This document shows positions 1 through 48,991 of a stretch of 48,991 nucleotides of DNA, one piece after another. Positions within the stretch are counted from its first letter, which is position 1, and each line of letters opens with the position of its first letter. The notes below the pieces were generated by a model. It did no database searches. It saw only the letters and a list, made by a program, of their open reading frames with translations, and was not told where the DNA came from. A program made the position numbers and the translations under genes. Origin of the DNA: Archaeoglobales archaeon (GTDB lineage: Archaea; Halobacteriota; Archaeoglobi; Archaeoglobales; Archaeoglobaceae); NCBI GenBank assembly GCA_003663025.1, contig QMZE01000003.1, positions 1-48,991 on the forward strand, given 5' to 3'.

Positions 1-123
1 TGATTAACCTAGTAAGTCAGTATAATGCGGAGCTGATAGTTGACTCTACAGGCCTTGGTGATCCCCTCTACGACTTCATAGCGCAGAAGTATCCCAAAGT
101 TAGACCATATTATCTAAGCCCAA
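1..123. repeat. Terminal direct repeat (assembly closure of a circular genome), left copy
   Basis: These 123 bases are identical to the last 123 bases of the window (48869-48991). The repeat lies inside one continuous reading frame, the large terminase gene, which crosses the junction without a frame change. The simplest reading is a circular or circularly permuted genome whose assembly overlaps itself. The unique length is then 48,868 bp. A real short terminal repeat in the virion DNA is less likely, since it would fall in the middle of a gene. Confidence 0.93.
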
Positions 124-368
124 GCAGGAAGACAGCACTGATAGACAACTTGGCAATAATGATCGAGCAGGTTGAGATCACATTTCCTGAGATACCAGAA
201 CTGCTGACGGAGCTGGAGCTCTTCGGCATAGAGACGACGCCTACTGGGAGGCACAAGTACCAAGCGCCTAAGGGGCACCACGACGACTGCGTTATCGCCC
301 TCGCACTCGCGGCTTGGGCGTTGAGGAAGGGAGGATCACGTCCGGGCTTTGCATTCCTCGACTGGTAG
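1..368 (+). CDS. terL: Terminase large subunit, C-terminal part (continues from 48001)
   Basis: This is the 3' end of the large terminase gene that begins at 48001. Reading in frame from base 3, it encodes the second half of the RNase H-like nuclease domain. The acidic segment DSTGLGDP and the later HHDDCVIALALA carry the metal-binding aspartates expected after the first nuclease motif (GVDFGKRTDF) near the right end. Joined across the circular junction, the protein is about 411 residues, a normal TerL length. It translocates DNA into the prohead and cuts it. The short ATG reading frame at 150 is only an internal methionine. Confidence 0.93.
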   Translation, partial: INLVSQYNAELIVDSTGLGDPLYDFIAQKYPKVRPYYLSPSRKTALIDNLAIMIEQVEITFPEIPELLTELELFGIETTPTGRHKYQAPKGHHDDCVIALALAAWALRKGGSRPGFAFLDW

Positions 369-370
369 GC

Positions 371-400
371 AAAAGCTTAATTAAGCATTTATGCCTCTTT
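371..400 (+). promoter_or_regulatory. Probable promoter of the head operon, with a small palindrome
   Basis: Between the terL stop and the gene at 422 lies an AT-rich stretch with an A-rich BRE-like element followed by TTAATTAA and ATTTATG. It contains a 12-bp perfect palindrome, GCTTAATTAAGC, and a smaller GCAT/ATGC repeat. The spacing to the ATG at 422 fits an archaeal promoter with a short leader. It would allow the structural genes to be driven separately from the terminase operon. Confidence 0.5.
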
Positions 401-421
401 TAGAGTGTTGAAGTGGTGAGC

Positions 422-592
422 ATGAAGAAGCGGGTATTCTACGCCGATAAAGACGGAACTGTTGAAGCGCTCGGCATGAAGCTCGACGCGAAGCCCTCTG
501 AGCTTAGGATTCTCATCAACGGCGTGGACATCTCTGAGAGCGTATTGCTTGAACGGGTTGAAATAGTGGTCGAGAAGAAGGAGGAGGAGTAG
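422..592 (+). CDS. Small protein of unknown function upstream of portal
   Basis: A 56-residue protein starts at ATG 422 and ends with a Glu/Lys-rich tail. I do not recognise a family. It begins MKKRVFYADKDG and has alternating hydrophobic and charged residues, suggesting a small beta-rich fold followed by a charged helix. Its last codons (GAG GAG GAG TAG) also form the Shine-Dalgarno sequence of the portal gene, whose TTG start lies one base past the stop, so the two genes are probably translationally coupled. Its place between terminase and portal suggests a small packaging or head-associated protein. Confidence 0.72.
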   Translation: MKKRVFYADKDGTVEALGMKLDAKPSELRILINGVDISESVLLERVEIVVEKKEEE

Positions 593-593
593 C

Positions 594-2135
594 TTGCCTT
601 GGGTATCGGAGAAGCCTCCTGCGATAATCGAGAAGTCAACGAGGTCTGTAATCCCTTCTTACCACCTGAGTCCTGAGCCTCAGCTCCGCATCCCCAAATG
701 GAACTACTCCACGATCTATCAGGTGGCTGAGGAATCCTGGCTCATTCAGTCAATTGTAAGAGTGATAACTCAGGAGGTTGTGAGACCTGGCTGGAGGAGA
801 GAACCTCGCTTTAGGAGGAAGTGCGAGGAGTGCGGTGCTGAGTTCCAGGAGACGGTTGAAGAGTGCCCGATATGCGGTGGCAAGACCAGACCTCCAAGTC
901 AGGCTCAGGCAAGGCTCTTCGACAGGCTCATCCAGCACCCTAATCCGGATCACTCATTTGGCGATCTGATAAGAAGCATAGTCTACCACGACGTAATAGC
1001 TGACGACTGGTACGTCTCGATACTTCCGGCTAAGTTCAAGGATAAGGACGGCAACGTGGTCATAAGACCGGCTGAGATAAGGGTTGAAGATCCGAGGTAC
1101 TGGCGCCCCATAGCCGATGAGTACGGCAGGCTCGGAATCGACGAGTATTACTGTCCCATCTGTTACACTCCAGATGAGTACTACACGAAGCCAGGCAACT
1201 GTCCCAAGTGCGGTCTCCCTCTTGAGCGGACCGCATACGTGCAGATCGTTAATGGAGAGATAACTGCCAGATCCTCAGAGAACTGGATGATACACGGATC
1301 TACCGGTAGAGTACTGCCTGAACTCCACGGAAGACCTAAGATCATCGCAGTATGGGATCTGATACACACGATAAAGGTGATGGACGAGTACAACCTGGAT
1401 GCATACAGCGAGGGCAAGCTCGGAGGCATACTCAACTTCCCGGGCTATTCTCAGGAGCAGATCAAAGCTCTTCAGGCCGAGATACAGGCTGATATCAAGA
1501 GGAGAGAAGTGCAGGACGTTCGAGGCTTGCTGAGGACTAAGAAGACGATAAGGACCCTGATGCTCGGGTCTGAACAGCCCATTCAGTTCATAAGGGCCAT
1601 GCCTCCATTAGAAGACATGCAGTCACTCGACTTCTACATGGTCTACATACAGGCAGTATGTGCTGTATTCGGTGTTCAGCCCTTAGCGATCTCGTTTGCC
1701 ACTAAGTCCGTCAAGAGCTCTTCAGTAGCGCCTTATATCAGGCTTGAAGTGCAGAACAGGACGATAAAGGAGATACAGCGCGACAAGGAGGAGATGTTCA
1801 ACAACTTCCTATTACCTCGATTTGGCATCACAGACTGGCTCTTCAAGTTCAACCCGATAGAGCAGAAGGACGAGCTGAGGGAGGCTCAGATAAGGCAGAT
1901 AGACGCGAATACTCTGGTGACCCTGAGGAATGCTGGGTTCGATGCCAAGTTCAACGAGTACGGCAAGCTCGTGATACCCACAGAGCCAACCCTGTCTCAG
2001 GAGGAGATGCCTGCAAAGAAGAGACCGAAAGGCAAGACGCCTCAGAAGCCCAAAGTAAGCAGTGCGTCTGAGAGAGTTATAGCTGGGACAACCGTGGAGC
2101 GCTGGCCTCATGGAACACGAGGTGCTCCTGAGTAA
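594..2135 (+). CDS. Portal protein with two zinc-ribbon insertions
   Basis: This 513-residue protein would form the dodecameric portal through which DNA enters and leaves the head. The assignment rests on size, position after terL and portal-like segments: an N-terminal YSTIYQVAEESWLIQSIVRV, a central IRSIVYHDVIADDWYVSIL, and a helical C-terminal half (DEYNLDAYSEGKLGGI, VFGVQPLAISF, RTIKEIQRDKEEMF). Unusually it carries two four-cysteine clusters. The first is CEEC...CPIC at residues 77-94; the second is CPIC...CPKC near residues 186-206. Both look like zinc ribbons inserted into the wing or clip. The start is a TTG with a GGAGGAG SD. It overlaps the next gene by one base. Confidence 0.87.
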   Translation: MPWVSEKPPAIIEKSTRSVIPSYHLSPEPQLRIPKWNYSTIYQVAEESWLIQSIVRVITQEVVRPGWRREPRFRRKCEECGAEFQETVEECPICGGKTRPPSQAQARLFDRLIQHPNPDHSFGDLIRSIVYHDVIADDWYVSILPAKFKDKDGNVVIRPAEIRVEDPRYWRPIADEYGRLGIDEYYCPICYTPDEYYTKPGNCPKCGLPLERTAYVQIVNGEITARSSENWMIHGSTGRVLPELHGRPKIIAVWDLIHTIKVMDEYNLDAYSEGKLGGILNFPGYSQEQIKALQAEIQADIKRREVQDVRGLLRTKKTIRTLMLGSEQPIQFIRAMPPLEDMQSLDFYMVYIQAVCAVFGVQPLAISFATKSVKSSSVAPYIRLEVQNRTIKEIQRDKEEMFNNFLLPRFGITDWLFKFNPIEQKDELREAQIRQIDANTLVTLRNAGFDAKFNEYGKLVIPTEPTLSQEEMPAKKRPKGKTPQKPKVSSASERVIAGTTVERWPHGTRGAPE

Positions 2136-5100
2136 TGAGGTTCCAAGAAATCGAAACTTACAACCCGAGATCGAAGAGGACTGATGTGCTTAAAGACGAC
2201 TATCGGTGGTGCTTTGCTTACTATGCTTCCAAGAAGATGGGCAGAAGACTTCGAATAAGCTATAAACAAATTATCGATCTAGCTAGTAAGATAGCTGAAG
2301 AGCTTCACAGGCGAGGCATAGAGTTCCATCCGGAGAGGTACAACGAGCACGGCAAGGAGCTCTTTAGAAAGATAGCGAGGAGGTTAGCGAGGAAGGGCAT
2401 CATCCTCAAAGCGCTGGACGGTCTCTACCTCGTCGAACCGCATGCGAAGCTGATATGGAAGGGCATGAAGACCCTGATCGTTAAGGCGAGGAGATATGAG
2501 AATCTCCTCTTCTATCCCATGTACCTCTGCGGTGACAAGGTGTACGGGATAATTACTCTTACAGGCGTGACTGAGGTTGACGAGAACGGCTTCCAGAACC
2601 TGAAGAAGCACCATTTAGTCACCGATAAGGAAGCAAGGGAGTGGTGGGGCGACAGAAACAGATACTACGTTTACAAGTTCTCGTTCAAGAGGTTCGACAA
2701 GCCGAAGGAGTACGTCAGGCCTCAGGGAGCTCAGGTAAAGATAGATGACGTTCAGATCAAGAAGATGAAGAAGCCTTTCTCCCATCCTCTTGGTAAGGAT
2801 CGACAAGTTTCCATATTTTTGGAAAACCTTCCTTCTCACAAGGTCTATGTAGAGCCGTTCGCTGGCGGAGCTTCACTCTTCTGGAGGAAGGAGCCTGTCG
2901 CTAAGGAAGTACTGAACGATATAGACGAGCGGTATGTGTTTCTCCTCAAGTTCTTGAAGAACGCGTCGGACGAACAGTTGGAAAAGCTCAAGAACATGGA
3001 CTACATGCCGTCTGAGGAGAAGTTTGAGAGACTCAAGAAGACCAATCCAGACGATGACGTGGAGAGGGCGTACAAGCTCATCTACCTGATAATACACTCA
3101 TACGGAGGCAACATGGAGGACTACGCGCACAGGAAGAAGCTGAGGAAGTGCGGTTATATCACTAATCCTGAGGACTACAGAGAGCGCCTCAAGAATACCA
3201 TCATCACCAACAAGGACTTCGAGGAAGTGATGAAGGAGTACGACTCGCCTGACACGTTCTTCTACCTCGATCCTCCGTACATGGACGAGGATATCAAGGA
3301 AGATCCTGAAGCTTTTAAGAGGAGGCTGTTCGAGGCGTGTAAGAAGCTCAAGGGCAAGTTCCTTCTGAGCTTCAGCGATGATCCCCTCATCAAAAAGCTG
3401 TTCAAGGATGCAGGCTTCGAAGTGAAGAGCTTCCTCGCCAAGAGACCTTTAAGCAAAGACTATCCAATTAAACGAGAGCTATTGATAGCTAATTATCCAA
3501 TTAAGATACCGAAGCTCAAGAAATCTGACGTAATGTTGAAGTTCTTGGGCACTAGAGGATACGTCGAAGAGAAGTCTGAGTTGCATAATAAAAGAGCTTC
3601 TTTGCTGATAGACGACGGCAAAACGAAGCTGTTGATAGACTGGGGAGACGTGAACGGAGAGCTTCCCGACTGCGATGCGATAATCATCACACATGCGCAT
3701 CCAGATCATTTGTTTGGTCTGAAGAACAAGGAAATAGACGTCCCGGTGTTCATCACGGATGCGACGACGCACTCCGAGTACTACAGAGAAGGGGTCTACA
3801 AGTTCAGCAAGACGGTGTTCAAGCGGAGGAGTGCATTCAGAGTTGGGGATATCGAGGTAATAAGCGTTCCGGTACTGCACTCGACCAAAGCTCCCAATAT
3901 CGCTCTGTTCATCAATGTGGGTGGATACAGGATCTGCTACGCATCTGACGTCTTGAACATAAGGAAAAAGCACAGGGACAAGTTCTTGAGAGGGTGCGAC
4001 CTGTACATCGGCGATGGATCCACGCTGAGGGAAGACGGTCTTGTGAGGTGGGACGAGAAGAGGGATGAGGCGATAGGACATGCTGGAATACCCAGGCAGA
4101 TAAAGTGGTGCGAAGAAGCCGGTGTGAAGCGGATGATCTTCACGCACTTTGGATCCGAGCCGATAAAGCTCGGCAGGAAGCTCGAGGAGAAGCTCGCTGA
4201 ATTAGGCGCTGAGATGGCGTATGATGGATGGGTCACAAACGTATTAGTCAGCAAAGCTGTTAACTTAGAAGAGATAGACGATGAATATGTCGAGAAGCTC
4301 AGCGATAAGAAGCTGAGAGAGCTGTACGAGGAGCTCCATGAGATATACGAGCGAGAAGGGCGAATTACTGAGCCTCTTTTAAACGCTGAAATATTCGTCG
4401 AGAACGAGATGAAGAGGCGGGGCATGGAGAGAAACATAAACGACAAATTGAGTCAGGAGGCGAGCTTCTGGGTTCAGGAGTATCCGCCTTGGGAGAAGGA
4501 GAAGAAGATCACGCTCCAGGAAGTGATAGACTCATTTCCAGACGTCATCAAGATACCGGCTGACGTACCGGCCATCTACATAGTCGGAGGTCTTGCCAAT
4601 CGAGGATGGGTTACCCACCACGACATAGACATTCGAGTAGCTTCAGATAAGTACCTGCCAGAAGTAAAGCGAGCTCTGATACACGCATGCACGAGGAACG
4701 ACATACGGGAGAAGCTTCAGTTCATATTCGACTCAAGGGGCGGAATAGGTCTGTCAATACCGCTCTACGTGCCGGCGGAGGATGGGCTGAAGAAAGATGA
4801 AGAACTCAGATTAGGGAAGCCTTCTCAGCCCCAGAAGCCGGCTACGGGATGGCAGAAGAACGAGTTCTGGAAGATAGAAGATGCGTGGACGAAGTGGGGC
4901 GCATCTAGGATCGACAGGGGGATCATGGAGCAACCCAAATACGATGGGATGAGCTTTCAGTGGCACATTAAGGATGGCAAAGTGATAGGCGTCTTCACGG
5001 AAGACCAGCTGAGGAACAGAATCGATGCATTCAAAGAATCGGTCGCTGAGCTTCCAAAGCTTCTGAGGGCGAAGGATGCGATACTCGTTGCCGAGATGGT

Positions 5101-7081
5101 CGAATACTCAGATGAGGTTGCATATCCGCAGTACGAGAAGATGTGGATGAAGTACAAGCAGATCCCGAGAGAGGATCTGGTTAAATGGATCGCGGCTAGA
5201 CCTTCCTCTCTTGATGACAAGCGTGTGATATTCCACGTTCACGATCTGCTCTACCTTGACGGCGAGAAGTGGTATGACAAGCCAGCGATCGAGCGGTATG
5301 AGAAGCTAAAGGAGGTATTGAAAGAGGGCAAGCACTTCCACGTCGTTGAGTCCAAGACAGCTCACAACATGAGGGAGTTCTTCGAGTATGCTAATTGGGC
5401 GAGGTATTTCCCGAACTCTGAAGGTGCTGTCTTCAAGACAACTGATTCGATCTACAAGATCAGATACGACAGAGCTTCGAGGAATAAAGATTGGTGCTTA
5501 ACCGGTGGAAGCTATGTCCTAACAGAAAACGGATTTGAGCGAGTAGCTTATCTTAAACCGGGCGTTCTGGTCTTCGCAAAGGATGGCGAACTCCACAGAG
5601 TGCTTAGGATTGCAAGGCGGAAAATCGAACCTCACGAACAGCTATTCGAAGTCAAGGATTACCATGGATTAACCGTCAGATTGACTTCAGAACATGAAGT
5701 ACTAACAAGGGAATGCGGTTGGCAAGAATGCTCAGCCTCATTCGGATTAACTCCGGTATTTCCGCGATTGAAGATTCCTAAGGAAAAACCGCCTGAAGAG
5801 CTTTGTTTATCATGGCACGGTTACGAAAAGATCATAAAATGTACTAAAGAGTTTTGGAAGCTTGTTGGTTTCTGGGTTGCCGAAGGTTCGCTAGGGAATA
5901 ACCGAAACAAGAATTACAGACGAGGTGAATTCGAATTCTCCCAGAAAGACGATCAAATATTCTCTGAGCTCGCTGATTTGGCAGACAGAATACTGAAGGC
6001 AAAGGGGAAAAGGTATTGCTATGATGGAGTGAACCGGTACATCGTCTGGGACAAGCCCTTCTGTGATTGGTTGAGTAAGAACTTCTTAGATAAGAACGAT
6101 GATAAGACCCTTCCTTGGTTTATCGCATACCTTGATGATGAGAAGTTTGAGGCGTTCTGGGAAGGTCTTTGGCTCGGAGATCGAAAAGCTCCAGATCGAG
6201 ATGCGATCTCGACCTCCGATAACTCTCTCGCTGGGAGATTATTCGCAATTCTGAATGTTCGCGGTGAGGAAGTCGGTATTCACAAACAGAGAACCAATAG
6301 AAAGGACAATTTCACAATCACAAGATTGAAACGACCCACTCATAAAATATTAGTCAAAAGGCTTTCAACAGACCATCAGGATTTGGTTTACGATATTGAA
6401 GTGGAGAATGAAGATTCGTTCTTAACTGGAAATCTCGTGTTACATAACAGTAAGCTCAAGAACCTCAAGGAGCTCGATGTAATGGTTCTAAAGCCCCACC
6501 TCGTCGAGGGCACCAAAGACGTGTTCACGTGGCAGGGAGTTGTCGGTCCAATTCCTGAGAAAGACCTGGACAAGTACAGAGAGCGAGACATTATGGAGTT
6601 CAAGGGCAAGAAGTACCTGAGGATTGGGACGTGCTACAACGTGAAGGGCAAGAAGCCCGAGGGCAGCATCCTGACCGTAATGCCGATTCGAATAGAGAAG
6701 AACACAACCGAAGACGGCAAGATATACTACACCTGGATGTTCCCGAAGGCTGGGCTGTGGAGACCAGAGAAGAAGGAGCCTGACCCGATCGATGTGGTCG
6801 AAAAGCTCTCGAAGCTGGGGACGAGACCGTTTGAGAAAGCTGGAAACGAGAAAGTGATAAAGATAGAGCTTCCTCTGTGTCCCGAAAAGTACGCGTTCAA
6901 CGAGGAGATCTGCCCTCTCATTAACAGAGTTAAGATACTCGTGGATGGTGTCTGGAAGTCTGACAAGCCGAAGGTGAAGCTTAAGGTTCAGGAGCTGAAG
7001 TATCCGATTGACTGCAAGCTGGCTAACTATTATAGATGCAGGAGAGTGAAGCCGTACTACTATGGGTGGCGAGAGGAATGA
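2135..7081 (+). CDS. Giant fusion enzyme: adenine methylase, metallo-beta-lactamase fold, nucleotidyltransferase and ATP-dependent DNA ligase, with intein
   Basis: The 1648-codon frame encodes several domains in order. Residues 1-200 are an uncharacterised N-terminus with a PUA/ASCH-like look. Residues 212-455 are a Dam/D12-class N6-adenine methyltransferase (EPFAGGASLFW; catalytic YLDPPYMDE). Residues 468-700 are a metallo-beta-lactamase fold (HAHPDHLFG, YASDVLN, FTHFGSE). A helical linker follows, then residues 805-880 resemble a nucleotidyltransferase (IVGGLANRG...HDIDIRV). From about 890 it is an ATP-dependent DNA ligase: motif I KYDG (Lys935), motif III HDLLYLDG, motif IV EGAVFK, and motif V DWSKLK split by an intein at residues 1121-1438. 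After splicing the protein is about 1330 residues. It sits between portal and protease, so it may be a virion component. It overlaps portal by one base and the next gene by ATGA. Confidence 0.88.
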   Translation: MRFQEIETYNPRSKRTDVLKDDYRWCFAYYASKKMGRRLRISYKQIIDLASKIAEELHRRGIEFHPERYNEHGKELFRKIARRLARKGIILKALDGLYLVEPHAKLIWKGMKTLIVKARRYENLLFYPMYLCGDKVYGIITLTGVTEVDENGFQNLKKHHLVTDKEAREWWGDRNRYYVYKFSFKRFDKPKEYVRPQGAQVKIDDVQIKKMKKPFSHPLGKDRQVSIFLENLPSHKVYVEPFAGGASLFWRKEPVAKEVLNDIDERYVFLLKFLKNASDEQLEKLKNMDYMPSEEKFERLKKTNPDDDVERAYKLIYLIIHSYGGNMEDYAHRKKLRKCGYITNPEDYRERLKNTIITNKDFEEVMKEYDSPDTFFYLDPPYMDEDIKEDPEAFKRRLFEACKKLKGKFLLSFSDDPLIKKLFKDAGFEVKSFLAKRPLSKDYPIKRELLIANYPIKIPKLKKSDVMLKFLGTRGYVEEKSELHNKRASLLIDDGKTKLLIDWGDVNGELPDCDAIIITHAHPDHLFGLKNKEIDVPVFITDATTHSEYYREGVYKFSKTVFKRRSAFRVGDIEVISVPVLHSTKAPNIALFINVGGYRICYASDVLNIRKKHRDKFLRGCDLYIGDGSTLREDGLVRWDEKRDEAIGHAGIPRQIKWCEEAGVKRMIFTHFGSEPIKLGRKLEEKLAELGAEMAYDGWVTNVLVSKAVNLEEIDDEYVEKLSDKKLRELYEELHEIYEREGRITEPLLNAEIFVENEMKRRGMERNINDKLSQEASFWVQEYPPWEKEKKITLQEVIDSFPDVIKIPADVPAIYIVGGLANRGWVTHHDIDIRVASDKYLPEVKRALIHACTRNDIREKLQFIFDSRGGIGLSIPLYVPAEDGLKKDEELRLGKPSQPQKPATGWQKNEFWKIEDAWTKWGASRIDRGIMEQPKYDGMSFQWHIKDGKVIGVFTEDQLRNRIDAFKESVAELPKLLRAKDAILVAEMVEYSDEVAYPQYEKMWMKYKQIPREDLVKWIAARPSSLDDKRVIFHVHDLLYLDGEKWYDKPAIERYEKLKEVLKEGKHFHVVESKTAHNMREFFEYANWARYFPNSEGAVFKTTDSIYKIRYDRASRNKDWCLTGGSYVLTENGFERVAYLKPGVLVFAKDGELHRVLRIARRKIEPHEQLFEVKDYHGLTVRLTSEHEVLTRECGWQECSASFGLTPVFPRLKIPKEKPPEELCLSWHGYEKIIKCTKEFWKLVGFWVAEGSLGNNRNKNYRRGEFEFSQKDDQIFSELADLADRILKAKGKRYCYDGVNRYIVWDKPFCDWLSKNFLDKNDDKTLPWFIAYLDDEKFEAFWEGLWLGDRKAPDRDAISTSDNSLAGRLFAILNVRGEEVGIHKQRTNRKDNFTITRLKRPTHKILVKRLSTDHQDLVYDIEVENEDSFLTGNLVLHNSKLKNLKELDVMVLKPHLVEGTKDVFTWQGVVGPIPEKDLDKYRERDIMEFKGKKYLRIGTCYNVKGKKPEGSILTVMPIRIEKNTTEDGKIYYTWMFPKAGLWRPEKKEPDPIDVVEKLSKLGTRPFEKAGNEKVIKIELPLCPEKYAFNEEICPLINRVKILVDGVWKSDKPKVKLKVQELKYPIDCKLANYYRCRRVKPYYYGWREE
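5495..6448 (+). mobile_element. Intein with LAGLIDADG-type endonuclease in DNA ligase motif V
   Basis: A 318-codon in-frame insertion starts with Cys1 (CLTGGSYVLTENGF) and ends LVLHN followed by a Ser +1 residue. The N-terminal splicing block B is visible at LTSEHEVL, and the C-terminal blocks at YDIEVENEDSFL and VLHN. The middle contains a homing-endonuclease core typical of DOD inteins (LVGFWVAEGSLG; FWEGLWLGDR). It interrupts the ligase exactly before SKLK of catalytic motif V, so the ligase is inactive until splicing. Codon use (CGA, AAA, ATT, TTA) differs from the surrounding AGG/ATA-rich gene, which supports recent acquisition. Confidence 0.9.
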
Positions 7082-10077
7082 GGATAACTCAGGACATGCT
7101 GTTGAAAGAGGAGCCCAAGATTCCGTGGTCTAAGCCCATCTACTTAGAGCTCCCTCCGCCTGAGAAGAACGGCAAAGTGAGATATGTGCTACAGCACCAC
7201 TGGAGAGGCCGTAGCGTGCACTGGGACTTCAGGTGCGAAGTGAATAACCATTTGATAGGTTGGAGCGTAGCTTTTGATGAACCCGTAATCATAAGACGAA
7301 ATGGGATGATCGAGATTCTTCCAGCAGAGTGCATCATAAATTTTGGCGGAACGGGGCTTGAGATAAAAGAAGTGGATGGATTAGAAATTCTCACCGGAAA
7401 CGGATTCAGGAAGGTGAAACGAGCTGCTAGGCATATCTTTGAACATGATCTTGTGAGAGTCGTGACTAGACGAGGAGCCATAGAAGTTACGCCCTCTCAT
7501 TCATTATTCCAGAACGGAACTCCAATAAGAGCTGGGGATCTCAAGAAAGGCGATTCTATAGATTTAGCTGAACTTCAAGTAGATATCCCGAATCTGGAGG
7601 TTGATAAAGATTGGGCATGGCTTTTGGGATATTTCTGTGCAGATGGTTACGCCGCACGAAGAAAACAGTGGGAAGCATGGATTTCAGATGAGGATTTGAG
7701 CAAGCTTAAATCAGCAAAGCGGAAGCTAATAAAGTTCGGCATTCCCTCAAGGATTGAGAGACAGGATAAGAATTGCTGGCGACTCCGCATATTATGGGCT
7801 CAGCCCTTATTCTTTAATCTATGTTATGTTGTAAATAAGAATACTTCGACTCATCGCCGTTATAAAATCGTACCTAAATTAATACTAAATGCCGATAAGG
7901 ATGCACGAGATGCCTTCTTAGACGGATTCTATACAGGAGATGGACATCCAGATGGGTCTGGTATGAGCTTTTCGATTCATTCTAAGGCTTTAGGAGCTGG
8001 GATTCTATTCTTAGAGGCGAATCGAGGAAGAGATTTCGGAATAAGTTCGGTGAGGAAGTATAATTCGCTTAATATCTATGTTTATGGGAGAAAGCGGAAG
8101 CCATTAAAGCCACCGAATGAGATAATCGATATCTACAAAGTCAATCGAGGCAAGAACTGCTACGTTTATGATTTTGAGACTGAGGACGGGACATTCATAG
8201 CTGGCGTTGGCAAGATACTTGCTCATAATACGATACTCGACAACCCGAAGATAGACCACGCTCCCACGCTTGAAGAGCTTCCATCCCTGATCGACAAGCT
8301 CGACTGGACGTTCAGACCTGTACCCGGAATGAACAACAAGAAGTGCAGGTGTGAAACTAAAGCAAGACAGCCTAAAGTATGGCTGTTTTGGAAGGAGGAG
8401 TGGGATCCGTGCTCTGCGATTCCCTTTGACCAGCTCTGGAAGCTAGACGTAGGTACTTCTTACGAGGTTGAGGTAAAGCCGGATGAGCTGATAGTGAAGA
8501 TGGACACCGGCGAGGTATTCGAAGCCAAGCCGGGTACAGTGGGAGCGACTAGGTACGAACCGGGAAGATTCCTCATTGTTGATAAGGGATACGTAACATT
8601 CGGAGCTCAGAAGCCTTGGTACCACGAGTACTTCCTCGATTCGATAGCAAAGAAGAAGCACAGGCTGACGTTCGAGAAGATAAGGGTGAACATGAGGGCT
8701 GTGGTTCAGGCGGTGATAGACCCTGAGACGAAGAAGCCCAAGCCGGGCAAGTTCGAGCTTATGTGGGAGGGATGGGTGCCTAAAGACCAGGACCCCTATG
8801 CGGTCGAGAGAGGGAGGAAGAAGGGCTGGGTACCTCCTAAGGGCTTCATTCCGATTCCCAAGTGGTGGATCGAAAAGCACAGGAAGGAGTTCGAGGAGTG
8901 GCTTGAGTGGGTGAAGGAGAAGTGGGCTGAGATAAAGGAGCTGATGAAAGCCGAGGGAGAGTACACGCTCCAGCAGATGAGCTGGAAAGGGCAGAAGGTA
9001 ATCCGTGATATTCCGGTGATGCACTGGTTCTTAAATATCAAACAGGGTGATAAAATCAGGACTTGGGAGCTGTGGTATAATCCTCTTTATGTGCATCCGA
9101 CTGCGGCAGGATACGTCGGTCAGGCTCCGAAGAAGTGGTTCGAGTTCGAGGGCAAGCTTAAACCGGGAGAGCTGTTCAACCCGCGGAAGAGGCTTAATGC
9201 AGACGTGAAGATACTCGACAAAGGCAAAGTATTCGTGGACGCCAAAAGGGTGAACGGACGAGAAGTGCTCGTGCTGTCGTTCTCAGGCAAGCTGGGCAAG
9301 TTCTGGAAGCTTGAGCAGGAGGAGCGGGGATCTGACCTCTACTCGTTCAGCAAGTCGAGCATCAAGAAGGCGTTCGGTAGCTTCGTGCTTCAGAAGCACT
9401 CGTGGAAGGGAGGATCGCACTACGATATCAGAATTGACGAAGGAGGAGATTACCTGCTTGAGTGGTCGCTCAACAAAGACCCGCGGAAGTTCAAAATAGA
9501 TGAGTCCGAGAAGGTGATCCTCAAGAAGTGCTACGACAAGAGCTGGCTCACGTTTGAGGGAAAGAGGAAAGTAGGAGGCGTAATAACCGACGTTAAGATT
9601 CTCGACAGCGGTAAGGTCGACTTCATAGAGAAGTCTCAGCTGTTCAGGAGCTTTGTCTTCCACGGTGACTCCCTGAAGGGCTACTACGTCCTGAAGTCGG
9701 ACGGCAAAGAGTGGAAGTTCATCAGGTCAGCTCTCCCGGGCATGAAGAAACAGCTGAGGTACGAGGAGAAGTCTGGATATATCAGAGTGCACCTGCACGA
9801 CATAAGGGACTTCACGAGGTGCGAGGGCGAGGAGAAAGCGAAGCGCTATAAGATACCGAAGCTACCAGAAGGGGTCGAAGCTAATATCTGTTTGTTCCCC
9901 AGACCAGGAACGATACACGGCGCTAAGATCCAATCGCTGAAGTTCGACAAGAGGCTCTGGAGCATAGAAAGGATTAAAAGAGAGTTCGACTTTAAACCAT
10001 TCGTTGAGTGGGAAGGGGTGCAGGTGAGGGATGAGCACAGGCGAGTACGTCCTCGTACCTTTAGACCAAGCTTCTGA
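7078..10077 (+). CDS. LigD-type 3'-phosphoesterase repeat protein with intein
   Basis: The 999-residue frame starts at ATG 7078, overlapping the previous stop (ATGA) behind a GAGAGGA SD. It contains repeats of the LigD 3'-phosphoesterase (PE) core. PE1 is LQHHWRGRSVHWDFR, with the two His and the Asp expected of the active site. A second, degenerate copy is LQQMSWKGQK near residue 640. PE3 is LQKHSWKGGSHYDIR near residue 765. PE enzymes trim 3'-ribonucleotides and phosphates so a ligase can seal ends, so this gene makes functional sense next to the ligase fusion. An intein at residues 63-384 splits PE1. After splicing the protein is about 677 residues. It overlaps the protease gene by 47 bases. 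Confidence 0.82.
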   Translation: MRITQDMLLKEEPKIPWSKPIYLELPPPEKNGKVRYVLQHHWRGRSVHWDFRCEVNNHLIGWSVAFDEPVIIRRNGMIEILPAECIINFGGTGLEIKEVDGLEILTGNGFRKVKRAARHIFEHDLVRVVTRRGAIEVTPSHSLFQNGTPIRAGDLKKGDSIDLAELQVDIPNLEVDKDWAWLLGYFCADGYAARRKQWEAWISDEDLSKLKSAKRKLIKFGIPSRIERQDKNCWRLRILWAQPLFFNLCYVVNKNTSTHRRYKIVPKLILNADKDARDAFLDGFYTGDGHPDGSGMSFSIHSKALGAGILFLEANRGRDFGISSVRKYNSLNIYVYGRKRKPLKPPNEIIDIYKVNRGKNCYVYDFETEDGTFIAGVGKILAHNTILDNPKIDHAPTLEELPSLIDKLDWTFRPVPGMNNKKCRCETKARQPKVWLFWKEEWDPCSAIPFDQLWKLDVGTSYEVEVKPDELIVKMDTGEVFEAKPGTVGATRYEPGRFLIVDKGYVTFGAQKPWYHEYFLDSIAKKKHRLTFEKIRVNMRAVVQAVIDPETKKPKPGKFELMWEGWVPKDQDPYAVERGRKKGWVPPKGFIPIPKWWIEKHRKEFEEWLEWVKEKWAEIKELMKAEGEYTLQQMSWKGQKVIRDIPVMHWFLNIKQGDKIRTWELWYNPLYVHPTAAGYVGQAPKKWFEFEGKLKPGELFNPRKRLNADVKILDKGKVFVDAKRVNGREVLVLSFSGKLGKFWKLEQEERGSDLYSFSKSSIKKAFGSFVLQKHSWKGGSHYDIRIDEGGDYLLEWSLNKDPRKFKIDESEKVILKKCYDKSWLTFEGKRKVGGVITDVKILDSGKVDFIEKSQLFRSFVFHGDSLKGYYVLKSDGKEWKFIRSALPGMKKQLRYEEKSGYIRVHLHDIRDFTRCEGEEKAKRYKIPKLPEGVEANICLFPRPGTIHGAKIQSLKFDKRLWSIERIKREFDFKPFVEWEGVQVRDEHRRVRPRTFRPSF
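7264..8229 (+). mobile_element. Ser1-type intein with homing endonuclease inside the phosphoesterase domain
   Basis: This 322-codon insertion begins SVAFDEPVIIRRNG and ends GKILAHN, followed by Thr +1. The start resembles inteins whose first residue is not Cys (compare the KlbA type, which opens with a similar DEP motif). Block B is VTPSHSLF. The DOD endonuclease core shows LLGYFCADG and FLDGFYTGDG, and the C-terminal block is YVYDFETEDGTF. Splicing would join HLIGW to TILDNP and restore the first PE domain. Codon use again differs from the extein, with more CGA and AAA. Two inteins in adjacent genes of one repair function is notable. Confidence 0.88.
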
Positions 10078-11284
10078 TCACGCTTTTGAAGAGGCTGAGT
10101 ACTACTCGGCTCCATGCTTCATCCTCAAGTCGGAGAAGAGGAGGTTCATCATAGCCGGCTACGCATCGGTGAACATAATAGACAAGGACAACGAGAGGAT
10201 ATCTCCAAAGGCGCTGAAAGAAGCATTCGAGAAGATGATGAGGAGGAAGTCAAGGCGCAACCTGATGCTCCACCACCAGAACATACAGATCGGAGAGATA
10301 CTGCCGAAGTACGTTGACAAGAACGGGAAGGTGTGGAAGAGCGGTGTTGACGACAAGGGACTGTTCATAGTCGCTGAGGTCTTTGACGATACGGTCACGG
10401 GGAGGGAAGTCATCGAGAAGATGAAGAAGGGACAGCTGATGAGCTTCAGCATAGGAGGGAGGGTTCTGCCAGGTGGTCGAGAGGTCAGGTGCGACGAGAA
10501 TAAATGCTGGACCGAGATAGTCAAGCTTGAGCTTTATGAAGTTACCTCGTGTGACGAAGGGAAGAACCCGAAGGCGAAGGCGTTTATAGTTGAAAAGGAG
10601 GATAACGCTGAGGACGACTGGGACGATAGCTTGGGTGAAACGTTTATTAATACGCATATATTAAAAAATCGGCGATCCAAAATGGAGGAAGAAGGAGAAA
10701 TTATCGAGAAGGCCGAAGTGGCGACCCTCATCGAGGAAGTCAAGAAGCTGACCGGCAAGCTCAATGAGGTCATAGTGCGCGCCGAGGAAGAGAAGAAGCT
10801 GGAGAAGGAGATCGAAGACTTCGCCGAGATATTAGACGTCGTGGACAAGGAGTCCTACAGGAGCTTTATGAAGAACTGCCTCAAGTCCGGCAAGAGCATG
10901 AAGGAATGCGCCCTCGAGTGGAAGAAGAAGAACAAGGCTCAGCCTCCTGAGGACGAGGCTGTCGAGGAAGAGACCGAGAAGGCCAAGAAGAAGAAGAAAA
11001 AGAAGAAGAAGGACGAGGAAGAGGAAGAGATGTACTACTACAAGTACCCGGAGAAAGAGGACTTTGAGAGCGAGGAGGAGTACAAGAAGGCTGTCGAGGA
11101 GTTCAACAAGCTCAAGGCTCGGATAATCAAGGAGCTGGGCTTGGAGAACGCCGAGGAAGTGATAAAGAAGAGCGTACAGCCGAAGGAGGACAAGCGGTTC
11201 GGGGGAGTCAACCTCGATGAGATCAGGAAGAAAGCCGACGAGGCTATAACTTTCAGGGACTTATTGTATATGGTAGGTGAGTGA
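10031..11284 (+). CDS. Capsid maturation protease fused to scaffold (XkdF-like)
   Basis: This 417-residue protein has an N-terminal prohead protease domain and a C-terminal scaffold. The protease part shows the XkdF-like sequence GYASVNIIDKDNERIS, then LHHQNIQIGEIL with the catalytic His, and QLMSFSIGG with the probable nucleophilic Ser. From about residue 217 the sequence becomes highly charged and helical, with a run of lysines near residues 318-328, typical of scaffold proteins that are digested during maturation. ATG 10031 follows GGTGAGGG. An internal promoter and start could make the scaffold alone. It lies directly before the major capsid gene. Confidence 0.85.
   Translation: MSTGEYVLVPLDQASDHAFEEAEYYSAPCFILKSEKRRFIIAGYASVNIIDKDNERISPKALKEAFEKMMRRKSRRNLMLHHQNIQIGEILPKYVDKNGKVWKSGVDDKGLFIVAEVFDDTVTGREVIEKMKKGQLMSFSIGGRVLPGGREVRCDENKCWTEIVKLELYEVTSCDEGKNPKAKAFIVEKEDNAEDDWDDSLGETFINTHILKNRRSKMEEEGEIIEKAEVATLIEEVKKLTGKLNEVIVRAEEEKKLEKEIEDFAEILDVVDKESYRSFMKNCLKSGKSMKECALEWKKKNKAQPPEDEAVEEETEKAKKKKKKKKKDEEEEEMYYYKYPEKEDFESEEEYKKAVEEFNKLKARIIKELGLENAEEVIKKSVQPKEDKRFGGVNLDEIRKKADEAITFRDLLYMVGE
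10642..10663 (+). promoter_or_regulatory. Internal promoter inside the protease-scaffold gene
   Basis: Within the coding sequence there is an abrupt AT-rich patch with two TATA-like boxes, GTTTATTAA and CATATATTA, at 40 and 27 nt before an in-frame ATG at 10682. In archaea this spacing suits a promoter giving a nearly leaderless transcript. It would boost scaffold and capsid expression relative to the upstream enzymes. Confidence 0.5.
10682..11284 (+). CDS. Nested scaffold protein, internal start in the protease gene
   Basis: An in-frame ATG at 10682 begins MEEEGEIIEKAEVATLIEEV, exactly where the predicted protease domain ends and the coiled-coil scaffold begins. Translation from here would give a 200-residue scaffold without protease. 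This parallels the nested protease/scaffold genes of phages such as lambda (C/Nu3). The evidence is the boundary position plus the upstream TATA boxes; expression itself is inferred. Confidence 0.45.
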   Translation: MEEEGEIIEKAEVATLIEEVKKLTGKLNEVIVRAEEEKKLEKEIEDFAEILDVVDKESYRSFMKNCLKSGKSMKECALEWKKKNKAQPPEDEAVEEETEKAKKKKKKKKKDEEEEEMYYYKYPEKEDFESEEEYKKAVEEFNKLKARIIKELGLENAEEVIKKSVQPKEDKRFGGVNLDEIRKKADEAITFRDLLYMVGE

Positions 11285-11288
11285 GAAG

Positions 11289-12572
11289 ATGCTACCCAGA
11301 CTTCCATACGGAAAAGAGTACTTAGACTGGTGGTACAACAAGGGCGGAATGGTAGCCACGCTCCTAGGACTTGACAGCGTTGGAGGAGCCTCTGCGGTAT
11401 CCGACGCGATAAAGAAGGCGATAGGACCTTGGGATGCACCCAACTCTCCGTACGCCGAGTACTTCGAGCCAAAGTTCTCGGCTACGGTGCAGATGTGGGT
11501 CGAGCGCAGTACAGAGGTCTGGAAGCTCCTGAGGAAGACCACGTTCCTTGCAGAGGGAGACTCGCTGAAGTACGTCGAGTCTGACCTCTCATCGATACAG
11601 GGAGTGACCGGATCTTCGACTCCATTTGCGTCCGGAACCAACGAGTCTGCTCCAACGGTGGCGACACTCGAGGAGATAGAGCCGGCTTACCTTGTGGATG
11701 CATGGGAGACGACACTCCCGTCTAGGACGAGGAGCACATGGCAGTCTGAACCCAAATTAGACCCCAAGTGGATCAAGCAGTACCACGCCGAGCTGTTCCC
11801 GCACCAGATAGACGCGCTCCTGTGCAGGACGATCGACACTCCGAACAACGACGGCTCTTCTGTGTTTTTCATAGAGTCGATAGACAGGATATGCTCTGGA
11901 AACGCCGAAGCTTCGACGACATATGTATCAGACGCGGCTGACCCTGACATACACTGGGGCAAGAGCACTGCCTTAATCGACAGATCTGCCGATACGGACG
12001 ACACGTTCGGGTGCGGTGCGGGAGATGGGCTTTCACTTCCGGATACCGGTGCGGCTCGAACCCTCAAGCTCGACTACATAGACGACGTGGTTGCCGCGAT
12101 CGTTCCGTACAGCAAGAACAAGAGATTCATAGGAATAACAGGACCCAAGACCCTCAACGAGATGCAGAAGCTCATCGATCCAAAGCAGAGGTACCTGAAC
12201 GTCCCTGTCGACGTGCAGGTGACAATAAACGGTGTCTCGACGAGGAAAGGAGCGAAGGCGGGCTTCACTGTAGGAGCCTACGTCGCGTCGGGAATAGAGA
12301 TACCATTCTTCACCTCAAGACACATAGCGAACGAGACTTCAGCGAACAGGTCTGCGACGATAACCGATGCCGACATAGGCAACATTTACATCATAGACTT
12401 GGATACGATTGAGATAAGGACGGCTGTGCCGGTAACCTACTTGGAGACGCCACCGCACGCAATGCTGACCGGAGACATGCTGAAGACAAGGCACATGCTC
12501 ATGTACGGCGCCCAGCTGATATGCACCAACTTCAGGGCAAACGGCGCGGTCAAGTACCTCAAGAGCTCGTAG
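11289..12572 (+). CDS. Major capsid protein, HK97-like
   Basis: This roughly 427-residue protein follows the protease-scaffold and should be the major capsid protein with the HK97 fold. Supporting segments are an N-arm region, WVERSTEVWKLLRKTTF (spine-helix-like), a large central variable domain, and a C-terminal part with ITGPKTLNEMQKLI and DTIEIRTAVPVTYLET. No extra targeting signals are seen. I prefer ATG 11289, which has AGGTGAG at a normal distance, over GTG 11277, which has no SD and lies inside the previous gene. It has few cysteines. The family call rests on position and pattern rather than a strong motif. Confidence 0.82.
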   Translation: MLPRLPYGKEYLDWWYNKGGMVATLLGLDSVGGASAVSDAIKKAIGPWDAPNSPYAEYFEPKFSATVQMWVERSTEVWKLLRKTTFLAEGDSLKYVESDLSSIQGVTGSSTPFASGTNESAPTVATLEEIEPAYLVDAWETTLPSRTRSTWQSEPKLDPKWIKQYHAELFPHQIDALLCRTIDTPNNDGSSVFFIESIDRICSGNAEASTTYVSDAADPDIHWGKSTALIDRSADTDDTFGCGAGDGLSLPDTGAARTLKLDYIDDVVAAIVPYSKNKRFIGITGPKTLNEMQKLIDPKQRYLNVPVDVQVTINGVSTRKGAKAGFTVGAYVASGIEIPFFTSRHIANETSANRSATITDADIGNIYIIDLDTIEIRTAVPVTYLETPPHAMLTGDMLKTRHMLMYGAQLICTNFRANGAVKYLKSS

Positions 12573-12584
12573 AGGTGCTGAGCC

Positions 12585-12854
12585 TTGGCGTTCAGCTACA
12601 CTCTTGACGGCAGGACGATATTCGGGGACAAGTGGGTGTCCTGGGGCAGGTTCAGCAACGGAGGCAGTGATACCGGAGGAGATATAGATACAGGCCTCTC
12701 AGTGGTCGAGGCCATGTTCCTCCAAGAGACGGGCAGTGCAGTGGTCTCAAACGCGTCAGTGTGCAACGAGACCTTCCCGGTGAGCGGTGGAGTCGTCACG
12801 ATAGTGACCGATGCGGGCGTAAGCGGTCTCTGGTTCGCCATAGGCCGAATGTAA
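12585..12854 (+). CDS. Small virion protein, probably decoration or stabilising
   Basis: An 89-residue protein starts at TTG 12585 after a GAGGTG SD overlapping the capsid gene's end. It is Gly-, Ser- and Val-rich with a beta-strand pattern (GGVVTIVTDAGVSGLWFAI) and no catalytic motif. Position directly after the major capsid protein and the beta-rich composition suggest a capsid decoration or head-completion protein. I do not recognise the family. Confidence 0.68.
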   Translation: MAFSYTLDGRTIFGDKWVSWGRFSNGGSDTGGDIDTGLSVVEAMFLQETGSAVVSNASVCNETFPVSGGVVTIVTDAGVSGLWFAIGRM

Positions 12855-12859
12855 GCCCA

Positions 12860-12912
12860 AGCTTCCCTATTTTTTGTTTATTCGTCTGCAAATCGAATAA
12901 GAGGTGGTGGAT
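12860..12912 (+). promoter_or_regulatory. T-tract plus stem-loop leader (copy E)
   Basis: A terminator-like CCCTATTTTTT is followed by a perfect 7-bp stem, TTATTCG/CGAATAA, with a 9-base loop (12878-12900). The stem abuts the SD GAGGTGG, and the next gene begins with TTG at 12913. This has the same organisation as the leaders at 16300, 16817, 17236 and 19517, though the sequence differs. Stretches AGCTTCCCT, ATTTTTT and CGTCTGCA recur at 21792-21824. Confidence 0.55.
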
Positions 12913-13218
12913 TTGAGAGAGCTCGGACCCGTAAAGGTACTGGATGGCGTTGAGAGTACCGGAGCATCTTCGGCGTACAACACGAACGGTAGAGGAAAAA
13001 TCACCATGATAGTTGTGGCTTCCGGTGTGACCAGCGGAGCGACCGTAGCGCTTGAAGGATCTGCAGATGGCTCTAGTTGGTATACTATAGGGTCAATAAA
13101 CGTTACAGCCAACGGTGCTTTTTACATCTCGAAGAACGAAGCTCATCCGATGATAAGGGCGAACATAACTTCGAGGACTGACGGGAAGTATATCGTGTAC
13201 CTGTACGCGGGAAGGTAG
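12913..13218 (+). CDS. Small beta-rich virion protein (decoration-like)
   Basis: This protein of about 101 residues starts at TTG 12913, six bases after the SD GAGGTG; the GTG at 12904 lies inside the SD and is less likely. The sequence contains ALEGSADGSSWYTIGS and HPMIRANITS, a pattern seen in beta-sandwich phage head-stabilising and decoration proteins. It sits in the head operon behind its own stem-loop leader, which may set a high expression level. The function is inferred from pattern and place. Confidence 0.7.
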   Translation: MRELGPVKVLDGVESTGASSAYNTNGRGKITMIVVASGVTSGATVALEGSADGSSWYTIGSINVTANGAFYISKNEAHPMIRANITSRTDGKYIVYLYAGR

Positions 13219-13227
13219 GCGATAGAA

Positions 13228-13518
13228 GTGGGCTCGAGGAGGCTGACCGCTAAGGAGTGCTTGGCTGTCCTTGAGGAGAGGATAAATAACCTGACGAAGA
13301 GGTTCGACAAGTTCGAGGAGTCTCAGCAGGTGCTGGTCGACCGCGTTATCAAGAACATGAGGAGCATAAACGACCTGTCGCACTCGGTGAAGATGCTCAT
13401 GGACGAGAGAGAGGCGAAGATGGAGATCGACAGGAAGTGGAAGTTCCTCTTCGCTTCCAGCTCGCTTACTTTCCTCTTCTACGTGATCCTCGAGATCGTC
13501 AAAGCTTTTATACTCTAA
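13228..13518 (+). CDS. Coiled-coil protein with C-terminal membrane segment, XhlA/holin-like
   Basis: A 96-residue protein from GTG 13228. Residues 10-65 form a heptad-like coiled coil, and the last 25 residues are a single hydrophobic segment (LTFLFYVILEIVKAFIL). This layout resembles XhlA-type phage proteins that assist holins, and it could help in lysis or membrane attachment. No enzyme for lysis lies next to it. Its stop codon overlaps the promoter of the following connector gene. Confidence 0.6.
   Translation: MGSRRLTAKECLAVLEERINNLTKRFDKFEESQQVLVDRVIKNMRSINDLSHSVKMLMDEREAKMEIDRKWKFLFASSSLTFLFYVILEIVKAFIL
13504..13516 (+). promoter_or_regulatory. TATA-like promoter for the connector gene
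   Basis: AAAGCTTTTATACT, overlapping the stop of the upstream gene, resembles an archaeal BRE/TATA pair and lies about 35 nt before ATG 13547. Confidence 0.5.
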
Positions 13519-13546
13519 TATCTTATTTCTTATGAGGTAGTAACCT

Positions 13547-14296
13547 ATGTCGTATTCACCTAAATACACTTCTGAATCACTTGTGGAAGCAGTCACGCAG
13601 ATAGATATAACGGAGACGACCAATCCCAGCTCCTCTCAAGTGCTGACCTGGATAGAGGAGGTCGAGAAGGAGGTCGAGGAGAGAAGGCTTGGATCTCACA
13701 CCGCGACTGACGTGTACATAGACGTGCCCTCGCTCGAGGAAGTATCCGGCTACTACGACGTGACGTACAGGGCGAGGACAGGACAGCTCTTCGTCCTGAC
13801 CAGTGTGGGAGCTGGGAGACTCGTGCCCCTGACGAACATAAAGGGGCCAATCATTTCAATAACCTCGCTCTACAAGAACGATAAGGATCCGACTCAGGCG
13901 CCTGACTGGGTTGAGCTGAAGGAGGGACCTGGCTCCGGTACGCACTTCCTCCTCTTAGAATCCGTATCTGGCAGTAAGACGTTTGGATACGCGCTCTGGA
14001 TATACGACAAGATGCCACTGCCAGGACCTAAGAGGCTGAAGATGAGCTATACATACGGGTACAACATAAGCGAGAAGATACTGCAGGAGTGGTGCACTCT
14101 TAAGGTCGCTGTCAAGGTGCTACAGGCGAAGATGGGCACGAGCAGTGGTGAAGGTCTGACCGAGTTCGTAGGAGGAGATTTGGGCACGTACATTCCAACT
14201 CAGTACCAGACGAGAATCAACCTCTTCAGGCAGAGGATAGCCGAGATAGAGGCGACGTACTTCCCTCATGAGCTTGCAGTGGCCATATTGTCTTAA
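13547..14296 (+). CDS. Head-tail connector (gp6/adaptor-like)
   Basis: A 249-residue protein with ATG 13547 and SD GAGGTAGT. The N-terminus has an helical segment (VLTWIEEVEKEVEERR) typical of gp6-like DNA-packaging adaptors. A long inserted beta-rich region follows, then a C-terminal helix pair (EKILQEWCTLKVAVKVLQ; RINLFRQRIAEIEATYF). It is last in the plus-strand head operon, the usual place for the connector that joins portal to tail. It is longer than typical bacterial phage adaptors of about 100 residues. Confidence 0.68.
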   Translation: MSYSPKYTSESLVEAVTQIDITETTNPSSSQVLTWIEEVEKEVEERRLGSHTATDVYIDVPSLEEVSGYYDVTYRARTGQLFVLTSVGAGRLVPLTNIKGPIISITSLYKNDKDPTQAPDWVELKEGPGSGTHFLLLESVSGSKTFGYALWIYDKMPLPGPKRLKMSYTYGYNISEKILQEWCTLKVAVKVLQAKMGTSSGEGLTEFVGGDLGTYIPTQYQTRINLFRQRIAEIEATYFPHELAVAILS

Positions 14297-14500
14297 CCAG
14301 TGTATTAGCTAAAGCTATACTAAAGCTTGACCAGTGCATTGGTCTGATATAGAGAGAAAATTATATGTGAAGTTGTCTCAACAGTAAAGAGACTTATACA
14401 AGACACTGCTAGGAATCGCCGATGAAAGTTGAGAACTGTGTGAGAGGGCATCTGTCACTTGTCCCGAAAAAAATATCTGTCATATATTGAAATTCAAGGT
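14297..14500. other. Intergenic region between convergent operons
   Basis: About 200 bases with no convincing gene. It contains a GACCA/TGGTC stem, an AGCT-flanked repeat and the sequence ACCAGTG twice. A short 22-codon ATG frame at 14422 has no SD. It probably holds the 3' ends of the head operon and of the minus-strand gene pair. A small RNA cannot be excluded. Confidence 0.5.
14466..14477 (-). terminator. T-tract terminator of the minus-strand regulatory pair
   Basis: On the minus strand the sequence reads ATATTTTTTTCGGG about 25 bases after the stop of the gene at 14501, a typical archaeal oligo-T terminator. Confidence 0.5.
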
Positions 14501-14698
14501 TCAATCTTCATCTTCTAGGACTTCTTCGTATCTTCGTATTGTTTTGGCCAAAGCGATTATTGTTCGTTCTAAATCGTGGATTCTTGCTCTTAATCTGTCC
14601 TTTTCTTGATATGCTTCGTTTAATAGTTTTAATAACTGTTTTCTAGTATAATTTTCGTAAATCTCTTCTAAAAATTCTGAATCCTCCGTTTTCAACAC
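14501..14698 (-). CDS. Small coiled-coil protein, possible regulator
   Basis: A 65-residue Glu/Lys/Arg/Leu-rich helix (LRARIHDLERTIIALAKTIR) predicted as a coiled coil. It is second in the only minus-strand transcription unit of the early side, downstream of the gene at 14772. No DNA-binding motif is visible. Codon use is more AT-rich than the rest. Its divergent orientation to the early genes suggests a regulatory role, by position only. Confidence 0.66.
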   Translation of the reverse strand: MLKTEDSEFLEEIYENYTRKQLLKLLNEAYQEKDRLRARIHDLERTIIALAKTIRRYEEVLEDED

Positions 14699-14771
14699 CT
14701 CCTTTCAATTTTTCATACATTCACAAAAAAAAATTGGGAAATTAGTGTTTATCTGTTGAATCACTGTTATT

Positions 14772-14996
14772 TCACTTGTTTTTCTTAACTTCAACGATTT
14801 TTAGGTCGCCATCTGCCAAATCGTTTAGCAGGCCTTTAACTATCTGTGCGAACTCTTTGTTACTTTGTGTACCGACGAATTTCAGCATTTTTTGAACTTC
14901 TGGACTTGAACGTTTGCCGAAGTTAACCCAGAAATTGCCTTTTGTTGATTTTTGTACTTGTTCTTTCACGTAGCGATCTCTCAAATTCATTTTCAT
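14772..14996 (-). CDS. Small basic protein, paralogue of the gene at 19267; candidate regulator
   Basis: About 74 residues. I use ATG 14996; TTG 14999 and ATG 14990 are alternatives. The C-terminal half, FVGTQSNKEFAQIVKGLLND, matches FGTSSPKELGQILVGLAKD in the plus-strand gene at 19267, so the two are paralogues. The conserved part looks like a short beta strand followed by an amphipathic helix. It is first in a divergent unit facing the early promoter and its repeats, so a repressor-like function is attractive but not shown. Confidence 0.72.
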   Translation of the reverse strand: MKMNLRDRYVKEQVQKSTKGNFWVNFGKRSSPEVQKMLKFVGTQSNKEFAQIVKGLLNDLADGDLKIVEVKKNK

Positions 14997-15030
14997 CAAC
15001 TCTCATTTAGCGTAATAATATTCGTTAAAC

Positions 15031-15047
15031 TCATATATAAACTTTTC
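15031..15047 (-). promoter_or_regulatory. Divergent promoter for the minus-strand pair
   Basis: On the minus strand AAAAGTTTATATATGAG forms a good archaeal BRE/TATA pair about 40 nt before the gene at 14996, predicting a very short leader. Confidence 0.6.
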
Positions 15048-15074
15048 TATACTTGTTCAATATTCAACATGTTC

Positions 15075-15106
15075 AATATTAAATAAATACGTATTTATTT
15101 AATATT
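15075..15106. repeat. 32-bp palindrome, copy 1 (perfect)
   Basis: AATATTAAATAAATAC followed by its exact reverse complement. Near-identical copies occur at 22282 and 46058 and, as far as I can see, nowhere else. All three lie in promoter regions, so this is probably the operator of a dimeric viral regulator. Confidence 0.9.
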
Positions 15107-15107
15107 C

Positions 15108-15167
15108 ACTAATCAGCGTACTAATTAGTCACTAATTAGTGATCTAATTAGTCGCTAATCAACATGT
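15108..15167. repeat. Cluster of short CTAATTAGT-type repeats
   Basis: Within 60 bases there are three copies of CTAATTAG(T) and two flanking CTAATCA variants, at intervals of roughly 11-14 bp. Each CTAATTAG is itself palindromic. Such helically phased repeats resemble iterons or cooperative operator half-sites. They lie beside palindrome copy 1. Confidence 0.75.
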
Positions 15168-15442
15168 CCAACACTTGTATACACTTGTATATCAAGCACT
15201 GGTCGTTGGTCGTTGGAGTATAGATATAGGCGCGCGAGGTGAAAGTGGAAGTGTGGGCCATATTATCACCACCTATCTCTTCACCACCTCTTCACTTCTC
15301 AGCGTTATCGGTCTTATCGGCTTCCACCCGCGCTCTTTCTTCTCACATGCACTTATGAATCTTTAACTTCTCTACGCTGATTTTAAAAATTCTTTAACGA
15401 TTTTTGCGAATTTCGTAAAAACGAATACAGAATTGTATCCGA

Positions 15443-15455
15443 ATGCTTAAATATC
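15443..15455 (+). promoter_or_regulatory. Early promoter
   Basis: ATGCTTAAATATC contains a TATA-like box about 32-40 nt before ATG 15485, which predicts a nearly leaderless transcript for the first early gene. Confidence 0.55.
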
Positions 15456-15484
15456 GTTAAGGATTATTTAATACGTGAGTTAAA

Positions 15485-16024
15485 ATGAGAGTTAAAAAGT
15501 TACCGACCTGTTCCAAAACCGATAAAGCCGAGTTTTCCAGCGATTACATCAATGCCATAAAGCAATTGCCATACGAACTGCTGACCAAGGAGGAGAAATG
15601 CGTTATCAGGCGTTTGGAGCGTGAGAGTTTAGCATACGAGCGGTTTCTTAGGCGCATGGGCATAGCATACAAAGGCCAGTTGACTCCAACTGAAGTCAAG
15701 ATCCTCAGACGGGCTAGGAAGCGGGATCTGGAGCACCAGAAGGTGGTCGACGAGATACGGCGCTCCAGGCTCGAACCTACGCCTCAACAGCTCCACAAAG
15801 TGCCGACTCAGCGTGAAAAACCAATGTTCTTCTTCAGGCTCTGGCCAACCGGCGAATCATGCAGTTATGAGCGGTTCATGCGGGAGTACTGGCCAGCCAT
15901 CAAAAAGCGGTATGAAAAGCTCGAAGCCGAACAGCGGAAGCGTAAGCGCAGGTCCAGGCGGGTCCGTGAGAATGCGTATGCCGATTTCAAAAAACGGCTT
16001 CTGGGAGGTGGTCAAACTGATTGA
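15485..16024 (+). CDS. Basic early protein with the shared C-terminal tag
   Basis: A 179-residue, strongly basic protein, first gene of the early operon. Its N-terminal two thirds are helical with many Arg/Lys (VIRRLERESLAYERFLRR). I do not recognise a family. Its end, NAYADFKKRLLGGGQ, is almost the same as the end of the GHKL protein at 17301 (NPYKDFKQRLLGSSQ) and resembles the gene at 19048. The last codons (CTG GGA GGT GGT) double as the SD of the next gene. Nucleic-acid binding is plausible from charge only. Confidence 0.8.
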   Translation: MRVKKLPTCSKTDKAEFSSDYINAIKQLPYELLTKEEKCVIRRLERESLAYERFLRRMGIAYKGQLTPTEVKILRRARKRDLEHQKVVDEIRRSRLEPTPQQLHKVPTQREKPMFFFRLWPTGESCSYERFMREYWPAIKKRYEKLEAEQRKRKRRSRRVRENAYADFKKRLLGGGQTD

Positions 16025-16184
16025 ACAAATAAGTCTGAAGATCATAGCACTGGTTTGCGAAATCACCCGACTCAGCCGTCTTCCTGATGTCAGCTCTGAA
16101 AGGATCTCGAGAATTAGACTTCAACTCCTCGGAGAACTTAAACGACAAATCTCGGAGCTTGAGGTGATGGTTGCTAATGACTGA
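16017..16184 (+). CDS. Small helical protein, probable CTG start
   Basis: About 55 residues, helical (LIEQISLKIIALVCEITR; LLGELKRQISELEV). The SD GGAGGTG at 16004-16010 is followed six bases later by CTG 16017 in this frame. An in-frame GTG at 16008 lies inside the SD itself, and TTG 16021 is in another frame that stops at once. The gene overlaps the upstream stop by eight bases and the next ATG by eight. Function unknown. Confidence 0.55.
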   Translation: MIEQISLKIIALVCEITRLSRLPDVSSERISRIRLQLLGELKRQISELEVMVAND

Positions 16185-16359
16185 AAGCTGTGTCCTGTTC
16201 TTCAAGCGCCATGTTCAGTGCTTCGGTTCGTTGAAGTGTCCAACTAACTCCACCTGCCCTCTCTTTTATTTGTGCTATATGGTCAAGCTGTCACGCGGAC
16301 TTGGCTCCATCTCCGCTCCAAGCGGGTGGAGAGGAGAGACCAAGTTAAGGAGGTGGTAG
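16177..16359 (+). CDS. Small cysteine-rich protein whose 3' end contains a leader hairpin
   Basis: A 60-residue protein from ATG 16177. It has closely spaced cysteines (CFGSLKCPTNSTCPLFYLC) that could bind zinc or an iron-sulphur cluster. Its C-terminal codons are the same bases that form hairpin leader A for the next gene, so coding and RNA structure overlap. The tail GLGSISAPSGWRGE is therefore probably constrained by the RNA. Function unknown. Confidence 0.6.
   Translation: MTESCVLFFKRHVQCFGSLKCPTNSTCPLFYLCYMVKLSRGLGSISAPSGWRGETKLRRW
16300..16358 (+). promoter_or_regulatory. Structured RNA leader A before the TTG gene at 16361
   Basis: Layered stem-loop: CTTGG pairs with CCAAG, CTCC with GGAG, then a 9-bp stem (16310-16318 with 16324-16332) closed by loop CAAGC. 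A single A bulges on the 5' side and AGA on the 3' side. TTAAGGAGGTG, a strong SD, follows immediately. Copies B (16817) and C (17236) keep the same layers while the inner stem sequence changes with compensating bases. Confidence 0.8.
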
Positions 16360-16360
16360 T

Positions 16361-16612
16361 TTGATAAACGTATGTGAAGGTAAGGATATCCAGAGAAGTG
16401 AGGGCAATCCTTGGAATTCTTGGGAGGCTTACTTGGATGACGAGGGCAGACCAATCAAACCATACAGTTTTGTTACAGGTGGTTGGTTGCGTTTCTTCCA
16501 ACACCTCAAGGAATGCGAGAAATGTCGTAAAGCCAACAACATAAGCCTTAGAGAAGTCAGAGAAGAACTTGAGTCTCTTGAAAAGGAATGGAAGGAGGTA
16601 ATGGGCAATTGA
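16361..16612 (+). CDS. Small protein with HxxxCxxC motif
   Basis: An 83-residue protein starting at TTG 16361 behind leader A. A possible zinc-binding motif, HLKECEKCRKAN, sits near residues 47-58 and is followed by an acidic helix (REVREELESLEKEWKEV). The H-x3-C-x2-C spacing resembles anti-sigma and other zinc-binding adaptors, but no partner is evident. Its stop codon overlaps the next TTG start (TTGA). Confidence 0.72.
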   Translation: MINVCEGKDIQRSEGNPWNSWEAYLDDEGRPIKPYSFVTGGWLRFFQHLKECEKCRKANNISLREVREELESLEKEWKEVMGN

Positions 16613-16773
16613 ATGAGGAAATTATTGATGAATTACTGACCACCCTCAATTTGCTCCGGCATGATACCGACCATATAAAAGCTCACCTTAGTGCTCTGGT
16701 CAGAGAGCTCCAAGAGTTGAACAAAACTCTTCAAAGCTTTCAAAATTTCAAAATTGTTATAAGGACTAAATAG
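16609..16773 (+). CDS. Small coiled-coil protein
   Basis: A 54-residue protein from TTG 16609, with SD AAGGAGGT nine bases upstream; the longer frame beginning at 16588 would lack an SD. It is a leucine-rich amphipathic helix (HLSALVRELQELNKTLQ), likely a coiled coil. It is coupled to the upstream gene and followed by a T-tract. Function unknown. Confidence 0.65.
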   Translation: MNEEIIDELLTTLNLLRHDTDHIKAHLSALVRELQELNKTLQSFQNFKIVIRTK

Positions 16774-16789
16774 GATTCAAATTCCTTCC

Positions 16790-16877
16790 CCACTTTTTTT
16801 TCTTCTTCTCCTCTTTCTTGGCTCCATCTCTCATCAAGTCGATGAGAGAGGAGAGATCAAAGTTGGGAGGTGAAATA
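16790..16877 (+). promoter_or_regulatory. T-tract plus structured RNA leader B
   Basis: An oligo-T run (CCACTTTTTTTTCTTC) resembling a terminator is followed by leader B. CTTGG and CTCC pair outward, and a perfect 9-bp stem TCTCTCATC/GATGAGAGA (16827-16835 with 16841-16849) closes on loop AAGTC. GGGAGGTG follows, then TTG 16878. The outer pairing on the 3' side (TCAAAG) is weaker than in copies A and C. Confidence 0.8.
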
Positions 16878-17207
16878 TTGGATATAAAAATAAGACAACT
16901 CTTTAGTGGACAAGAGACGTTCTGTCTACCACCAAAGCAAAGCGGGCAGTATCTCCGTATGTTTCCTAACGCACCAACCCAGAACGGGTTGGTGGTCTGC
17001 AGAGTTCCAGAGGAATACAAAGTTTCGGGGCAAGCAGGGTCCATAAAAATCGATGGCACCATCATCGAGCATCCAAACGGCTATTCATGGTTCATCCTAG
17101 TTTCCAAAAAATGGCACTACACCAAGGCGTTTGCTGGCATAGCAAAAAGTGTTCAAGAGGCGAAGAAGCAAATCCAAAAATTGTTCCTCCAAATCAATCC
17201 TAACTAA
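16878..17207 (+). CDS. Unknown early protein behind leader B
   Basis: About 109 residues from TTG 16878; the ATG at 16818 would place the start inside the leader hairpin. The sequence is mixed alpha/beta (NGLVVCRVPEEYKV, NGYSWFILVSKKWHY) with a helical C-terminus. No family recognised. It is flanked on both sides by T-tract/hairpin leaders, so it may be an independently regulated unit. Confidence 0.72.
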   Translation: MDIKIRQLFSGQETFCLPPKQSGQYLRMFPNAPTQNGLVVCRVPEEYKVSGQAGSIKIDGTIIEHPNGYSWFILVSKKWHYTKAFAGIAKSVQEAKKQIQKLFLQINPN

Positions 17208-17209
17208 TC

Positions 17210-17300
17210 TCTCTCTCCTTTTTTTTCCTCTTGTTCTTGGCTCCATCTTTGCTCAAACGAGTAAAGAGGAGAAACCAAGTTAAGGAGGTGATATGAGAAG
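17210..17300 (+). promoter_or_regulatory. T-tract plus structured RNA leader C
   Basis: A run of nine T's in a pyrimidine-rich context precedes leader C. CTTGG/CCAAG and CTCC/GGAG are the outer layers, and TCTTTGCTC/GAGTAAAGA with one G-U pair (17246-17254, 17259-17267) is the inner stem, with loop AAAC. TTAAGGAGGTG follows. A minicistron ATG at 17293 (nine codons) overlaps the true TTG start at 17301. Confidence 0.8.
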
Positions 17301-18656
17301 TTGGGAGAGTGGCACGAGATAGCCTATCCCATCTCGCTCCAGTATAGAAAGCACTGGGGCGAGTGGGAGGCGATAAGAGAGATAGTCCAGAACAGCTTGG
17401 ACGAGTGCGAGTCCTTTGAAATCCTCCAGACCGATGAGGGTACTGTGATCCGAGACAGCGGTTCAGGATTGGCAGTTAAGCACTTACTCTTCGGAGTGTC
17501 AGAGAAGAAGTCTAAGGACTCCAGAGGTCGATTCGGTGAGGGCCTGAAGATAGCTCTCGTGGTCTTAAAGCGGTTGGGCTACGACGTCACGATAAGGTCC
17601 AACGGTCTTGAAGTGAAAACTTCAACTCACGAAATAGAGGGCGAGCGGTGCTTGAAGCTCCTGTACCGCAAGATCGATAACCACACAGACGGCACTGAGG
17701 TGATAATACACGGCTATAAGGGCTCAGCATTCGAAGACAGGTTCACAATAAATAAGACTCCCGTCTGGAGAGGAACAACGATCTTCGGCGACAAGGCAGA
17801 AATCTACGAGGAACAGCCAACGAGGCTCTATGTCAAGGACATTTATGTTCAGGACCTGCCAAACGCTATGTTCAGCTACAACCTGTGGGACGTCAGGCTC
17901 GAAGAGTCGAGGAATATAGCCGACTCGTGGAGCTTGAGCTACGAGATTGGTCGGTTGTGGATGAATGTGGGCGACTACAATCTCCTGGTCAAGTTCATGG
18001 AAGCCATTAAGCTCAAGAAGTGGGAGTACCACAATTGCTATTTTAACTACTCCAGCAACCACCCACACGAGTTCGTCAAGGCGTTCAAAGAGGTCTTCGG
18101 GCAGAATGCATTCGTTAAATGCTCAAATACATGGAGTTCAGAGGCTGAGTGGAGAGGCGGTGTCCCCGTCGAGTTACCGTCCGAGCTTCAAGAAGGATTC
18201 ATCAGATCAGGAATACCAACAGACGAAGCATTCGTCCTGATGAAGTCTGGCAGAACAAGAGTCCCGGTTGACGACTCAGAGCTCTCCGAGACTCAACTCG
18301 AAAACTTACTGAAGCTCAGGAAGGTAGCAAAGCGACTCACCGAGCACCGGGATAAGAAAATCCAGGTGAGGGCGTTTAAACTCCCTCCGGATGAAGAGGG
18401 AGTCTGGATGAAGCAGTCCGGTGTAATAGCCATCTCGACCAGCGCCCTCAACAGCTTCCTCCATGCCTTCTCAGTGTTCCACCACGAGCTCACCCACGCG
18501 CTCTACGGAGTCGGAGATGGAACACACGGCATGATCCATGCACTGTCCAAATGTGCGGCTCTTATAGCCTCCGAGTTCGACATACCTGGTAAGGTCAGAA
18601 TCCCAAGAAATCCGTACAAGGATTTCAAGCAGAGGCTTCTTGGCTCCAGCCAATAG
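17301..18656 (+). CDS. GHKL-type ATPase fused to an HExxH metallopeptidase-like domain
   Basis: This 451-residue protein starts at TTG 17301. The N-terminal GHKL (Hsp90/MutL/histidine kinase) ATP-binding fold shows the N box EIVQNSLDE (Asn31), G1 box DSGSG (52-56) and G2 box GRFGEG (76-81). The C-terminal region has HHELTHALYG with zinc-protease motif HELTH at 395-399. It ends with the tag NPYKDFKQRLLGSSQ, shared with the gene at 15485. ATP-driven conformational change coupled to a peptidase is a reasonable model; substrates are unknown. It sits behind leader C, implying controlled translation. Confidence 0.85.
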   Translation: MGEWHEIAYPISLQYRKHWGEWEAIREIVQNSLDECESFEILQTDEGTVIRDSGSGLAVKHLLFGVSEKKSKDSRGRFGEGLKIALVVLKRLGYDVTIRSNGLEVKTSTHEIEGERCLKLLYRKIDNHTDGTEVIIHGYKGSAFEDRFTINKTPVWRGTTIFGDKAEIYEEQPTRLYVKDIYVQDLPNAMFSYNLWDVRLEESRNIADSWSLSYEIGRLWMNVGDYNLLVKFMEAIKLKKWEYHNCYFNYSSNHPHEFVKAFKEVFGQNAFVKCSNTWSSEAEWRGGVPVELPSELQEGFIRSGIPTDEAFVLMKSGRTRVPVDDSELSETQLENLLKLRKVAKRLTEHRDKKIQVRAFKLPPDEEGVWMKQSGVIAISTSALNSFLHAFSVFHHELTHALYGVGDGTHGMIHALSKCAALIASEFDIPGKVRIPRNPYKDFKQRLLGSSQ

Positions 18657-18721
18657 CACCAACGCTTTACGCTATATAGTGAAGAAGAGAGTTCAGAGTT
18701 TAAGTTGGAGAGCTGGTCAGG

Positions 18722-19051
18722 ATGGGCTTGACTCTCGACGAGTTAAAGAAGCGAGTGTATGAAGAGGCGGAAAAGATAGACGACTGGAAGCTCTACATCC
18801 ACTTAAGGCGCCTGAAGATAAGACGCCTAACGCCGAACCTCAGAACCTTTCATATCCTCAAAGTCCTCATAGCCATGAGGAGGCTTCATTTGCCCATCAA
18901 CTCCAATACCGTGACCTGGATCTTCCCGAACGAACACAACCTCTTCAACAAGCTCCACAACCTCGGAGACAAGCACCTGATAATCTTAAAACGGAAGGAA
19001 AGAACCTACGAGTGGATCTTGAACGAAGAACTGCTTGGTGACTTCCTATGA
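18722..19051 (+). CDS. Unknown basic protein, possible winged helix
   Basis: A 109-residue basic protein from ATG 18722. Residues 25-85 have a helix-helix-strand pattern with many Arg/Lys (LHLPINSNTVTWIFPN, HLIILKRKERTYEWIL), compatible with a winged-helix DNA-binding domain but without a diagnostic signature. Its stop overlaps the next ATG (ATGA), so the two are coupled. Role unknown. Confidence 0.7.
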   Translation: MGLTLDELKKRVYEEAEKIDDWKLYIHLRRLKIRRLTPNLRTFHILKVLIAMRRLHLPINSNTVTWIFPNEHNLFNKLHNLGDKHLIILKRKERTYEWILNEELLGDFL

Positions 19052-19260
19052 AAGAGCGCATCAGACTTCCATCGGATGCACTCATGAAAGCCTCAAAGAT
19101 CTGGGGACTTAGAGAGACAGAAACTGAATACATCGTTGAGTCTCCAAACTTCATATTCTTTTGTGAAAAGCTCGTTTGGAAGAAAGATAAGCCTCGGGAG
19201 AGGACTGACCCGTACAGGCGGTTCCTCCAGACGAGGCTCCTAGCCTCGAACAAGAGGTAG
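19048..19260 (+). CDS. Small protein with a related C-terminal tag
   Basis: A 70-residue protein overlapping the upstream stop. The body is unknown. The end, DPYRRFLQTRLLASNKR, resembles the C-termini of the proteins at 15485 and 17301 ([N/D]-[P/A]-Y-x-x-F...RLL). Three unrelated early proteins sharing a terminal peptide suggests a common binding partner. Confidence 0.7.
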   Translation: MKERIRLPSDALMKASKIWGLRETETEYIVESPNFIFFCEKLVWKKDKPRERTDPYRRFLQTRLLASNKR

Positions 19261-19266
19261 TTAAAG

Positions 19267-19470
19267 ATGGACTTTAGAAAGTATGTTGCGAAGAAAGTAT
19301 CCACCGGAGAGCCGAAGAAGCACTACATAGGGCCCATCGAGAACCCAGAGGACTGGACAGTGATAGTCGAGGTCTTCGGCACGAGCTCTCCTAAAGAGCT
19401 CGGCCAGATACTCGTCGGCCTTGCTAAGGACCTGAAAGCCGGTAAGGCTCAGATATCGTTCACCGACTAA
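19267..19470 (+). CDS. Small protein paralogous to the minus-strand gene at 14772
   Basis: 67 residues from ATG 19267. The C-terminal half (VFGTSSPKELGQILVGLAKD) matches the 14772 protein, and the N-terminal FRKYVAKKVSTG resembles its DRYVKEQVQKSTKG. One paralogue is expressed with early genes and the other divergently, as might occur with antagonistic regulators, but there is no direct evidence of function. Confidence 0.72.
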   Translation: MDFRKYVAKKVSTGEPKKHYIGPIENPEDWTVIVEVFGTSSPKELGQILVGLAKDLKAGKAQISFTD

Positions 19471-19503
19471 GCATCGAAGTTCCAGAGCGTTCTTCCAACT
19501 TCC

Positions 19504-19568
19504 CCTCTTTATTTTTGTTCTAAAGCCTCTCAGCAAGCCTGAGAGGCGGAACTTAAGAGGTGGATGAG
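19504..19568 (+). promoter_or_regulatory. T-tract plus structured RNA leader D
   Basis: CCCCTCTTTATTTTTG is followed by GTTC...GAAC outer pairing (19517-19520 with 19549-19552) enclosing a perfect 9-bp stem, GCCTCTCAG/CTGAGAGGC. The loop CAAGC is the same as in copy A. TTAAGAGGTG follows and the gene begins with TTG 19569. The stem sequence is unrelated to A-C but the layout is the same. Confidence 0.75.
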
Positions 19569-19781
19569 TTGAAAAGAGGAGAAAGAGCTTTGTTGGAAGT
19601 CCTGACGCATATCGATATAATACGAGAGGTTCTTAGCGGAGCGGAAAAGGCGCCAGGCATCAGCGCCTACACCGTCAGTACCATTCACCACCAGCTGAAC
19701 GAGCTCGAAGCTCAGATCAAGGAAGAGCTGAAGAACTTAATGTGGGCTGAGTTCTGCACCAAACACAATATCAAGGAGTGA
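19569..19781 (+). CDS. Small helical protein behind leader D
   Basis: About 70 residues from TTG 19569, six bases after the SD AGAGGTG; GTG 19560 lies within the SD. Two long helices (RALLEVLTHIDIIREVLSG; IHHQLNELEAQIKEELKN) suggest a helical hairpin. No known family. Next gene follows after six bases. Confidence 0.7.
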   Translation: MKRGERALLEVLTHIDIIREVLSGAEKAPGISAYTVSTIHHQLNELEAQIKEELKNLMWAEFCTKHNIKE

Positions 19782-19787
19782 TCTCCA

Positions 19788-20177
19788 ATGCTCAGGACCA
19801 ATCTAATCAATGCACTGGAACACGCCAAGGAGATGACGCTTGAGATAGCGAACTCCACGAAGCATCCGGTGAGGAAGAAGCGTGCTTTGGAAGCCTATCA
19901 TCAGGCATGTGAGCTCAAGGACTTCCTTGAGCATCCATCGCTTTACAGACAGACAGACAAAGCAAGGTACGAGAGACTAGCCAATATCTTCAAACAGATG
20001 ATGTGGTGGTTATTCGTCAAGAAGCCAAAGAGGAGGCGTGTGTACTCGATAGCCCTCGGTCTCTACAAGCGTGCTTGGTTCTTTGATCTCTACTATTTCA
20101 TCAAAGTTGAGCAGTCCACTAATGCCACATTCAGAATCGGAGTTCCAACCGGTTTTGGCACATTCTACGGTGATTGA
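19788..20177 (+). CDS. Unknown helical protein
   Basis: 129 residues from ATG 19788. Mostly helical with an aromatic-rich middle (MMWWLFVKKPKRRRVYSIAL; AWFFDLYYFIKV). This could be an amphipathic or membrane-associated segment, though charges interrupt it. It is in the early small-gene cluster. No family recognised. Confidence 0.7.
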   Translation: MLRTNLINALEHAKEMTLEIANSTKHPVRKKRALEAYHQACELKDFLEHPSLYRQTDKARYERLANIFKQMMWWLFVKKPKRRRVYSIALGLYKRAWFFDLYYFIKVEQSTNATFRIGVPTGFGTFYGD

Positions 20178-20179
20178 GT

Positions 20180-20419
20180 ATGGGTAAGAAGAAGAAAGAG
20201 GTTATACAGTTGGACTGCGAAAGACTGCACATGGCATTCGAGAGGCTCATGGAAGTATTCGACGAGCTGGCAGAGAAGGGTGTCACCGAGGGAGAGCTGG
20301 TCATGGCCGCACACTTTGCTTTCGAAGCCAGACTGCTGACCATTTATACGGCTAACCTCCTCAACACTCTTGTGATCGGGCTTGCAGAACAGCAAAGGGA
20401 GGAATCCTACGCCTCGTAA
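20180..20419 (+). CDS. Unknown helical protein
   Basis: 79 residues from ATG 20180, two bases after the upstream stop. It begins MGKKKKEV and continues as amphipathic helices (LHMAFERLMEVFDELAEKG). Probably a small dimeric helical protein. Function unknown. Confidence 0.7.
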   Translation: MGKKKKEVIQLDCERLHMAFERLMEVFDELAEKGVTEGELVMAAHFAFEARLLTIYTANLLNTLVIGLAEQQREESYAS

Positions 20420-20438
20420 GCACAGGGAGGAAGAGTAG

Positions 20439-20789
20439 ATGGGTCAGTACTTCTTAATAGTTAACCTATGCAAGGGCGAGTACCTCCATCCGCATAAGAT
20501 GGGGTGTAGTGCCAAGCTCTACGAGTTATGCACTGATCCGAGGATGGGAGTGCTGATTTACCTGTTAAGGAAGAGCGACGAAAGCGGTGGCGGAGATATC
20601 CATCCGCTCAAGAACTTTCCCAACGCAGGAAGATGGGCTGGCGATGCGATAATGGTCATCGGAGACTACGACTCAAGCGACCTCTACTTCTACGTCAGGG
20701 AGCACTTCAGGGAGATAACCAATTTGATCAAAGACGAGTATAACAAGTTCGTTGGAGATGAAAAATTTAGAATTGGAAAGGAGGGATGA
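20439..20789 (+). CDS. Conserved uncharacterised protein (MGQYFLIVN... type)
   Basis: 116 residues from ATG 20439 with an SD AGGAAGAG. The pattern QYFLIVNLCKGEYLHPHKMG ... GRWAGDAIMVIGDYD resembles a small uncharacterised protein that I have seen scattered in viral and cellular genomes, usually with the same order of Tyr-Leu-His-Pro, Gly-Arg-Trp-Ala-Gly-Asp and Gly-Asp-Tyr motifs. The biochemical function is not known to me. It is coupled to the next gene (ATGA). Confidence 0.78.
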   Translation: MGQYFLIVNLCKGEYLHPHKMGCSAKLYELCTDPRMGVLIYLLRKSDESGGGDIHPLKNFPNAGRWAGDAIMVIGDYDSSDLYFYVREHFREITNLIKDEYNKFVGDEKFRIGKEG

Positions 20790-21019
20790 GAATGTATATT
20801 AGAATATTCGTCTGGGAAGAAGACGGCTGGGAGATCAAAGCCGGATACGTCTGCAGTCCGAAGAAAGCCGAGAGGGTTCATAAAATACTCAAATCCGACC
20901 TAAACGATGGTCTGATACGCTGGTTCAGGAGCTTTACACTGCACGGCTACAACATAGACCCGATAGACCTACCGAACATTCAAATAAAAGATGGAAGACT
21001 CATATTAAGGAGGAAGTAG
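20786..21019 (+). CDS. Unknown small protein
   Basis: 77 residues from ATG 20786, overlapping the upstream stop, SD AAGGAGGG. Alpha/beta pattern with YIRIFVWEEDGWEI, then KKAERVHKILKSDL. No recognised family. Confidence 0.72.
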   Translation: MRMYIRIFVWEEDGWEIKAGYVCSPKKAERVHKILKSDLNDGLIRWFRSFTLHGYNIDPIDLPNIQIKDGRLILRRK

Positions 21020-21020
21020 G

Positions 21021-21254
21021 ATGAAGTGCCCAAACTGCGGAGAGGAGATAAGAACGATACTCGTGGAAGGCACAGAGCTGGTCTGGATCAGGGAAGTCTA
21101 TGAAGAGACCGCCGACGGCTCGTTTAAATTCAGCCGTGTCGAAGACGAAGACGCAGTCGATTACGAAATGGAAGAAATTCTCTGTCCAAAATGTGAGAAA
21201 CCGATAGATCCTAGTCTGGTAAGATTCATAAGGGAGGAAAACAAGCGTGCCTAA
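21021..21254 (+). CDS. Zinc-ribbon protein
   Basis: 77 residues with CPNC at residues 3-6 and CPKC near residue 55, forming a classic zinc ribbon. The intervening acidic beta region contains TELVWIREVYEE. The gene that follows has the same layout, so they are probably duplicates. Function unknown; zinc ribbons of this kind often bind nucleic acid or RNA polymerase in archaeal viruses. Confidence 0.78.
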   Translation: MKCPNCGEEIRTILVEGTELVWIREVYEETADGSFKFSRVEDEDAVDYEMEEILCPKCEKPIDPSLVRFIREENKRA

Positions 21255-21498
21255 GTGTCCGAAGTGCGGTAAAGAGATAGACCATCTGGTTTACCAGTCG
21301 TATGAGCTGGTAACGGCAACGGCGCTCTTGACTCCAGCTAATACGATAGACTACGCAAGCTGGGAATTGCGTGGAATAACGAGAGACCCGCCTGAGTACA
21401 GATGCCCAGAGTGTAGTGCTACTCTATTCGATAATGAAGAGGACGCCGAAGCGTTCTTGAGAGGTGAAATGAAGGATGGTGACCGAGAGACAGCTTAA
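21247..21498 (+). CDS. Zinc-ribbon protein, paralogue of upstream gene
   Basis: 83 residues from GTG 21247, overlapping the upstream stop. CPKCGKEI at the N-terminus and CPEC near residue 59 give a second zinc ribbon with an intervening segment similar in position to the previous protein (YELVTATALL). It ends with an acidic tail. Likely arose by tandem duplication. Confidence 0.77.
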   Translation: MPKCPKCGKEIDHLVYQSYELVTATALLTPANTIDYASWELRGITRDPPEYRCPECSATLFDNEEDAEAFLRGEMKDGDRETA

Positions 21499-21718
21499 GA
21501 TAGCATATATACTCGGCCACTTTGGTTCAGTGTGGATTCGGACGACCCGATCGAAGTTCGGCATTCCATCTCTTGCCTTTCCCCTCAAAGAGATCAGAGA
21601 GACTACAAACGAAATCCTGAGGAAGACGGATCCATACGGACTTGGGGAGATCAGCGACGACGAGATCCGGGAAGTGCTCAGGCTCCTCGGTATGGAAGAG
21701 TACATAATCGAGGAGTAG
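21476..21718 (+). CDS. Unknown small protein
   Basis: 80 residues from ATG 21476 (GTG 21479 is an alternative), overlapping the upstream gene by 23 bases. It has a helix, a basic strand region (VWIRTTRSKFGIP) and an acidic C-terminal helix (EIREVLRLLGMEEY). A DNA-binding role is possible but unsupported. Confidence 0.68.
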   Translation: MVTERQLKIAYILGHFGSVWIRTTRSKFGIPSLAFPLKEIRETTNEILRKTDPYGLGEISDDEIREVLRLLGMEEYIIEE

Positions 21719-21720
21719 AC

Positions 21721-21879
21721 ATGATCGACACCATCTTCCTCGTCTATAAAGCCCTCTACATGAAGTTCAGGATCTACTACTGCCGTCCCCTAGCTTCCCT
21801 CCTATTTTTTATCGCCCGTCTGCACATGAGGTATGAAGCTCATCGGGTAAAGAGGCTTCTGGATGAGGGGAGGCGGTGA
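21721..21879 (+). CDS. Small membrane-like protein containing a T-tract in its coding sequence
   Basis: 52 residues from ATG 21721 with SD GAGGAG. The N-terminal half is hydrophobic and aromatic, the C-terminus basic. Its coding bases include TCCTATTTTTTAT, the same element found outside genes at 12866 and 26131. Transcription may therefore partly end here, and the gene could be incidental. Moderate support only. Confidence 0.5.
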   Translation: MIDTIFLVYKALYMKFRIYYCRPLASLLFFIARLHMRYEAHRVKRLLDEGRR

Positions 21880-21946
21880 TCGAGCTTGTCCGCTCTTGAT
21901 GCTTGGATGAAGAAAGAGATCGAATAGGAGCCTCGCCACCAGAACC

Positions 21947-21954
21947 TTTATAAA
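21947..21954 (+). promoter_or_regulatory. Promoter of the membrane protein gene
   Basis: TTTATAAA preceded by AACC lies about 31 nt before ATG 21985. Just downstream CCGAT and ATCGG form a small inverted repeat overlapping the predicted transcription start, a possible operator. Confidence 0.6.
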
Positions 21955-21984
21955 CCGATGCGCATACTTATCGGATGATGGGAT

Positions 21985-22260
21985 ATGTTCGAGGTAGTAA
22001 AGAATATAGCGTCCGGAATGGTCTCGGGCCTTGTAACCGCATTCTTGGGCTACATGAAGAGCAAAGACGAGGAGTTTGATTTGGGCAAATTTGCTCAGAC
22101 GCTCGTAATAGGCGGACTCGTGGGTGCGGTAGCTCAAGTAGCCGGTATGAGCTACAACGACGCATATGACTACCTAGCCTCAGTGGGAGCCATTTCTCTT
22201 CTAGAGTACTTGAAAAAAACGGTGTGGCGCCGGTGGCTCAGCAGGTTCTTCAGGTCTTAG
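21985..22260 (+). CDS. Membrane protein, holin-like
   Basis: 91 residues from ATG 21985 with its own promoter. It has a hydrophobic Gly-rich helix (MVSGLVTAFLGYM), a second one (TLVIGGLVGAVAQVAGM) and a basic C-terminus (WRRWLSRFFRS). Two short membrane spans plus a charged end match holins, and independent transcription from the operon boundary would suit timed lysis. No endolysin was found adjacent. Confidence 0.65.
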   Translation: MFEVVKNIASGMVSGLVTAFLGYMKSKDEEFDLGKFAQTLVIGGLVGAVAQVAGMSYNDAYDYLASVGAISLLEYLKKTVWRRWLSRFFRS

Positions 22261-22281
22261 ATGCATATATGCACTTCAATC

Positions 22282-22313
22282 AATATTAAATAAATATGTA
22301 TTTATTTAATATT
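22282..22313. repeat. 32-bp palindrome, copy 2
   Basis: AATATTAAATAAATAT/GTATTTATTTAATATT, with only the centre mismatched. It lies just upstream of the TATA box for the MoxR/VWA/replication operon, matching the copies at 15075 and 46058. Confidence 0.9.
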
Positions 22314-22331
22314 CATCGAAGTAGCAATAAC

Positions 22332-22342
22332 GCTTATATACT
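22332..22342 (+). promoter_or_regulatory. Promoter of the MoxR/replication operon
   Basis: GCTTATATACT is a good archaeal TATA box about 20 bp downstream of palindrome copy 2 and about 55 nt upstream of ATG 22396. Confidence 0.6.
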
Positions 22343-22395
22343 CAAATCGAGAATTACTAATCCGCTCTTGAGTTGAGTTAGAAGCGTGAGTTGGA

Positions 22396-23418
22396 ATGGA
22401 CCAACAGTTGAGAGATCAATTGGTCGAGTGTTTTAGGGAGAAAGGAGACTGGACAGTAAGCGAGCTTCTCGAACGGCTTCAGGTCTCTTCTCAGGAGCTT
22501 CTGAGCCAGCTTTCGATTCTGAGAAGTACAGGTCAGATAAAGAAAGTGGGTCGCAACACTTGGGTTGCTGTGAACATACCCGGTAAGTCAAGCGAAGAAG
22601 AGAACCCGCTCATACCGAAGAACGTCATCTATGATGACTGGCAGGGCATAGTGTCCAGACTTCTCAAGTGCTACAAGCTCGGATTGAACGTGCTCCTCAT
22701 CGGTCCAGCCGGTACAGGGAAGACCGAGGCCGTGCGCAAGGTGGCTGAGATCCTCAAGAAGCCTCTTAGGATCATTCCATGCTCTCTTAGAACGAGAGAG
22801 CACCACATAATAGGTAGGCTCGATACGGATGAAAATGGCAACCTGTACTTCAAGAAGGGACCTCTGATTCTGAGTATGGAGGAGGGAGGCATCTGCTACC
22901 TCGACGAGCTGAATATTATGGAGCCTGATGCGCTTATGAGGGTGGACGAGGCATTAGACCAGAGGAAGGAGATAAACGTAGAGGGTCAGACGTTCAGGGC
23001 GAAAGAAGGATGGTGGTGCGTAGCCTCGATAAATCCTCTCGACAAGCTCCACCTAGGCACTAAGACGCTCTCATCTCAGATAATCTCGAGATTTCCTGTC
23101 AAGCTGAGGCTCGCTTACCCAGACGTCTCCACCGAATACAACATAGTCAAGCTCCACGTACCCGAGATAGCCAAGTATTCGTCTAAGATGATCGAGCTCA
23201 TCAAAGCGATTCAGTTCTTAAGGACCACCGATCTGCCCTACGTTCCGACTATCAGGGAGAGCATAGCGTTAGCGAAGCTGATAGCCAGCGACGTCAAGCC
23301 CTACGAGGCGGTTAAGATGGTCCTCATAGACGTTTACGCTCAGTGGGGTGAAGTCGTCATTCGTCAGGCTACCGAATTAATTGAAAGCAAGATAGGGAAA
23401 TTGGAGGTGTTTGTTTGA
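22396..23418 (+). CDS. MoxR/CbbQ-family AAA+ ATPase with N-terminal winged helix
   Basis: 340 residues. The first 60 look like a winged helix-turn-helix (WTVSELLERLQVSSQELLSQ). The AAA+ core has Walker A GPAGTGKTE near residue 103, Walker B CYLDELNIM near 168, the sensor region ASINPLDK, and an arginine-finger-like SQIISRF. MoxR ATPases act as chaperones with VWA-domain partners, and a VWA gene follows two genes later. A comparable MoxR/VWA pair is known in Acidianus two-tailed virus. It is the first gene behind palindrome copy 2. A role in virion assembly or metal insertion is inferred. Confidence 0.87.
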   Translation: MDQQLRDQLVECFREKGDWTVSELLERLQVSSQELLSQLSILRSTGQIKKVGRNTWVAVNIPGKSSEEENPLIPKNVIYDDWQGIVSRLLKCYKLGLNVLLIGPAGTGKTEAVRKVAEILKKPLRIIPCSLRTREHHIIGRLDTDENGNLYFKKGPLILSMEEGGICYLDELNIMEPDALMRVDEALDQRKEINVEGQTFRAKEGWWCVASINPLDKLHLGTKTLSSQIISRFPVKLRLAYPDVSTEYNIVKLHVPEIAKYSSKMIELIKAIQFLRTTDLPYVPTIRESIALAKLIASDVKPYEAVKMVLIDVYAQWGEVVIRQATELIESKIGKLEVFV

Positions 23419-23672
23419 GCGATCCGATAGAGGAGTCCATAGCGCTGACGCTTACGGAATCCGTTGGAGAGGAGATAACGGTAGTGGCGATGAAGAGCAG
23501 GAAGCAGAGCTCGCTCCCTTACTCAAGACTCCCGAGTGGTAAGATAGTCCTCTTCGAGGAGCGAGATCCGTTCTCCTACAGGATAAAGCCCGGAGATGTG
23601 GTTGACTGCGTTATCAAGATAGTCAAACCGAGCTATATAATAGTTAAACCAATCAGGATAAGGAGGCGCTAA
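23415..23672 (+). CDS. Small OB/TRAM-like protein
   Basis: 85 residues from TTG 23415, overlapping the MoxR stop. The C-terminal SYRIKPGDVVDCVIKIVKPSY recalls TRAM/OB small beta barrels that bind nucleic acid. It lies between the MoxR and VWA genes, spaced as one operon, and may be an accessory to that pair. Confidence 0.65.
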   Translation: MSDPIEESIALTLTESVGEEITVVAMKSRKQSSLPYSRLPSGKIVLFEERDPFSYRIKPGDVVDCVIKIVKPSYIIVKPIRIRRR

Positions 23673-23673
23673 T

Positions 23674-25275
23674 ATGATCAAGCTGGTCGATCCAGATGAA
23701 GTGCTGAGCTTTTTAGCGAGGGCGTGGAGCGAAGACAAGGAGACGCTGATAAGGCGGGATAGTTGGTTCTTCGCCAACGTGGAGAGCAAGATCATATTCC
23801 TCCCGAGCTACTTCCAGAAGCTCCCCATGGAGAAGCATATGAACCTGGCGAACATAAGGAGGTGGAGGTTCTATAGGTTCTCAGCATGGCATGAGGCACA
23901 GCATATACGCTTCAGTCCCTTCAAGCAGGAAATCATCCCGAAGATAGAGGAGAAGCTTGAGAAGATGGGATTTAGCGTCAAGGGCTCCCTCGTAGAAGCT
24001 CTCGTTGACGTCTTCGAGGACTACAGGATCGAAAAGCTCGGCCTCAGGGACTACAAGTACGAAGAGGAAAAGAGGTTCGTGGATGAGATAGGAAGAATAG
24101 CTTCGGAGAAGGCATTTGAGAAGATAGCTGATGAATGGAACATATATAGCGCGGTCTTGACCGGGTACCTCCTCTTCGATGCCAAGATACCGAACACCGT
24201 AGCTGTAGATCCGGCATTCCTCCAGGCTCTCGATGAAGTCAAGGAGAATATGCTGAAGATAGAGACCGTCGAGGACTTGGAGGATGCGGTCGTCAAGAGC
24301 TATCCGCTACTTCACGAACACTGGCCCAAGTACATAACATGCCCAGATGCGAGGGGCATACGCCTCGTGGGAGCCACCCTCATCTTCGAGGGCAACGTCA
24401 AGCTCGACGCTGAGATCCCAGAGGAGATAAAAGAGGAGTTCAGAACTATGATGAAGTCCATCCAGAAGTTCAACGAGGAGATGAGGGATTTGCAGAAGCT
24501 CGCATCCTCGCTTGGAGGAAAAGTGCAGACCGAATTAGGCGACTGGAACCTGATATACGATCCCGTGAGGACATACGCAGAGATACTCAAGAACCAGCTG
24601 ACGAAGTGGAAGGTGGGATGGGTCGAGCACCTGAGCCATGTTGGAGACGACATAGAGCCCGAGTCTTACCTCCTCTCCAGGTACTACGATTCATACGAGA
24701 AGCCGAAGTTCCTGATAGACGAGGAACAGCTCTCCCAGAAGGCTGACTTACTACTGCTCGTGGACATGTCGGGTTCGATAGATCAGCATCTCGAGCTCTA
24801 CAAGCGGAGCCTGGCAGTGATAACCTCTGCTCTCGATTACGTCGGTACTAAGTTCTCGTTGTTCACATTCTCGGGTAAGAAGATATCAGTTATCAAGGAC
24901 TTATCGACTCCATTCGACATTCACACGAAGGAGAGGGTAGCAGGTCTCGAGGCGAGCGGAGGCACTCCTCTCGGCCATATTCTCAGAGTCCTCAACGAGA
25001 AGTACCTCGGTGGAATCGATAGGATAGTTGTGGTAACGGATGGATTCCCCGACAATCCCAAGGTTGCTTTGGAAGAGATTAAAAGGATAAGAGAGCGAGG
25101 TAAGAAGCTTGGAGTCATGCTCCTCCAGAGCGAGGAAGTATCTAACCTAATCGGTTTCGATCTTTATAGGGAGTTCGAGTCGCTCCTGTCGAGAATTCCA
25201 AACAGCTACATCCGCGTCGGGAGCGTGAAGGAGCTCCCCTTGCAGTTCTTCAGGCTCCTCATGTACATGAGGTGA
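23674..25275 (+). CDS. VWA-domain protein with HExxH motif, partner of MoxR
   Basis: 533 residues from ATG 23674, SD GGAGG. The N-terminal half carries HEAQH at residues 73-77, followed by a conserved acidic helix (VEALVDVFEDYRIEKLGL), like zincin-related domains of CobT/NorD-type VWA proteins. The C-terminal VWA domain has the MIDAS motif DMSGSI near residue 364, a TPLG loop (GGTPLGHIL) and VVTDGFP. VWA proteins present substrates to MoxR ATPases, so the pair likely remodels a target protein or complex, possibly viral structural or replication proteins. Confidence 0.85.
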   Translation: MIKLVDPDEVLSFLARAWSEDKETLIRRDSWFFANVESKIIFLPSYFQKLPMEKHMNLANIRRWRFYRFSAWHEAQHIRFSPFKQEIIPKIEEKLEKMGFSVKGSLVEALVDVFEDYRIEKLGLRDYKYEEEKRFVDEIGRIASEKAFEKIADEWNIYSAVLTGYLLFDAKIPNTVAVDPAFLQALDEVKENMLKIETVEDLEDAVVKSYPLLHEHWPKYITCPDARGIRLVGATLIFEGNVKLDAEIPEEIKEEFRTMMKSIQKFNEEMRDLQKLASSLGGKVQTELGDWNLIYDPVRTYAEILKNQLTKWKVGWVEHLSHVGDDIEPESYLLSRYYDSYEKPKFLIDEEQLSQKADLLLLVDMSGSIDQHLELYKRSLAVITSALDYVGTKFSLFTFSGKKISVIKDLSTPFDIHTKERVAGLEASGGTPLGHILRVLNEKYLGGIDRIVVVTDGFPDNPKVALEEIKRIRERGKKLGVMLLQSEEVSNLIGFDLYREFESLLSRIPNSYIRVGSVKELPLQFFRLLMYMR

Positions 25276-25347
25276 AGAAATCACGGTCACTAGACGTGAC
25301 CCCAGCCATGGGTTAAATGGCGTAAACAAACAGGAGGATTGAGAGAG

Positions 25348-26115
25348 ATGGTAGATCTGTATGATATAGATTTGGAGAAGGAAGCCGAGAAACTAGCCAA
25401 GCAGGCTGAGCTCCCCAAGGAGCAGGTCCTAGCAGAGATCCAGAGGATAATATCTGAGGAGAACAGACCGCCACTGGTCGCAGTGATAGTCTGGAAGACG
25501 AGGAACAGCTTCCAATTAGGCGCAGGGAAGGTCGAGATGATAGGCAGGGTCATAGCCAAGGAGCCGATGAGGGATACGGGAGAGAACAAGGTCGCAACGA
25601 TACACTTCGCATGTGAGGACCCGGACACCCACGACATAATCTTCAGACCAGCATCGCTGTGGGGCGAGGACAGGATCAATCAGTACTTCGACCTATTCGA
25701 GCTGGACAAGTGCTACAGCTTCAAGTGCTCCCTGAGGAACGACGGTCGAATAATCCGCATTAGAGACGTCCAGGAGGTAGCTGAACCAGCTCCGGTGCCG
25801 AAGATCACCGACATAGAGCCGACTCCACTCGATAGGCTGGTCGACTCAGGAGGCAACAACGACCTGACGCACGGATGGGTTGGACGTTTAGTTACCCGGA
25901 GGGACACCAACGAAGTTCTGGGCATAGACATAGCGGACATAGAGTCTCCGCTACCCGTCACGGTCTGGTTCGGAGGTCAGTATTCGAGGATGACCGAGGA
26001 GCAGGAGCAGTTGGCGATGAGCCTACAGCCAGGCGACGAAGTTCTGGTGTTCGGCTACGTCAACATAACAGGCTCGAACGTCAGCATGAGGGCGATACGC
26101 ATAGTGAAGCTTTAG
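25348..26115 (+). CDS. OB-fold ssDNA-binding protein, RPA-like
   Basis: 255 residues from ATG 25348, which is well spaced from GGAGG; TTG 25339 is too close. An N-terminal helix is followed by two OB-like segments: VEMIGRVIAKEPMRDTG...VATIHFACED...FKCSLRND, and THGWVGRLVTRRDTNEVLGI...PGDEVLVFGYVNI. The order fits archaeal RPA-like proteins. It precedes recombination and helicase genes. Assigned from the fold pattern. Confidence 0.68.
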   Translation: MVDLYDIDLEKEAEKLAKQAELPKEQVLAEIQRIISEENRPPLVAVIVWKTRNSFQLGAGKVEMIGRVIAKEPMRDTGENKVATIHFACEDPDTHDIIFRPASLWGEDRINQYFDLFELDKCYSFKCSLRNDGRIIRIRDVQEVAEPAPVPKITDIEPTPLDRLVDSGGNNDLTHGWVGRLVTRRDTNEVLGIDIADIESPLPVTVWFGGQYSRMTEEQEQLAMSLQPGDEVLVFGYVNITGSNVSMRAIRIVKL

Positions 26116-26130
26116 ACCACCAATACCTCT

Positions 26131-26140
26131 CCTATTTTTT
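26131..26140 (+). terminator. T-tract terminator after the OB-fold gene
   Basis: CCTATTTTTT lies 16 bases after the OB-fold stop and just before the SD GGAGGCGGG of the next gene. The same core is found at 12866, 21799 and 28699. Confidence 0.5.
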
Positions 26141-26154
26141 ATGGAGGCGGGAAG

Positions 26155-26391
26155 ATGGGAGAATTAATTCTAATGAAGTGCAAGTCTAAGATGGAGGAGT
26201 GGATCGCAAAAGAAGAAAACGGACTCATCCGAACTTACTACATCTACCTCTCAGAGGGCGAAGGAGAGCAGAAGAGAATCAACGCTATAAAGTGGGAAAA
26301 CTCTCTCGGAAAAGAACAGATGGCGACCAACTTCGATATCAGAGCTATACTCCAGATAGTCGAAAAAGGAGGCTACGAGCTTGAAGGCTGA
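26155..26391 (+). CDS. Unknown small protein
   Basis: 78 residues from ATG 26155 with a good SD. Begins MGELILMKCKSKMEEWI; a short beta pattern (LIRTYYIYLSEGEG) follows. No family recognised. It overlaps the next gene. Confidence 0.7.
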   Translation: MGELILMKCKSKMEEWIAKEENGLIRTYYIYLSEGEGEQKRINAIKWENSLGKEQMATNFDIRAILQIVEKGGYELEG

Positions 26392-26767
26392 GAAGAAAAT
26401 AGTGGATAAGATCGTCGAGAACCTTCAGTCCAGGCTTGGAGATTTTACTAGTGAGGTCGAGCGCTACATCAAGCACCTCAAGGATGCTAAAACGGTCGAA
26501 GAGGTAATGATACTCAAGCGGAGGATCTTGGAGGCTTGGGTGAGCTCGATACCCCTCTGGAGCGATACGTGCTACTTCTGCATCAAGTACAAAAGCGGAC
26601 TCGTCTATCCGGACTGCGAGTGCTGTCAGTACGCCGAGCACCATGGCATATGCGTCGAGAAGGGCTCCTCGTGGCACAAGATCAACTCTCTGAGATGGAA
26701 GCTCTACGATTTGATAGTTGATGAGTACTACAAGGGTGAGGTGTATGAGCAGGAGACCAATAAGTAA
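26381..26767 (+). CDS. Cysteine-rich helical protein
   Basis: 128 residues from TTG 26381. A helical N-terminus precedes CYFC...CECC...HHGIC, a probable zinc or iron-sulphur cluster site near residues 63-90. It overlaps both neighbours, so it is part of the replication operon. Function unknown. Confidence 0.72.
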   Translation: MKAEKKIVDKIVENLQSRLGDFTSEVERYIKHLKDAKTVEEVMILKRRILEAWVSSIPLWSDTCYFCIKYKSGLVYPDCECCQYAEHHGICVEKGSSWHKINSLRWKLYDLIVDEYYKGEVYEQETNK

Positions 26768-27566
26768 GCCCTCGTTCATACCGGATACCGTACCTCAAGA
26801 ACAAGTGTTCTCGATCGAGGTAATAGGCGAGCCTGACCAGGGCAAGACGCACTTCAGCGCCACATTCCCTAAAGCTCTCTTCCTCGATACGGAGCACAAA
26901 GCTGACATAGTGCTGAGGAAGATGCCGGAGAAGGGGCATGTGTGGAAGAGAGTGACGTCGTGGCAGGACATAGAGCTGGGGGTGGAGTGGGCTCTTCAGC
27001 AACCTGATATCAGGACCATAGTAATAGACTCAGGTGGCGATATACGGGACTTAGCATTAGAGGAATGGAAGAGACGAACCGGCAAGAAGTCTCCCGTAGC
27101 ATATATAGACGGTCAGGCGGTACCTGTGCTCTGGGCTCAAGTGTACGAAATAATCGACAACGTGGTGAGGAAGATCCAATTAGCTAGGAAGTATCTTGTA
27201 GTAACCTGCAGAACCAAAGACGAGTACATAGCTCATGTGCCTACGGGGAGGAAGATAAGGGACGGCTACAAGAAGTTCCCGTGGAACCTCAGCATGGCAA
27301 TATGGATACAGAACGGCATAACAGATCCTAAGACCGGCAAGGTGCACTTCAAGTTCTACAAGTTCGGCAAGGTGATCAAAAACAACTTCTGGGGAGTGGA
27401 CGTAAAGAAAGGAGTGACGTACCAGAAGCCCTACCTCTTCGACATATCCTACGAGGGCATATGCAACGAGATGCTGAAGCCTTGGGGACCTGTGAAGCTC
27501 TCCGAGGTTACCGAGACGATAATCAAGGAGGCCGAAGAGTGGCTGAAAGAGAAAGGCTTGTTATGA
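26745..27566 (+). CDS. RecA-like ATPase of the Sak4/AAA_24 type
   Basis: 273 residues from ATG 26745, with SD GGTGAGGTG; the longer frame from 26718 lacks one. Walker A GEPDQGKTHF (about residue 27), a strand FLDTEHKAD, Walker B TIVIDSGGDI and QLARKYLVVTCRTKDEY follow the layout of phage Sak4-like single-strand annealing ATPases. These proteins pair with SSB in viral recombination, and an OB-fold gene is two genes upstream. ATGA overlap with the next gene. Confidence 0.78.
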   Translation: MSRRPISKPSFIPDTVPQEQVFSIEVIGEPDQGKTHFSATFPKALFLDTEHKADIVLRKMPEKGHVWKRVTSWQDIELGVEWALQQPDIRTIVIDSGGDIRDLALEEWKRRTGKKSPVAYIDGQAVPVLWAQVYEIIDNVVRKIQLARKYLVVTCRTKDEYIAHVPTGRKIRDGYKKFPWNLSMAIWIQNGITDPKTGKVHFKFYKFGKVIKNNFWGVDVKKGVTYQKPYLFDISYEGICNEMLKPWGPVKLSEVTETIIKEAEEWLKEKGLL

Positions 27567-27724
27567 GCAACGGTATTTACTGCCCGAACTGCGGACACAA
27601 GCGTCTTCAGGTAAAAGTGACGGAAAATGGCACTAAAATCTGGTGCCCAAACTGCAAAAATTCGTATCTGATTAGATTCCTCGGAATACATTCTGGATTT
27701 ACAAGAGGTGGACCTGAGGAATGA
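27563..27724 (+). CDS. Zinc-ribbon miniprotein
   Basis: 53 residues from ATG 27563, overlapping the upstream stop. CPNCGHK and CPNCKNS form a zinc ribbon. The stop overlaps the next ATG. Role unknown, possibly a subunit of the recombination complex given tight coupling. Confidence 0.74.
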   Translation: MSNGIYCPNCGHKRLQVKVTENGTKIWCPNCKNSYLIRFLGIHSGFTRGGPEE

Positions 27725-28074
27725 ATCAAGAAAAACGCACTTTAGACGACCTGATTCAGACAAAGGAAGTCGATTTACCCAACGAGATCAGGGTCTGCTA
27801 CTCTTTCTACTGTGCCCTGACAGTCGGCATCTCAAAGATGCTACCGGAGAAGATGCAGGAGAAGTGCAGGGAGATGGCAAGGAGAGACTTGAAGGACGAG
27901 ATCAAGAAGCTGGCTGTCAAGAGCATCGCGGAGTCAGCCGTAGAGCTCTCGAATCCTGTCGAGCTCAGAGATGTCAAGATGATGGTAATGAGGAACGTGG
28001 AGCTGGACAGGCCTCTGCTCTTAGTCAGCCCTAAACACCTCGATAAGATATGGAGGAGGAGTGAGCAGTGCTGA
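27721..28074 (+). CDS. Unknown helical protein
   Basis: 117 residues from ATG 27721, in the coupled replication cluster. Helical, with CREMARRDLKDEIKKLAVKS in the middle. No recognised domain. Confidence 0.73.
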   Translation: MNQEKRTLDDLIQTKEVDLPNEIRVCYSFYCALTVGISKMLPEKMQEKCREMARRDLKDEIKKLAVKSIAESAVELSNPVELRDVKMMVMRNVELDRPLLLVSPKHLDKIWRRSEQC

Positions 28075-28238
28075 TAATCAATAAGATCTGTGCGTGCAAG
28101 GTGGAACTGACAGAGGAGGGCTGGAAGTTCCACATCCTCAGCCAAGACTCCGACGTCGAGATAACCGTGCTCAACGACTTCAGTCTGAGAATCAGACAGG
28201 AGAGGCCGAAGGATGAGCAATCTGAAAGACGTCTATGA
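28068..28238 (+). CDS. Small protein of unknown function
   Basis: 56 residues from GTG 28068, with GGAGGAGG upstream. Beta-rich N-terminus (VLIINKICACKVELTEEG), then SDVEITVLNDFSLRI. Overlaps both neighbours in other frames, by 7 and 26 bases, consistent with dense viral coding. Confidence 0.6.
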   Translation: MLIINKICACKVELTEEGWKFHILSQDSDVEITVLNDFSLRIRQERPKDEQSERRL

Positions 28239-28458
28239 TGGCGACTACCCGAAGCCCCACAAGGGTTATGTAGTGATACACGATATAAACTTCGAAGAGG
28301 CTCAGAGGCTCTACAGGCTGATGAAGGATGCGGGCTTGGACAGGCTGACGTACTGGTGGTCCTACGAGGAGATGAAGAAGGTAGATATAGCGGCCGGATT
28401 TGCCATAATCATGCATGGATTCCCCAATCCGAAGAGACCCGTAAAGGTGAGCGAGTAG
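28213..28458 (+). CDS. Unknown small protein
   Basis: 81 residues from ATG 28213, SD GAGAGG. Alpha/beta pattern: KGYVVIHDINFEEAQRLYRL then AAGFAIIMHGFPNP. No known family. Confidence 0.7.
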   Translation: MSNLKDVYDGDYPKPHKGYVVIHDINFEEAQRLYRLMKDAGLDRLTYWWSYEEMKKVDIAAGFAIIMHGFPNPKRPVKVSE

Positions 28459-28668
28459 ATGAGTAGCTCTGATCACGTCCAGATAACATTCAAGAACAAA
28501 GTGTACTCCAGCAAGGACTTTAAATCAATGCTCAGGTCAATCCTGGAGTTCGCTGAGAAGATGGAGGGAGACACTGAGCTCACATTCGCTTCCATCAAGA
28601 TCAAGATGACGTTCAGGGAGGTGGAGAAGGCTGACCCTGTACGACGAAGGCCTCAAAATACTCAGTGA
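28459..28668 (+). CDS. Unknown small protein
   Basis: 69 residues from ATG 28459, immediately after the upstream stop. Contains NKVYSSKDFKSMLRSILEF and a beta segment TELTFASIKIKMTF. Its 3' coding region contains a strong SD (GGGAGGTGG) that seems to serve the following ATPase gene. Confidence 0.68.
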   Translation: MSSSDHVQITFKNKVYSSKDFKSMLRSILEFAEKMEGDTELTFASIKIKMTFREVEKADPVRRRPQNTQ

Positions 28669-28675
28669 GAGGAAA

Positions 28676-29749
28676 GTGATATTCGCCGAGCGCTTCATCC
28701 CCTATTTTTTCATGTCTTACGGAGCTCACATCTTCAACCTGATGAACTTCAGGAGACACATCTACTTCGAACACGGAAGGATACCTGATATGCGGTGCCA
28801 TCTTCTGTTCTGTGCTCCACCGGGATTTAGCAAGTCCTTCTTTATGAAGCAGTGCTTCTCCGAGGACTTCGGCATACTCAACACCCCGACGATCAAGACC
28901 ACGTTTCAGGGCTCGTGCACTGAGGCAGGGTTCGTAGGAACGATAGAGAAGAACAAGGGAACTCCAATTAAGCGCATGGGCTTAGCAGAGGAGTACAAAG
29001 ACGGCATAGTTGCGATAGAGGAGTTCACCGCGATAACCAAAGTTCTTGAGCAGAAGCATTCTCTAACGTTTGAAGCCCAGCTCAACTCTGCATTATTCGG
29101 AGGTCTCGTCAAGAAGAGGCTAGCTTCAGGCAGTATAAGCTATAGGACGAGGGTAACGCTCATAGCCGGAACACAGATAGCGAAGTTCGACATAAGCGGT
29201 GGTCTGGGAAGGAGATTGAGCTATATTTATTGGGTGCCTTCTCCTTCAGACTTTAGAAAATTAGCACAAGCTGTTAGGGAAGGAGAGAACGTTCCGTTGG
29301 ACAAGCGCTCCTTGGTCGAGTACAGAAACAGGCTAATGGACCTCCAGAAGTCGCTCGACAGGATAAGGCGTGTGACTTTCTCGGACGACCTCTACGACTT
29401 CCTCAGCAGTAAACCGCACTTTGAGATCCTTCTCTACAAGAAGATGGCTCTGGGGTACAACCTGTTTACGAAAGCTATATCTCCAGACTTCGAGGTTACT
29501 CTTGACGCTAGACTAAAGCTTTTGTTGAGACGTGCTATGAAGTGGAGAGAACAGCTCTTAGCAGACCCAGAGGGAGCTCAGGTCATCGAGATACTGAAGA
29601 GGCACGGAGGCTTGATGAGCAAAGAGGACCTGCAGACCGAGCTCCTGCGCTACTCGATAAACTGGGAGACCTCTTCCCGAATTATAGACAAGCTCTTAAG
29701 GTTGAGGAAGATAAGGTGGACGAGAGGAGGCAAGCTAGCAGTTGTGTGA
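28676..29749 (+). CDS. MCM-like AAA+ ATPase with C-terminal winged helix, probable replicative helicase
   Basis: 357 residues if read from GTG 28676. Walker A APPGFSKS resembles the MCM form (GxPGxAKS) in lacking the usual second Gly, and Walker B is DGIVAIEEF, like MCM DGxxCIDEF. An arginine-finger-like GGLGRRLSYIY follows. The last 70 residues are a winged helix (KEDLQTELLRYS). GTG 28676 has only a crowded SD. The frame is open upstream, and CTG 28631 lies seven bases after GGAGGTG, so the real start may be 15 codons earlier. Likely the viral helicase or initiator. Confidence 0.8.
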   Translation: MIFAERFIPYFFMSYGAHIFNLMNFRRHIYFEHGRIPDMRCHLLFCAPPGFSKSFFMKQCFSEDFGILNTPTIKTTFQGSCTEAGFVGTIEKNKGTPIKRMGLAEEYKDGIVAIEEFTAITKVLEQKHSLTFEAQLNSALFGGLVKKRLASGSISYRTRVTLIAGTQIAKFDISGGLGRRLSYIYWVPSPSDFRKLAQAVREGENVPLDKRSLVEYRNRLMDLQKSLDRIRRVTFSDDLYDFLSSKPHFEILLYKKMALGYNLFTKAISPDFEVTLDARLKLLLRRAMKWREQLLADPEGAQVIEILKRHGGLMSKEDLQTELLRYSINWETSSRIIDKLLRLRKIRWTRGGKLAVV

Positions 29750-29933
29750 AATAGTTATCCAATCGCACTGGACGCTTAAGAGGAGAAAGATCAGGTTTAA
29801 AGAGAATCCGCTTAAGTGGTTCGTTCAGCTGGTACTGAGAAGACCTATGGGACCAGAAGTGCCTATGCGCCATTTCGATCTAAGGCTCACGGATGAAGGG
29901 CTGATGGGCTGGACGCTAGACGGGGGGGGATGA
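29742..29933 (+). CDS. Mini phosphoesterase-like protein (partial LigD-PE motif)
   Basis: 63 residues from TTG 29742, overlapping the helicase stop. It contains HFDLRLTDEGLMGWTLDGG, clearly like the PE core HYDLRLE...LKSWAV of LigD and like the repeats of the 7078 gene. It stops right after this core at a run of eight G's and lacks the first catalytic His. It may be a structural or regulatory mini-PE, or a remnant. Confidence 0.6.
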   Translation: MCEIVIQSHWTLKRRKIRFKENPLKWFVQLVLRRPMGPEVPMRHFDLRLTDEGLMGWTLDGGG

Positions 29934-30373
29934 AGATGCCGAGACCTAAGAAAGAGGAGCCTATGAGCTTAACAACGGTTTATATCCCGACGAAAGCTCT
30001 GGAGTGGATAAGGACGAACAGCAGGTCGATAGCAGGGTTCATCAGAGAGGCTGTGGTCGAGAAGATAGAGCGTGAGCAGAGCTACCAAGCTCAGATAGAG
30101 AAGCTCGAAAAGGAGATCCAGGAGCTGAACGACAGGATAAAGTTCAAGAGGATGAAGCTTGAAGAGTTGAGGAAGAAGAAAGAAGAGTACGAGAGGCAAC
30201 AGCGCCTGATGGAGCTTAGGGAGAGGATAGCGACCGCGATAGTCAACATCCACTACACCGACTACTTGGAGTGCGCAAGGGATTTAAGGGAGCTGGGCAG
30301 AGATATGGAGTGGGAAGAGTGGCGAGACCTAGTTAAATCGGTATGGGATGAGGTGAGGATAAACGGATTCTGA
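29930..30373 (+). CDS. Ribbon-helix-helix DNA-binding protein with coiled coil
   Basis: 147 residues. The N-terminal region (LTTVYIPTKALEWIRTNS, IAGFIREAVVEKI) matches a ribbon-helix-helix fold; a long coiled coil (residues 45-95) follows, then a short C-terminal domain. RHH proteins bind palindromic operators as dimers, so this is a leading candidate for the factor recognising the 32-bp palindromes. The G8 tract before its ATG acts as SD. Confidence 0.74.
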   Translation: MKMPRPKKEEPMSLTTVYIPTKALEWIRTNSRSIAGFIREAVVEKIEREQSYQAQIEKLEKEIQELNDRIKFKRMKLEELRKKKEEYERQQRLMELRERIATAIVNIHYTDYLECARDLRELGRDMEWEEWRDLVKSVWDEVRINGF

Positions 30374-30389
30374 TTCTGAGGAGTGGTCT

Positions 30390-31055
30390 CTGTACAGGAT
30401 CTGGGTTACAGACCTCGGAACTTGTCCTCGTAGGATACAGCTGAGGTATCAGGAGGTTGAGATGCTTCCACCGCACTTCTACCAGCTCAAGGGCGAGATT
30501 ACACACGAAGCTATTGAACAAATACTGAGAGGCGAAGAGCCAACCATAGAAGCAGACGAGGAAGTGAAGCGGGAGGTGGAGAAGCCCTTGTCCAACTTTC
30601 AGAAGTGGCTTGAGTCTACGGAGCTAGACATATCTGGTGCACAGTACGAGCTGAAGCTTGAGATGCCCGTGCCTCTCTCAACTCCGAACAGCGAGGAGTA
30701 CGTCTTAGTCGGCAAGCTTGATCTGATCACTCCGAACCTCATCATAGACTTCAAGACCGGTACGGCTCAGAGGAGGAAGGAGCACAAGATCCAGCTCGTT
30801 GCATATAAGATATTAGCCGAGCACAACAAAGTGGCCAAAGATCCGAGACTGGTCAACGTCTTTCTTGGAGGCAAAGAGCCGAAGGAGGTCGAGTACACGA
30901 ACGAGGAGATCAGGAAGGTCGAATCCGAGTTCTACGATCTGGTGAACGAGCACGTGGGGATGCTCGAGGCGATAAAGAGGGGCATGAAGATGCCGTGCCA
31001 GATCAGCTTTAAATGTGTTTACTGTCCTTTCGTCCACATATGCAGGGGGTATTGA
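30390..31055 (+). CDS. Cas4-like PD-(D/E)XK exonuclease with Fe-S cysteines, CTG start
   Basis: About 221 residues. The nuclease core shows VGKLDLI and IIDFKTGTAQ (the D and DxK motif) plus QLVAYKIL. The C-terminus has CVYCPFVHIC. The matching N-terminal cysteine is CPRRIQL at 30423, upstream of the first ATG at 30462, so translation must begin earlier. The frame has no ATG/GTG/TTG back to its stop at 30360; CTG 30390 sits six bases after GAGGAG. Cas4-type enzymes are 5'-3' exonucleases that prepare ends for recombination. Confidence 0.8.
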   Translation: MYRIWVTDLGTCPRRIQLRYQEVEMLPPHFYQLKGEITHEAIEQILRGEEPTIEADEEVKREVEKPLSNFQKWLESTELDISGAQYELKLEMPVPLSTPNSEEYVLVGKLDLITPNLIIDFKTGTAQRRKEHKIQLVAYKILAEHNKVAKDPRLVNVFLGGKEPKEVEYTNEEIRKVESEFYDLVNEHVGMLEAIKRGMKMPCQISFKCVYCPFVHICRGY

Positions 31056-31056
31056 G

Positions 31057-31194
31057 ATGGATAAGAAAGTAATACTGCACGGAGAACTTTCCAGACTGCT
31101 GTACAGATTGGGTCATTCAGACCCATCTGAAATAAACCACATAGTCTCGAAGATGGTCGATGCGTATTTCAGAGCGAAGGAGGAGATCGGATGA
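31057..31194 (+). CDS. Small helical protein
   Basis: 45 residues from ATG 31057, right after the Cas4-like gene. Sequence such as HGELSRLLYRLGHSDPSEIN suggests two helices. It ends with an SD for the next ATG (31191), which overlaps its stop. Function unknown. Confidence 0.6.
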   Translation: MDKKVILHGELSRLLYRLGHSDPSEINHIVSKMVDAYFRAKEEIG

Positions 31195-31379
31195 AGCTGA
31201 AACGTGTGCTCTGGATGGCTTTCGGGATACTCGTGACCCCAGCGATCCTCTATCTTACACTTATGCGGGCATTGTACAACCACCTGCAGGCGAGACGCAT
31301 CATCAAGAGAGTGGCGAAGAGCAATAATCCAAAGGATCGCCTCATAAGATTCCTCGTCTATAAGATATTCGGGATGTGA
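31191..31379 (+). CDS. Small membrane protein
   Basis: 62 residues from ATG 31191. One hydrophobic helix (MAFGILVTPAILYLTLM) followed by a basic amphipathic tail. Single-pass membrane protein of unknown role. Confidence 0.65.
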   Translation: MKLKRVLWMAFGILVTPAILYLTLMRALYNHLQARRIIKRVAKSNNPKDRLIRFLVYKIFGM

Positions 31380-31383
31380 TGCA

Positions 31384-31668
31384 GTGAACCCTCTATTCCA
31401 CCTTATTCGCTACAGGATCATAAAGCTGTTACTAATACGTCAGCCAATTAGCTGTAAAGAAGTAGCTGAAACTTTGGACATAGATGAAGAGACTGCATCG
31501 TTCCACTTGGCGAAGCTCGATATAGAGAAATTGGTGATAAGCGAGATAAGGGAGAACGAGAAATACTACAGGCTCAACGAAAATGAGCTCTTCCTATGCT
31601 TGGAAGAAGCTCAGGACGAGATCAGGAAGATGATTAGAAAGCTTTATATGAACAAGGACAGGAGGTGA
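31384..31668 (+). CDS. ArsR-like winged-helix transcription regulator
   Basis: 94 residues from GTG 31384. LIRYRIIKLLLIRQPISCKE then VAETLDIDEETASFHLAKLD gives an ArsR/HTH_20 winged helix with recognition helix TASFHLAKL, and NEKYYRLNE as the wing. No metal-binding cysteines of classical ArsR are evident. It is a second candidate for controlling viral promoters. Confidence 0.78.
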   Translation: MNPLFHLIRYRIIKLLLIRQPISCKEVAETLDIDEETASFHLAKLDIEKLVISEIRENEKYYRLNENELFLCLEEAQDEIRKMIRKLYMNKDRR

Positions 31669-31672
31669 AATA

Positions 31673-31861
31673 TTGAAGATACTGAACGATAAAGAGCTGG
31701 AGGGAATCTTTGAGATGCTCCAAGAAGTGAAGGACAGGATAGGCATAGTGAGGGACCACCTGTTCGACCTCAAACACAACCTCATGGCTTATCATTTGAG
31801 CGATGCACTCAAGATGATCGACGAAGTGGAGGACATATTGTTCAGCGAAGAAGAAAGATAA
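31673..31861 (+). CDS. Small acidic helical protein
   Basis: 62 residues from TTG 31673, with SD GGAGG upstream. Amphipathic helices (LEGIFEMLQEVKDRIGIV; DALKMIDEVEDILFSEE). Coupled to the upstream regulator; function unknown. Confidence 0.66.
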   Translation: MKILNDKELEGIFEMLQEVKDRIGIVRDHLFDLKHNLMAYHLSDALKMIDEVEDILFSEEER

Positions 31862-31877
31862 AGAGGCGGGAATGTAG

Positions 31878-32028
31878 GTGGGCCAGCAAGCCCCGAGAAG
31901 AGCCACTTGCAACGACCCGCTCATTACGAGTGGTGCGGACGGCAGCTCCGTTGCGCAAACAACTAGCTCTTCCTCCTTGCGAGCGGGAAGGAGGATAGGG
32001 GCAGGCTCACCGATCCTAGAGCCTCAGA
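31878..32028 (+). ncRNA. GC-rich stretch with several stem-loops, possible structured RNA
   Basis: The region is richer in C and CG dinucleotides than its neighbours. It can form TTGCAACG with CGTTGCGCAA, an inner CCGCTC/GAGTGG hairpin with loop ATTAC, and an 8-bp stem TCCTCCTT/AAGGAGGA. A GTG-started frame spans it (31878-32093), but its Ser/Arg/Ala-rich product lacks an SD and is unlike the virus's other proteins. I favour an RNA or leader function over coding. It is not a recognisable tRNA. Confidence 0.35.
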
Positions 32029-32232
32029 GTGAGGGTGCTGTGCTTGCTAAAGCTAGCCGTGACAATATGGTTCGCACTTGTGCTGTGTGCTGAGGCGGTG
32101 AATATGGTCTACAGAATGATAACAGAGAGGGATCGAAAGGGCACGTGGAAGGAGGATGCGCTGTCGAGCTTTATATCAGCTGTGGTGCACGCAGTGTTCC
32201 TGACTTGGATGCTGATAAGGTGGTGGATTTGA
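32029..32232 (+). CDS. Small membrane protein with two hydrophobic helices
   Basis: 67 residues from GTG 32029 (GTG 32035 possible). Hydrophobic segments LCLLKLAVTIWFALVLCAEA and ISAVVHAVFLTWMLIRWWI flank a charged loop. Holin-like in layout, but any small membrane protein would look similar. Confidence 0.6.
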   Translation: MRVLCLLKLAVTIWFALVLCAEAVNMVYRMITERDRKGTWKEDALSSFISAVVHAVFLTWMLIRWWI

Positions 32233-32234
32233 AG

Positions 32235-32396
32235 ATGGAGCTGTTGATATGGGAGAGACCCAAGAATACTTCGGAGAGCGATAGACTCGTTGAGTTGAGG
32301 TAGTGCCCGCTAGTGCAGAGCTTCATAGATGCGGTCAGATGCACCAACTGTCCGTACGCTAAAGATACGTCGGGAGAGTGCGGGTATGACTGTTAA
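32235..32396 (+). pseudogene. Small Cys-rich gene with an in-frame amber codon
   Basis: An ATG frame (MELLIWERPKNTSE...) runs 22 codons to TAG at 32301. It then continues in the same frame with CPLVQSFIDAVRCTNCPYA and CGYDC to TAA 32394. The downstream part has the four-plus cysteines of a small zinc-binding type, and the first of them comes immediately after the TAG. A GTG at 32313 could start a shorter product but would lose that Cys. TAG is a normal stop elsewhere in this genome. So this is a nonsense mutation, an RNA read-through site or a sequencing error. Confidence 0.5.
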
Positions 32397-32730
32397 GAAG
32401 TACCGGATCACTACCAAAGACCTCGATGTAGAGGTTGAAGCTGAGAGCAGAGAGGACGCCATACGCAACTTCTTCAGACTTCTGAAGGTGCTCTGGCACG
32501 AGTGGAAGGATAAGATAGGGCAGATAGCGTCGGTGCACGATGAGGGAGAGGAGTATCCGTTCAGATTAGTTCCGAGCCTCTACAACATGGGTCTGATAGA
32601 TGAGGAGACAGCTGTGGCAAACCTGCTGAGAGTATTCGAAGAACAGCCAACACCTGAGGCTATAAGCGACGCTAAGACCATGCTCTGGGTACTGGCTGAA
32701 GTAGACAGGTGGATGACAGAGGATGAGTGA
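32386..32730 (+). CDS. Unknown protein
   Basis: 114 residues from ATG 32386; the longer frame from 32329 overlaps the Cys-rich gene in another frame and lacks an SD. An N-terminal KKYRITTKDLDVEVEAESRE beta segment is followed by helices. No family recognised. Overlaps the next ATG by a few bases. Confidence 0.7.
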   Translation: MTVKKYRITTKDLDVEVEAESREDAIRNFFRLLKVLWHEWKDKIGQIASVHDEGEEYPFRLVPSLYNMGLIDEETAVANLLRVFEEQPTPEAISDAKTMLWVLAEVDRWMTEDE

Positions 32731-32962
32731 AGAAGCCCACAACGAGGTATTAGACCTCTTAACTAAAGCATGGCTGAGATCTATAGACTCGGGAGACTAC
32801 TACCTGATAGGCGAGGACTTGGAGAGGCTCATACTGAAGCTCAGACCGCCTTATCTGCCGTGCATGAGGTGCGGTAGGAGGATGTCCTGGCTTAAATATC
32901 ATATCAGACAGGGCGTGTGCATGGAGTGCGCTGAAGAAATGTCTAAGGAGGCAGATGACTGA
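32723..32962 (+). CDS. Zinc-finger protein
   Basis: 79 residues from ATG 32723. The C-terminal CMRCGRRMSWLKYH...CMEC is a probable zinc site. The helical N-terminus is acidic. Stop overlaps the next ATG (32962). Confidence 0.7.
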   Translation: MSEEAHNEVLDLLTKAWLRSIDSGDYYLIGEDLERLILKLRPPYLPCMRCGRRMSWLKYHIRQGVCMECAEEMSKEADD

Positions 32963-33135
32963 TGGGAGAGAGTCCGGCAATCAAAATGAGAGTATTTTCG
33001 AGAGCTCTCTCAGAAGCGGAGATCAAAGCGATATATGAAGGACGAATTAAGTCTCTCAGGTGCAGGCGGTGTGATCTCTGGTTTGTTAATAGGTCAGAAT
33101 TAATGATGCACATCTGGGAGGTGCATAGGAGGTGA
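32962..33135 (+). CDS. C2H2 zinc-finger protein
   Basis: 57 residues from ATG 32962. CRRCDLWFVNRSELMMHIW then EVH gives a C-x2-C-x12-H-x4-H finger, the classical C2H2 arrangement. Such single-finger proteins are frequent in archaeal viruses, where they often act as transcription factors. It is coupled to both neighbours by overlapping start and stop codons. Confidence 0.75.
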   Translation: MGESPAIKMRVFSRALSEAEIKAIYEGRIKSLRCRRCDLWFVNRSELMMHIWEVHRR

Positions 33136-33374
33136 AGCTTCCCGAAGACAAATGGGTGTGGGTGGCGTGGGGCTGGAGCCCATACGGTGAGAATGTGGAG
33201 ATTGTGTCGGACAGGTTCGATGTAGATCTGCTGAAGTGCAGGTGCCCTCAGTGTGGCTCCCGCGACGTTATGGTTCTAGAGGAAGAAAATGCAGTGCTCA
33301 TCATCTGCAGGAGCTGTGGAAAGAGAACCGCCTGTTCGAGAAAGCAGCTCTTGGAGGATGAGATGTGCCGATAG
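33132..33374 (+). CDS. Zinc-ribbon protein
   Basis: 80 residues from GTG 33132. CPQCGSRDVMVL and CRSCGKRTAC form a zinc ribbon after a short beta-rich N-terminus (WVWVAWGWSPYGE). A pyrimidine-rich T-tract (CATCCTTTTTCCTC) follows the gene and may be a terminator. Confidence 0.73.
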   Translation: MKLPEDKWVWVAWGWSPYGENVEIVSDRFDVDLLKCRCPQCGSRDVMVLEEENAVLIICRSCGKRTACSRKQLLEDEMCR

Positions 33375-33470
33375 CTCTCCTCATCCTTTTTCCTCATCAT
33401 CTTACCATTCGACTATTCCCATCCGAACGACATGCCCCCATCCGAGAAGTACAGGCAGGAGTGTGGGTAA

Positions 33471-33617
33471 ATGATCGAAATAAAGAAGTCAGGCGTGTAC
33501 TGGGAAGTAATAAAGGACGGACACCTGTTCTGTCTATGCAGGACTAAAGAGCTCGCCGAAGAAGTAAAGGAGGATCTCAGGAAGATTGAGAGAAGTCTGG
33601 ACAAGAAAAGGCGCTAG
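33471..33617 (+). CDS. Small protein
   Basis: 48 residues from ATG 33471. It begins MIEIKKSGVYWEVIKDGHLF and ends with a basic helix. Function unknown. The SD is weak; support comes mainly from codon use and spacing. Confidence 0.58.
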   Translation: MIEIKKSGVYWEVIKDGHLFCLCRTKELAEEVKEDLRKIERSLDKKRR

Positions 33618-33624
33618 GATAACG

Positions 33625-33804
33625 ATGCACAGAGCCACTAGAGAGCTGAAGTGCGATGGAGATTGCGGTTTTTATATTCAACCTAACGGGTATTATGTCG
33701 AGGTCAATACGCCTATTGAGACCAAGCTTGGGATCACTTATATAACTAAGAGGTACTGTTTAGAGTGCTGGAAAGTGTATAAGCACGAGTACTTGAGGGA
33801 GTGA
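33625..33804 (+). CDS. Small cysteine-containing protein
   Basis: 59 residues from ATG 33625; TTG 33586 would extend it by 13 codons into the upstream gene. CDGDCGFYI and YCLECWKVY provide four cysteines for a zinc site. One base separates it from the next gene. Function unknown. Confidence 0.68.
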   Translation: MHRATRELKCDGDCGFYIQPNGYYVEVNTPIETKLGITYITKRYCLECWKVYKHEYLRE

Positions 33805-33805
33805 T

Positions 33806-34327
33806 ATGCCACGCAAGAAGTCTCACTCAAGGCTCGGCAAGACATTTGAGTACGAGGTATCGAGATCATTAAAAGCTTTTAAGAACAGGCATCCCAACAC
33901 GTTCTTCTGGCACAGACTGAGCGACACCATGAGCTACATTCAAGTACCGAATGTGGTAATACCCAAGCAACCCGGAGACTTCATAGCGCTCTACAGAGGC
34001 ATGTTCTACCTCATCGAGTGCAAGTCCATGCACGTCGACAGGTTTGACATGGACCACCTGCTACCTCACCAGAGAGAGGGGTTAGCACAAGTAGTGAAAG
34101 CTGGAGGAAGAGGAGTCTTATTGTTCAGCTTCAGGAAGAAAAGGCCTGTAGCATGCTATGCGGTCCACTACTTCGATTACAAAGTCCTCGAAGATGCGCT
34201 GAGGGGAGAGAGAAAGAGCATACCGAGAGATGCACTTGAGAGGATAGGAATTAAGCTTGACAGGATACCTCGCGTAGGATGGGATCTCTCTAAGGTATTT
34301 ATACCCAGAACGAGAATAAAGGAGTGA
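33806..34327 (+). CDS. Holliday junction resolvase-like nuclease (Hjc/RecU type)
   Basis: 173 residues. GKTFEYEVSRSLKA provides the first Glu, PGDFIALYRG the Asp and FYLIECKSMH the ExK of the PD-(D/E)XK resolvase fold, in the order found in archaeal Hjc and RecU-type enzymes. It would resolve branched viral DNA before packaging. It ends the replication/recombination operon. Confidence 0.8.
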   Translation: MPRKKSHSRLGKTFEYEVSRSLKAFKNRHPNTFFWHRLSDTMSYIQVPNVVIPKQPGDFIALYRGMFYLIECKSMHVDRFDMDHLLPHQREGLAQVVKAGGRGVLLFSFRKKRPVACYAVHYFDYKVLEDALRGERKSIPRDALERIGIKLDRIPRVGWDLSKVFIPRTRIKE

Positions 34328-34333
34328 TGAGAT

Positions 34334-34639
34334 ATGAGAGAAGCAGAGATAGATAAGCTGATAAGGAGCAAGCCCAACGTCTTGAGCTGGAGAGACGACC
34401 TGACGAAGGTGAAGAACGGAAGGGACACAGGCGAACCTTGTATTACGGTGTTCGTTGCGAGGAAAGTAAAGGCATCGGAGCTCAGACCAGACGAGCTGAT
34501 ACCTCCAGAGATAGACGGTAAGAAGACAGACGTGGTGGAGCTCGCACCAGAGGACTTTGAAATAGGAGAAACTAAAGTTGGCAAACTACCTCCCAGCGTT
34601 CAGAAGAGGATAGCGGGAGGAGTGAAGGACTTTGAGTAG
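34334..34639 (+). CDS. Companion of the cysteine protease (propeptide- or chaperone-like)
   Basis: 101 residues from ATG 34334. The segment RDTGEPCITVFVARKV, then SELRPDELIPPEIDGKKTDV, resembles a small domain often found next to serine proteases in prokaryotes, where it precedes the catalytic domain. Here it is a separate gene translationally coupled to the papain-like gene. It may act as propeptide, inhibitor or folding aid. Confidence 0.65.
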   Translation: MREAEIDKLIRSKPNVLSWRDDLTKVKNGRDTGEPCITVFVARKVKASELRPDELIPPEIDGKKTDVVELAPEDFEIGETKVGKLPPSVQKRIAGGVKDFE

Positions 34640-35318
34640 AGCTGACTGGAGGAAGTACTGCCCTCCGATAAGAGACCAGGGCGCATGTGGCTCCTGCACA
34701 GCATTTGGCACAATTGGAGTCATCGAAACGGTCTTGAGAAAGCTCGGTAAAGAAGTGGATTTATCGGAGGCTCACTTGTTCTTCTGCGGAGGAGGAAGTT
34801 GCCAGTTCGGTGCATCACTCTATGATATATTAGACCAAGCTGAAAATGGGATATGCACCGAGAAGTGTTGGCCTTACGAGGCGAGACAGCAGAGGTGCAT
34901 ACCGTGCTGGAGGTGGCGGAAGGGTGCCTACAGAATCCGAACCTGGAAGAAGCTGATGGACGAAGAGGAGATCAAGGAGGTACTGAAGCGTAAACCGCTG
35001 GTATCAGTCATGGCCGTGTATCAGTCCTTCCTCCACTACAGGAGAGGAATCTATCATCCCCTCAAGAACGATCCCTTCGTGGGATTCCACTGCATAGCCG
35101 TGGTGGGATACGACGACGAGAAGCAAGCGTGGCTGATAAGGAACAGCTGGGGTGAGGAGTGGGGAATGAACGGTTATGCATGGGTAAAGTACGACACCTG
35201 TCTGATGTACGCTATGTACGAGCTCGAAGTGGATCCTCGGCCGATCGAGGAACCTCGATTCAGTCTCTTAGAGCTTTTAGTGAACTTTCTCATCCGAATC
35301 ATCCGTTGCCTACATTGA
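34632..35318 (+). CDS. Papain-family (C1A) cysteine protease
   Basis: 228 residues from TTG 34632, overlapping the upstream stop by eight bases. The oxyanion/catalytic segment IRDQGACGSCTAFG holds Gln and Cys; FHCIAVVGYDD holds the His; RNSWGEEWGMNGYAW holds the Asn. Additional cysteines (CQFG, CTEKCWPY, CIPCW) could form disulphides. No signal peptide is seen, but the end is hydrophobic (LLELLVNFLIRIIRC) and may attach to membrane. Targets are unknown: host proteins, lysis or capsid proteins are all possible. Its 3' end overlaps the convergent tail operon by nine bases. Confidence 0.87.
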   Translation: MSRADWRKYCPPIRDQGACGSCTAFGTIGVIETVLRKLGKEVDLSEAHLFFCGGGSCQFGASLYDILDQAENGICTEKCWPYEARQQRCIPCWRWRKGAYRIRTWKKLMDEEEIKEVLKRKPLVSVMAVYQSFLHYRRGIYHPLKNDPFVGFHCIAVVGYDDEKQAWLIRNSWGEEWGMNGYAWVKYDTCLMYAMYELEVDPRPIEEPRFSLLELLVNFLIRIIRCLH

Positions 35319-35567
35319 GTCTATGATTTCCCTCAAGACCGACTTTATATCTCCCGTCTCAAGCCTCCTTATGAGCTTCTCCTTCTCCTTCTTCTTGATC
35401 TGTTCTATGCACTCCTTTAGCTCTGCCTCGTCTCCCTCATAGTGAAGGGTGAATACTTCGTCGCCCGGATTCCTCTCTGCATACTCAACATCCACTCCAG
35501 CATCTCTCAGAGCCCTCAAAACCTGAGGGATCTTTTCAGGTCTTATCTTAATTCTCGTTCTTCTCAT
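35310..35567 (-). CDS. Small protein, last gene of the tail operon
   Basis: 85 residues from ATG 35567, which overlaps the hub gene stop (ATGA) behind GGAGG; a longer frame to 35624 lies within the upstream gene. N-terminal RTRIKIRPEKIPQVLRAL and DEVFTLHYEGDEAELKE suggest a small alpha/beta fold; the rest is a charged helix. Function unknown. Confidence 0.72.
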   Translation of the reverse strand: MRRTRIKIRPEKIPQVLRALRDAGVDVEYAERNPGDEVFTLHYEGDEAELKECIEQIKKKEKEKLIRRLETGDIKSVLREIIDSM

Positions 35568-38428
35568 GGCACGTCCTCCAGATAGCTCACACCTCTGACG
35601 TCTGAAGCGGGATACCTCATCCATGCAGTCGGATTAGTCATGCTCGTTGAGTTACCGCACCCAAAGCGGTATTCAAGTTCTAATGTTTCATTCTCGCTCC
35701 CGAGGTAATCCAGTGCATCGCTCCAGACCTCCTCGAAGCTCGTACTGCTTCCTCTCTGCACCATCACAAATGGAACATTCGACAGATATGCGCATCCGTG
35801 CCAGAACTCAACGTTAAATCCCGAGTCGAGCATTTCAATATCGATTCTGTAAATATTACTTTTATTTGGATTTCCAACTTGGCTCATTTCACTGAAGGGC
35901 TTGACAACTGCACCGTAACCTTGTACACTCACATCGAAATAGAAGTAATCAGAAGTTGAACTCATGAGCTTTATCCTTATATTCCATGAATTCGATCCGC
36001 TAACGTAGTAGTCCATACCAAAATAGTCGTAGGCACTCCAGTCTCTGCCGCCTGGCGGGATCGTTAAGTGCAGTATCCAGCGCTCGTACCCTGCGCCTGG
36101 AGTGCTTGTGGAAGATACCCGTCTAGATGAATGCTCCCTCGTGTGTAGATAAGGATAGGAGCTATTCGTATCGGTATCGTAAGTATAGTCTCCGCTTCCT
36201 ATCTGCTCAAGGGAAGCCGTGAACCCTCCGCTGAGGATCGTCCTGCTTACTGTTTGGCCTCCAAAGATTACGAACACATCGCAGAACATGTAAGTGCCAC
36301 CGGTTTCGCACTTCAGCTCCGCTCCTAGCTTCCTCAGCCGATATCTGAGCTTCTCTTCGGCGAGGATCTCCCGCGTGTATGGCGAGGTTCCATACTCATG
36401 CTTGTAGTCGCTGTCTATGCTCGCTGAGTATTCCTTGAACTTCGTATAGAGAAATTCGACGCTCTTAGTACCGATCGTGGGTGCAACCTTGTCGATGGAG
36501 ACTGCCTGAGCCACTATCTTCTCAGTCGTTACGCTGTTGGCCGAGAGCTTTTCAGCCGTGACCGCACCCGCGTTGAGTTTCTCCGTGGTGACCGCTCCGG
36601 CTGATAATTTCTCGGTCGTAACTGCACCCGCACTCAAATGCTCGGTCTGGATCGCACCTGCGGATATCTTCTCAGCCGTGACGACATTTGCCGCTAGCTT
36701 CTCGGTCGTCACCGCCTCAGCGCTGAGGTGATCGGTTTGTATCGCGCCTGAGGCTATCTTTGATCCTTCTATTGACCCATCGTTTATTTTAGATCCGTCC
36801 AAGTCCGTGATATAGATATCTCCTATCGGAAACTTCGGAATGTAGCAGACGATACTACCGTCATAGAATCTGAGCTGATTTAGATCGCTCCTCCACCACA
36901 GCCTCCCCGCCACGAGAGCCGGATCTGAAGTCAGTCTATCAAGATTGATTTTTTCGGTGGTGATTGAGCTCGCCGCTATCTTCTCGGAGGTGACCGCTCC
37001 TGCGACCAGCTTCTCCGTGGTTATCGAGTTCGCAGCTATCTTCTCAGCCGTCACCGAGTTAGCCTTGAGCTTCGGCGTGGAGATGGAGTCGTCAGCTATT
37101 TTCGTCTCCGTTATCACGCCGTCAAGAAGCTGATCCGTTTCTTTTACGAGAGGCCTGTTCGATCCGTCAACGTAACTGGCACTCGTCTTCTTGTACGAAG
37201 ATCCGTCCTGAATATCGTCTATCGTTCCCTGAAGCTTGCCCAGTTCCGACGACGCTACGAATACCCACTCAGACCCGTTCCATCTGTAGAACTTGCCCTC
37301 GTCGCTCCTGTAGAAGATATCGCCAACTGATGGAGATGAGGGAAATGAGTTGCCTTCACCAGAGGTCTTCGCTATCTTGTCCCACGAGGAGCCGTTGTAC
37401 CTGAAGCACGTGTCTAAGTCGGTTCTGTAGAAGAGCTGACCGGGAGAGGGATTGGAGGGAAATGAAGTGCCTGATGGTACCTCCAGATGCGATGAGACTA
37501 TGTAGATGCCCAGCTCCTCCAAGTTCGAGAAGTGGTTCCTTATCCTGTCCATTATCGTCTTGTCCTTGGTCTCAAGCTCGACTTCCACCCGATCTATCTT
37601 CTTCGTTATTCGAGCTATTTTATAAGAGGATGACAGGCTCCTCGTCTCGTCGTAGACCGTGATCCTGTCTCCAGAGTTGAGATATGCTCCTTCGTCTATC
37701 ATCAGAATTATCTTACTGCTCGAAGCTTCGGTATTGAGCTCGCTGAGCTTCCTCTGGGCTATGTTCTGAAGCGTGGTCAGATCAGTGGCTTTCCTCTCGA
37801 AGAACACTTTAACCCTGTCGCCCGATCCGGCTTCGGCGACTATCTCATTCCCATCTCTGTCATATCCCCTGACTATCACCTTGTTGTAGATTCTGGCCCT
37901 GTTTATTTCGCGCTTGCCTATAGAGGTCGGAGATACCTCGCCTCTGTCTTCACCCTTGTCTCCTATGTTGAACTTACCGTCTGATGTCCAGAAGTCTTTG
38001 TTGAGGCAGTAGGCTAAGAATGTGGCGGCAATCCAACAATCAGTACTTATGAACTTGACCGATACGGAGTCGGATGGACACTCACCAGCGCTCACTCCAG
38101 CGCTTGCGCATATATCTGAAAGTATGGTGCTAGCTGGGGTATTCGTGTAGTCTCCCGAGTGTATCTTCCCGTCCATGCTGTAGTAAACGCTATCGTAGGC
38201 TATCGCCTTCAAGACCTGAGCTTCGTACTTCGCACCCGTGAGCGTACCTTCGAATACCGTTGTACCGTCGTATTTGATAACTACTGATCTATCAGATCCT
38301 ACCAGATCTCTATTATCGTCAGTATTAGGAAGACTAAATCGGGCATAGCGTATGCCGTCAAGCTCATCAACTATCTTATCAAGACGAGCATCTACAAGCT
38401 CACCGTCTATGTAGATCTCCCAGCTCAT
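35564..38428 (-). CDS. Tail hub/fibre protein with repeat-rich stalk
   Basis: 954 residues. The N-terminal 300 resemble a gp27-like tail hub or baseplate domain (GTLTGAKYEAQVLKAIAYD; NKVIVRGYDRDGNEI; INRARIYNKV). Next come two similar units, FPSNPSPGQLFYRTD and FPSSPSVGDIFYRSD. Then come two blocks of 10-residue repeats with the pattern AGAVTTEKLS, separated by a third unit (GRLWWRSD). The last 300 residues form a beta-rich receptor-binding or carbohydrate-binding domain. It is probably the host-recognition fibre at the tail tip. Start ATG overlaps the upstream stop. Confidence 0.82.
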   Translation of the reverse strand: MSWEIYIDGELVDARLDKIVDELDGIRYARFSLPNTDDNRDLVGSDRSVVIKYDGTTVFEGTLTGAKYEAQVLKAIAYDSVYYSMDGKIHSGDYTNTPASTILSDICASAGVSAGECPSDSVSVKFISTDCWIAATFLAYCLNKDFWTSDGKFNIGDKGEDRGEVSPTSIGKREINRARIYNKVIVRGYDRDGNEIVAEAGSGDRVKVFFERKATDLTTLQNIAQRKLSELNTEASSSKIILMIDEGAYLNSGDRITVYDETRSLSSSYKIARITKKIDRVEVELETKDKTIMDRIRNHFSNLEELGIYIVSSHLEVPSGTSFPSNPSPGQLFYRTDLDTCFRYNGSSWDKIAKTSGEGNSFPSSPSVGDIFYRSDEGKFYRWNGSEWVFVASSELGKLQGTIDDIQDGSSYKKTSASYVDGSNRPLVKETDQLLDGVITETKIADDSISTPKLKANSVTAEKIAANSITTEKLVAGAVTSEKIAASSITTEKINLDRLTSDPALVAGRLWWRSDLNQLRFYDGSIVCYIPKFPIGDIYITDLDGSKINDGSIEGSKIASGAIQTDHLSAEAVTTEKLAANVVTAEKISAGAIQTEHLSAGAVTTEKLSAGAVTTEKLNAGAVTAEKLSANSVTTEKIVAQAVSIDKVAPTIGTKSVEFLYTKFKEYSASIDSDYKHEYGTSPYTREILAEEKLRYRLRKLGAELKCETGGTYMFCDVFVIFGGQTVSRTILSGGFTASLEQIGSGDYTYDTDTNSSYPYLHTREHSSRRVSSTSTPGAGYERWILHLTIPPGGRDWSAYDYFGMDYYVSGSNSWNIRIKLMSSTSDYFYFDVSVQGYGAVVKPFSEMSQVGNPNKSNIYRIDIEMLDSGFNVEFWHGCAYLSNVPFVMVQRGSSTSFEEVWSDALDYLGSENETLELEYRFGCGNSTSMTNPTAWMRYPASDVRGVSYLEDVP
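36500..37110 (-). repeat. Coding repeats for the fibre stalk
   Basis: Two arrays of about 30-base units encode decapeptides of the form xAGAVTTEKL/I. The first array is around 36930-37110 and the second around 36500-36760, separated by a non-repeat insert. Length variation here would change fibre length. Confidence 0.85.
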
Positions 38429-41061
38429 CGCCTATACACCTTGTACCGCTTGGTGAATGTCCTCATCGCGTTGTGGGCTAGATCTTGGGGTAGTGACTCG
38501 CCGTTTCCAATTGGCACGATGAGGAAGTAGTCGACGTAGATCGAGTTTGTATTCGTAGTTCTCTTCCAAGCGTTAAAATTAACTTGATCACCAGACTCAT
38601 CATCTGTTAAATCGAAGACCACACTATAATATGCAAAAGAGCTTGTGAGTGTAAAGGTTGCAGTAGTCCTCTCTTCATTTAGAAATCTCGAATCGGTTGA
38701 GTTAAAGACTTCGACCCCTAAATCATTCGAAACTTGATTCGTATCTTTTGCTCTTACGAAAAGCAGATACCGTCCTTTTGGCAATTTATTTAAAATATCT
38801 GTTAGAGAAAACTGAATTTGTTCGTACTGCGCATCCAACAGTATCGAGTCTCCACTGTCATCTGTTTGTGTTGTATCGGTTGTAGCTCCGTTCATAAGCG
38901 TCGCATTCTCAGCTTCCTTGAAGAGATTGGAGACTTTGTTGAAAGGAACTAAAGCAAGGAAAGCTTTGTCAGACTCTGCGAAGTGAATCAGTAATCGGTA
39001 AGCCGAATCGAATTCCAAATCTCGCTTCTTATTATTCCCAGCAATAAGGAGACAAAGCTCCGAAGTAGTAAAAGCACATCCAAAATTGTCGTTATCGAGT
39101 AAATCTTGGAATGTAATTGATAATGCTTTATCGCCAACTATATCGTCGGCGTGAAACGCATAGTCCACAATGTAATTATTGAAGTGAAGTTTTCTTGAAG
39201 GATAATCGTTTTGTGCTTCCAGAAACTCAAAGTCTAATCGATACGAACCTCTTTTCAGCCTCAAGCCAATTTTCCGATCAGAATAACCTGTCTTAGGCGA
39301 GTAAAACGTCACGTATACTTCTTCGGTAGTTATACTCTCGACTTTTAAGTTTTCCCACCAATCATGCCCATACCACATAATCTTCCAAGGCCCAGCCCAT
39401 TCTCCATTCCAATAACTTGCGTATAAAATCGAGTCCGAGTTCTGGAATTTAACTCGAATTAATCCATTCTCAATTACGCAATCTCCCACGAACTGATGGT
39501 TCACGTCGAAGACTCTTTGCCAATCGCTCTCATCATCGCTTCCCATCGTATCATAGACCTTCACTTCGCCCCGGTCATTGCCTCCATCGAACTTCCACTC
39601 GCCGACCAAGCCGTCAGTCACTTCGCCTCCGTTGTACAGCGTTTGAATTTCGCTCTCGCTTAGTGCGCGGTTGTAAATGCGGACTTCATCAATGAGACCA
39701 TATCCATAGTCATCCCCTTGAGATTTGCATAAAACTAACGGATAACCTTCGAACACATCCAATTGTTCAAACGTATCCGTTCGTTGGGTATCGAGTTCTC
39801 CATTCACGAATGTTTTTATATCTCCGCTTCTAATGGAAATTGCAAAATGATACCATTTGTTCGCTTCATAGAATATTGAAGTCCAATAAATTTCTTTAGT
39901 TGGAGTGCAGAAACCCCAATAAATCTTCCCGTCATGCTCAAGTAAAATTCTTACTGTATAATTGCGAAAAACTACTCTGCTACCTTTATAAACATATAAT
40001 TTTTTATTCGTTGCGAAAGGATAGAACCACCCCACAAGAGTTACTTCATTAGGCGTTTGAATACTCGAAGAATCGACTATTTCTACATAATCATCCTCCC
40101 CATCAAACTCAAGGCACTTGCCGAACTTTCCATTCCTTCGCCATGTCGCTCCATGCACCGTTCCGTGATTCCCATTTCCTGAAGTATCCCATGCGCGTTT
40201 GAGTAGCTCCTCTCCCTCGCCTCTGTAAGCGTCGTCATCGAGATCGTATACAACCTTGAAGTCTGGATAGGTGACGCGGACGAAATCACTGCTGACGGTT
40301 CGGTTAGTTGTTTCCGCATTATGGAACAAGAAATGAACGTATCCGCTATCGAATAGCAAATCTAATTCAAACGGACTACCGGAGACTTCATCGCTTGATT
40401 CATTAATGCTTCCAGTTCCATCATGAAAGTAGAAGTGCGTATGGTTATGTCCACTTTTATTCTCTTCGAATTTAATGCGAAATGTTCCCTCCGAACTAGA
40501 GATCGTCGTCGTTGTTAACAGTTGAATCCAAGGTCCCGAAACTCTTTTATATATTTCGATCTCGTATTCTGTTGTCGTTGCAATTATTCTGAGCAGTATG
40601 GCATTCGAATGAGCATCCGGTGCTTCGTTGTTTTGATCCGAAATAACAAAGTCAAACCAAAATGAATCACTACTTGCGAGAGAAGGTAATTTTAAGTGAA
40701 CATCAATAATGGTCTCGTCGAGAAGAGGAATTTTCGATCGTGTTGAAATCCATCCTTTTCGAAAAGTTCCTCCAGAATCGCTTCTTCCCGTCAGCTCCAA
40801 GCTTCCCGATCCATTCAGCTTCGCCGTAAATTCTTGTATGCTTCCGTCATCGCCCTTCTTCCACATTCCCTCGAGTACTTCACCGACGAACTCATCACCT
40901 CCGAACAGTGGAACGATTACTTCAGCTCCGTCCTTGCCGTGTCTGTAGAAGTACCAATCAACTGGGATCTCTTGCGTTGAAGTTTTGATCCGGATATTCT
41001 TTGCCCCGGGGGGAAGCGCAATTTCGTAATTAGGCACTTTCCTCAGCCTCCAGATCTTCAT
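38425..41061 (-). CDS. LamG/concanavalin-like tail adhesin
   Basis: 878 residues from ATG 41061. The N-terminus (YEIALPPGAKNIRI; DWYFYRHG) looks like a DUF2341-type start. A LamG/jelly-roll module follows, with WDTSGNGNHGTVHGATW, CLEFDGEDDYVEI and IYNRALSESEIQTLYNGG. The middle and C-terminus are beta-rich carbohydrate-binding-like. Codon use in about 38.55-40.8 kb shifts to CGA, ATT and AAA, and it is more AT-rich than neighbouring genes, so much of this gene was probably acquired. Likely binds glycans on the host surface. Confidence 0.8.
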   Translation of the reverse strand: MKIWRLRKVPNYEIALPPGAKNIRIKTSTQEIPVDWYFYRHGKDGAEVIVPLFGGDEFVGEVLEGMWKKGDDGSIQEFTAKLNGSGSLELTGRSDSGGTFRKGWISTRSKIPLLDETIIDVHLKLPSLASSDSFWFDFVISDQNNEAPDAHSNAILLRIIATTTEYEIEIYKRVSGPWIQLLTTTTISSSEGTFRIKFEENKSGHNHTHFYFHDGTGSINESSDEVSGSPFELDLLFDSGYVHFLFHNAETTNRTVSSDFVRVTYPDFKVVYDLDDDAYRGEGEELLKRAWDTSGNGNHGTVHGATWRRNGKFGKCLEFDGEDDYVEIVDSSSIQTPNEVTLVGWFYPFATNKKLYVYKGSRVVFRNYTVRILLEHDGKIYWGFCTPTKEIYWTSIFYEANKWYHFAISIRSGDIKTFVNGELDTQRTDTFEQLDVFEGYPLVLCKSQGDDYGYGLIDEVRIYNRALSESEIQTLYNGGEVTDGLVGEWKFDGGNDRGEVKVYDTMGSDDESDWQRVFDVNHQFVGDCVIENGLIRVKFQNSDSILYASYWNGEWAGPWKIMWYGHDWWENLKVESITTEEVYVTFYSPKTGYSDRKIGLRLKRGSYRLDFEFLEAQNDYPSRKLHFNNYIVDYAFHADDIVGDKALSITFQDLLDNDNFGCAFTTSELCLLIAGNNKKRDLEFDSAYRLLIHFAESDKAFLALVPFNKVSNLFKEAENATLMNGATTDTTQTDDSGDSILLDAQYEQIQFSLTDILNKLPKGRYLLFVRAKDTNQVSNDLGVEVFNSTDSRFLNEERTTATFTLTSSFAYYSVVFDLTDDESGDQVNFNAWKRTTNTNSIYVDYFLIVPIGNGESLPQDLAHNAMRTFTKRYKVYRR

Positions 41062-41281
41062 TTAGAGGCACGTACTCGTCAGCTAAGTCAGCGAACAGTT
41101 CAGTCCTCTTCTTGTTCACCACCTTCTTCACGTAGCTGAGGAAAGCTTCTCTGTCCTCGAATGACAGAAGCTCGTCAACCGTCTTCTTGATGGTCAGCCG
41201 GTGTATCTTGCCTCTGAAGTCGAACTCCACCTCGAATACCACCGTATCGCCCTCTCTTCCTATACCTACTATCTTTATCAC
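41030..41281 (-). CDS. Small tail protein
   Basis: 83 residues from GTG 41281, with GAGGTGG upstream. Beta-rich start (MIKIVGIGREGDTVVFEVEF) and an acidic end. It overlaps the adhesin gene by 32 bases. Likely a tail assembly component. Confidence 0.7.
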   Translation of the reverse strand: MIKIVGIGREGDTVVFEVEFDFRGKIHRLTIKKTVDELLSFEDREAFLSYVKKVVNKKRTELFADLADEYVPLNEDLEAEESA

Positions 41282-41291
41282 CTACACCACC

Positions 41292-41702
41292 TCATATATT
41301 CCAATCATTCGTTACCTTGCTTAAATTAGTTACCCTGTAGCCCTGGGTATGAGAGCCAAGACCGCCGTATAAGTACAGCTCAACTTTGACCAGCTTGTAG
41401 CCCGGTGGTCCACCTCTCTTGTCCTCAGATATTGCGCTGATGAAGTAGAAGCCATCGTACTCGGTATCATCACTTACTACTCTGATCGGCTGAACCAGTG
41501 TATTCCTCTCAAGCTCCATAAGCTCAACTGAAGTGGTCTCTGACAGGTGAGCTTCGAGGGACAGGACTAGCGGTTTAGATCCCAAGGAGTAGATGAACGG
41601 GTTCTGGTTTACTATCGGGATCGACTTGAGCGACTGAGAGCTCTTCCTCGACACCTTCCGGGGATTCCTGTCAAGCTCTATTGATCCCAGATGCCAGGTC
41701 AT
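41292..41702 (-). CDS. Distal tail protein-like
   Basis: 136 residues from ATG 41702, overlapping the tape-measure stop. Mostly beta (KPLVLSLEAHLSETTSVELM; YDGFYFISAISEDK), resembling small distal tail or baseplate proteins found directly after the tape measure gene. Assigned mainly by position. Confidence 0.66.
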   Translation of the reverse strand: MTWHLGSIELDRNPRKVSRKSSQSLKSIPIVNQNPFIYSLGSKPLVLSLEAHLSETTSVELMELERNTLVQPIRVVSDDTEYDGFYFISAISEDKRGGPPGYKLVKVELYLYGGLGSHTQGYRVTNLSKVTNDWNI

Positions 41703-43417
41703 CCCATCACCTCCCTCACCGCTTCACTTATCGCATCCGTAACAGCATCGCTGACTTCATCCAGATCCATAGAGCTCGATATAGACTCGATGGTTATGGG
41801 AGCTGAGATCGAAATGTATTGAATGGGAGACGCGGATGGTGAAGCCACAGTTCGCGGCGTGATGCTGGCTCCTATGCTCAGATCAGCCCTGCTGAACACA
41901 TTCTGAGCCTCGCGCACGCTCTCGATTGCGCAAGACAGATCCCGAGCTATCGTCTTGCCAATCGAGTGCTCATAGAGCTCTGAAACTGTGTTGCCAAGCT
42001 CCCTCTGGCTCCTCCTGAACTCGTCCGTCTTGCTGATTATTCCTCCAAACAAGTTCATGACCGAAGATGCAAAGCCCAGAAAGCCCTTCTTCAAGCTCTC
42101 TATCCAGTCCAAGAACCCCCTGAACGCGTTCTGGATCGCACCGACGGCTCCCAGCACGGCGTTCTTTATCGTCTCCCATGCTTTGTTAACGGCTTTCCTG
42201 AAGTTCTCGTTCGTGTTGTAGAGGTAGACGAGAGCCCCGACTACAGCCATAATAGCCACAACAACCGCGACCATAGGATGAGCCGCTAAGAATGAGAACG
42301 CACTCCCGAGAGCCCCCACAGCCCGCACGATTCCTGACTTAATAAAGCTCCCCAGCTTTGAAAGTGCTCCCGCAACACTTGATAGGCCCGACCTGAATGG
42401 ACCTTTGAAGAAGTTGATCAGCCCGCCTACACCGCCTCTCAGGAAGTCAAACGCAGTCTTCAAAGCACTTATGGGATGCCTCAGAACGCCCAGGATCTTG
42501 GGCAGGTGGGAAATCACACTTCCGAACAGCTGAAGCAAGGGAGTGACAAAGTAGAGAGCCGTGCCCAAGCCCATGAGCAGGGGTGCGAGGGGAGCGAATG
42601 CGCCTGCGAGCTTTGCCAGAAACGGGACGAAGGGCTTCAGAATGCCGAGCACGGCTTGGTAGACGGGTATCGAATCCCTCAAGCCCTGGATGACGGGCGG
42701 GATAGCCGAAACAGCGATTTCCTTCAGGGTGGGCAGGAACCCAACAAATACGCTGAGGAGCTCGTTAAGAGCCGGAAGAACGGTCTCCCTGACGATGGGC
42801 GCGAGGCCCCGCAATAAATCACCGAGCTTGTAGAAGAGCTCGGCAAGAGGCTCGCCCGCCTGAACGACCAGGCCTATGAGAGCGGACTGAAAGTAAAGGA
42901 ATGCACCCTGAACTTTCGGCCCCTGCTCGGCTAATCCTTCTAAGGTCTCCTGAAGGTACTCCTGGCGCTCACCCGTTAGCTGACCTGCAACCGCCAGGAG
43001 ACCCATCGAGGTCGCAACTGTGTCCAGAGACCTCTCCCAATTGGTCAGGGTGTTAATCGCAAAATTGACAGGCTTGACCATCCACCTCATGACAATCCTG
43101 CCCATCATCATCAGACGGTATGCCATCCATGAGAGGCGCCATCCCAATATACTGATCCGTTTCCCAAGATTCTCAAATCCCCTGCTGGTTGATGCAGTTG
43201 CCTCTTCCGTCTCCTTGGAGGCGCGCTTCGTCCTCAGAAGCTGGTCGTGGACAGCTCCAAAACCGTAGATAAGAGTCTTCTGAATGTTCTGGGCAGTTTG
43301 ACCAAGCGTTTCGAGATTCGCCCTGATCGCATTTAGCTGGCTGACTAGCTTCTCCCCTACCTCCTTGTTCTGTTCAAGCCACCTTACTATTACTTCTATT
43401 CTCCTTTCCTCAGACAT
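41699..43417 (-). CDS. Tail tape measure protein
   Basis: About 572 residues from ATG 43417, which overlaps the stop of the small gene upstream; GTG 43435 is the longer alternative. The N-terminal third is coiled coil (VSQLNAIRANLETLGQTAQN). The middle is rich in hydrophobic helices typical of tape measures (VAVVVAIMAVVGALVYLY), and the C-terminus is helical. At about 1.5 angstrom per residue, the tail would be roughly 85 nm long if the family rule holds. Its place between chaperones and distal tail genes supports the call. Confidence 0.85.
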   Translation of the reverse strand: MSEERRIEVIVRWLEQNKEVGEKLVSQLNAIRANLETLGQTAQNIQKTLIYGFGAVHDQLLRTKRASKETEEATASTSRGFENLGKRISILGWRLSWMAYRLMMMGRIVMRWMVKPVNFAINTLTNWERSLDTVATSMGLLAVAGQLTGERQEYLQETLEGLAEQGPKVQGAFLYFQSALIGLVVQAGEPLAELFYKLGDLLRGLAPIVRETVLPALNELLSVFVGFLPTLKEIAVSAIPPVIQGLRDSIPVYQAVLGILKPFVPFLAKLAGAFAPLAPLLMGLGTALYFVTPLLQLFGSVISHLPKILGVLRHPISALKTAFDFLRGGVGGLINFFKGPFRSGLSSVAGALSKLGSFIKSGIVRAVGALGSAFSFLAAHPMVAVVVAIMAVVGALVYLYNTNENFRKAVNKAWETIKNAVLGAVGAIQNAFRGFLDWIESLKKGFLGFASSVMNLFGGIISKTDEFRRSQRELGNTVSELYEHSIGKTIARDLSCAIESVREAQNVFSRADLSIGASITPRTVASPSASPIQYISISAPITIESISSSMDLDEVSDAVTDAISEAVREVMG

Positions 43418-43580
43418 AGACCCCCATCCTCGCACGCGATCTCCTGATCAGCTCTCTGGTGCTAGTCGGCTCGGTTGCCTCGGCCTTCGATAGCACCACG
43501 GCATCGAAGAGGAGGCGCTCTATCGGAGTCCCTTCGTACTCAACGAGATCCGAAGGCCTAATGCCGAGCAGTACGCTCAT
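43410..43580 (-). CDS. Small gene between tail chaperone and tape measure (gpT-like position)
   Basis: 56 residues (MSVLLGIRPSDLVEYEGTPI...) from ATG 43580, which starts one base after the previous stop and ends by overlapping the tape-measure ATG. In many phages this place holds the second tail assembly chaperone made by frameshifting. Here it looks like a separate coupled gene instead. SD GGAAGG precedes it. Confidence 0.65.
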   Translation of the reverse strand: MSVLLGIRPSDLVEYEGTPIERLLFDAVVLSKAEATEPTSTRELIRRSRARMGVYV

Positions 43581-43581
43581 G

Positions 43582-43983
43582 TTAGCTACGAGCCTTCCGA
43601 GAGGCCCATCTGCGAAAGGACTTCGGGAGCTTCTCAGCCAGATTGCTTATTCCGCTGAAGTCCATTATCTCGAATATCAGGGCTATCTTGTCGCCTGTTC
43701 TTATCTCGTCGACTGACAACGCGTCTTCAGACGGTTCACCAGCCACGATTTTAGGCTCTTCTACTCCAGCTGGCAGGAGCACTCTTGCGAGCTCGGGCAA
43801 GTACTCAACCGCATTCTGAGCACTCACCTGTCCAGCAGGCATCCTCGCGTAGAGCTTCTGAAGCTCACCGAACGTCACTATGTCTATCTCCCGTATTTTG
43901 AAGACCGCGCCTGACGGAGTCTCGACCACCTTAGTGCGCGGGGACTTCCTCCTGTACTCGGACGGTGAGGTTATCCTTTTCAT
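43582..43983 (-). CDS. Tail assembly chaperone (gpG-like)
   Basis: 133 residues from ATG 43983, SD GGAG. Position between tail tube and tape measure, size, and a helical acidic middle fit tail assembly chaperones. Sequence pattern GAVFKIREIDIVTFGELQKL is typical of proteins that accompany the tape measure. No strong catalytic motif. Confidence 0.72.
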   Translation of the reverse strand: MKRITSPSEYRRKSPRTKVVETPSGAVFKIREIDIVTFGELQKLYARMPAGQVSAQNAVEYLPELARVLLPAGVEEPKIVAGEPSEDALSVDEIRTGDKIALIFEIMDFSGISNLAEKLPKSFRRWASRKARS

Positions 43984-43995
43984 TCACTCCGCCTC

Positions 43996-44973
43996 TCATG
44001 GAGATGACTTGGTATTGACGACCTCGACCTGTATCGCATATCCGCTCGCGCTGTCGCGCAGAGCCTCGAATCCAAGCCTCTGGACTATCCTTGATCTCCT
44101 GTCAAAGTTCGCATTCGAGGTATCAAGACTGCACTTGGGAAGCGTTATAGCTAGCTTGTAGTTCTCGTACCCAGATGTGCCAGAGCCCGTGAGTCCTCCT
44201 GTTGCTGTGAGCTCTATCTTGACCGTATTGGGTGTCTCAGAAGGTTCAGTTGCGGATAAAGACCCGTAGAACAGCTTGTAGTAGTCCCACGAGGTAAAAG
44301 CTATGTCCATCTCTCCGGTTATCTCTCCTCCCTCAAGCCTCAGGGCTGGCAAGAACATGTCGTTCAGTACAAATGCATCGTCCGGTATGCTGTTCGAAAT
44401 ATCGAGCCTGAAAGCTTCGACCGTGGCTACTACTGAATCCTCAATTTCGACAGAGGAGTTGTTGAATGGCAGAGGCGATATGTTAGCGAAAGACGGAGTA
44501 GTACTTGATGGAGATATCAGCTCCTCCTTAGCGCCGAGTATTCCTATCGTGGCAGTTAGAGGAGACCCCGCTTCTGCCTCCAGCCTCATGGAAAGTATGC
44601 CGACACCGCTTATCTGCCTCGAGTAGTCGCTTGGAGACTCAGGGAATATTTCGAGTGTGTAGGAGGGCAGTGAGTTAGCTGGTGTGAATGTATGTTTGTA
44701 TGCGGTGACTTCTCCGTCGTTCTCGGTCGATACGCTCCCCAGCAGTCCTTCAAGGAATTTAGTTATGCTCTGTGCGTCCACGTAGAGGTTGATATCACCG
44801 CTCTCTTTGAAACCTCCCGGAATCTTGTCCCTTGCAAATCTGTACCCAGCCTCTTCGAGCTTCACCCTGTCCCAGTCTGGTGCTACGCTTTCGCTTATTA
44901 TGTTAATGTATTCGGATGGGCTCACGGCAGTTCTGTACGTCGATTCTTTACCTATCCCGAGGAATCTTACCAT
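43996..44973 (-). CDS. Major tail tube protein
   Basis: 325 residues from ATG 44973, SD AGGGAGG. It begins MVRFLGIGKESTYRTAVSPS, a pattern found at the start of many tail tube proteins, followed by KIPGGFKESGDINLYVDAQS and beta-rich segments. An extra Ig-like region may lie at the C-terminus. It polymerises as hexameric rings to form the tail tube of a siphovirus-like particle; no contractile sheath gene was seen. Confidence 0.84.
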   Translation of the reverse strand: MVRFLGIGKESTYRTAVSPSEYINIISESVAPDWDRVKLEEAGYRFARDKIPGGFKESGDINLYVDAQSITKFLEGLLGSVSTENDGEVTAYKHTFTPANSLPSYTLEIFPESPSDYSRQISGVGILSMRLEAEAGSPLTATIGILGAKEELISPSSTTPSFANISPLPFNNSSVEIEDSVVATVEAFRLDISNSIPDDAFVLNDMFLPALRLEGGEITGEMDIAFTSWDYYKLFYGSLSATEPSETPNTVKIELTATGGLTGSGTSGYENYKLAITLPKCSLDTSNANFDRRSRIVQRLGFEALRDSASGYAIQVEVVNTKSSP

Positions 44974-45022
44974 CTCTCATCCTCCCTACCAGCCATCCCG
45001 TCTTGCGAGACGGCTTGGCGAG

Positions 45023-45484
45023 TTATCCTCCTCTCAACCAGCTCTCTATTTCCTCAGCCGTAATAGCGCCGGCCCTGCTTTTAAGCCTTATGTAAGTCCT
45101 CATGCCGAACGGATTGGGGTGAGTGCCTGGATGGTGCAGTACAGTTCCAGCTCTGAAGAACAGGTTCCGCTTTCCTTCCCTCTCAGCCTTGTCCCTCAAG
45201 CTAAGAGGCCTCGACAGGACGATATCGTGAGGTCTTGTTCCTCGTTCAACTGCAACTGCGTATTCCGCGTCGCACCTTATCCTGACCTCTCTGTCCTGTA
45301 AGGAGGATATGTGATAGATCGTCGACTTTAGGTAGCCCGTCTCCTCTGGAGCCTCTTCTCTCATAATTTCTTCCCCCTCCTTGCCGACTCTATCTAAAAG
45401 CCTCGTCCAGAACGCGTTTTCCCTCTGGAGAATTTCCGGTATCTCCTCAAGCTTTCTGTCTATCTTGTATTCTACATAAGCCAA
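45023..45484 (-). CDS. HK97 gp10-like tail-completion protein
   Basis: 153 residues from TTG 45484. EEAPEETGYLKSTIYH and CDAEYAVAVERGTRPHDI match the HK97-gp10 family (GxLRxSI... YAxxVExGT). These proteins sit at the head-tail neck. Adjacent to tail terminator. Confidence 0.84.
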   Translation of the reverse strand: MAYVEYKIDRKLEEIPEILQRENAFWTRLLDRVGKEGEEIMREEAPEETGYLKSTIYHISSLQDREVRIRCDAEYAVAVERGTRPHDIVLSRPLSLRDKAEREGKRNLFFRAGTVLHHPGTHPNPFGMRTYIRLKSRAGAITAEEIESWLRGG

Positions 45485-45549
45485 CTTTATCTCGCTTCCT
45501 CACTCATTCACTCACTCACCAAGAAGATGGAGACGGAGGTATTAAAAGC

Positions 45550-45984
45550 TTATGCCGATACCCGGATCACCTGGGTGTCTATCTCGATGAATGCATAGTA
45601 GAAGACGACTGACCTTACGGCGCGCCATGAGTACGATACTCTCGTAACTTCAGTCGTCTGGACATATGAGTTGCCCAATGTTCTATCACTCTCTATCTGA
45701 TCTATTATCTCCCCAACGTAGCTTATTATGTTGTTTAGATCAGATTCAGTACCCGTACCTTTGCTGTGTACCTCTATTCTCCAGATCAGGTGGTGGAAGG
45801 TGTGGGATGGACCACTCATCTCGTGCCTGTCTTCTCTCAGCCTCAAGAATGCAACGGGGTAGCTGAGACCGCTCAGGTCTTTCACATAATCTGCGAATGT
45901 GTTAGCATCTCCGAATGAGTCGGTAGCTTTTATCGTGCTCAAGATAGAAGACTTCACACTCTTAACGACGTCTGAGTATCCCAT
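45550..45984 (-). CDS. Tail terminator-like protein, first gene of the tail operon
   Basis: 144 residues from ATG 45984. Pattern VVKSVKSSILSTIKATD, YPVAFLRLREDRHE, and IWRIEVHSKGTGTE...ISYVGEIIDQIE fits tail terminator/completion proteins. Start is close behind a strong minus-strand promoter at 46012-46026 with palindrome copy 3 upstream, so this operon is probably controlled by that site. Confidence 0.75.
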   Translation of the reverse strand: MGYSDVVKSVKSSILSTIKATDSFGDANTFADYVKDLSGLSYPVAFLRLREDRHEMSGPSHTFHHLIWRIEVHSKGTGTESDLNNIISYVGEIIDQIESDRTLGNSYVQTTEVTRVSYSWRAVRSVVFYYAFIEIDTQVIRVSA

Positions 45985-46011
45985 TTCCTTCTCGCTATCT
46001 TATTGACAAGG

Positions 46012-46026
46012 CGCTTATATAAAGAT
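46012..46026 (-). promoter_or_regulatory. Promoter of the tail operon
   Basis: Minus-strand TCTTTATATAAGCGC is a strong archaeal TATA element about 30 nt before ATG 45984. Confidence 0.68.
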
Positions 46027-46057
46027 TGTCAGCGTTCTATTTAATGCTTCGGACATG

Positions 46058-46089
46058 AATATTAAATAAATATATATTTATTTAATATT
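46058..46089. repeat. 32-bp palindrome, copy 3 (perfect, extended to 34 bp)
   Basis: AATATTAAATAAATAT followed by its exact reverse complement, flanked by G and C that extend the symmetry to 34 bp. It lies between the divergent tail and terminase promoters, so one site could control both late operons. Confidence 0.92.
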
Positions 46090-46109
46090 CGTTCTAGAAG
46101 CACTATACA

Positions 46110-46138
46110 AGACTTAAATAGCAGTTTGTGTTATAAGC
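46110..46138 (+). promoter_or_regulatory. Promoter of the terminase operon
   Basis: Two TATA-like boxes, CTTAAATA at 46113 and TTATAAG at 46131, lie 50 and 30 nt before TTG 46164. Confidence 0.5.
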
Positions 46139-46163
46139 GATTCAGAGAAGAAGGTGAGCCTAA

Positions 46164-46463
46164 TTGGTTGAAGGCGTCATTTGGTTCAACTACCCGAGGG
46201 CTTTTAACCAATTGATGACTGAAGGAGAGGTATTCACGCTCAGGAAGACGATAAAGAACGGCGTCTACGTCGTCCTCAGCAAGCTCGTATTGAACCCGCC
46301 TAAGACGGGGAGGCTAGCGAAAGTGGAATATATCGGTCAGGTATCGAGCAGAGAGGAGCTTGAAGACTACGTGAGGAAGTCGGGATACAAGACGGTCGAT
46401 GATTGGGTGAAAGAGGCGAAAGATGCGGTTCACCTGCACAGAGTGCTTCTCTTGACACCATGA
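46164..46463 (+). CDS. Unknown small protein upstream of terminase
   Basis: 99 residues from TTG 46164. GEVFTLRKTIKNGVYVVLSK and AKVEYIGQVSSREELEDYV suggest an alpha/beta fold, perhaps winged-helix-like. The position at the head of the packaging operon suggests a regulatory or packaging role. No family recognised. Confidence 0.7.
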   Translation: MVEGVIWFNYPRAFNQLMTEGEVFTLRKTIKNGVYVVLSKLVLNPPKTGRLAKVEYIGQVSSREELEDYVRKSGYKTVDDWVKEAKDAVHLHRVLLLTP

Positions 46464-46479
46464 ATGGAGGTGCAACAAT

Positions 46480-46947
46480 ATCCCCCGTGTATGCAAGACA
46501 TGTGAGCATCCGGACGTTGCTGAGATAAACGAACTTCTGTTAAAAGGAGTGCCGATCAAAGTAGTGGCCGAGCGCTTTAATCTCCCTTATGACTCAGTCA
46601 GGAGGCACAAGAAGAACCACTTGGCTGAGGAGATCAGACAGCTTAAGAAGATCAAGAAGATAGAAACGAAGAAGCGGATACTCTCAACGCTCGAGTACTA
46701 CGACAGGTTTCTGGAATACTTCGCCGACAACCCCGAGAAGTTCTTCGAGCAGATGACGTTCAAAGATCTGCTGAGGATACTCGAGGACAGGTCAAAGCTT
46801 CTGGGCGAAGAAGTATCGCCTCCGAGGATAGAGATAGTCTGGGGAGCTGGGCTGGGAGAGGAGTTTAAAGAGGAAGCCTTCACCATCAAGATACCGGTCG
46901 TGAAAGAGGTTGAGAAGAAGAAAGAGACTGATGAGAAGATGGTCTGA
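46480..46947 (+). CDS. terS: Terminase small subunit with N-terminal zinc motif; unusual start
   Basis: About 155 residues. The DNA-binding part reads CKTCEHPDVAEINELLLKG, then VPIKVVAERFNLPYDSV and RRHKKNHL, the usual pattern of a TerS/HTH family that opens with C-x2-C-x-H. GTG 46549 would remove that cysteine motif. The frame upstream has no ATG, GTG, TTG or CTG, but ATC 46480 lies seven bases after a perfect GGAGGTG. The C-terminal half is a coiled coil for oligomerisation. TerS recognises viral DNA and regulates TerL. Confidence 0.78.
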   Translation: MPRVCKTCEHPDVAEINELLLKGVPIKVVAERFNLPYDSVRRHKKNHLAEEIRQLKKIKKIETKKRILSTLEYYDRFLEYFADNPEKFFEQMTFKDLLRILEDRSKLLGEEVSPPRIEIVWGAGLGEEFKEEAFTIKIPVVKEVEKKKETDEKMV

Positions 46948-47128
46948 GCGGGAAATAGAAGTGTTGAAGGAATATTACGGGAGGATACCGACGAGAGACC
47001 TCGCGAGGATACTCAGTAGGACCGTGGATGCGGTCAAGCAGAAGGCGAACACATTGGGCTTGAGATTCCCTGAAGGTTCGGTCGATGAAGAGCTCTTAAA
47101 GAAAATCTTGGAGGTAAGAGAGGGATGA
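46931..47128 (+). CDS. Myb/SANT-like HTH protein
   Basis: 65 residues from ATG 46931. RWSEREIEVLKEYYGRIPTR and DLARILSRTVDAVKQKANTL form a three-helix SANT/Myb-like DNA-binding domain. It lies between the two terminase-associated genes and overlaps both, so it may help recognise packaging sites or regulate the operon. Confidence 0.76.
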   Translation: MRRWSEREIEVLKEYYGRIPTRDLARILSRTVDAVKQKANTLGLRFPEGSVDEELLKKILEVREG

Positions 47129-47997
47129 TAAACAACAAGTGGACTCCACCTCCTGAGCCTCGGACTTTATCAGTGAAGTTCAAGCGAGTGGTGGCGTTCG
47201 TGGCGGATACACACATTGGTTCGCGGTATGCGATATTCCCTCCGAATGTTCTCAGCAAGGAAGGAAACAACCTGAGCGCTATGAGGAACGCTGGTCAGGT
47301 GAAACTCTACGAGTACTGGCAGAAGTGGGAGGAAATATGCGATGCGTGGGGAGCCGATACGGTTATCCTTCTAGGAGACATAATACAGGGCAACAACCCA
47401 GCCGGACGGGGTGTCGGGACGATAACCACCGACCTCGACGAGCAGAAGGACGCGGCGGTTACCCTGCTATCCACAATCTGTAAAGACCGGATAGTACACT
47501 GTCTATCCGGTACGCCTTACCACGAGTCGATAGACACGAGGATACACTACGACATAGCCAAGGAGTTAGGAGAAACCGTAGCGAAGGAGTGGCACTTCCA
47601 CGGTCTCTTAGCGAACATAAAGCTCAAGGGTACTGGTCGGATACTCAACTTAGCTCACGGGGTATCAGGAGCTTCGATCTACAGGACAACATTGATGGAT
47701 CGAGAGGCGCTGTTCGAGGCGGCGGCGTACGGATTGGGAGACTTAGACTTCCTCCCCGATGTGGTCGTGAGAGCGCACTGGCACAGATTCATCCACATTC
47801 ACTTGCCCAACCAGCACATACTTCAGCTTCCTTGCTGGTGTGCGTGGTTCCCCTATAGGGGCACTCTAAAGCTCTACGGCAAGCTTCAGCCCCACATAGG
47901 CGGTGTGATACTCTTCATAGACGACCACGATAGAATTACAATTCACCACTACCTCTTCAAGCCTCCAAGGATAGCCGACTACCTGAAGGAGGGATGA
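47125..47997 (+). CDS. Calcineurin-like metallophosphoesterase
   Basis: 290 residues from ATG 47125. Motifs follow the Mre11/SbcD/calcineurin order: FVADTHIG (D-x-H), LLGDIIQGN (GD), LSGTPYHES (in place of GNHE), LAHG and RAHWHRF (H-x-H). It may be a nuclease or phosphodiesterase that trims DNA ends during packaging or degrades host DNA. Location between terS and terL is unusual. Confidence 0.82.
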   Translation: MINNKWTPPPEPRTLSVKFKRVVAFVADTHIGSRYAIFPPNVLSKEGNNLSAMRNAGQVKLYEYWQKWEEICDAWGADTVILLGDIIQGNNPAGRGVGTITTDLDEQKDAAVTLLSTICKDRIVHCLSGTPYHESIDTRIHYDIAKELGETVAKEWHFHGLLANIKLKGTGRILNLAHGVSGASIYRTTLMDREALFEAAAYGLGDLDFLPDVVVRAHWHRFIHIHLPNQHILQLPCWCAWFPYRGTLKLYGKLQPHIGGVILFIDDHDRITIHHYLFKPPRIADYLKEG

Positions 47998-48000
47998 GAT

Positions 48001-48991
48001 GTGTCGGTTCAGCAGGTCGTGATAAACTACAGGCCCCATCCAGGTCAAGCTAAGGTGCACAGGAGCAAGGCTAGATTCAGAGTGGTCAGAGCTGGCGTGA
48101 GGTGGGGCAAGACCAAGATGGGAATCTACGAGTGCCTGTGGTACCTCGGCAAGCCCAAAGCAAAGGTGTGGTGGTTAGCTCCATCGTGGTTCGAAGTAAA
48201 CGTAGCATGGAGAATGTTCTTGGAAGAGATACCCAAAGCTTTAATAGCTAAGGTAAACCACTCTGAACGAGCTATACAGATGGTCAACCAGAGCTGGATA
48301 TGGTTCAAGAGCGCTGAGGACTACGAGCACCTGAGAGCTCAGGGGCTTGACTTCGTTGTGCTTGACGAGGCGGCCAGAATGAAGCGAGACGTGTGGTTCG
48401 AGTGTGTGAGGCCAAGGCTCTCAGATCCCGACAAGTTCGGCAAGGCTCTGTTCATCTCTACTCCTCAAGGAATGAACTGGTTCTATGAGGTGTACATGAT
48501 GGGGCATATAAAAGGAGGAGAGTGGGAGAGCTTCCACTTCCCCACTTGGACGAACCCATTCATCCCAAAGAGCGAAATAGAGTCTGCAAGGAGGAGCATG
48601 CCGGAGCGCCTGTTCAGGCAGGAATACGGAGCTGAGTTCCTCTCCGATTTGGGCTCTATCTTCAGGTTCAGGAGGCATCCTACGACTAACCGAATAATGA
48701 ACATTAAAGGAGACTTTGAGCTTCCGAGCAAGGAGAAGAGGTACGTAGCCGGCGTTGACTTCGGCAAGAGGACTGACTTTACAGTGGTATTCGTCTTGGA
48801 TGAGAACGGTCATGTAGTCGCATGGGACAGGTTCAAGAGCGTGGATTGGCCAGCTCAGGTAAGGCGTGTGATTAACCTAGTAAGTCAGTATAATGCGGAG
48901 CTGATAGTTGACTCTACAGGCCTTGGTGATCCCCTCTACGACTTCATAGCGCAGAAGTATCCCAAAGTTAGACCATATTATCTAAGCCCAA
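48001..48991 (+). CDS. terL: Terminase large subunit, N-terminal part (continues at base 1)
   Basis: GTG 48001 follows GGAGGG and the phosphoesterase stop. The ATPase shows Walker A AGVRWGKTKM, Walker B DFVVLDEAAR and coupling motif FISTPQG. The nuclease domain starts at GVDFGKRTDF. The frame is open to the end of the window and continues in frame at base 3, ending at 368. Confidence 0.94.
   Translation, partial: MSVQQVVINYRPHPGQAKVHRSKARFRVVRAGVRWGKTKMGIYECLWYLGKPKAKVWWLAPSWFEVNVAWRMFLEEIPKALIAKVNHSERAIQMVNQSWIWFKSAEDYEHLRAQGLDFVVLDEAARMKRDVWFECVRPRLSDPDKFGKALFISTPQGMNWFYEVYMMGHIKGGEWESFHFPTWTNPFIPKSEIESARRSMPERLFRQEYGAEFLSDLGSIFRFRRHPTTNRIMNIKGDFELPSKEKRYVAGVDFGKRTDFTVVFVLDENGHVVAWDRFKSVDWPAQVRRVINLVSQYNAELIVDSTGLGDPLYDFIAQKYPKVRPYYLSP
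48869..48991. repeat. Terminal direct repeat, right copy
   Basis: Identical to bases 1-123; see the left copy. Indicates a circular or circularly permuted molecule. Confidence 0.93.

Follow-up and report, generated by a model that had tools for sequence, protein, structure and literature searches.

A conserved C-terminal motif shared by three unrelated proteins of a tailed virus

The virus genome and the genes for proteins A to D

The window, meaning the whole stretch of DNA that was analyzed (48,991 nucleotides), is the 49-kb genome of an uncultured tailed virus. A direct repeat of 123 bases is common to both of its ends, each of which also carries part of the gene for the large terminase, and this indicates that the genome closes into a circle. 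Its structural genes include those for a portal protein, a prohead serine protease, a major capsid protein, a tape measure and tail proteins. The assembly around the window amounts to 1.87 Mb, and the host is probably archaeal. Four records in IMG/VR belong to the same virus group: L003/V58, which is the nearest relative of the window virus, L002/V57, L048/V62 and the fragment L025/V59.

The three genes of concern here all lie inside 4 kb and encode proteins that we call A, B and C. Protein A (15485–16024, + strand) has 179 residues, is basic and is predicted to be all-helical, with orthologues in all four IMG/VR records. No Pfam or PHROG family matched it above cut-off, and no homologues were found in annotated phages or in genome contigs. 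An AlphaFold model of A consists of helices at a low pTM of 0.35, and a fold search with it gave nothing significant among PDB or viral folds. The operon beginning at A has an upstream palindrome that was also observed at two other promoter regions, including that of the head and tail genes. Protein C (19048–19260, + strand) has only 70 residues and no assigned family; orthologues are present in three IMG/VR records, and there was no match in annotated phage records. Between B and C lies a gene for a 109-residue protein, D (18722–19051, + strand), whose stop codon overlaps the start of C. D does not carry the tail described below and has no Pfam or PHROG family.

Protein B (17301–18656, + strand; 451 residues) begins with a TTG start codon, retained in the relatives, and combines a GHKL-type ATPase domain with a metallopeptidase-like HExxH domain (HHELTHA). 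An earlier note made from the sequence had assigned B to these two classes, and the assignment was borne out: residues 6–309 match the phage GHKL ATPases of phrog_6077 (E 4.3e-43), the HHELTHA motif is present, and there is a weak match to Pfam HATPase_c_3 (E 2e-4) that falls under the curated cut-off. In all, 97 phage records match B at E values up to 0.01, and no homologues were found in genome contigs. One distant homologue sits among nucleotide-metabolism genes. The AlphaFold model of B is poor (mean pLDDT 50).

A motif common to three C-termini

The proteins that start at 15485, 17301 and 19048 had been reported in the earlier note, which assumed them to be early proteins, to end in a common peptide. 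We found the peptide at these places and found it kept in the relatives. In the window, the proteins end, each immediately before the stop codon, in ...RENAYADFKKRLLGGGQTD (A), ...RNPYKDFKQRLLGSSQ (B) and ...TDPYRRFLQTRLLASNKR (C). Common to all three is the pattern [ND][PA]Y-x-x-F-x-[KQ], which begins 13–20 residues ahead of the stop as part of a peptide of roughly 12 residues. The tail of A (15971–16021, + strand) is NAYADFKKRLLGGGQTD in the window and NAYADFKKRILGNE, NAYELFRKRFVGGE, NAYELFKKKFSGR and NAYELFRKKFVGGE in the relatives; that of B (18609–18653, + strand) is NPYKDFKQRLLGSSQ, with NPYKDFKQRILNSSQ, NAYEKFKQKFAKQ and NAYRKFRQRYSKSSSKRSNR in relatives; and that of C (19207–19257, + strand) is DPYRRFLQTRLLASNKR, with DPYRRFLQTRLGK, NPYKKFIQMRLGR and NPYRKFIQMRLSR. 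The tail was thus retained in 13 of 13 cases in the window and its four IMG/VR relatives (A in five viruses, B in four and C in four), and every one of these tails has N/D1, A/P2, Y3, F6 and K/Q8. Beyond position 11, length and sequence vary among the relatives. Such constancy of a few residues between varying flanks is the pattern of a short linear motif. The one-residue gap by which the tail of C had previously been aligned, placing "RLL" under "RLL", did not hold up, as the relatives favor an ungapped alignment on N/D1, P/A2, Y3, F6 and K/Q8.

Whether the likeness exceeds chance depends on which sequences are considered. With the C-terminal 24-mers of the window alone, the A/B pair scores 59, and the highest value that any pair reached in 200 shuffles was 48. 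The C/B pair scores 34, which is about what the best pair of a shuffle reaches on average. The best triple of C-termini was likewise not unusual compared to the shuffles, and only the A/B pair beat chance. From a single genome, the tail of C would not have been secure. We then used the tails of one protein as a position-specific profile, which was scanned over all 13,828 11-mers of the 66 window proteins. The A profile ranked the B tail first; the B profile ranked the A tail first and the C tail second; and the C profile ranked the B tail first, with the A tail at only rank 24. The tails of A and C match each other poorly, and the B tail is therefore the bridge between them. With the four IMG/VR relatives included, the evidence for the tail of C is good. 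Among 1282 ORF ends from the window and its relatives, the 13 tails score 24–29.5 bits and no other ORF end exceeds 13.1, although this profile was trained on the same 13 tails and so gives their separation rather than a significance.

Outside the tails, the three proteins do not resemble one another. In profile–profile comparisons of the whole proteins, A/B and B/C align in the tails only, and the comparison of whole A with whole C gave nothing significant. These results uphold the previous view that the bodies are unrelated, and the A/B and B/C similarities survived the chance test across the window proteome that had been proposed with it. The tails are a short peptide common to otherwise unrelated proteins, and the motif conserved at these three C-termini in one virus lineage is real.

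The tail is also separable from the body of B. The most complete phage homologue, from an Exiguobacterium phage, has the same GHKL and HExxH layout and ends just before the tail, and three other phage homologues examined likewise end without it. The tail therefore either arose in this lineage or disappeared from others. Homologues without the tail had been named in the earlier note as evidence against a tag; all close homologues keep it, and we interpret the four distant ones that lack it as marking a separable add-on and not as a refutation. In the AlphaFold models, the B tail is a separate short helix after the folded part, at very low confidence (pLDDT about 28–39), and the A tail merges with a long helix.

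Codon comparisons showed what is being kept. Tail codons differ both within genes and between genes, synonymous changes occur in the tail codons within each gene, and the third position changes more than the other two. That these changes are common in the tails means that conservation is at the level of the peptide rather than the DNA, and they argue against a DNA or RNA element; a scan with Rfam was negative except for one miRNA match at chance level. Position 10 is of additional interest. In A and B, respectively, it is L and L in the window, I and I in V58, F and F in V57, and F and Y in V62. The codons at this position differ between A and B (e.g., ATT versus ATA in V58), and the match therefore represents parallel change and not copying; gene conversion between the tails is excluded on the same grounds. 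This covariation is suggestive, coming from four genomes only that share branches. The tail of C does not track the changes.

A weaker version of the peptide was noted on a tail-module protein of 878 residues (38428–41061, − strand), whose C-terminus is NAMRTFTKRYKVYRR (38428–38472, − strand). Of the 13,828 11-mers, it ranks second for the A profile and third for the B profile, and it is kept in four viruses (relatives have NALRTYSKYHKVYKR and NALRTFTKRRKVYER). It has Met or Leu where the invariant Tyr stands in A, B and C, and its score of about 12 bits lies within the background that ORF ends give in general, so the resemblance is possibly due to chance. Two motif-like stretches were also seen within A (LAYERFLRRMG and CSYERFMREYW). 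We do not claim these as copies, as LAYERFLRRMG scores 8–11 bits, which is within noise.

A proposed docking motif and its alternatives

We hypothesize, with moderate confidence, that the tail serves to dock all three proteins, by their C-termini, onto one shared partner, which is more likely to be encoded by the virus. An exact Tyr and Phe three residues apart, a helix-capping N/D-P/A and a hydrophobic residue about one turn later, on three unrelated proteins, are features expected of docking into a specific pocket. As a linear motif, the tail would probably form a short helix with N/D-P/A as its cap, and it would plug into the common partner through Y3, F6 and a hydrophobic side chain at position 10 or 11. 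That partner would gather the basic helical protein A, the GHKL ATPase and metallopeptidase-like protein B, and protein C at a single site within the infected cell. We infer that the tail binds a partner, that all three proteins share this partner and that it is viral.

The partner would more likely be a viral product than a conserved host hub. A strict DNA pattern, outside which the tail of C itself falls, gave 51 matches in 59 genomes of the host class. Two of these were the viral A and B genes; the other matches near a C-terminus lay in short or unconvincing frames (the longest of 224 residues), and no convincing host protein ending in the tail was found in these genomes with this pattern, which led us to reject mimicry of a host protein. 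A looser pattern was no commoner in the assembly that contains the window than its reversed control. The lack of convincing host proteins with the strict pattern, together with a pocket that has apparently changed between close viruses, favors a virus-encoded partner, since parallel change of this kind would be expected more of a viral pocket that evolves fast than of a conserved one in the host.

The main rival to docking is that the tail is a tag for loading into the virion. Its binding site would be on the procapsid's inner face, on the scaffold part of the prohead protease, on the portal or on a component of the viral tail, and A, B and C would be carried in the particle and ejected into the host. 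We regard this as possible but unlikely. The prohead serine protease does have a long, charged, scaffold-like C-terminal region, the A operon shares its upstream palindrome with the head and tail promoter region, the tail-module protein bears the weak version of the peptide, and short terminal loading peptides in T4 and in encapsulins may serve as precedents. Against this, the genes for A, B and C lie outside the head module, the distant B homologue mentioned above is located amid nucleotide-metabolism genes, the structural fourth carrier scores within noise, no cleavage site was recognized in the tails, and the motif is unlike the encapsulin consensus.

It is less probable still that the tails pack with one another, so that A, B and C would form a single complex that needs no additional partner. 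Direct packing in a core would account for the hydrophobic position 10 that changes in step in A and B, and the three genes are within 4 kb; yet about 11 residues is very short for a stable bundle, and C does not follow position 10. An invariant Tyr with an N/D-P/A cap is also more typical of a specific pocket than of homotypic packing.

Two further explanations are both improbable. In the first, the tail would be an amphipathic helix that targets membranes, like the C-terminal tail of MinD, a membrane-targeting helix that is short and basic with a few bulky hydrophobic residues. The tails here are likewise short, basic and C-terminal with bulky residues, and FKKRLLGG superficially resembles the end of E. 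coli MinD. Their helical moments, however, were mostly no better than those of shuffles of the same residues (p 0.02–0.66, with only two B tails below 0.05) and were weakest for C, and on these weak moments we rejected a membrane helix. Mean hydrophobicity was low, and negative for two B tails. Lipid-binding helices tolerate exchanges among hydrophobic residues, whereas Y3 and F6 are invariant here, so that the tails differ from the MinD type in low amphipathicity, in their invariant Tyr and Phe and in the cap residues. In the second explanation, the tail would be a processing site or degron, read by a protease or unfoldase of either the virus or its host. Such enzymes are found among the viral gene products (a prohead protease, a papain-like protease and an AAA/VWA pair), and B itself has an HExxH motif; nothing, however, connects the tail with the virus's proteases or with the AAA/VWA pair, there is no conserved cleavage-like residue, and the residues past position 11 differ in length and sequence. 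Of the readings offered in the earlier note, all of the evidence is compatible with a shared docking partner or a targeting tag, whereas nothing specific speaks for a protease cleavage site.

Chance, or a nucleic-acid element that is incidentally translated, is disfavored as highly improbable: the C/B score in the window alone is not above the best shuffle pairs and CTTGGCTCCA is common to the B tail DNA and a leader hairpin repeat, but the profile tests with relatives, the third-position and synonymous changes inside the tails, and the absence of the CTTGGCTCCA match from the B gene of the nearest relative all stand against it.

If the tail is a common plug, as the docking motif that we favor would be, it would join a basic helical protein, a GHKL/HExxH enzyme and a 70-residue protein in one pathway, and the peptide would serve as bait for the partner. 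In this group of tailed viruses, which has been little studied, it may also provide a targeting tag that can be moved between proteins.

Comparison with known terminal peptides

The MIM1 motif of ESCRT-III proteins is C-terminal and of the LxxRL type. The tails are likewise C-terminal, and those of A and B in two of the viruses have an F/L-x-x-R-L-like spacing. MIM1 differs in having neither the invariant N/D1 nor the Y3 of the tails, and the R-L of the tails is not kept in the other relatives. A MIM1/MIT pairing was rejected, as no MIT domain (PF04212) was matched in 11 genomes of the host clade, i.e., the assembly that contains the window (72% complete) and 10 relatives; the same search detected PF04212 in Sulfolobus.

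No published description was found of phage proteins that have a C-terminal peptide like this one in common. C-terminal peptides are known to load cargo into encapsulins, which have the HK97 fold, with the consensus SDGSLGIGSLKRS (PMC8346489). These cargo-loading peptides are also short, C-terminal and carried by unrelated enzymes; their consensus is unlike NPYxxFKQRLL when the tails are compared by eye, and there is no encapsulin here.

The capsid targeting sequence of phage T4 offers the other comparison. The internal proteins of T4 are loaded by a shared N-terminal peptide of 10–20 residues that is cleaved, and there, as here, one short terminal peptide sends several functionally different viral proteins (the internal proteins and Alt) to one place (PMC5694885). 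We tentatively propose, as an unlikely but specific possibility, that a virus-encoded hub takes one C-terminal plug on at least three effectors, and perhaps on the tail-module protein, and jointly loads them, either into the particle or onto a single machine within the cell. Such a plug would correspond to the targeting sequence of T4 but sit at the C-terminus, in a tailed virus whose host is probably archaeal. The two differ in that the T4 sequence is an N-terminal propeptide removed by the prohead protease, whereas the peptide of A, B and C is C-terminal and bears no sign of cleavage.

Repeated palindrome and the operons it precedes

An AT-rich palindrome, TTAAATAAATnnnnATTTATTTAA, was found in three copies in the window, all of them intergenic, where none would be expected by chance. 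One copy (15079-15102) lies upstream of the operon that begins with the gene for A, a basic helical protein, another (22286-22309) lies upstream of the AAA/VWA operon, and the third (46062-46085) sits between the tail and head operons, which diverge from each other. In V58, the nearest relative of this virus, two copies were found as well. The palindromes are probably operators for a single viral regulator. The AAA/VWA pair itself (22396-25275), in which a MoxR/AAA_5 ATPase precedes a VWA (CoxE-like) protein, is kept in the relatives.

DNA-repair enzymes among the head genes

A 1648-aa protein (2135-7081) fuses a D12 adenine methylase, a metallo-beta-lactamase fold and an ATP-dependent DNA ligase, and carries an intein-like insert; its counterpart in the relative V57 has 1337 aa. 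The next protein (7036-10077) is LigD 3'-phosphoesterase-like and contains a LAGLIDADG insert; the two are flanked by the portal and prohead protease genes. This is an odd location for DNA-repair enzymes, and perhaps they are packaged.

Other viral proteins

The virus encodes a papain-like (C1) cysteine protease (34632-35318; Pfam E 4e-37), the C-terminal extension of which differs among relatives. The conserved C-terminus of a tail-module protein with a LamG-like domain (38428-41061, minus strand) weakly matches the C-terminal peptide shared by three viral proteins. By eye, a 75-aa protein (14772-14999, minus strand) and a 67-aa protein (19267-19470, plus strand), the latter directly downstream of the gene for C, the 70-aa member of those three, resemble distant paralogues.

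Leader hairpin

A repeated hairpin of ~56 nt occurs immediately 5' of three genes (16300-16355, 16817-16872 and 17235-17290), including that for B, the GHKL-type ATPase/HExxH protein, and again in L003, the record of the nearest relative, near 475. Its layout is CUUGGCUCC-A-stem-GGAGAnACCAAG, leading to a GGAGGUG ribosome-binding site, and the inner stem varies from copy to copy with pairing retained. Comparison with Rfam gave no credible match, and the hairpin is possibly a new cis-regulatory RNA.
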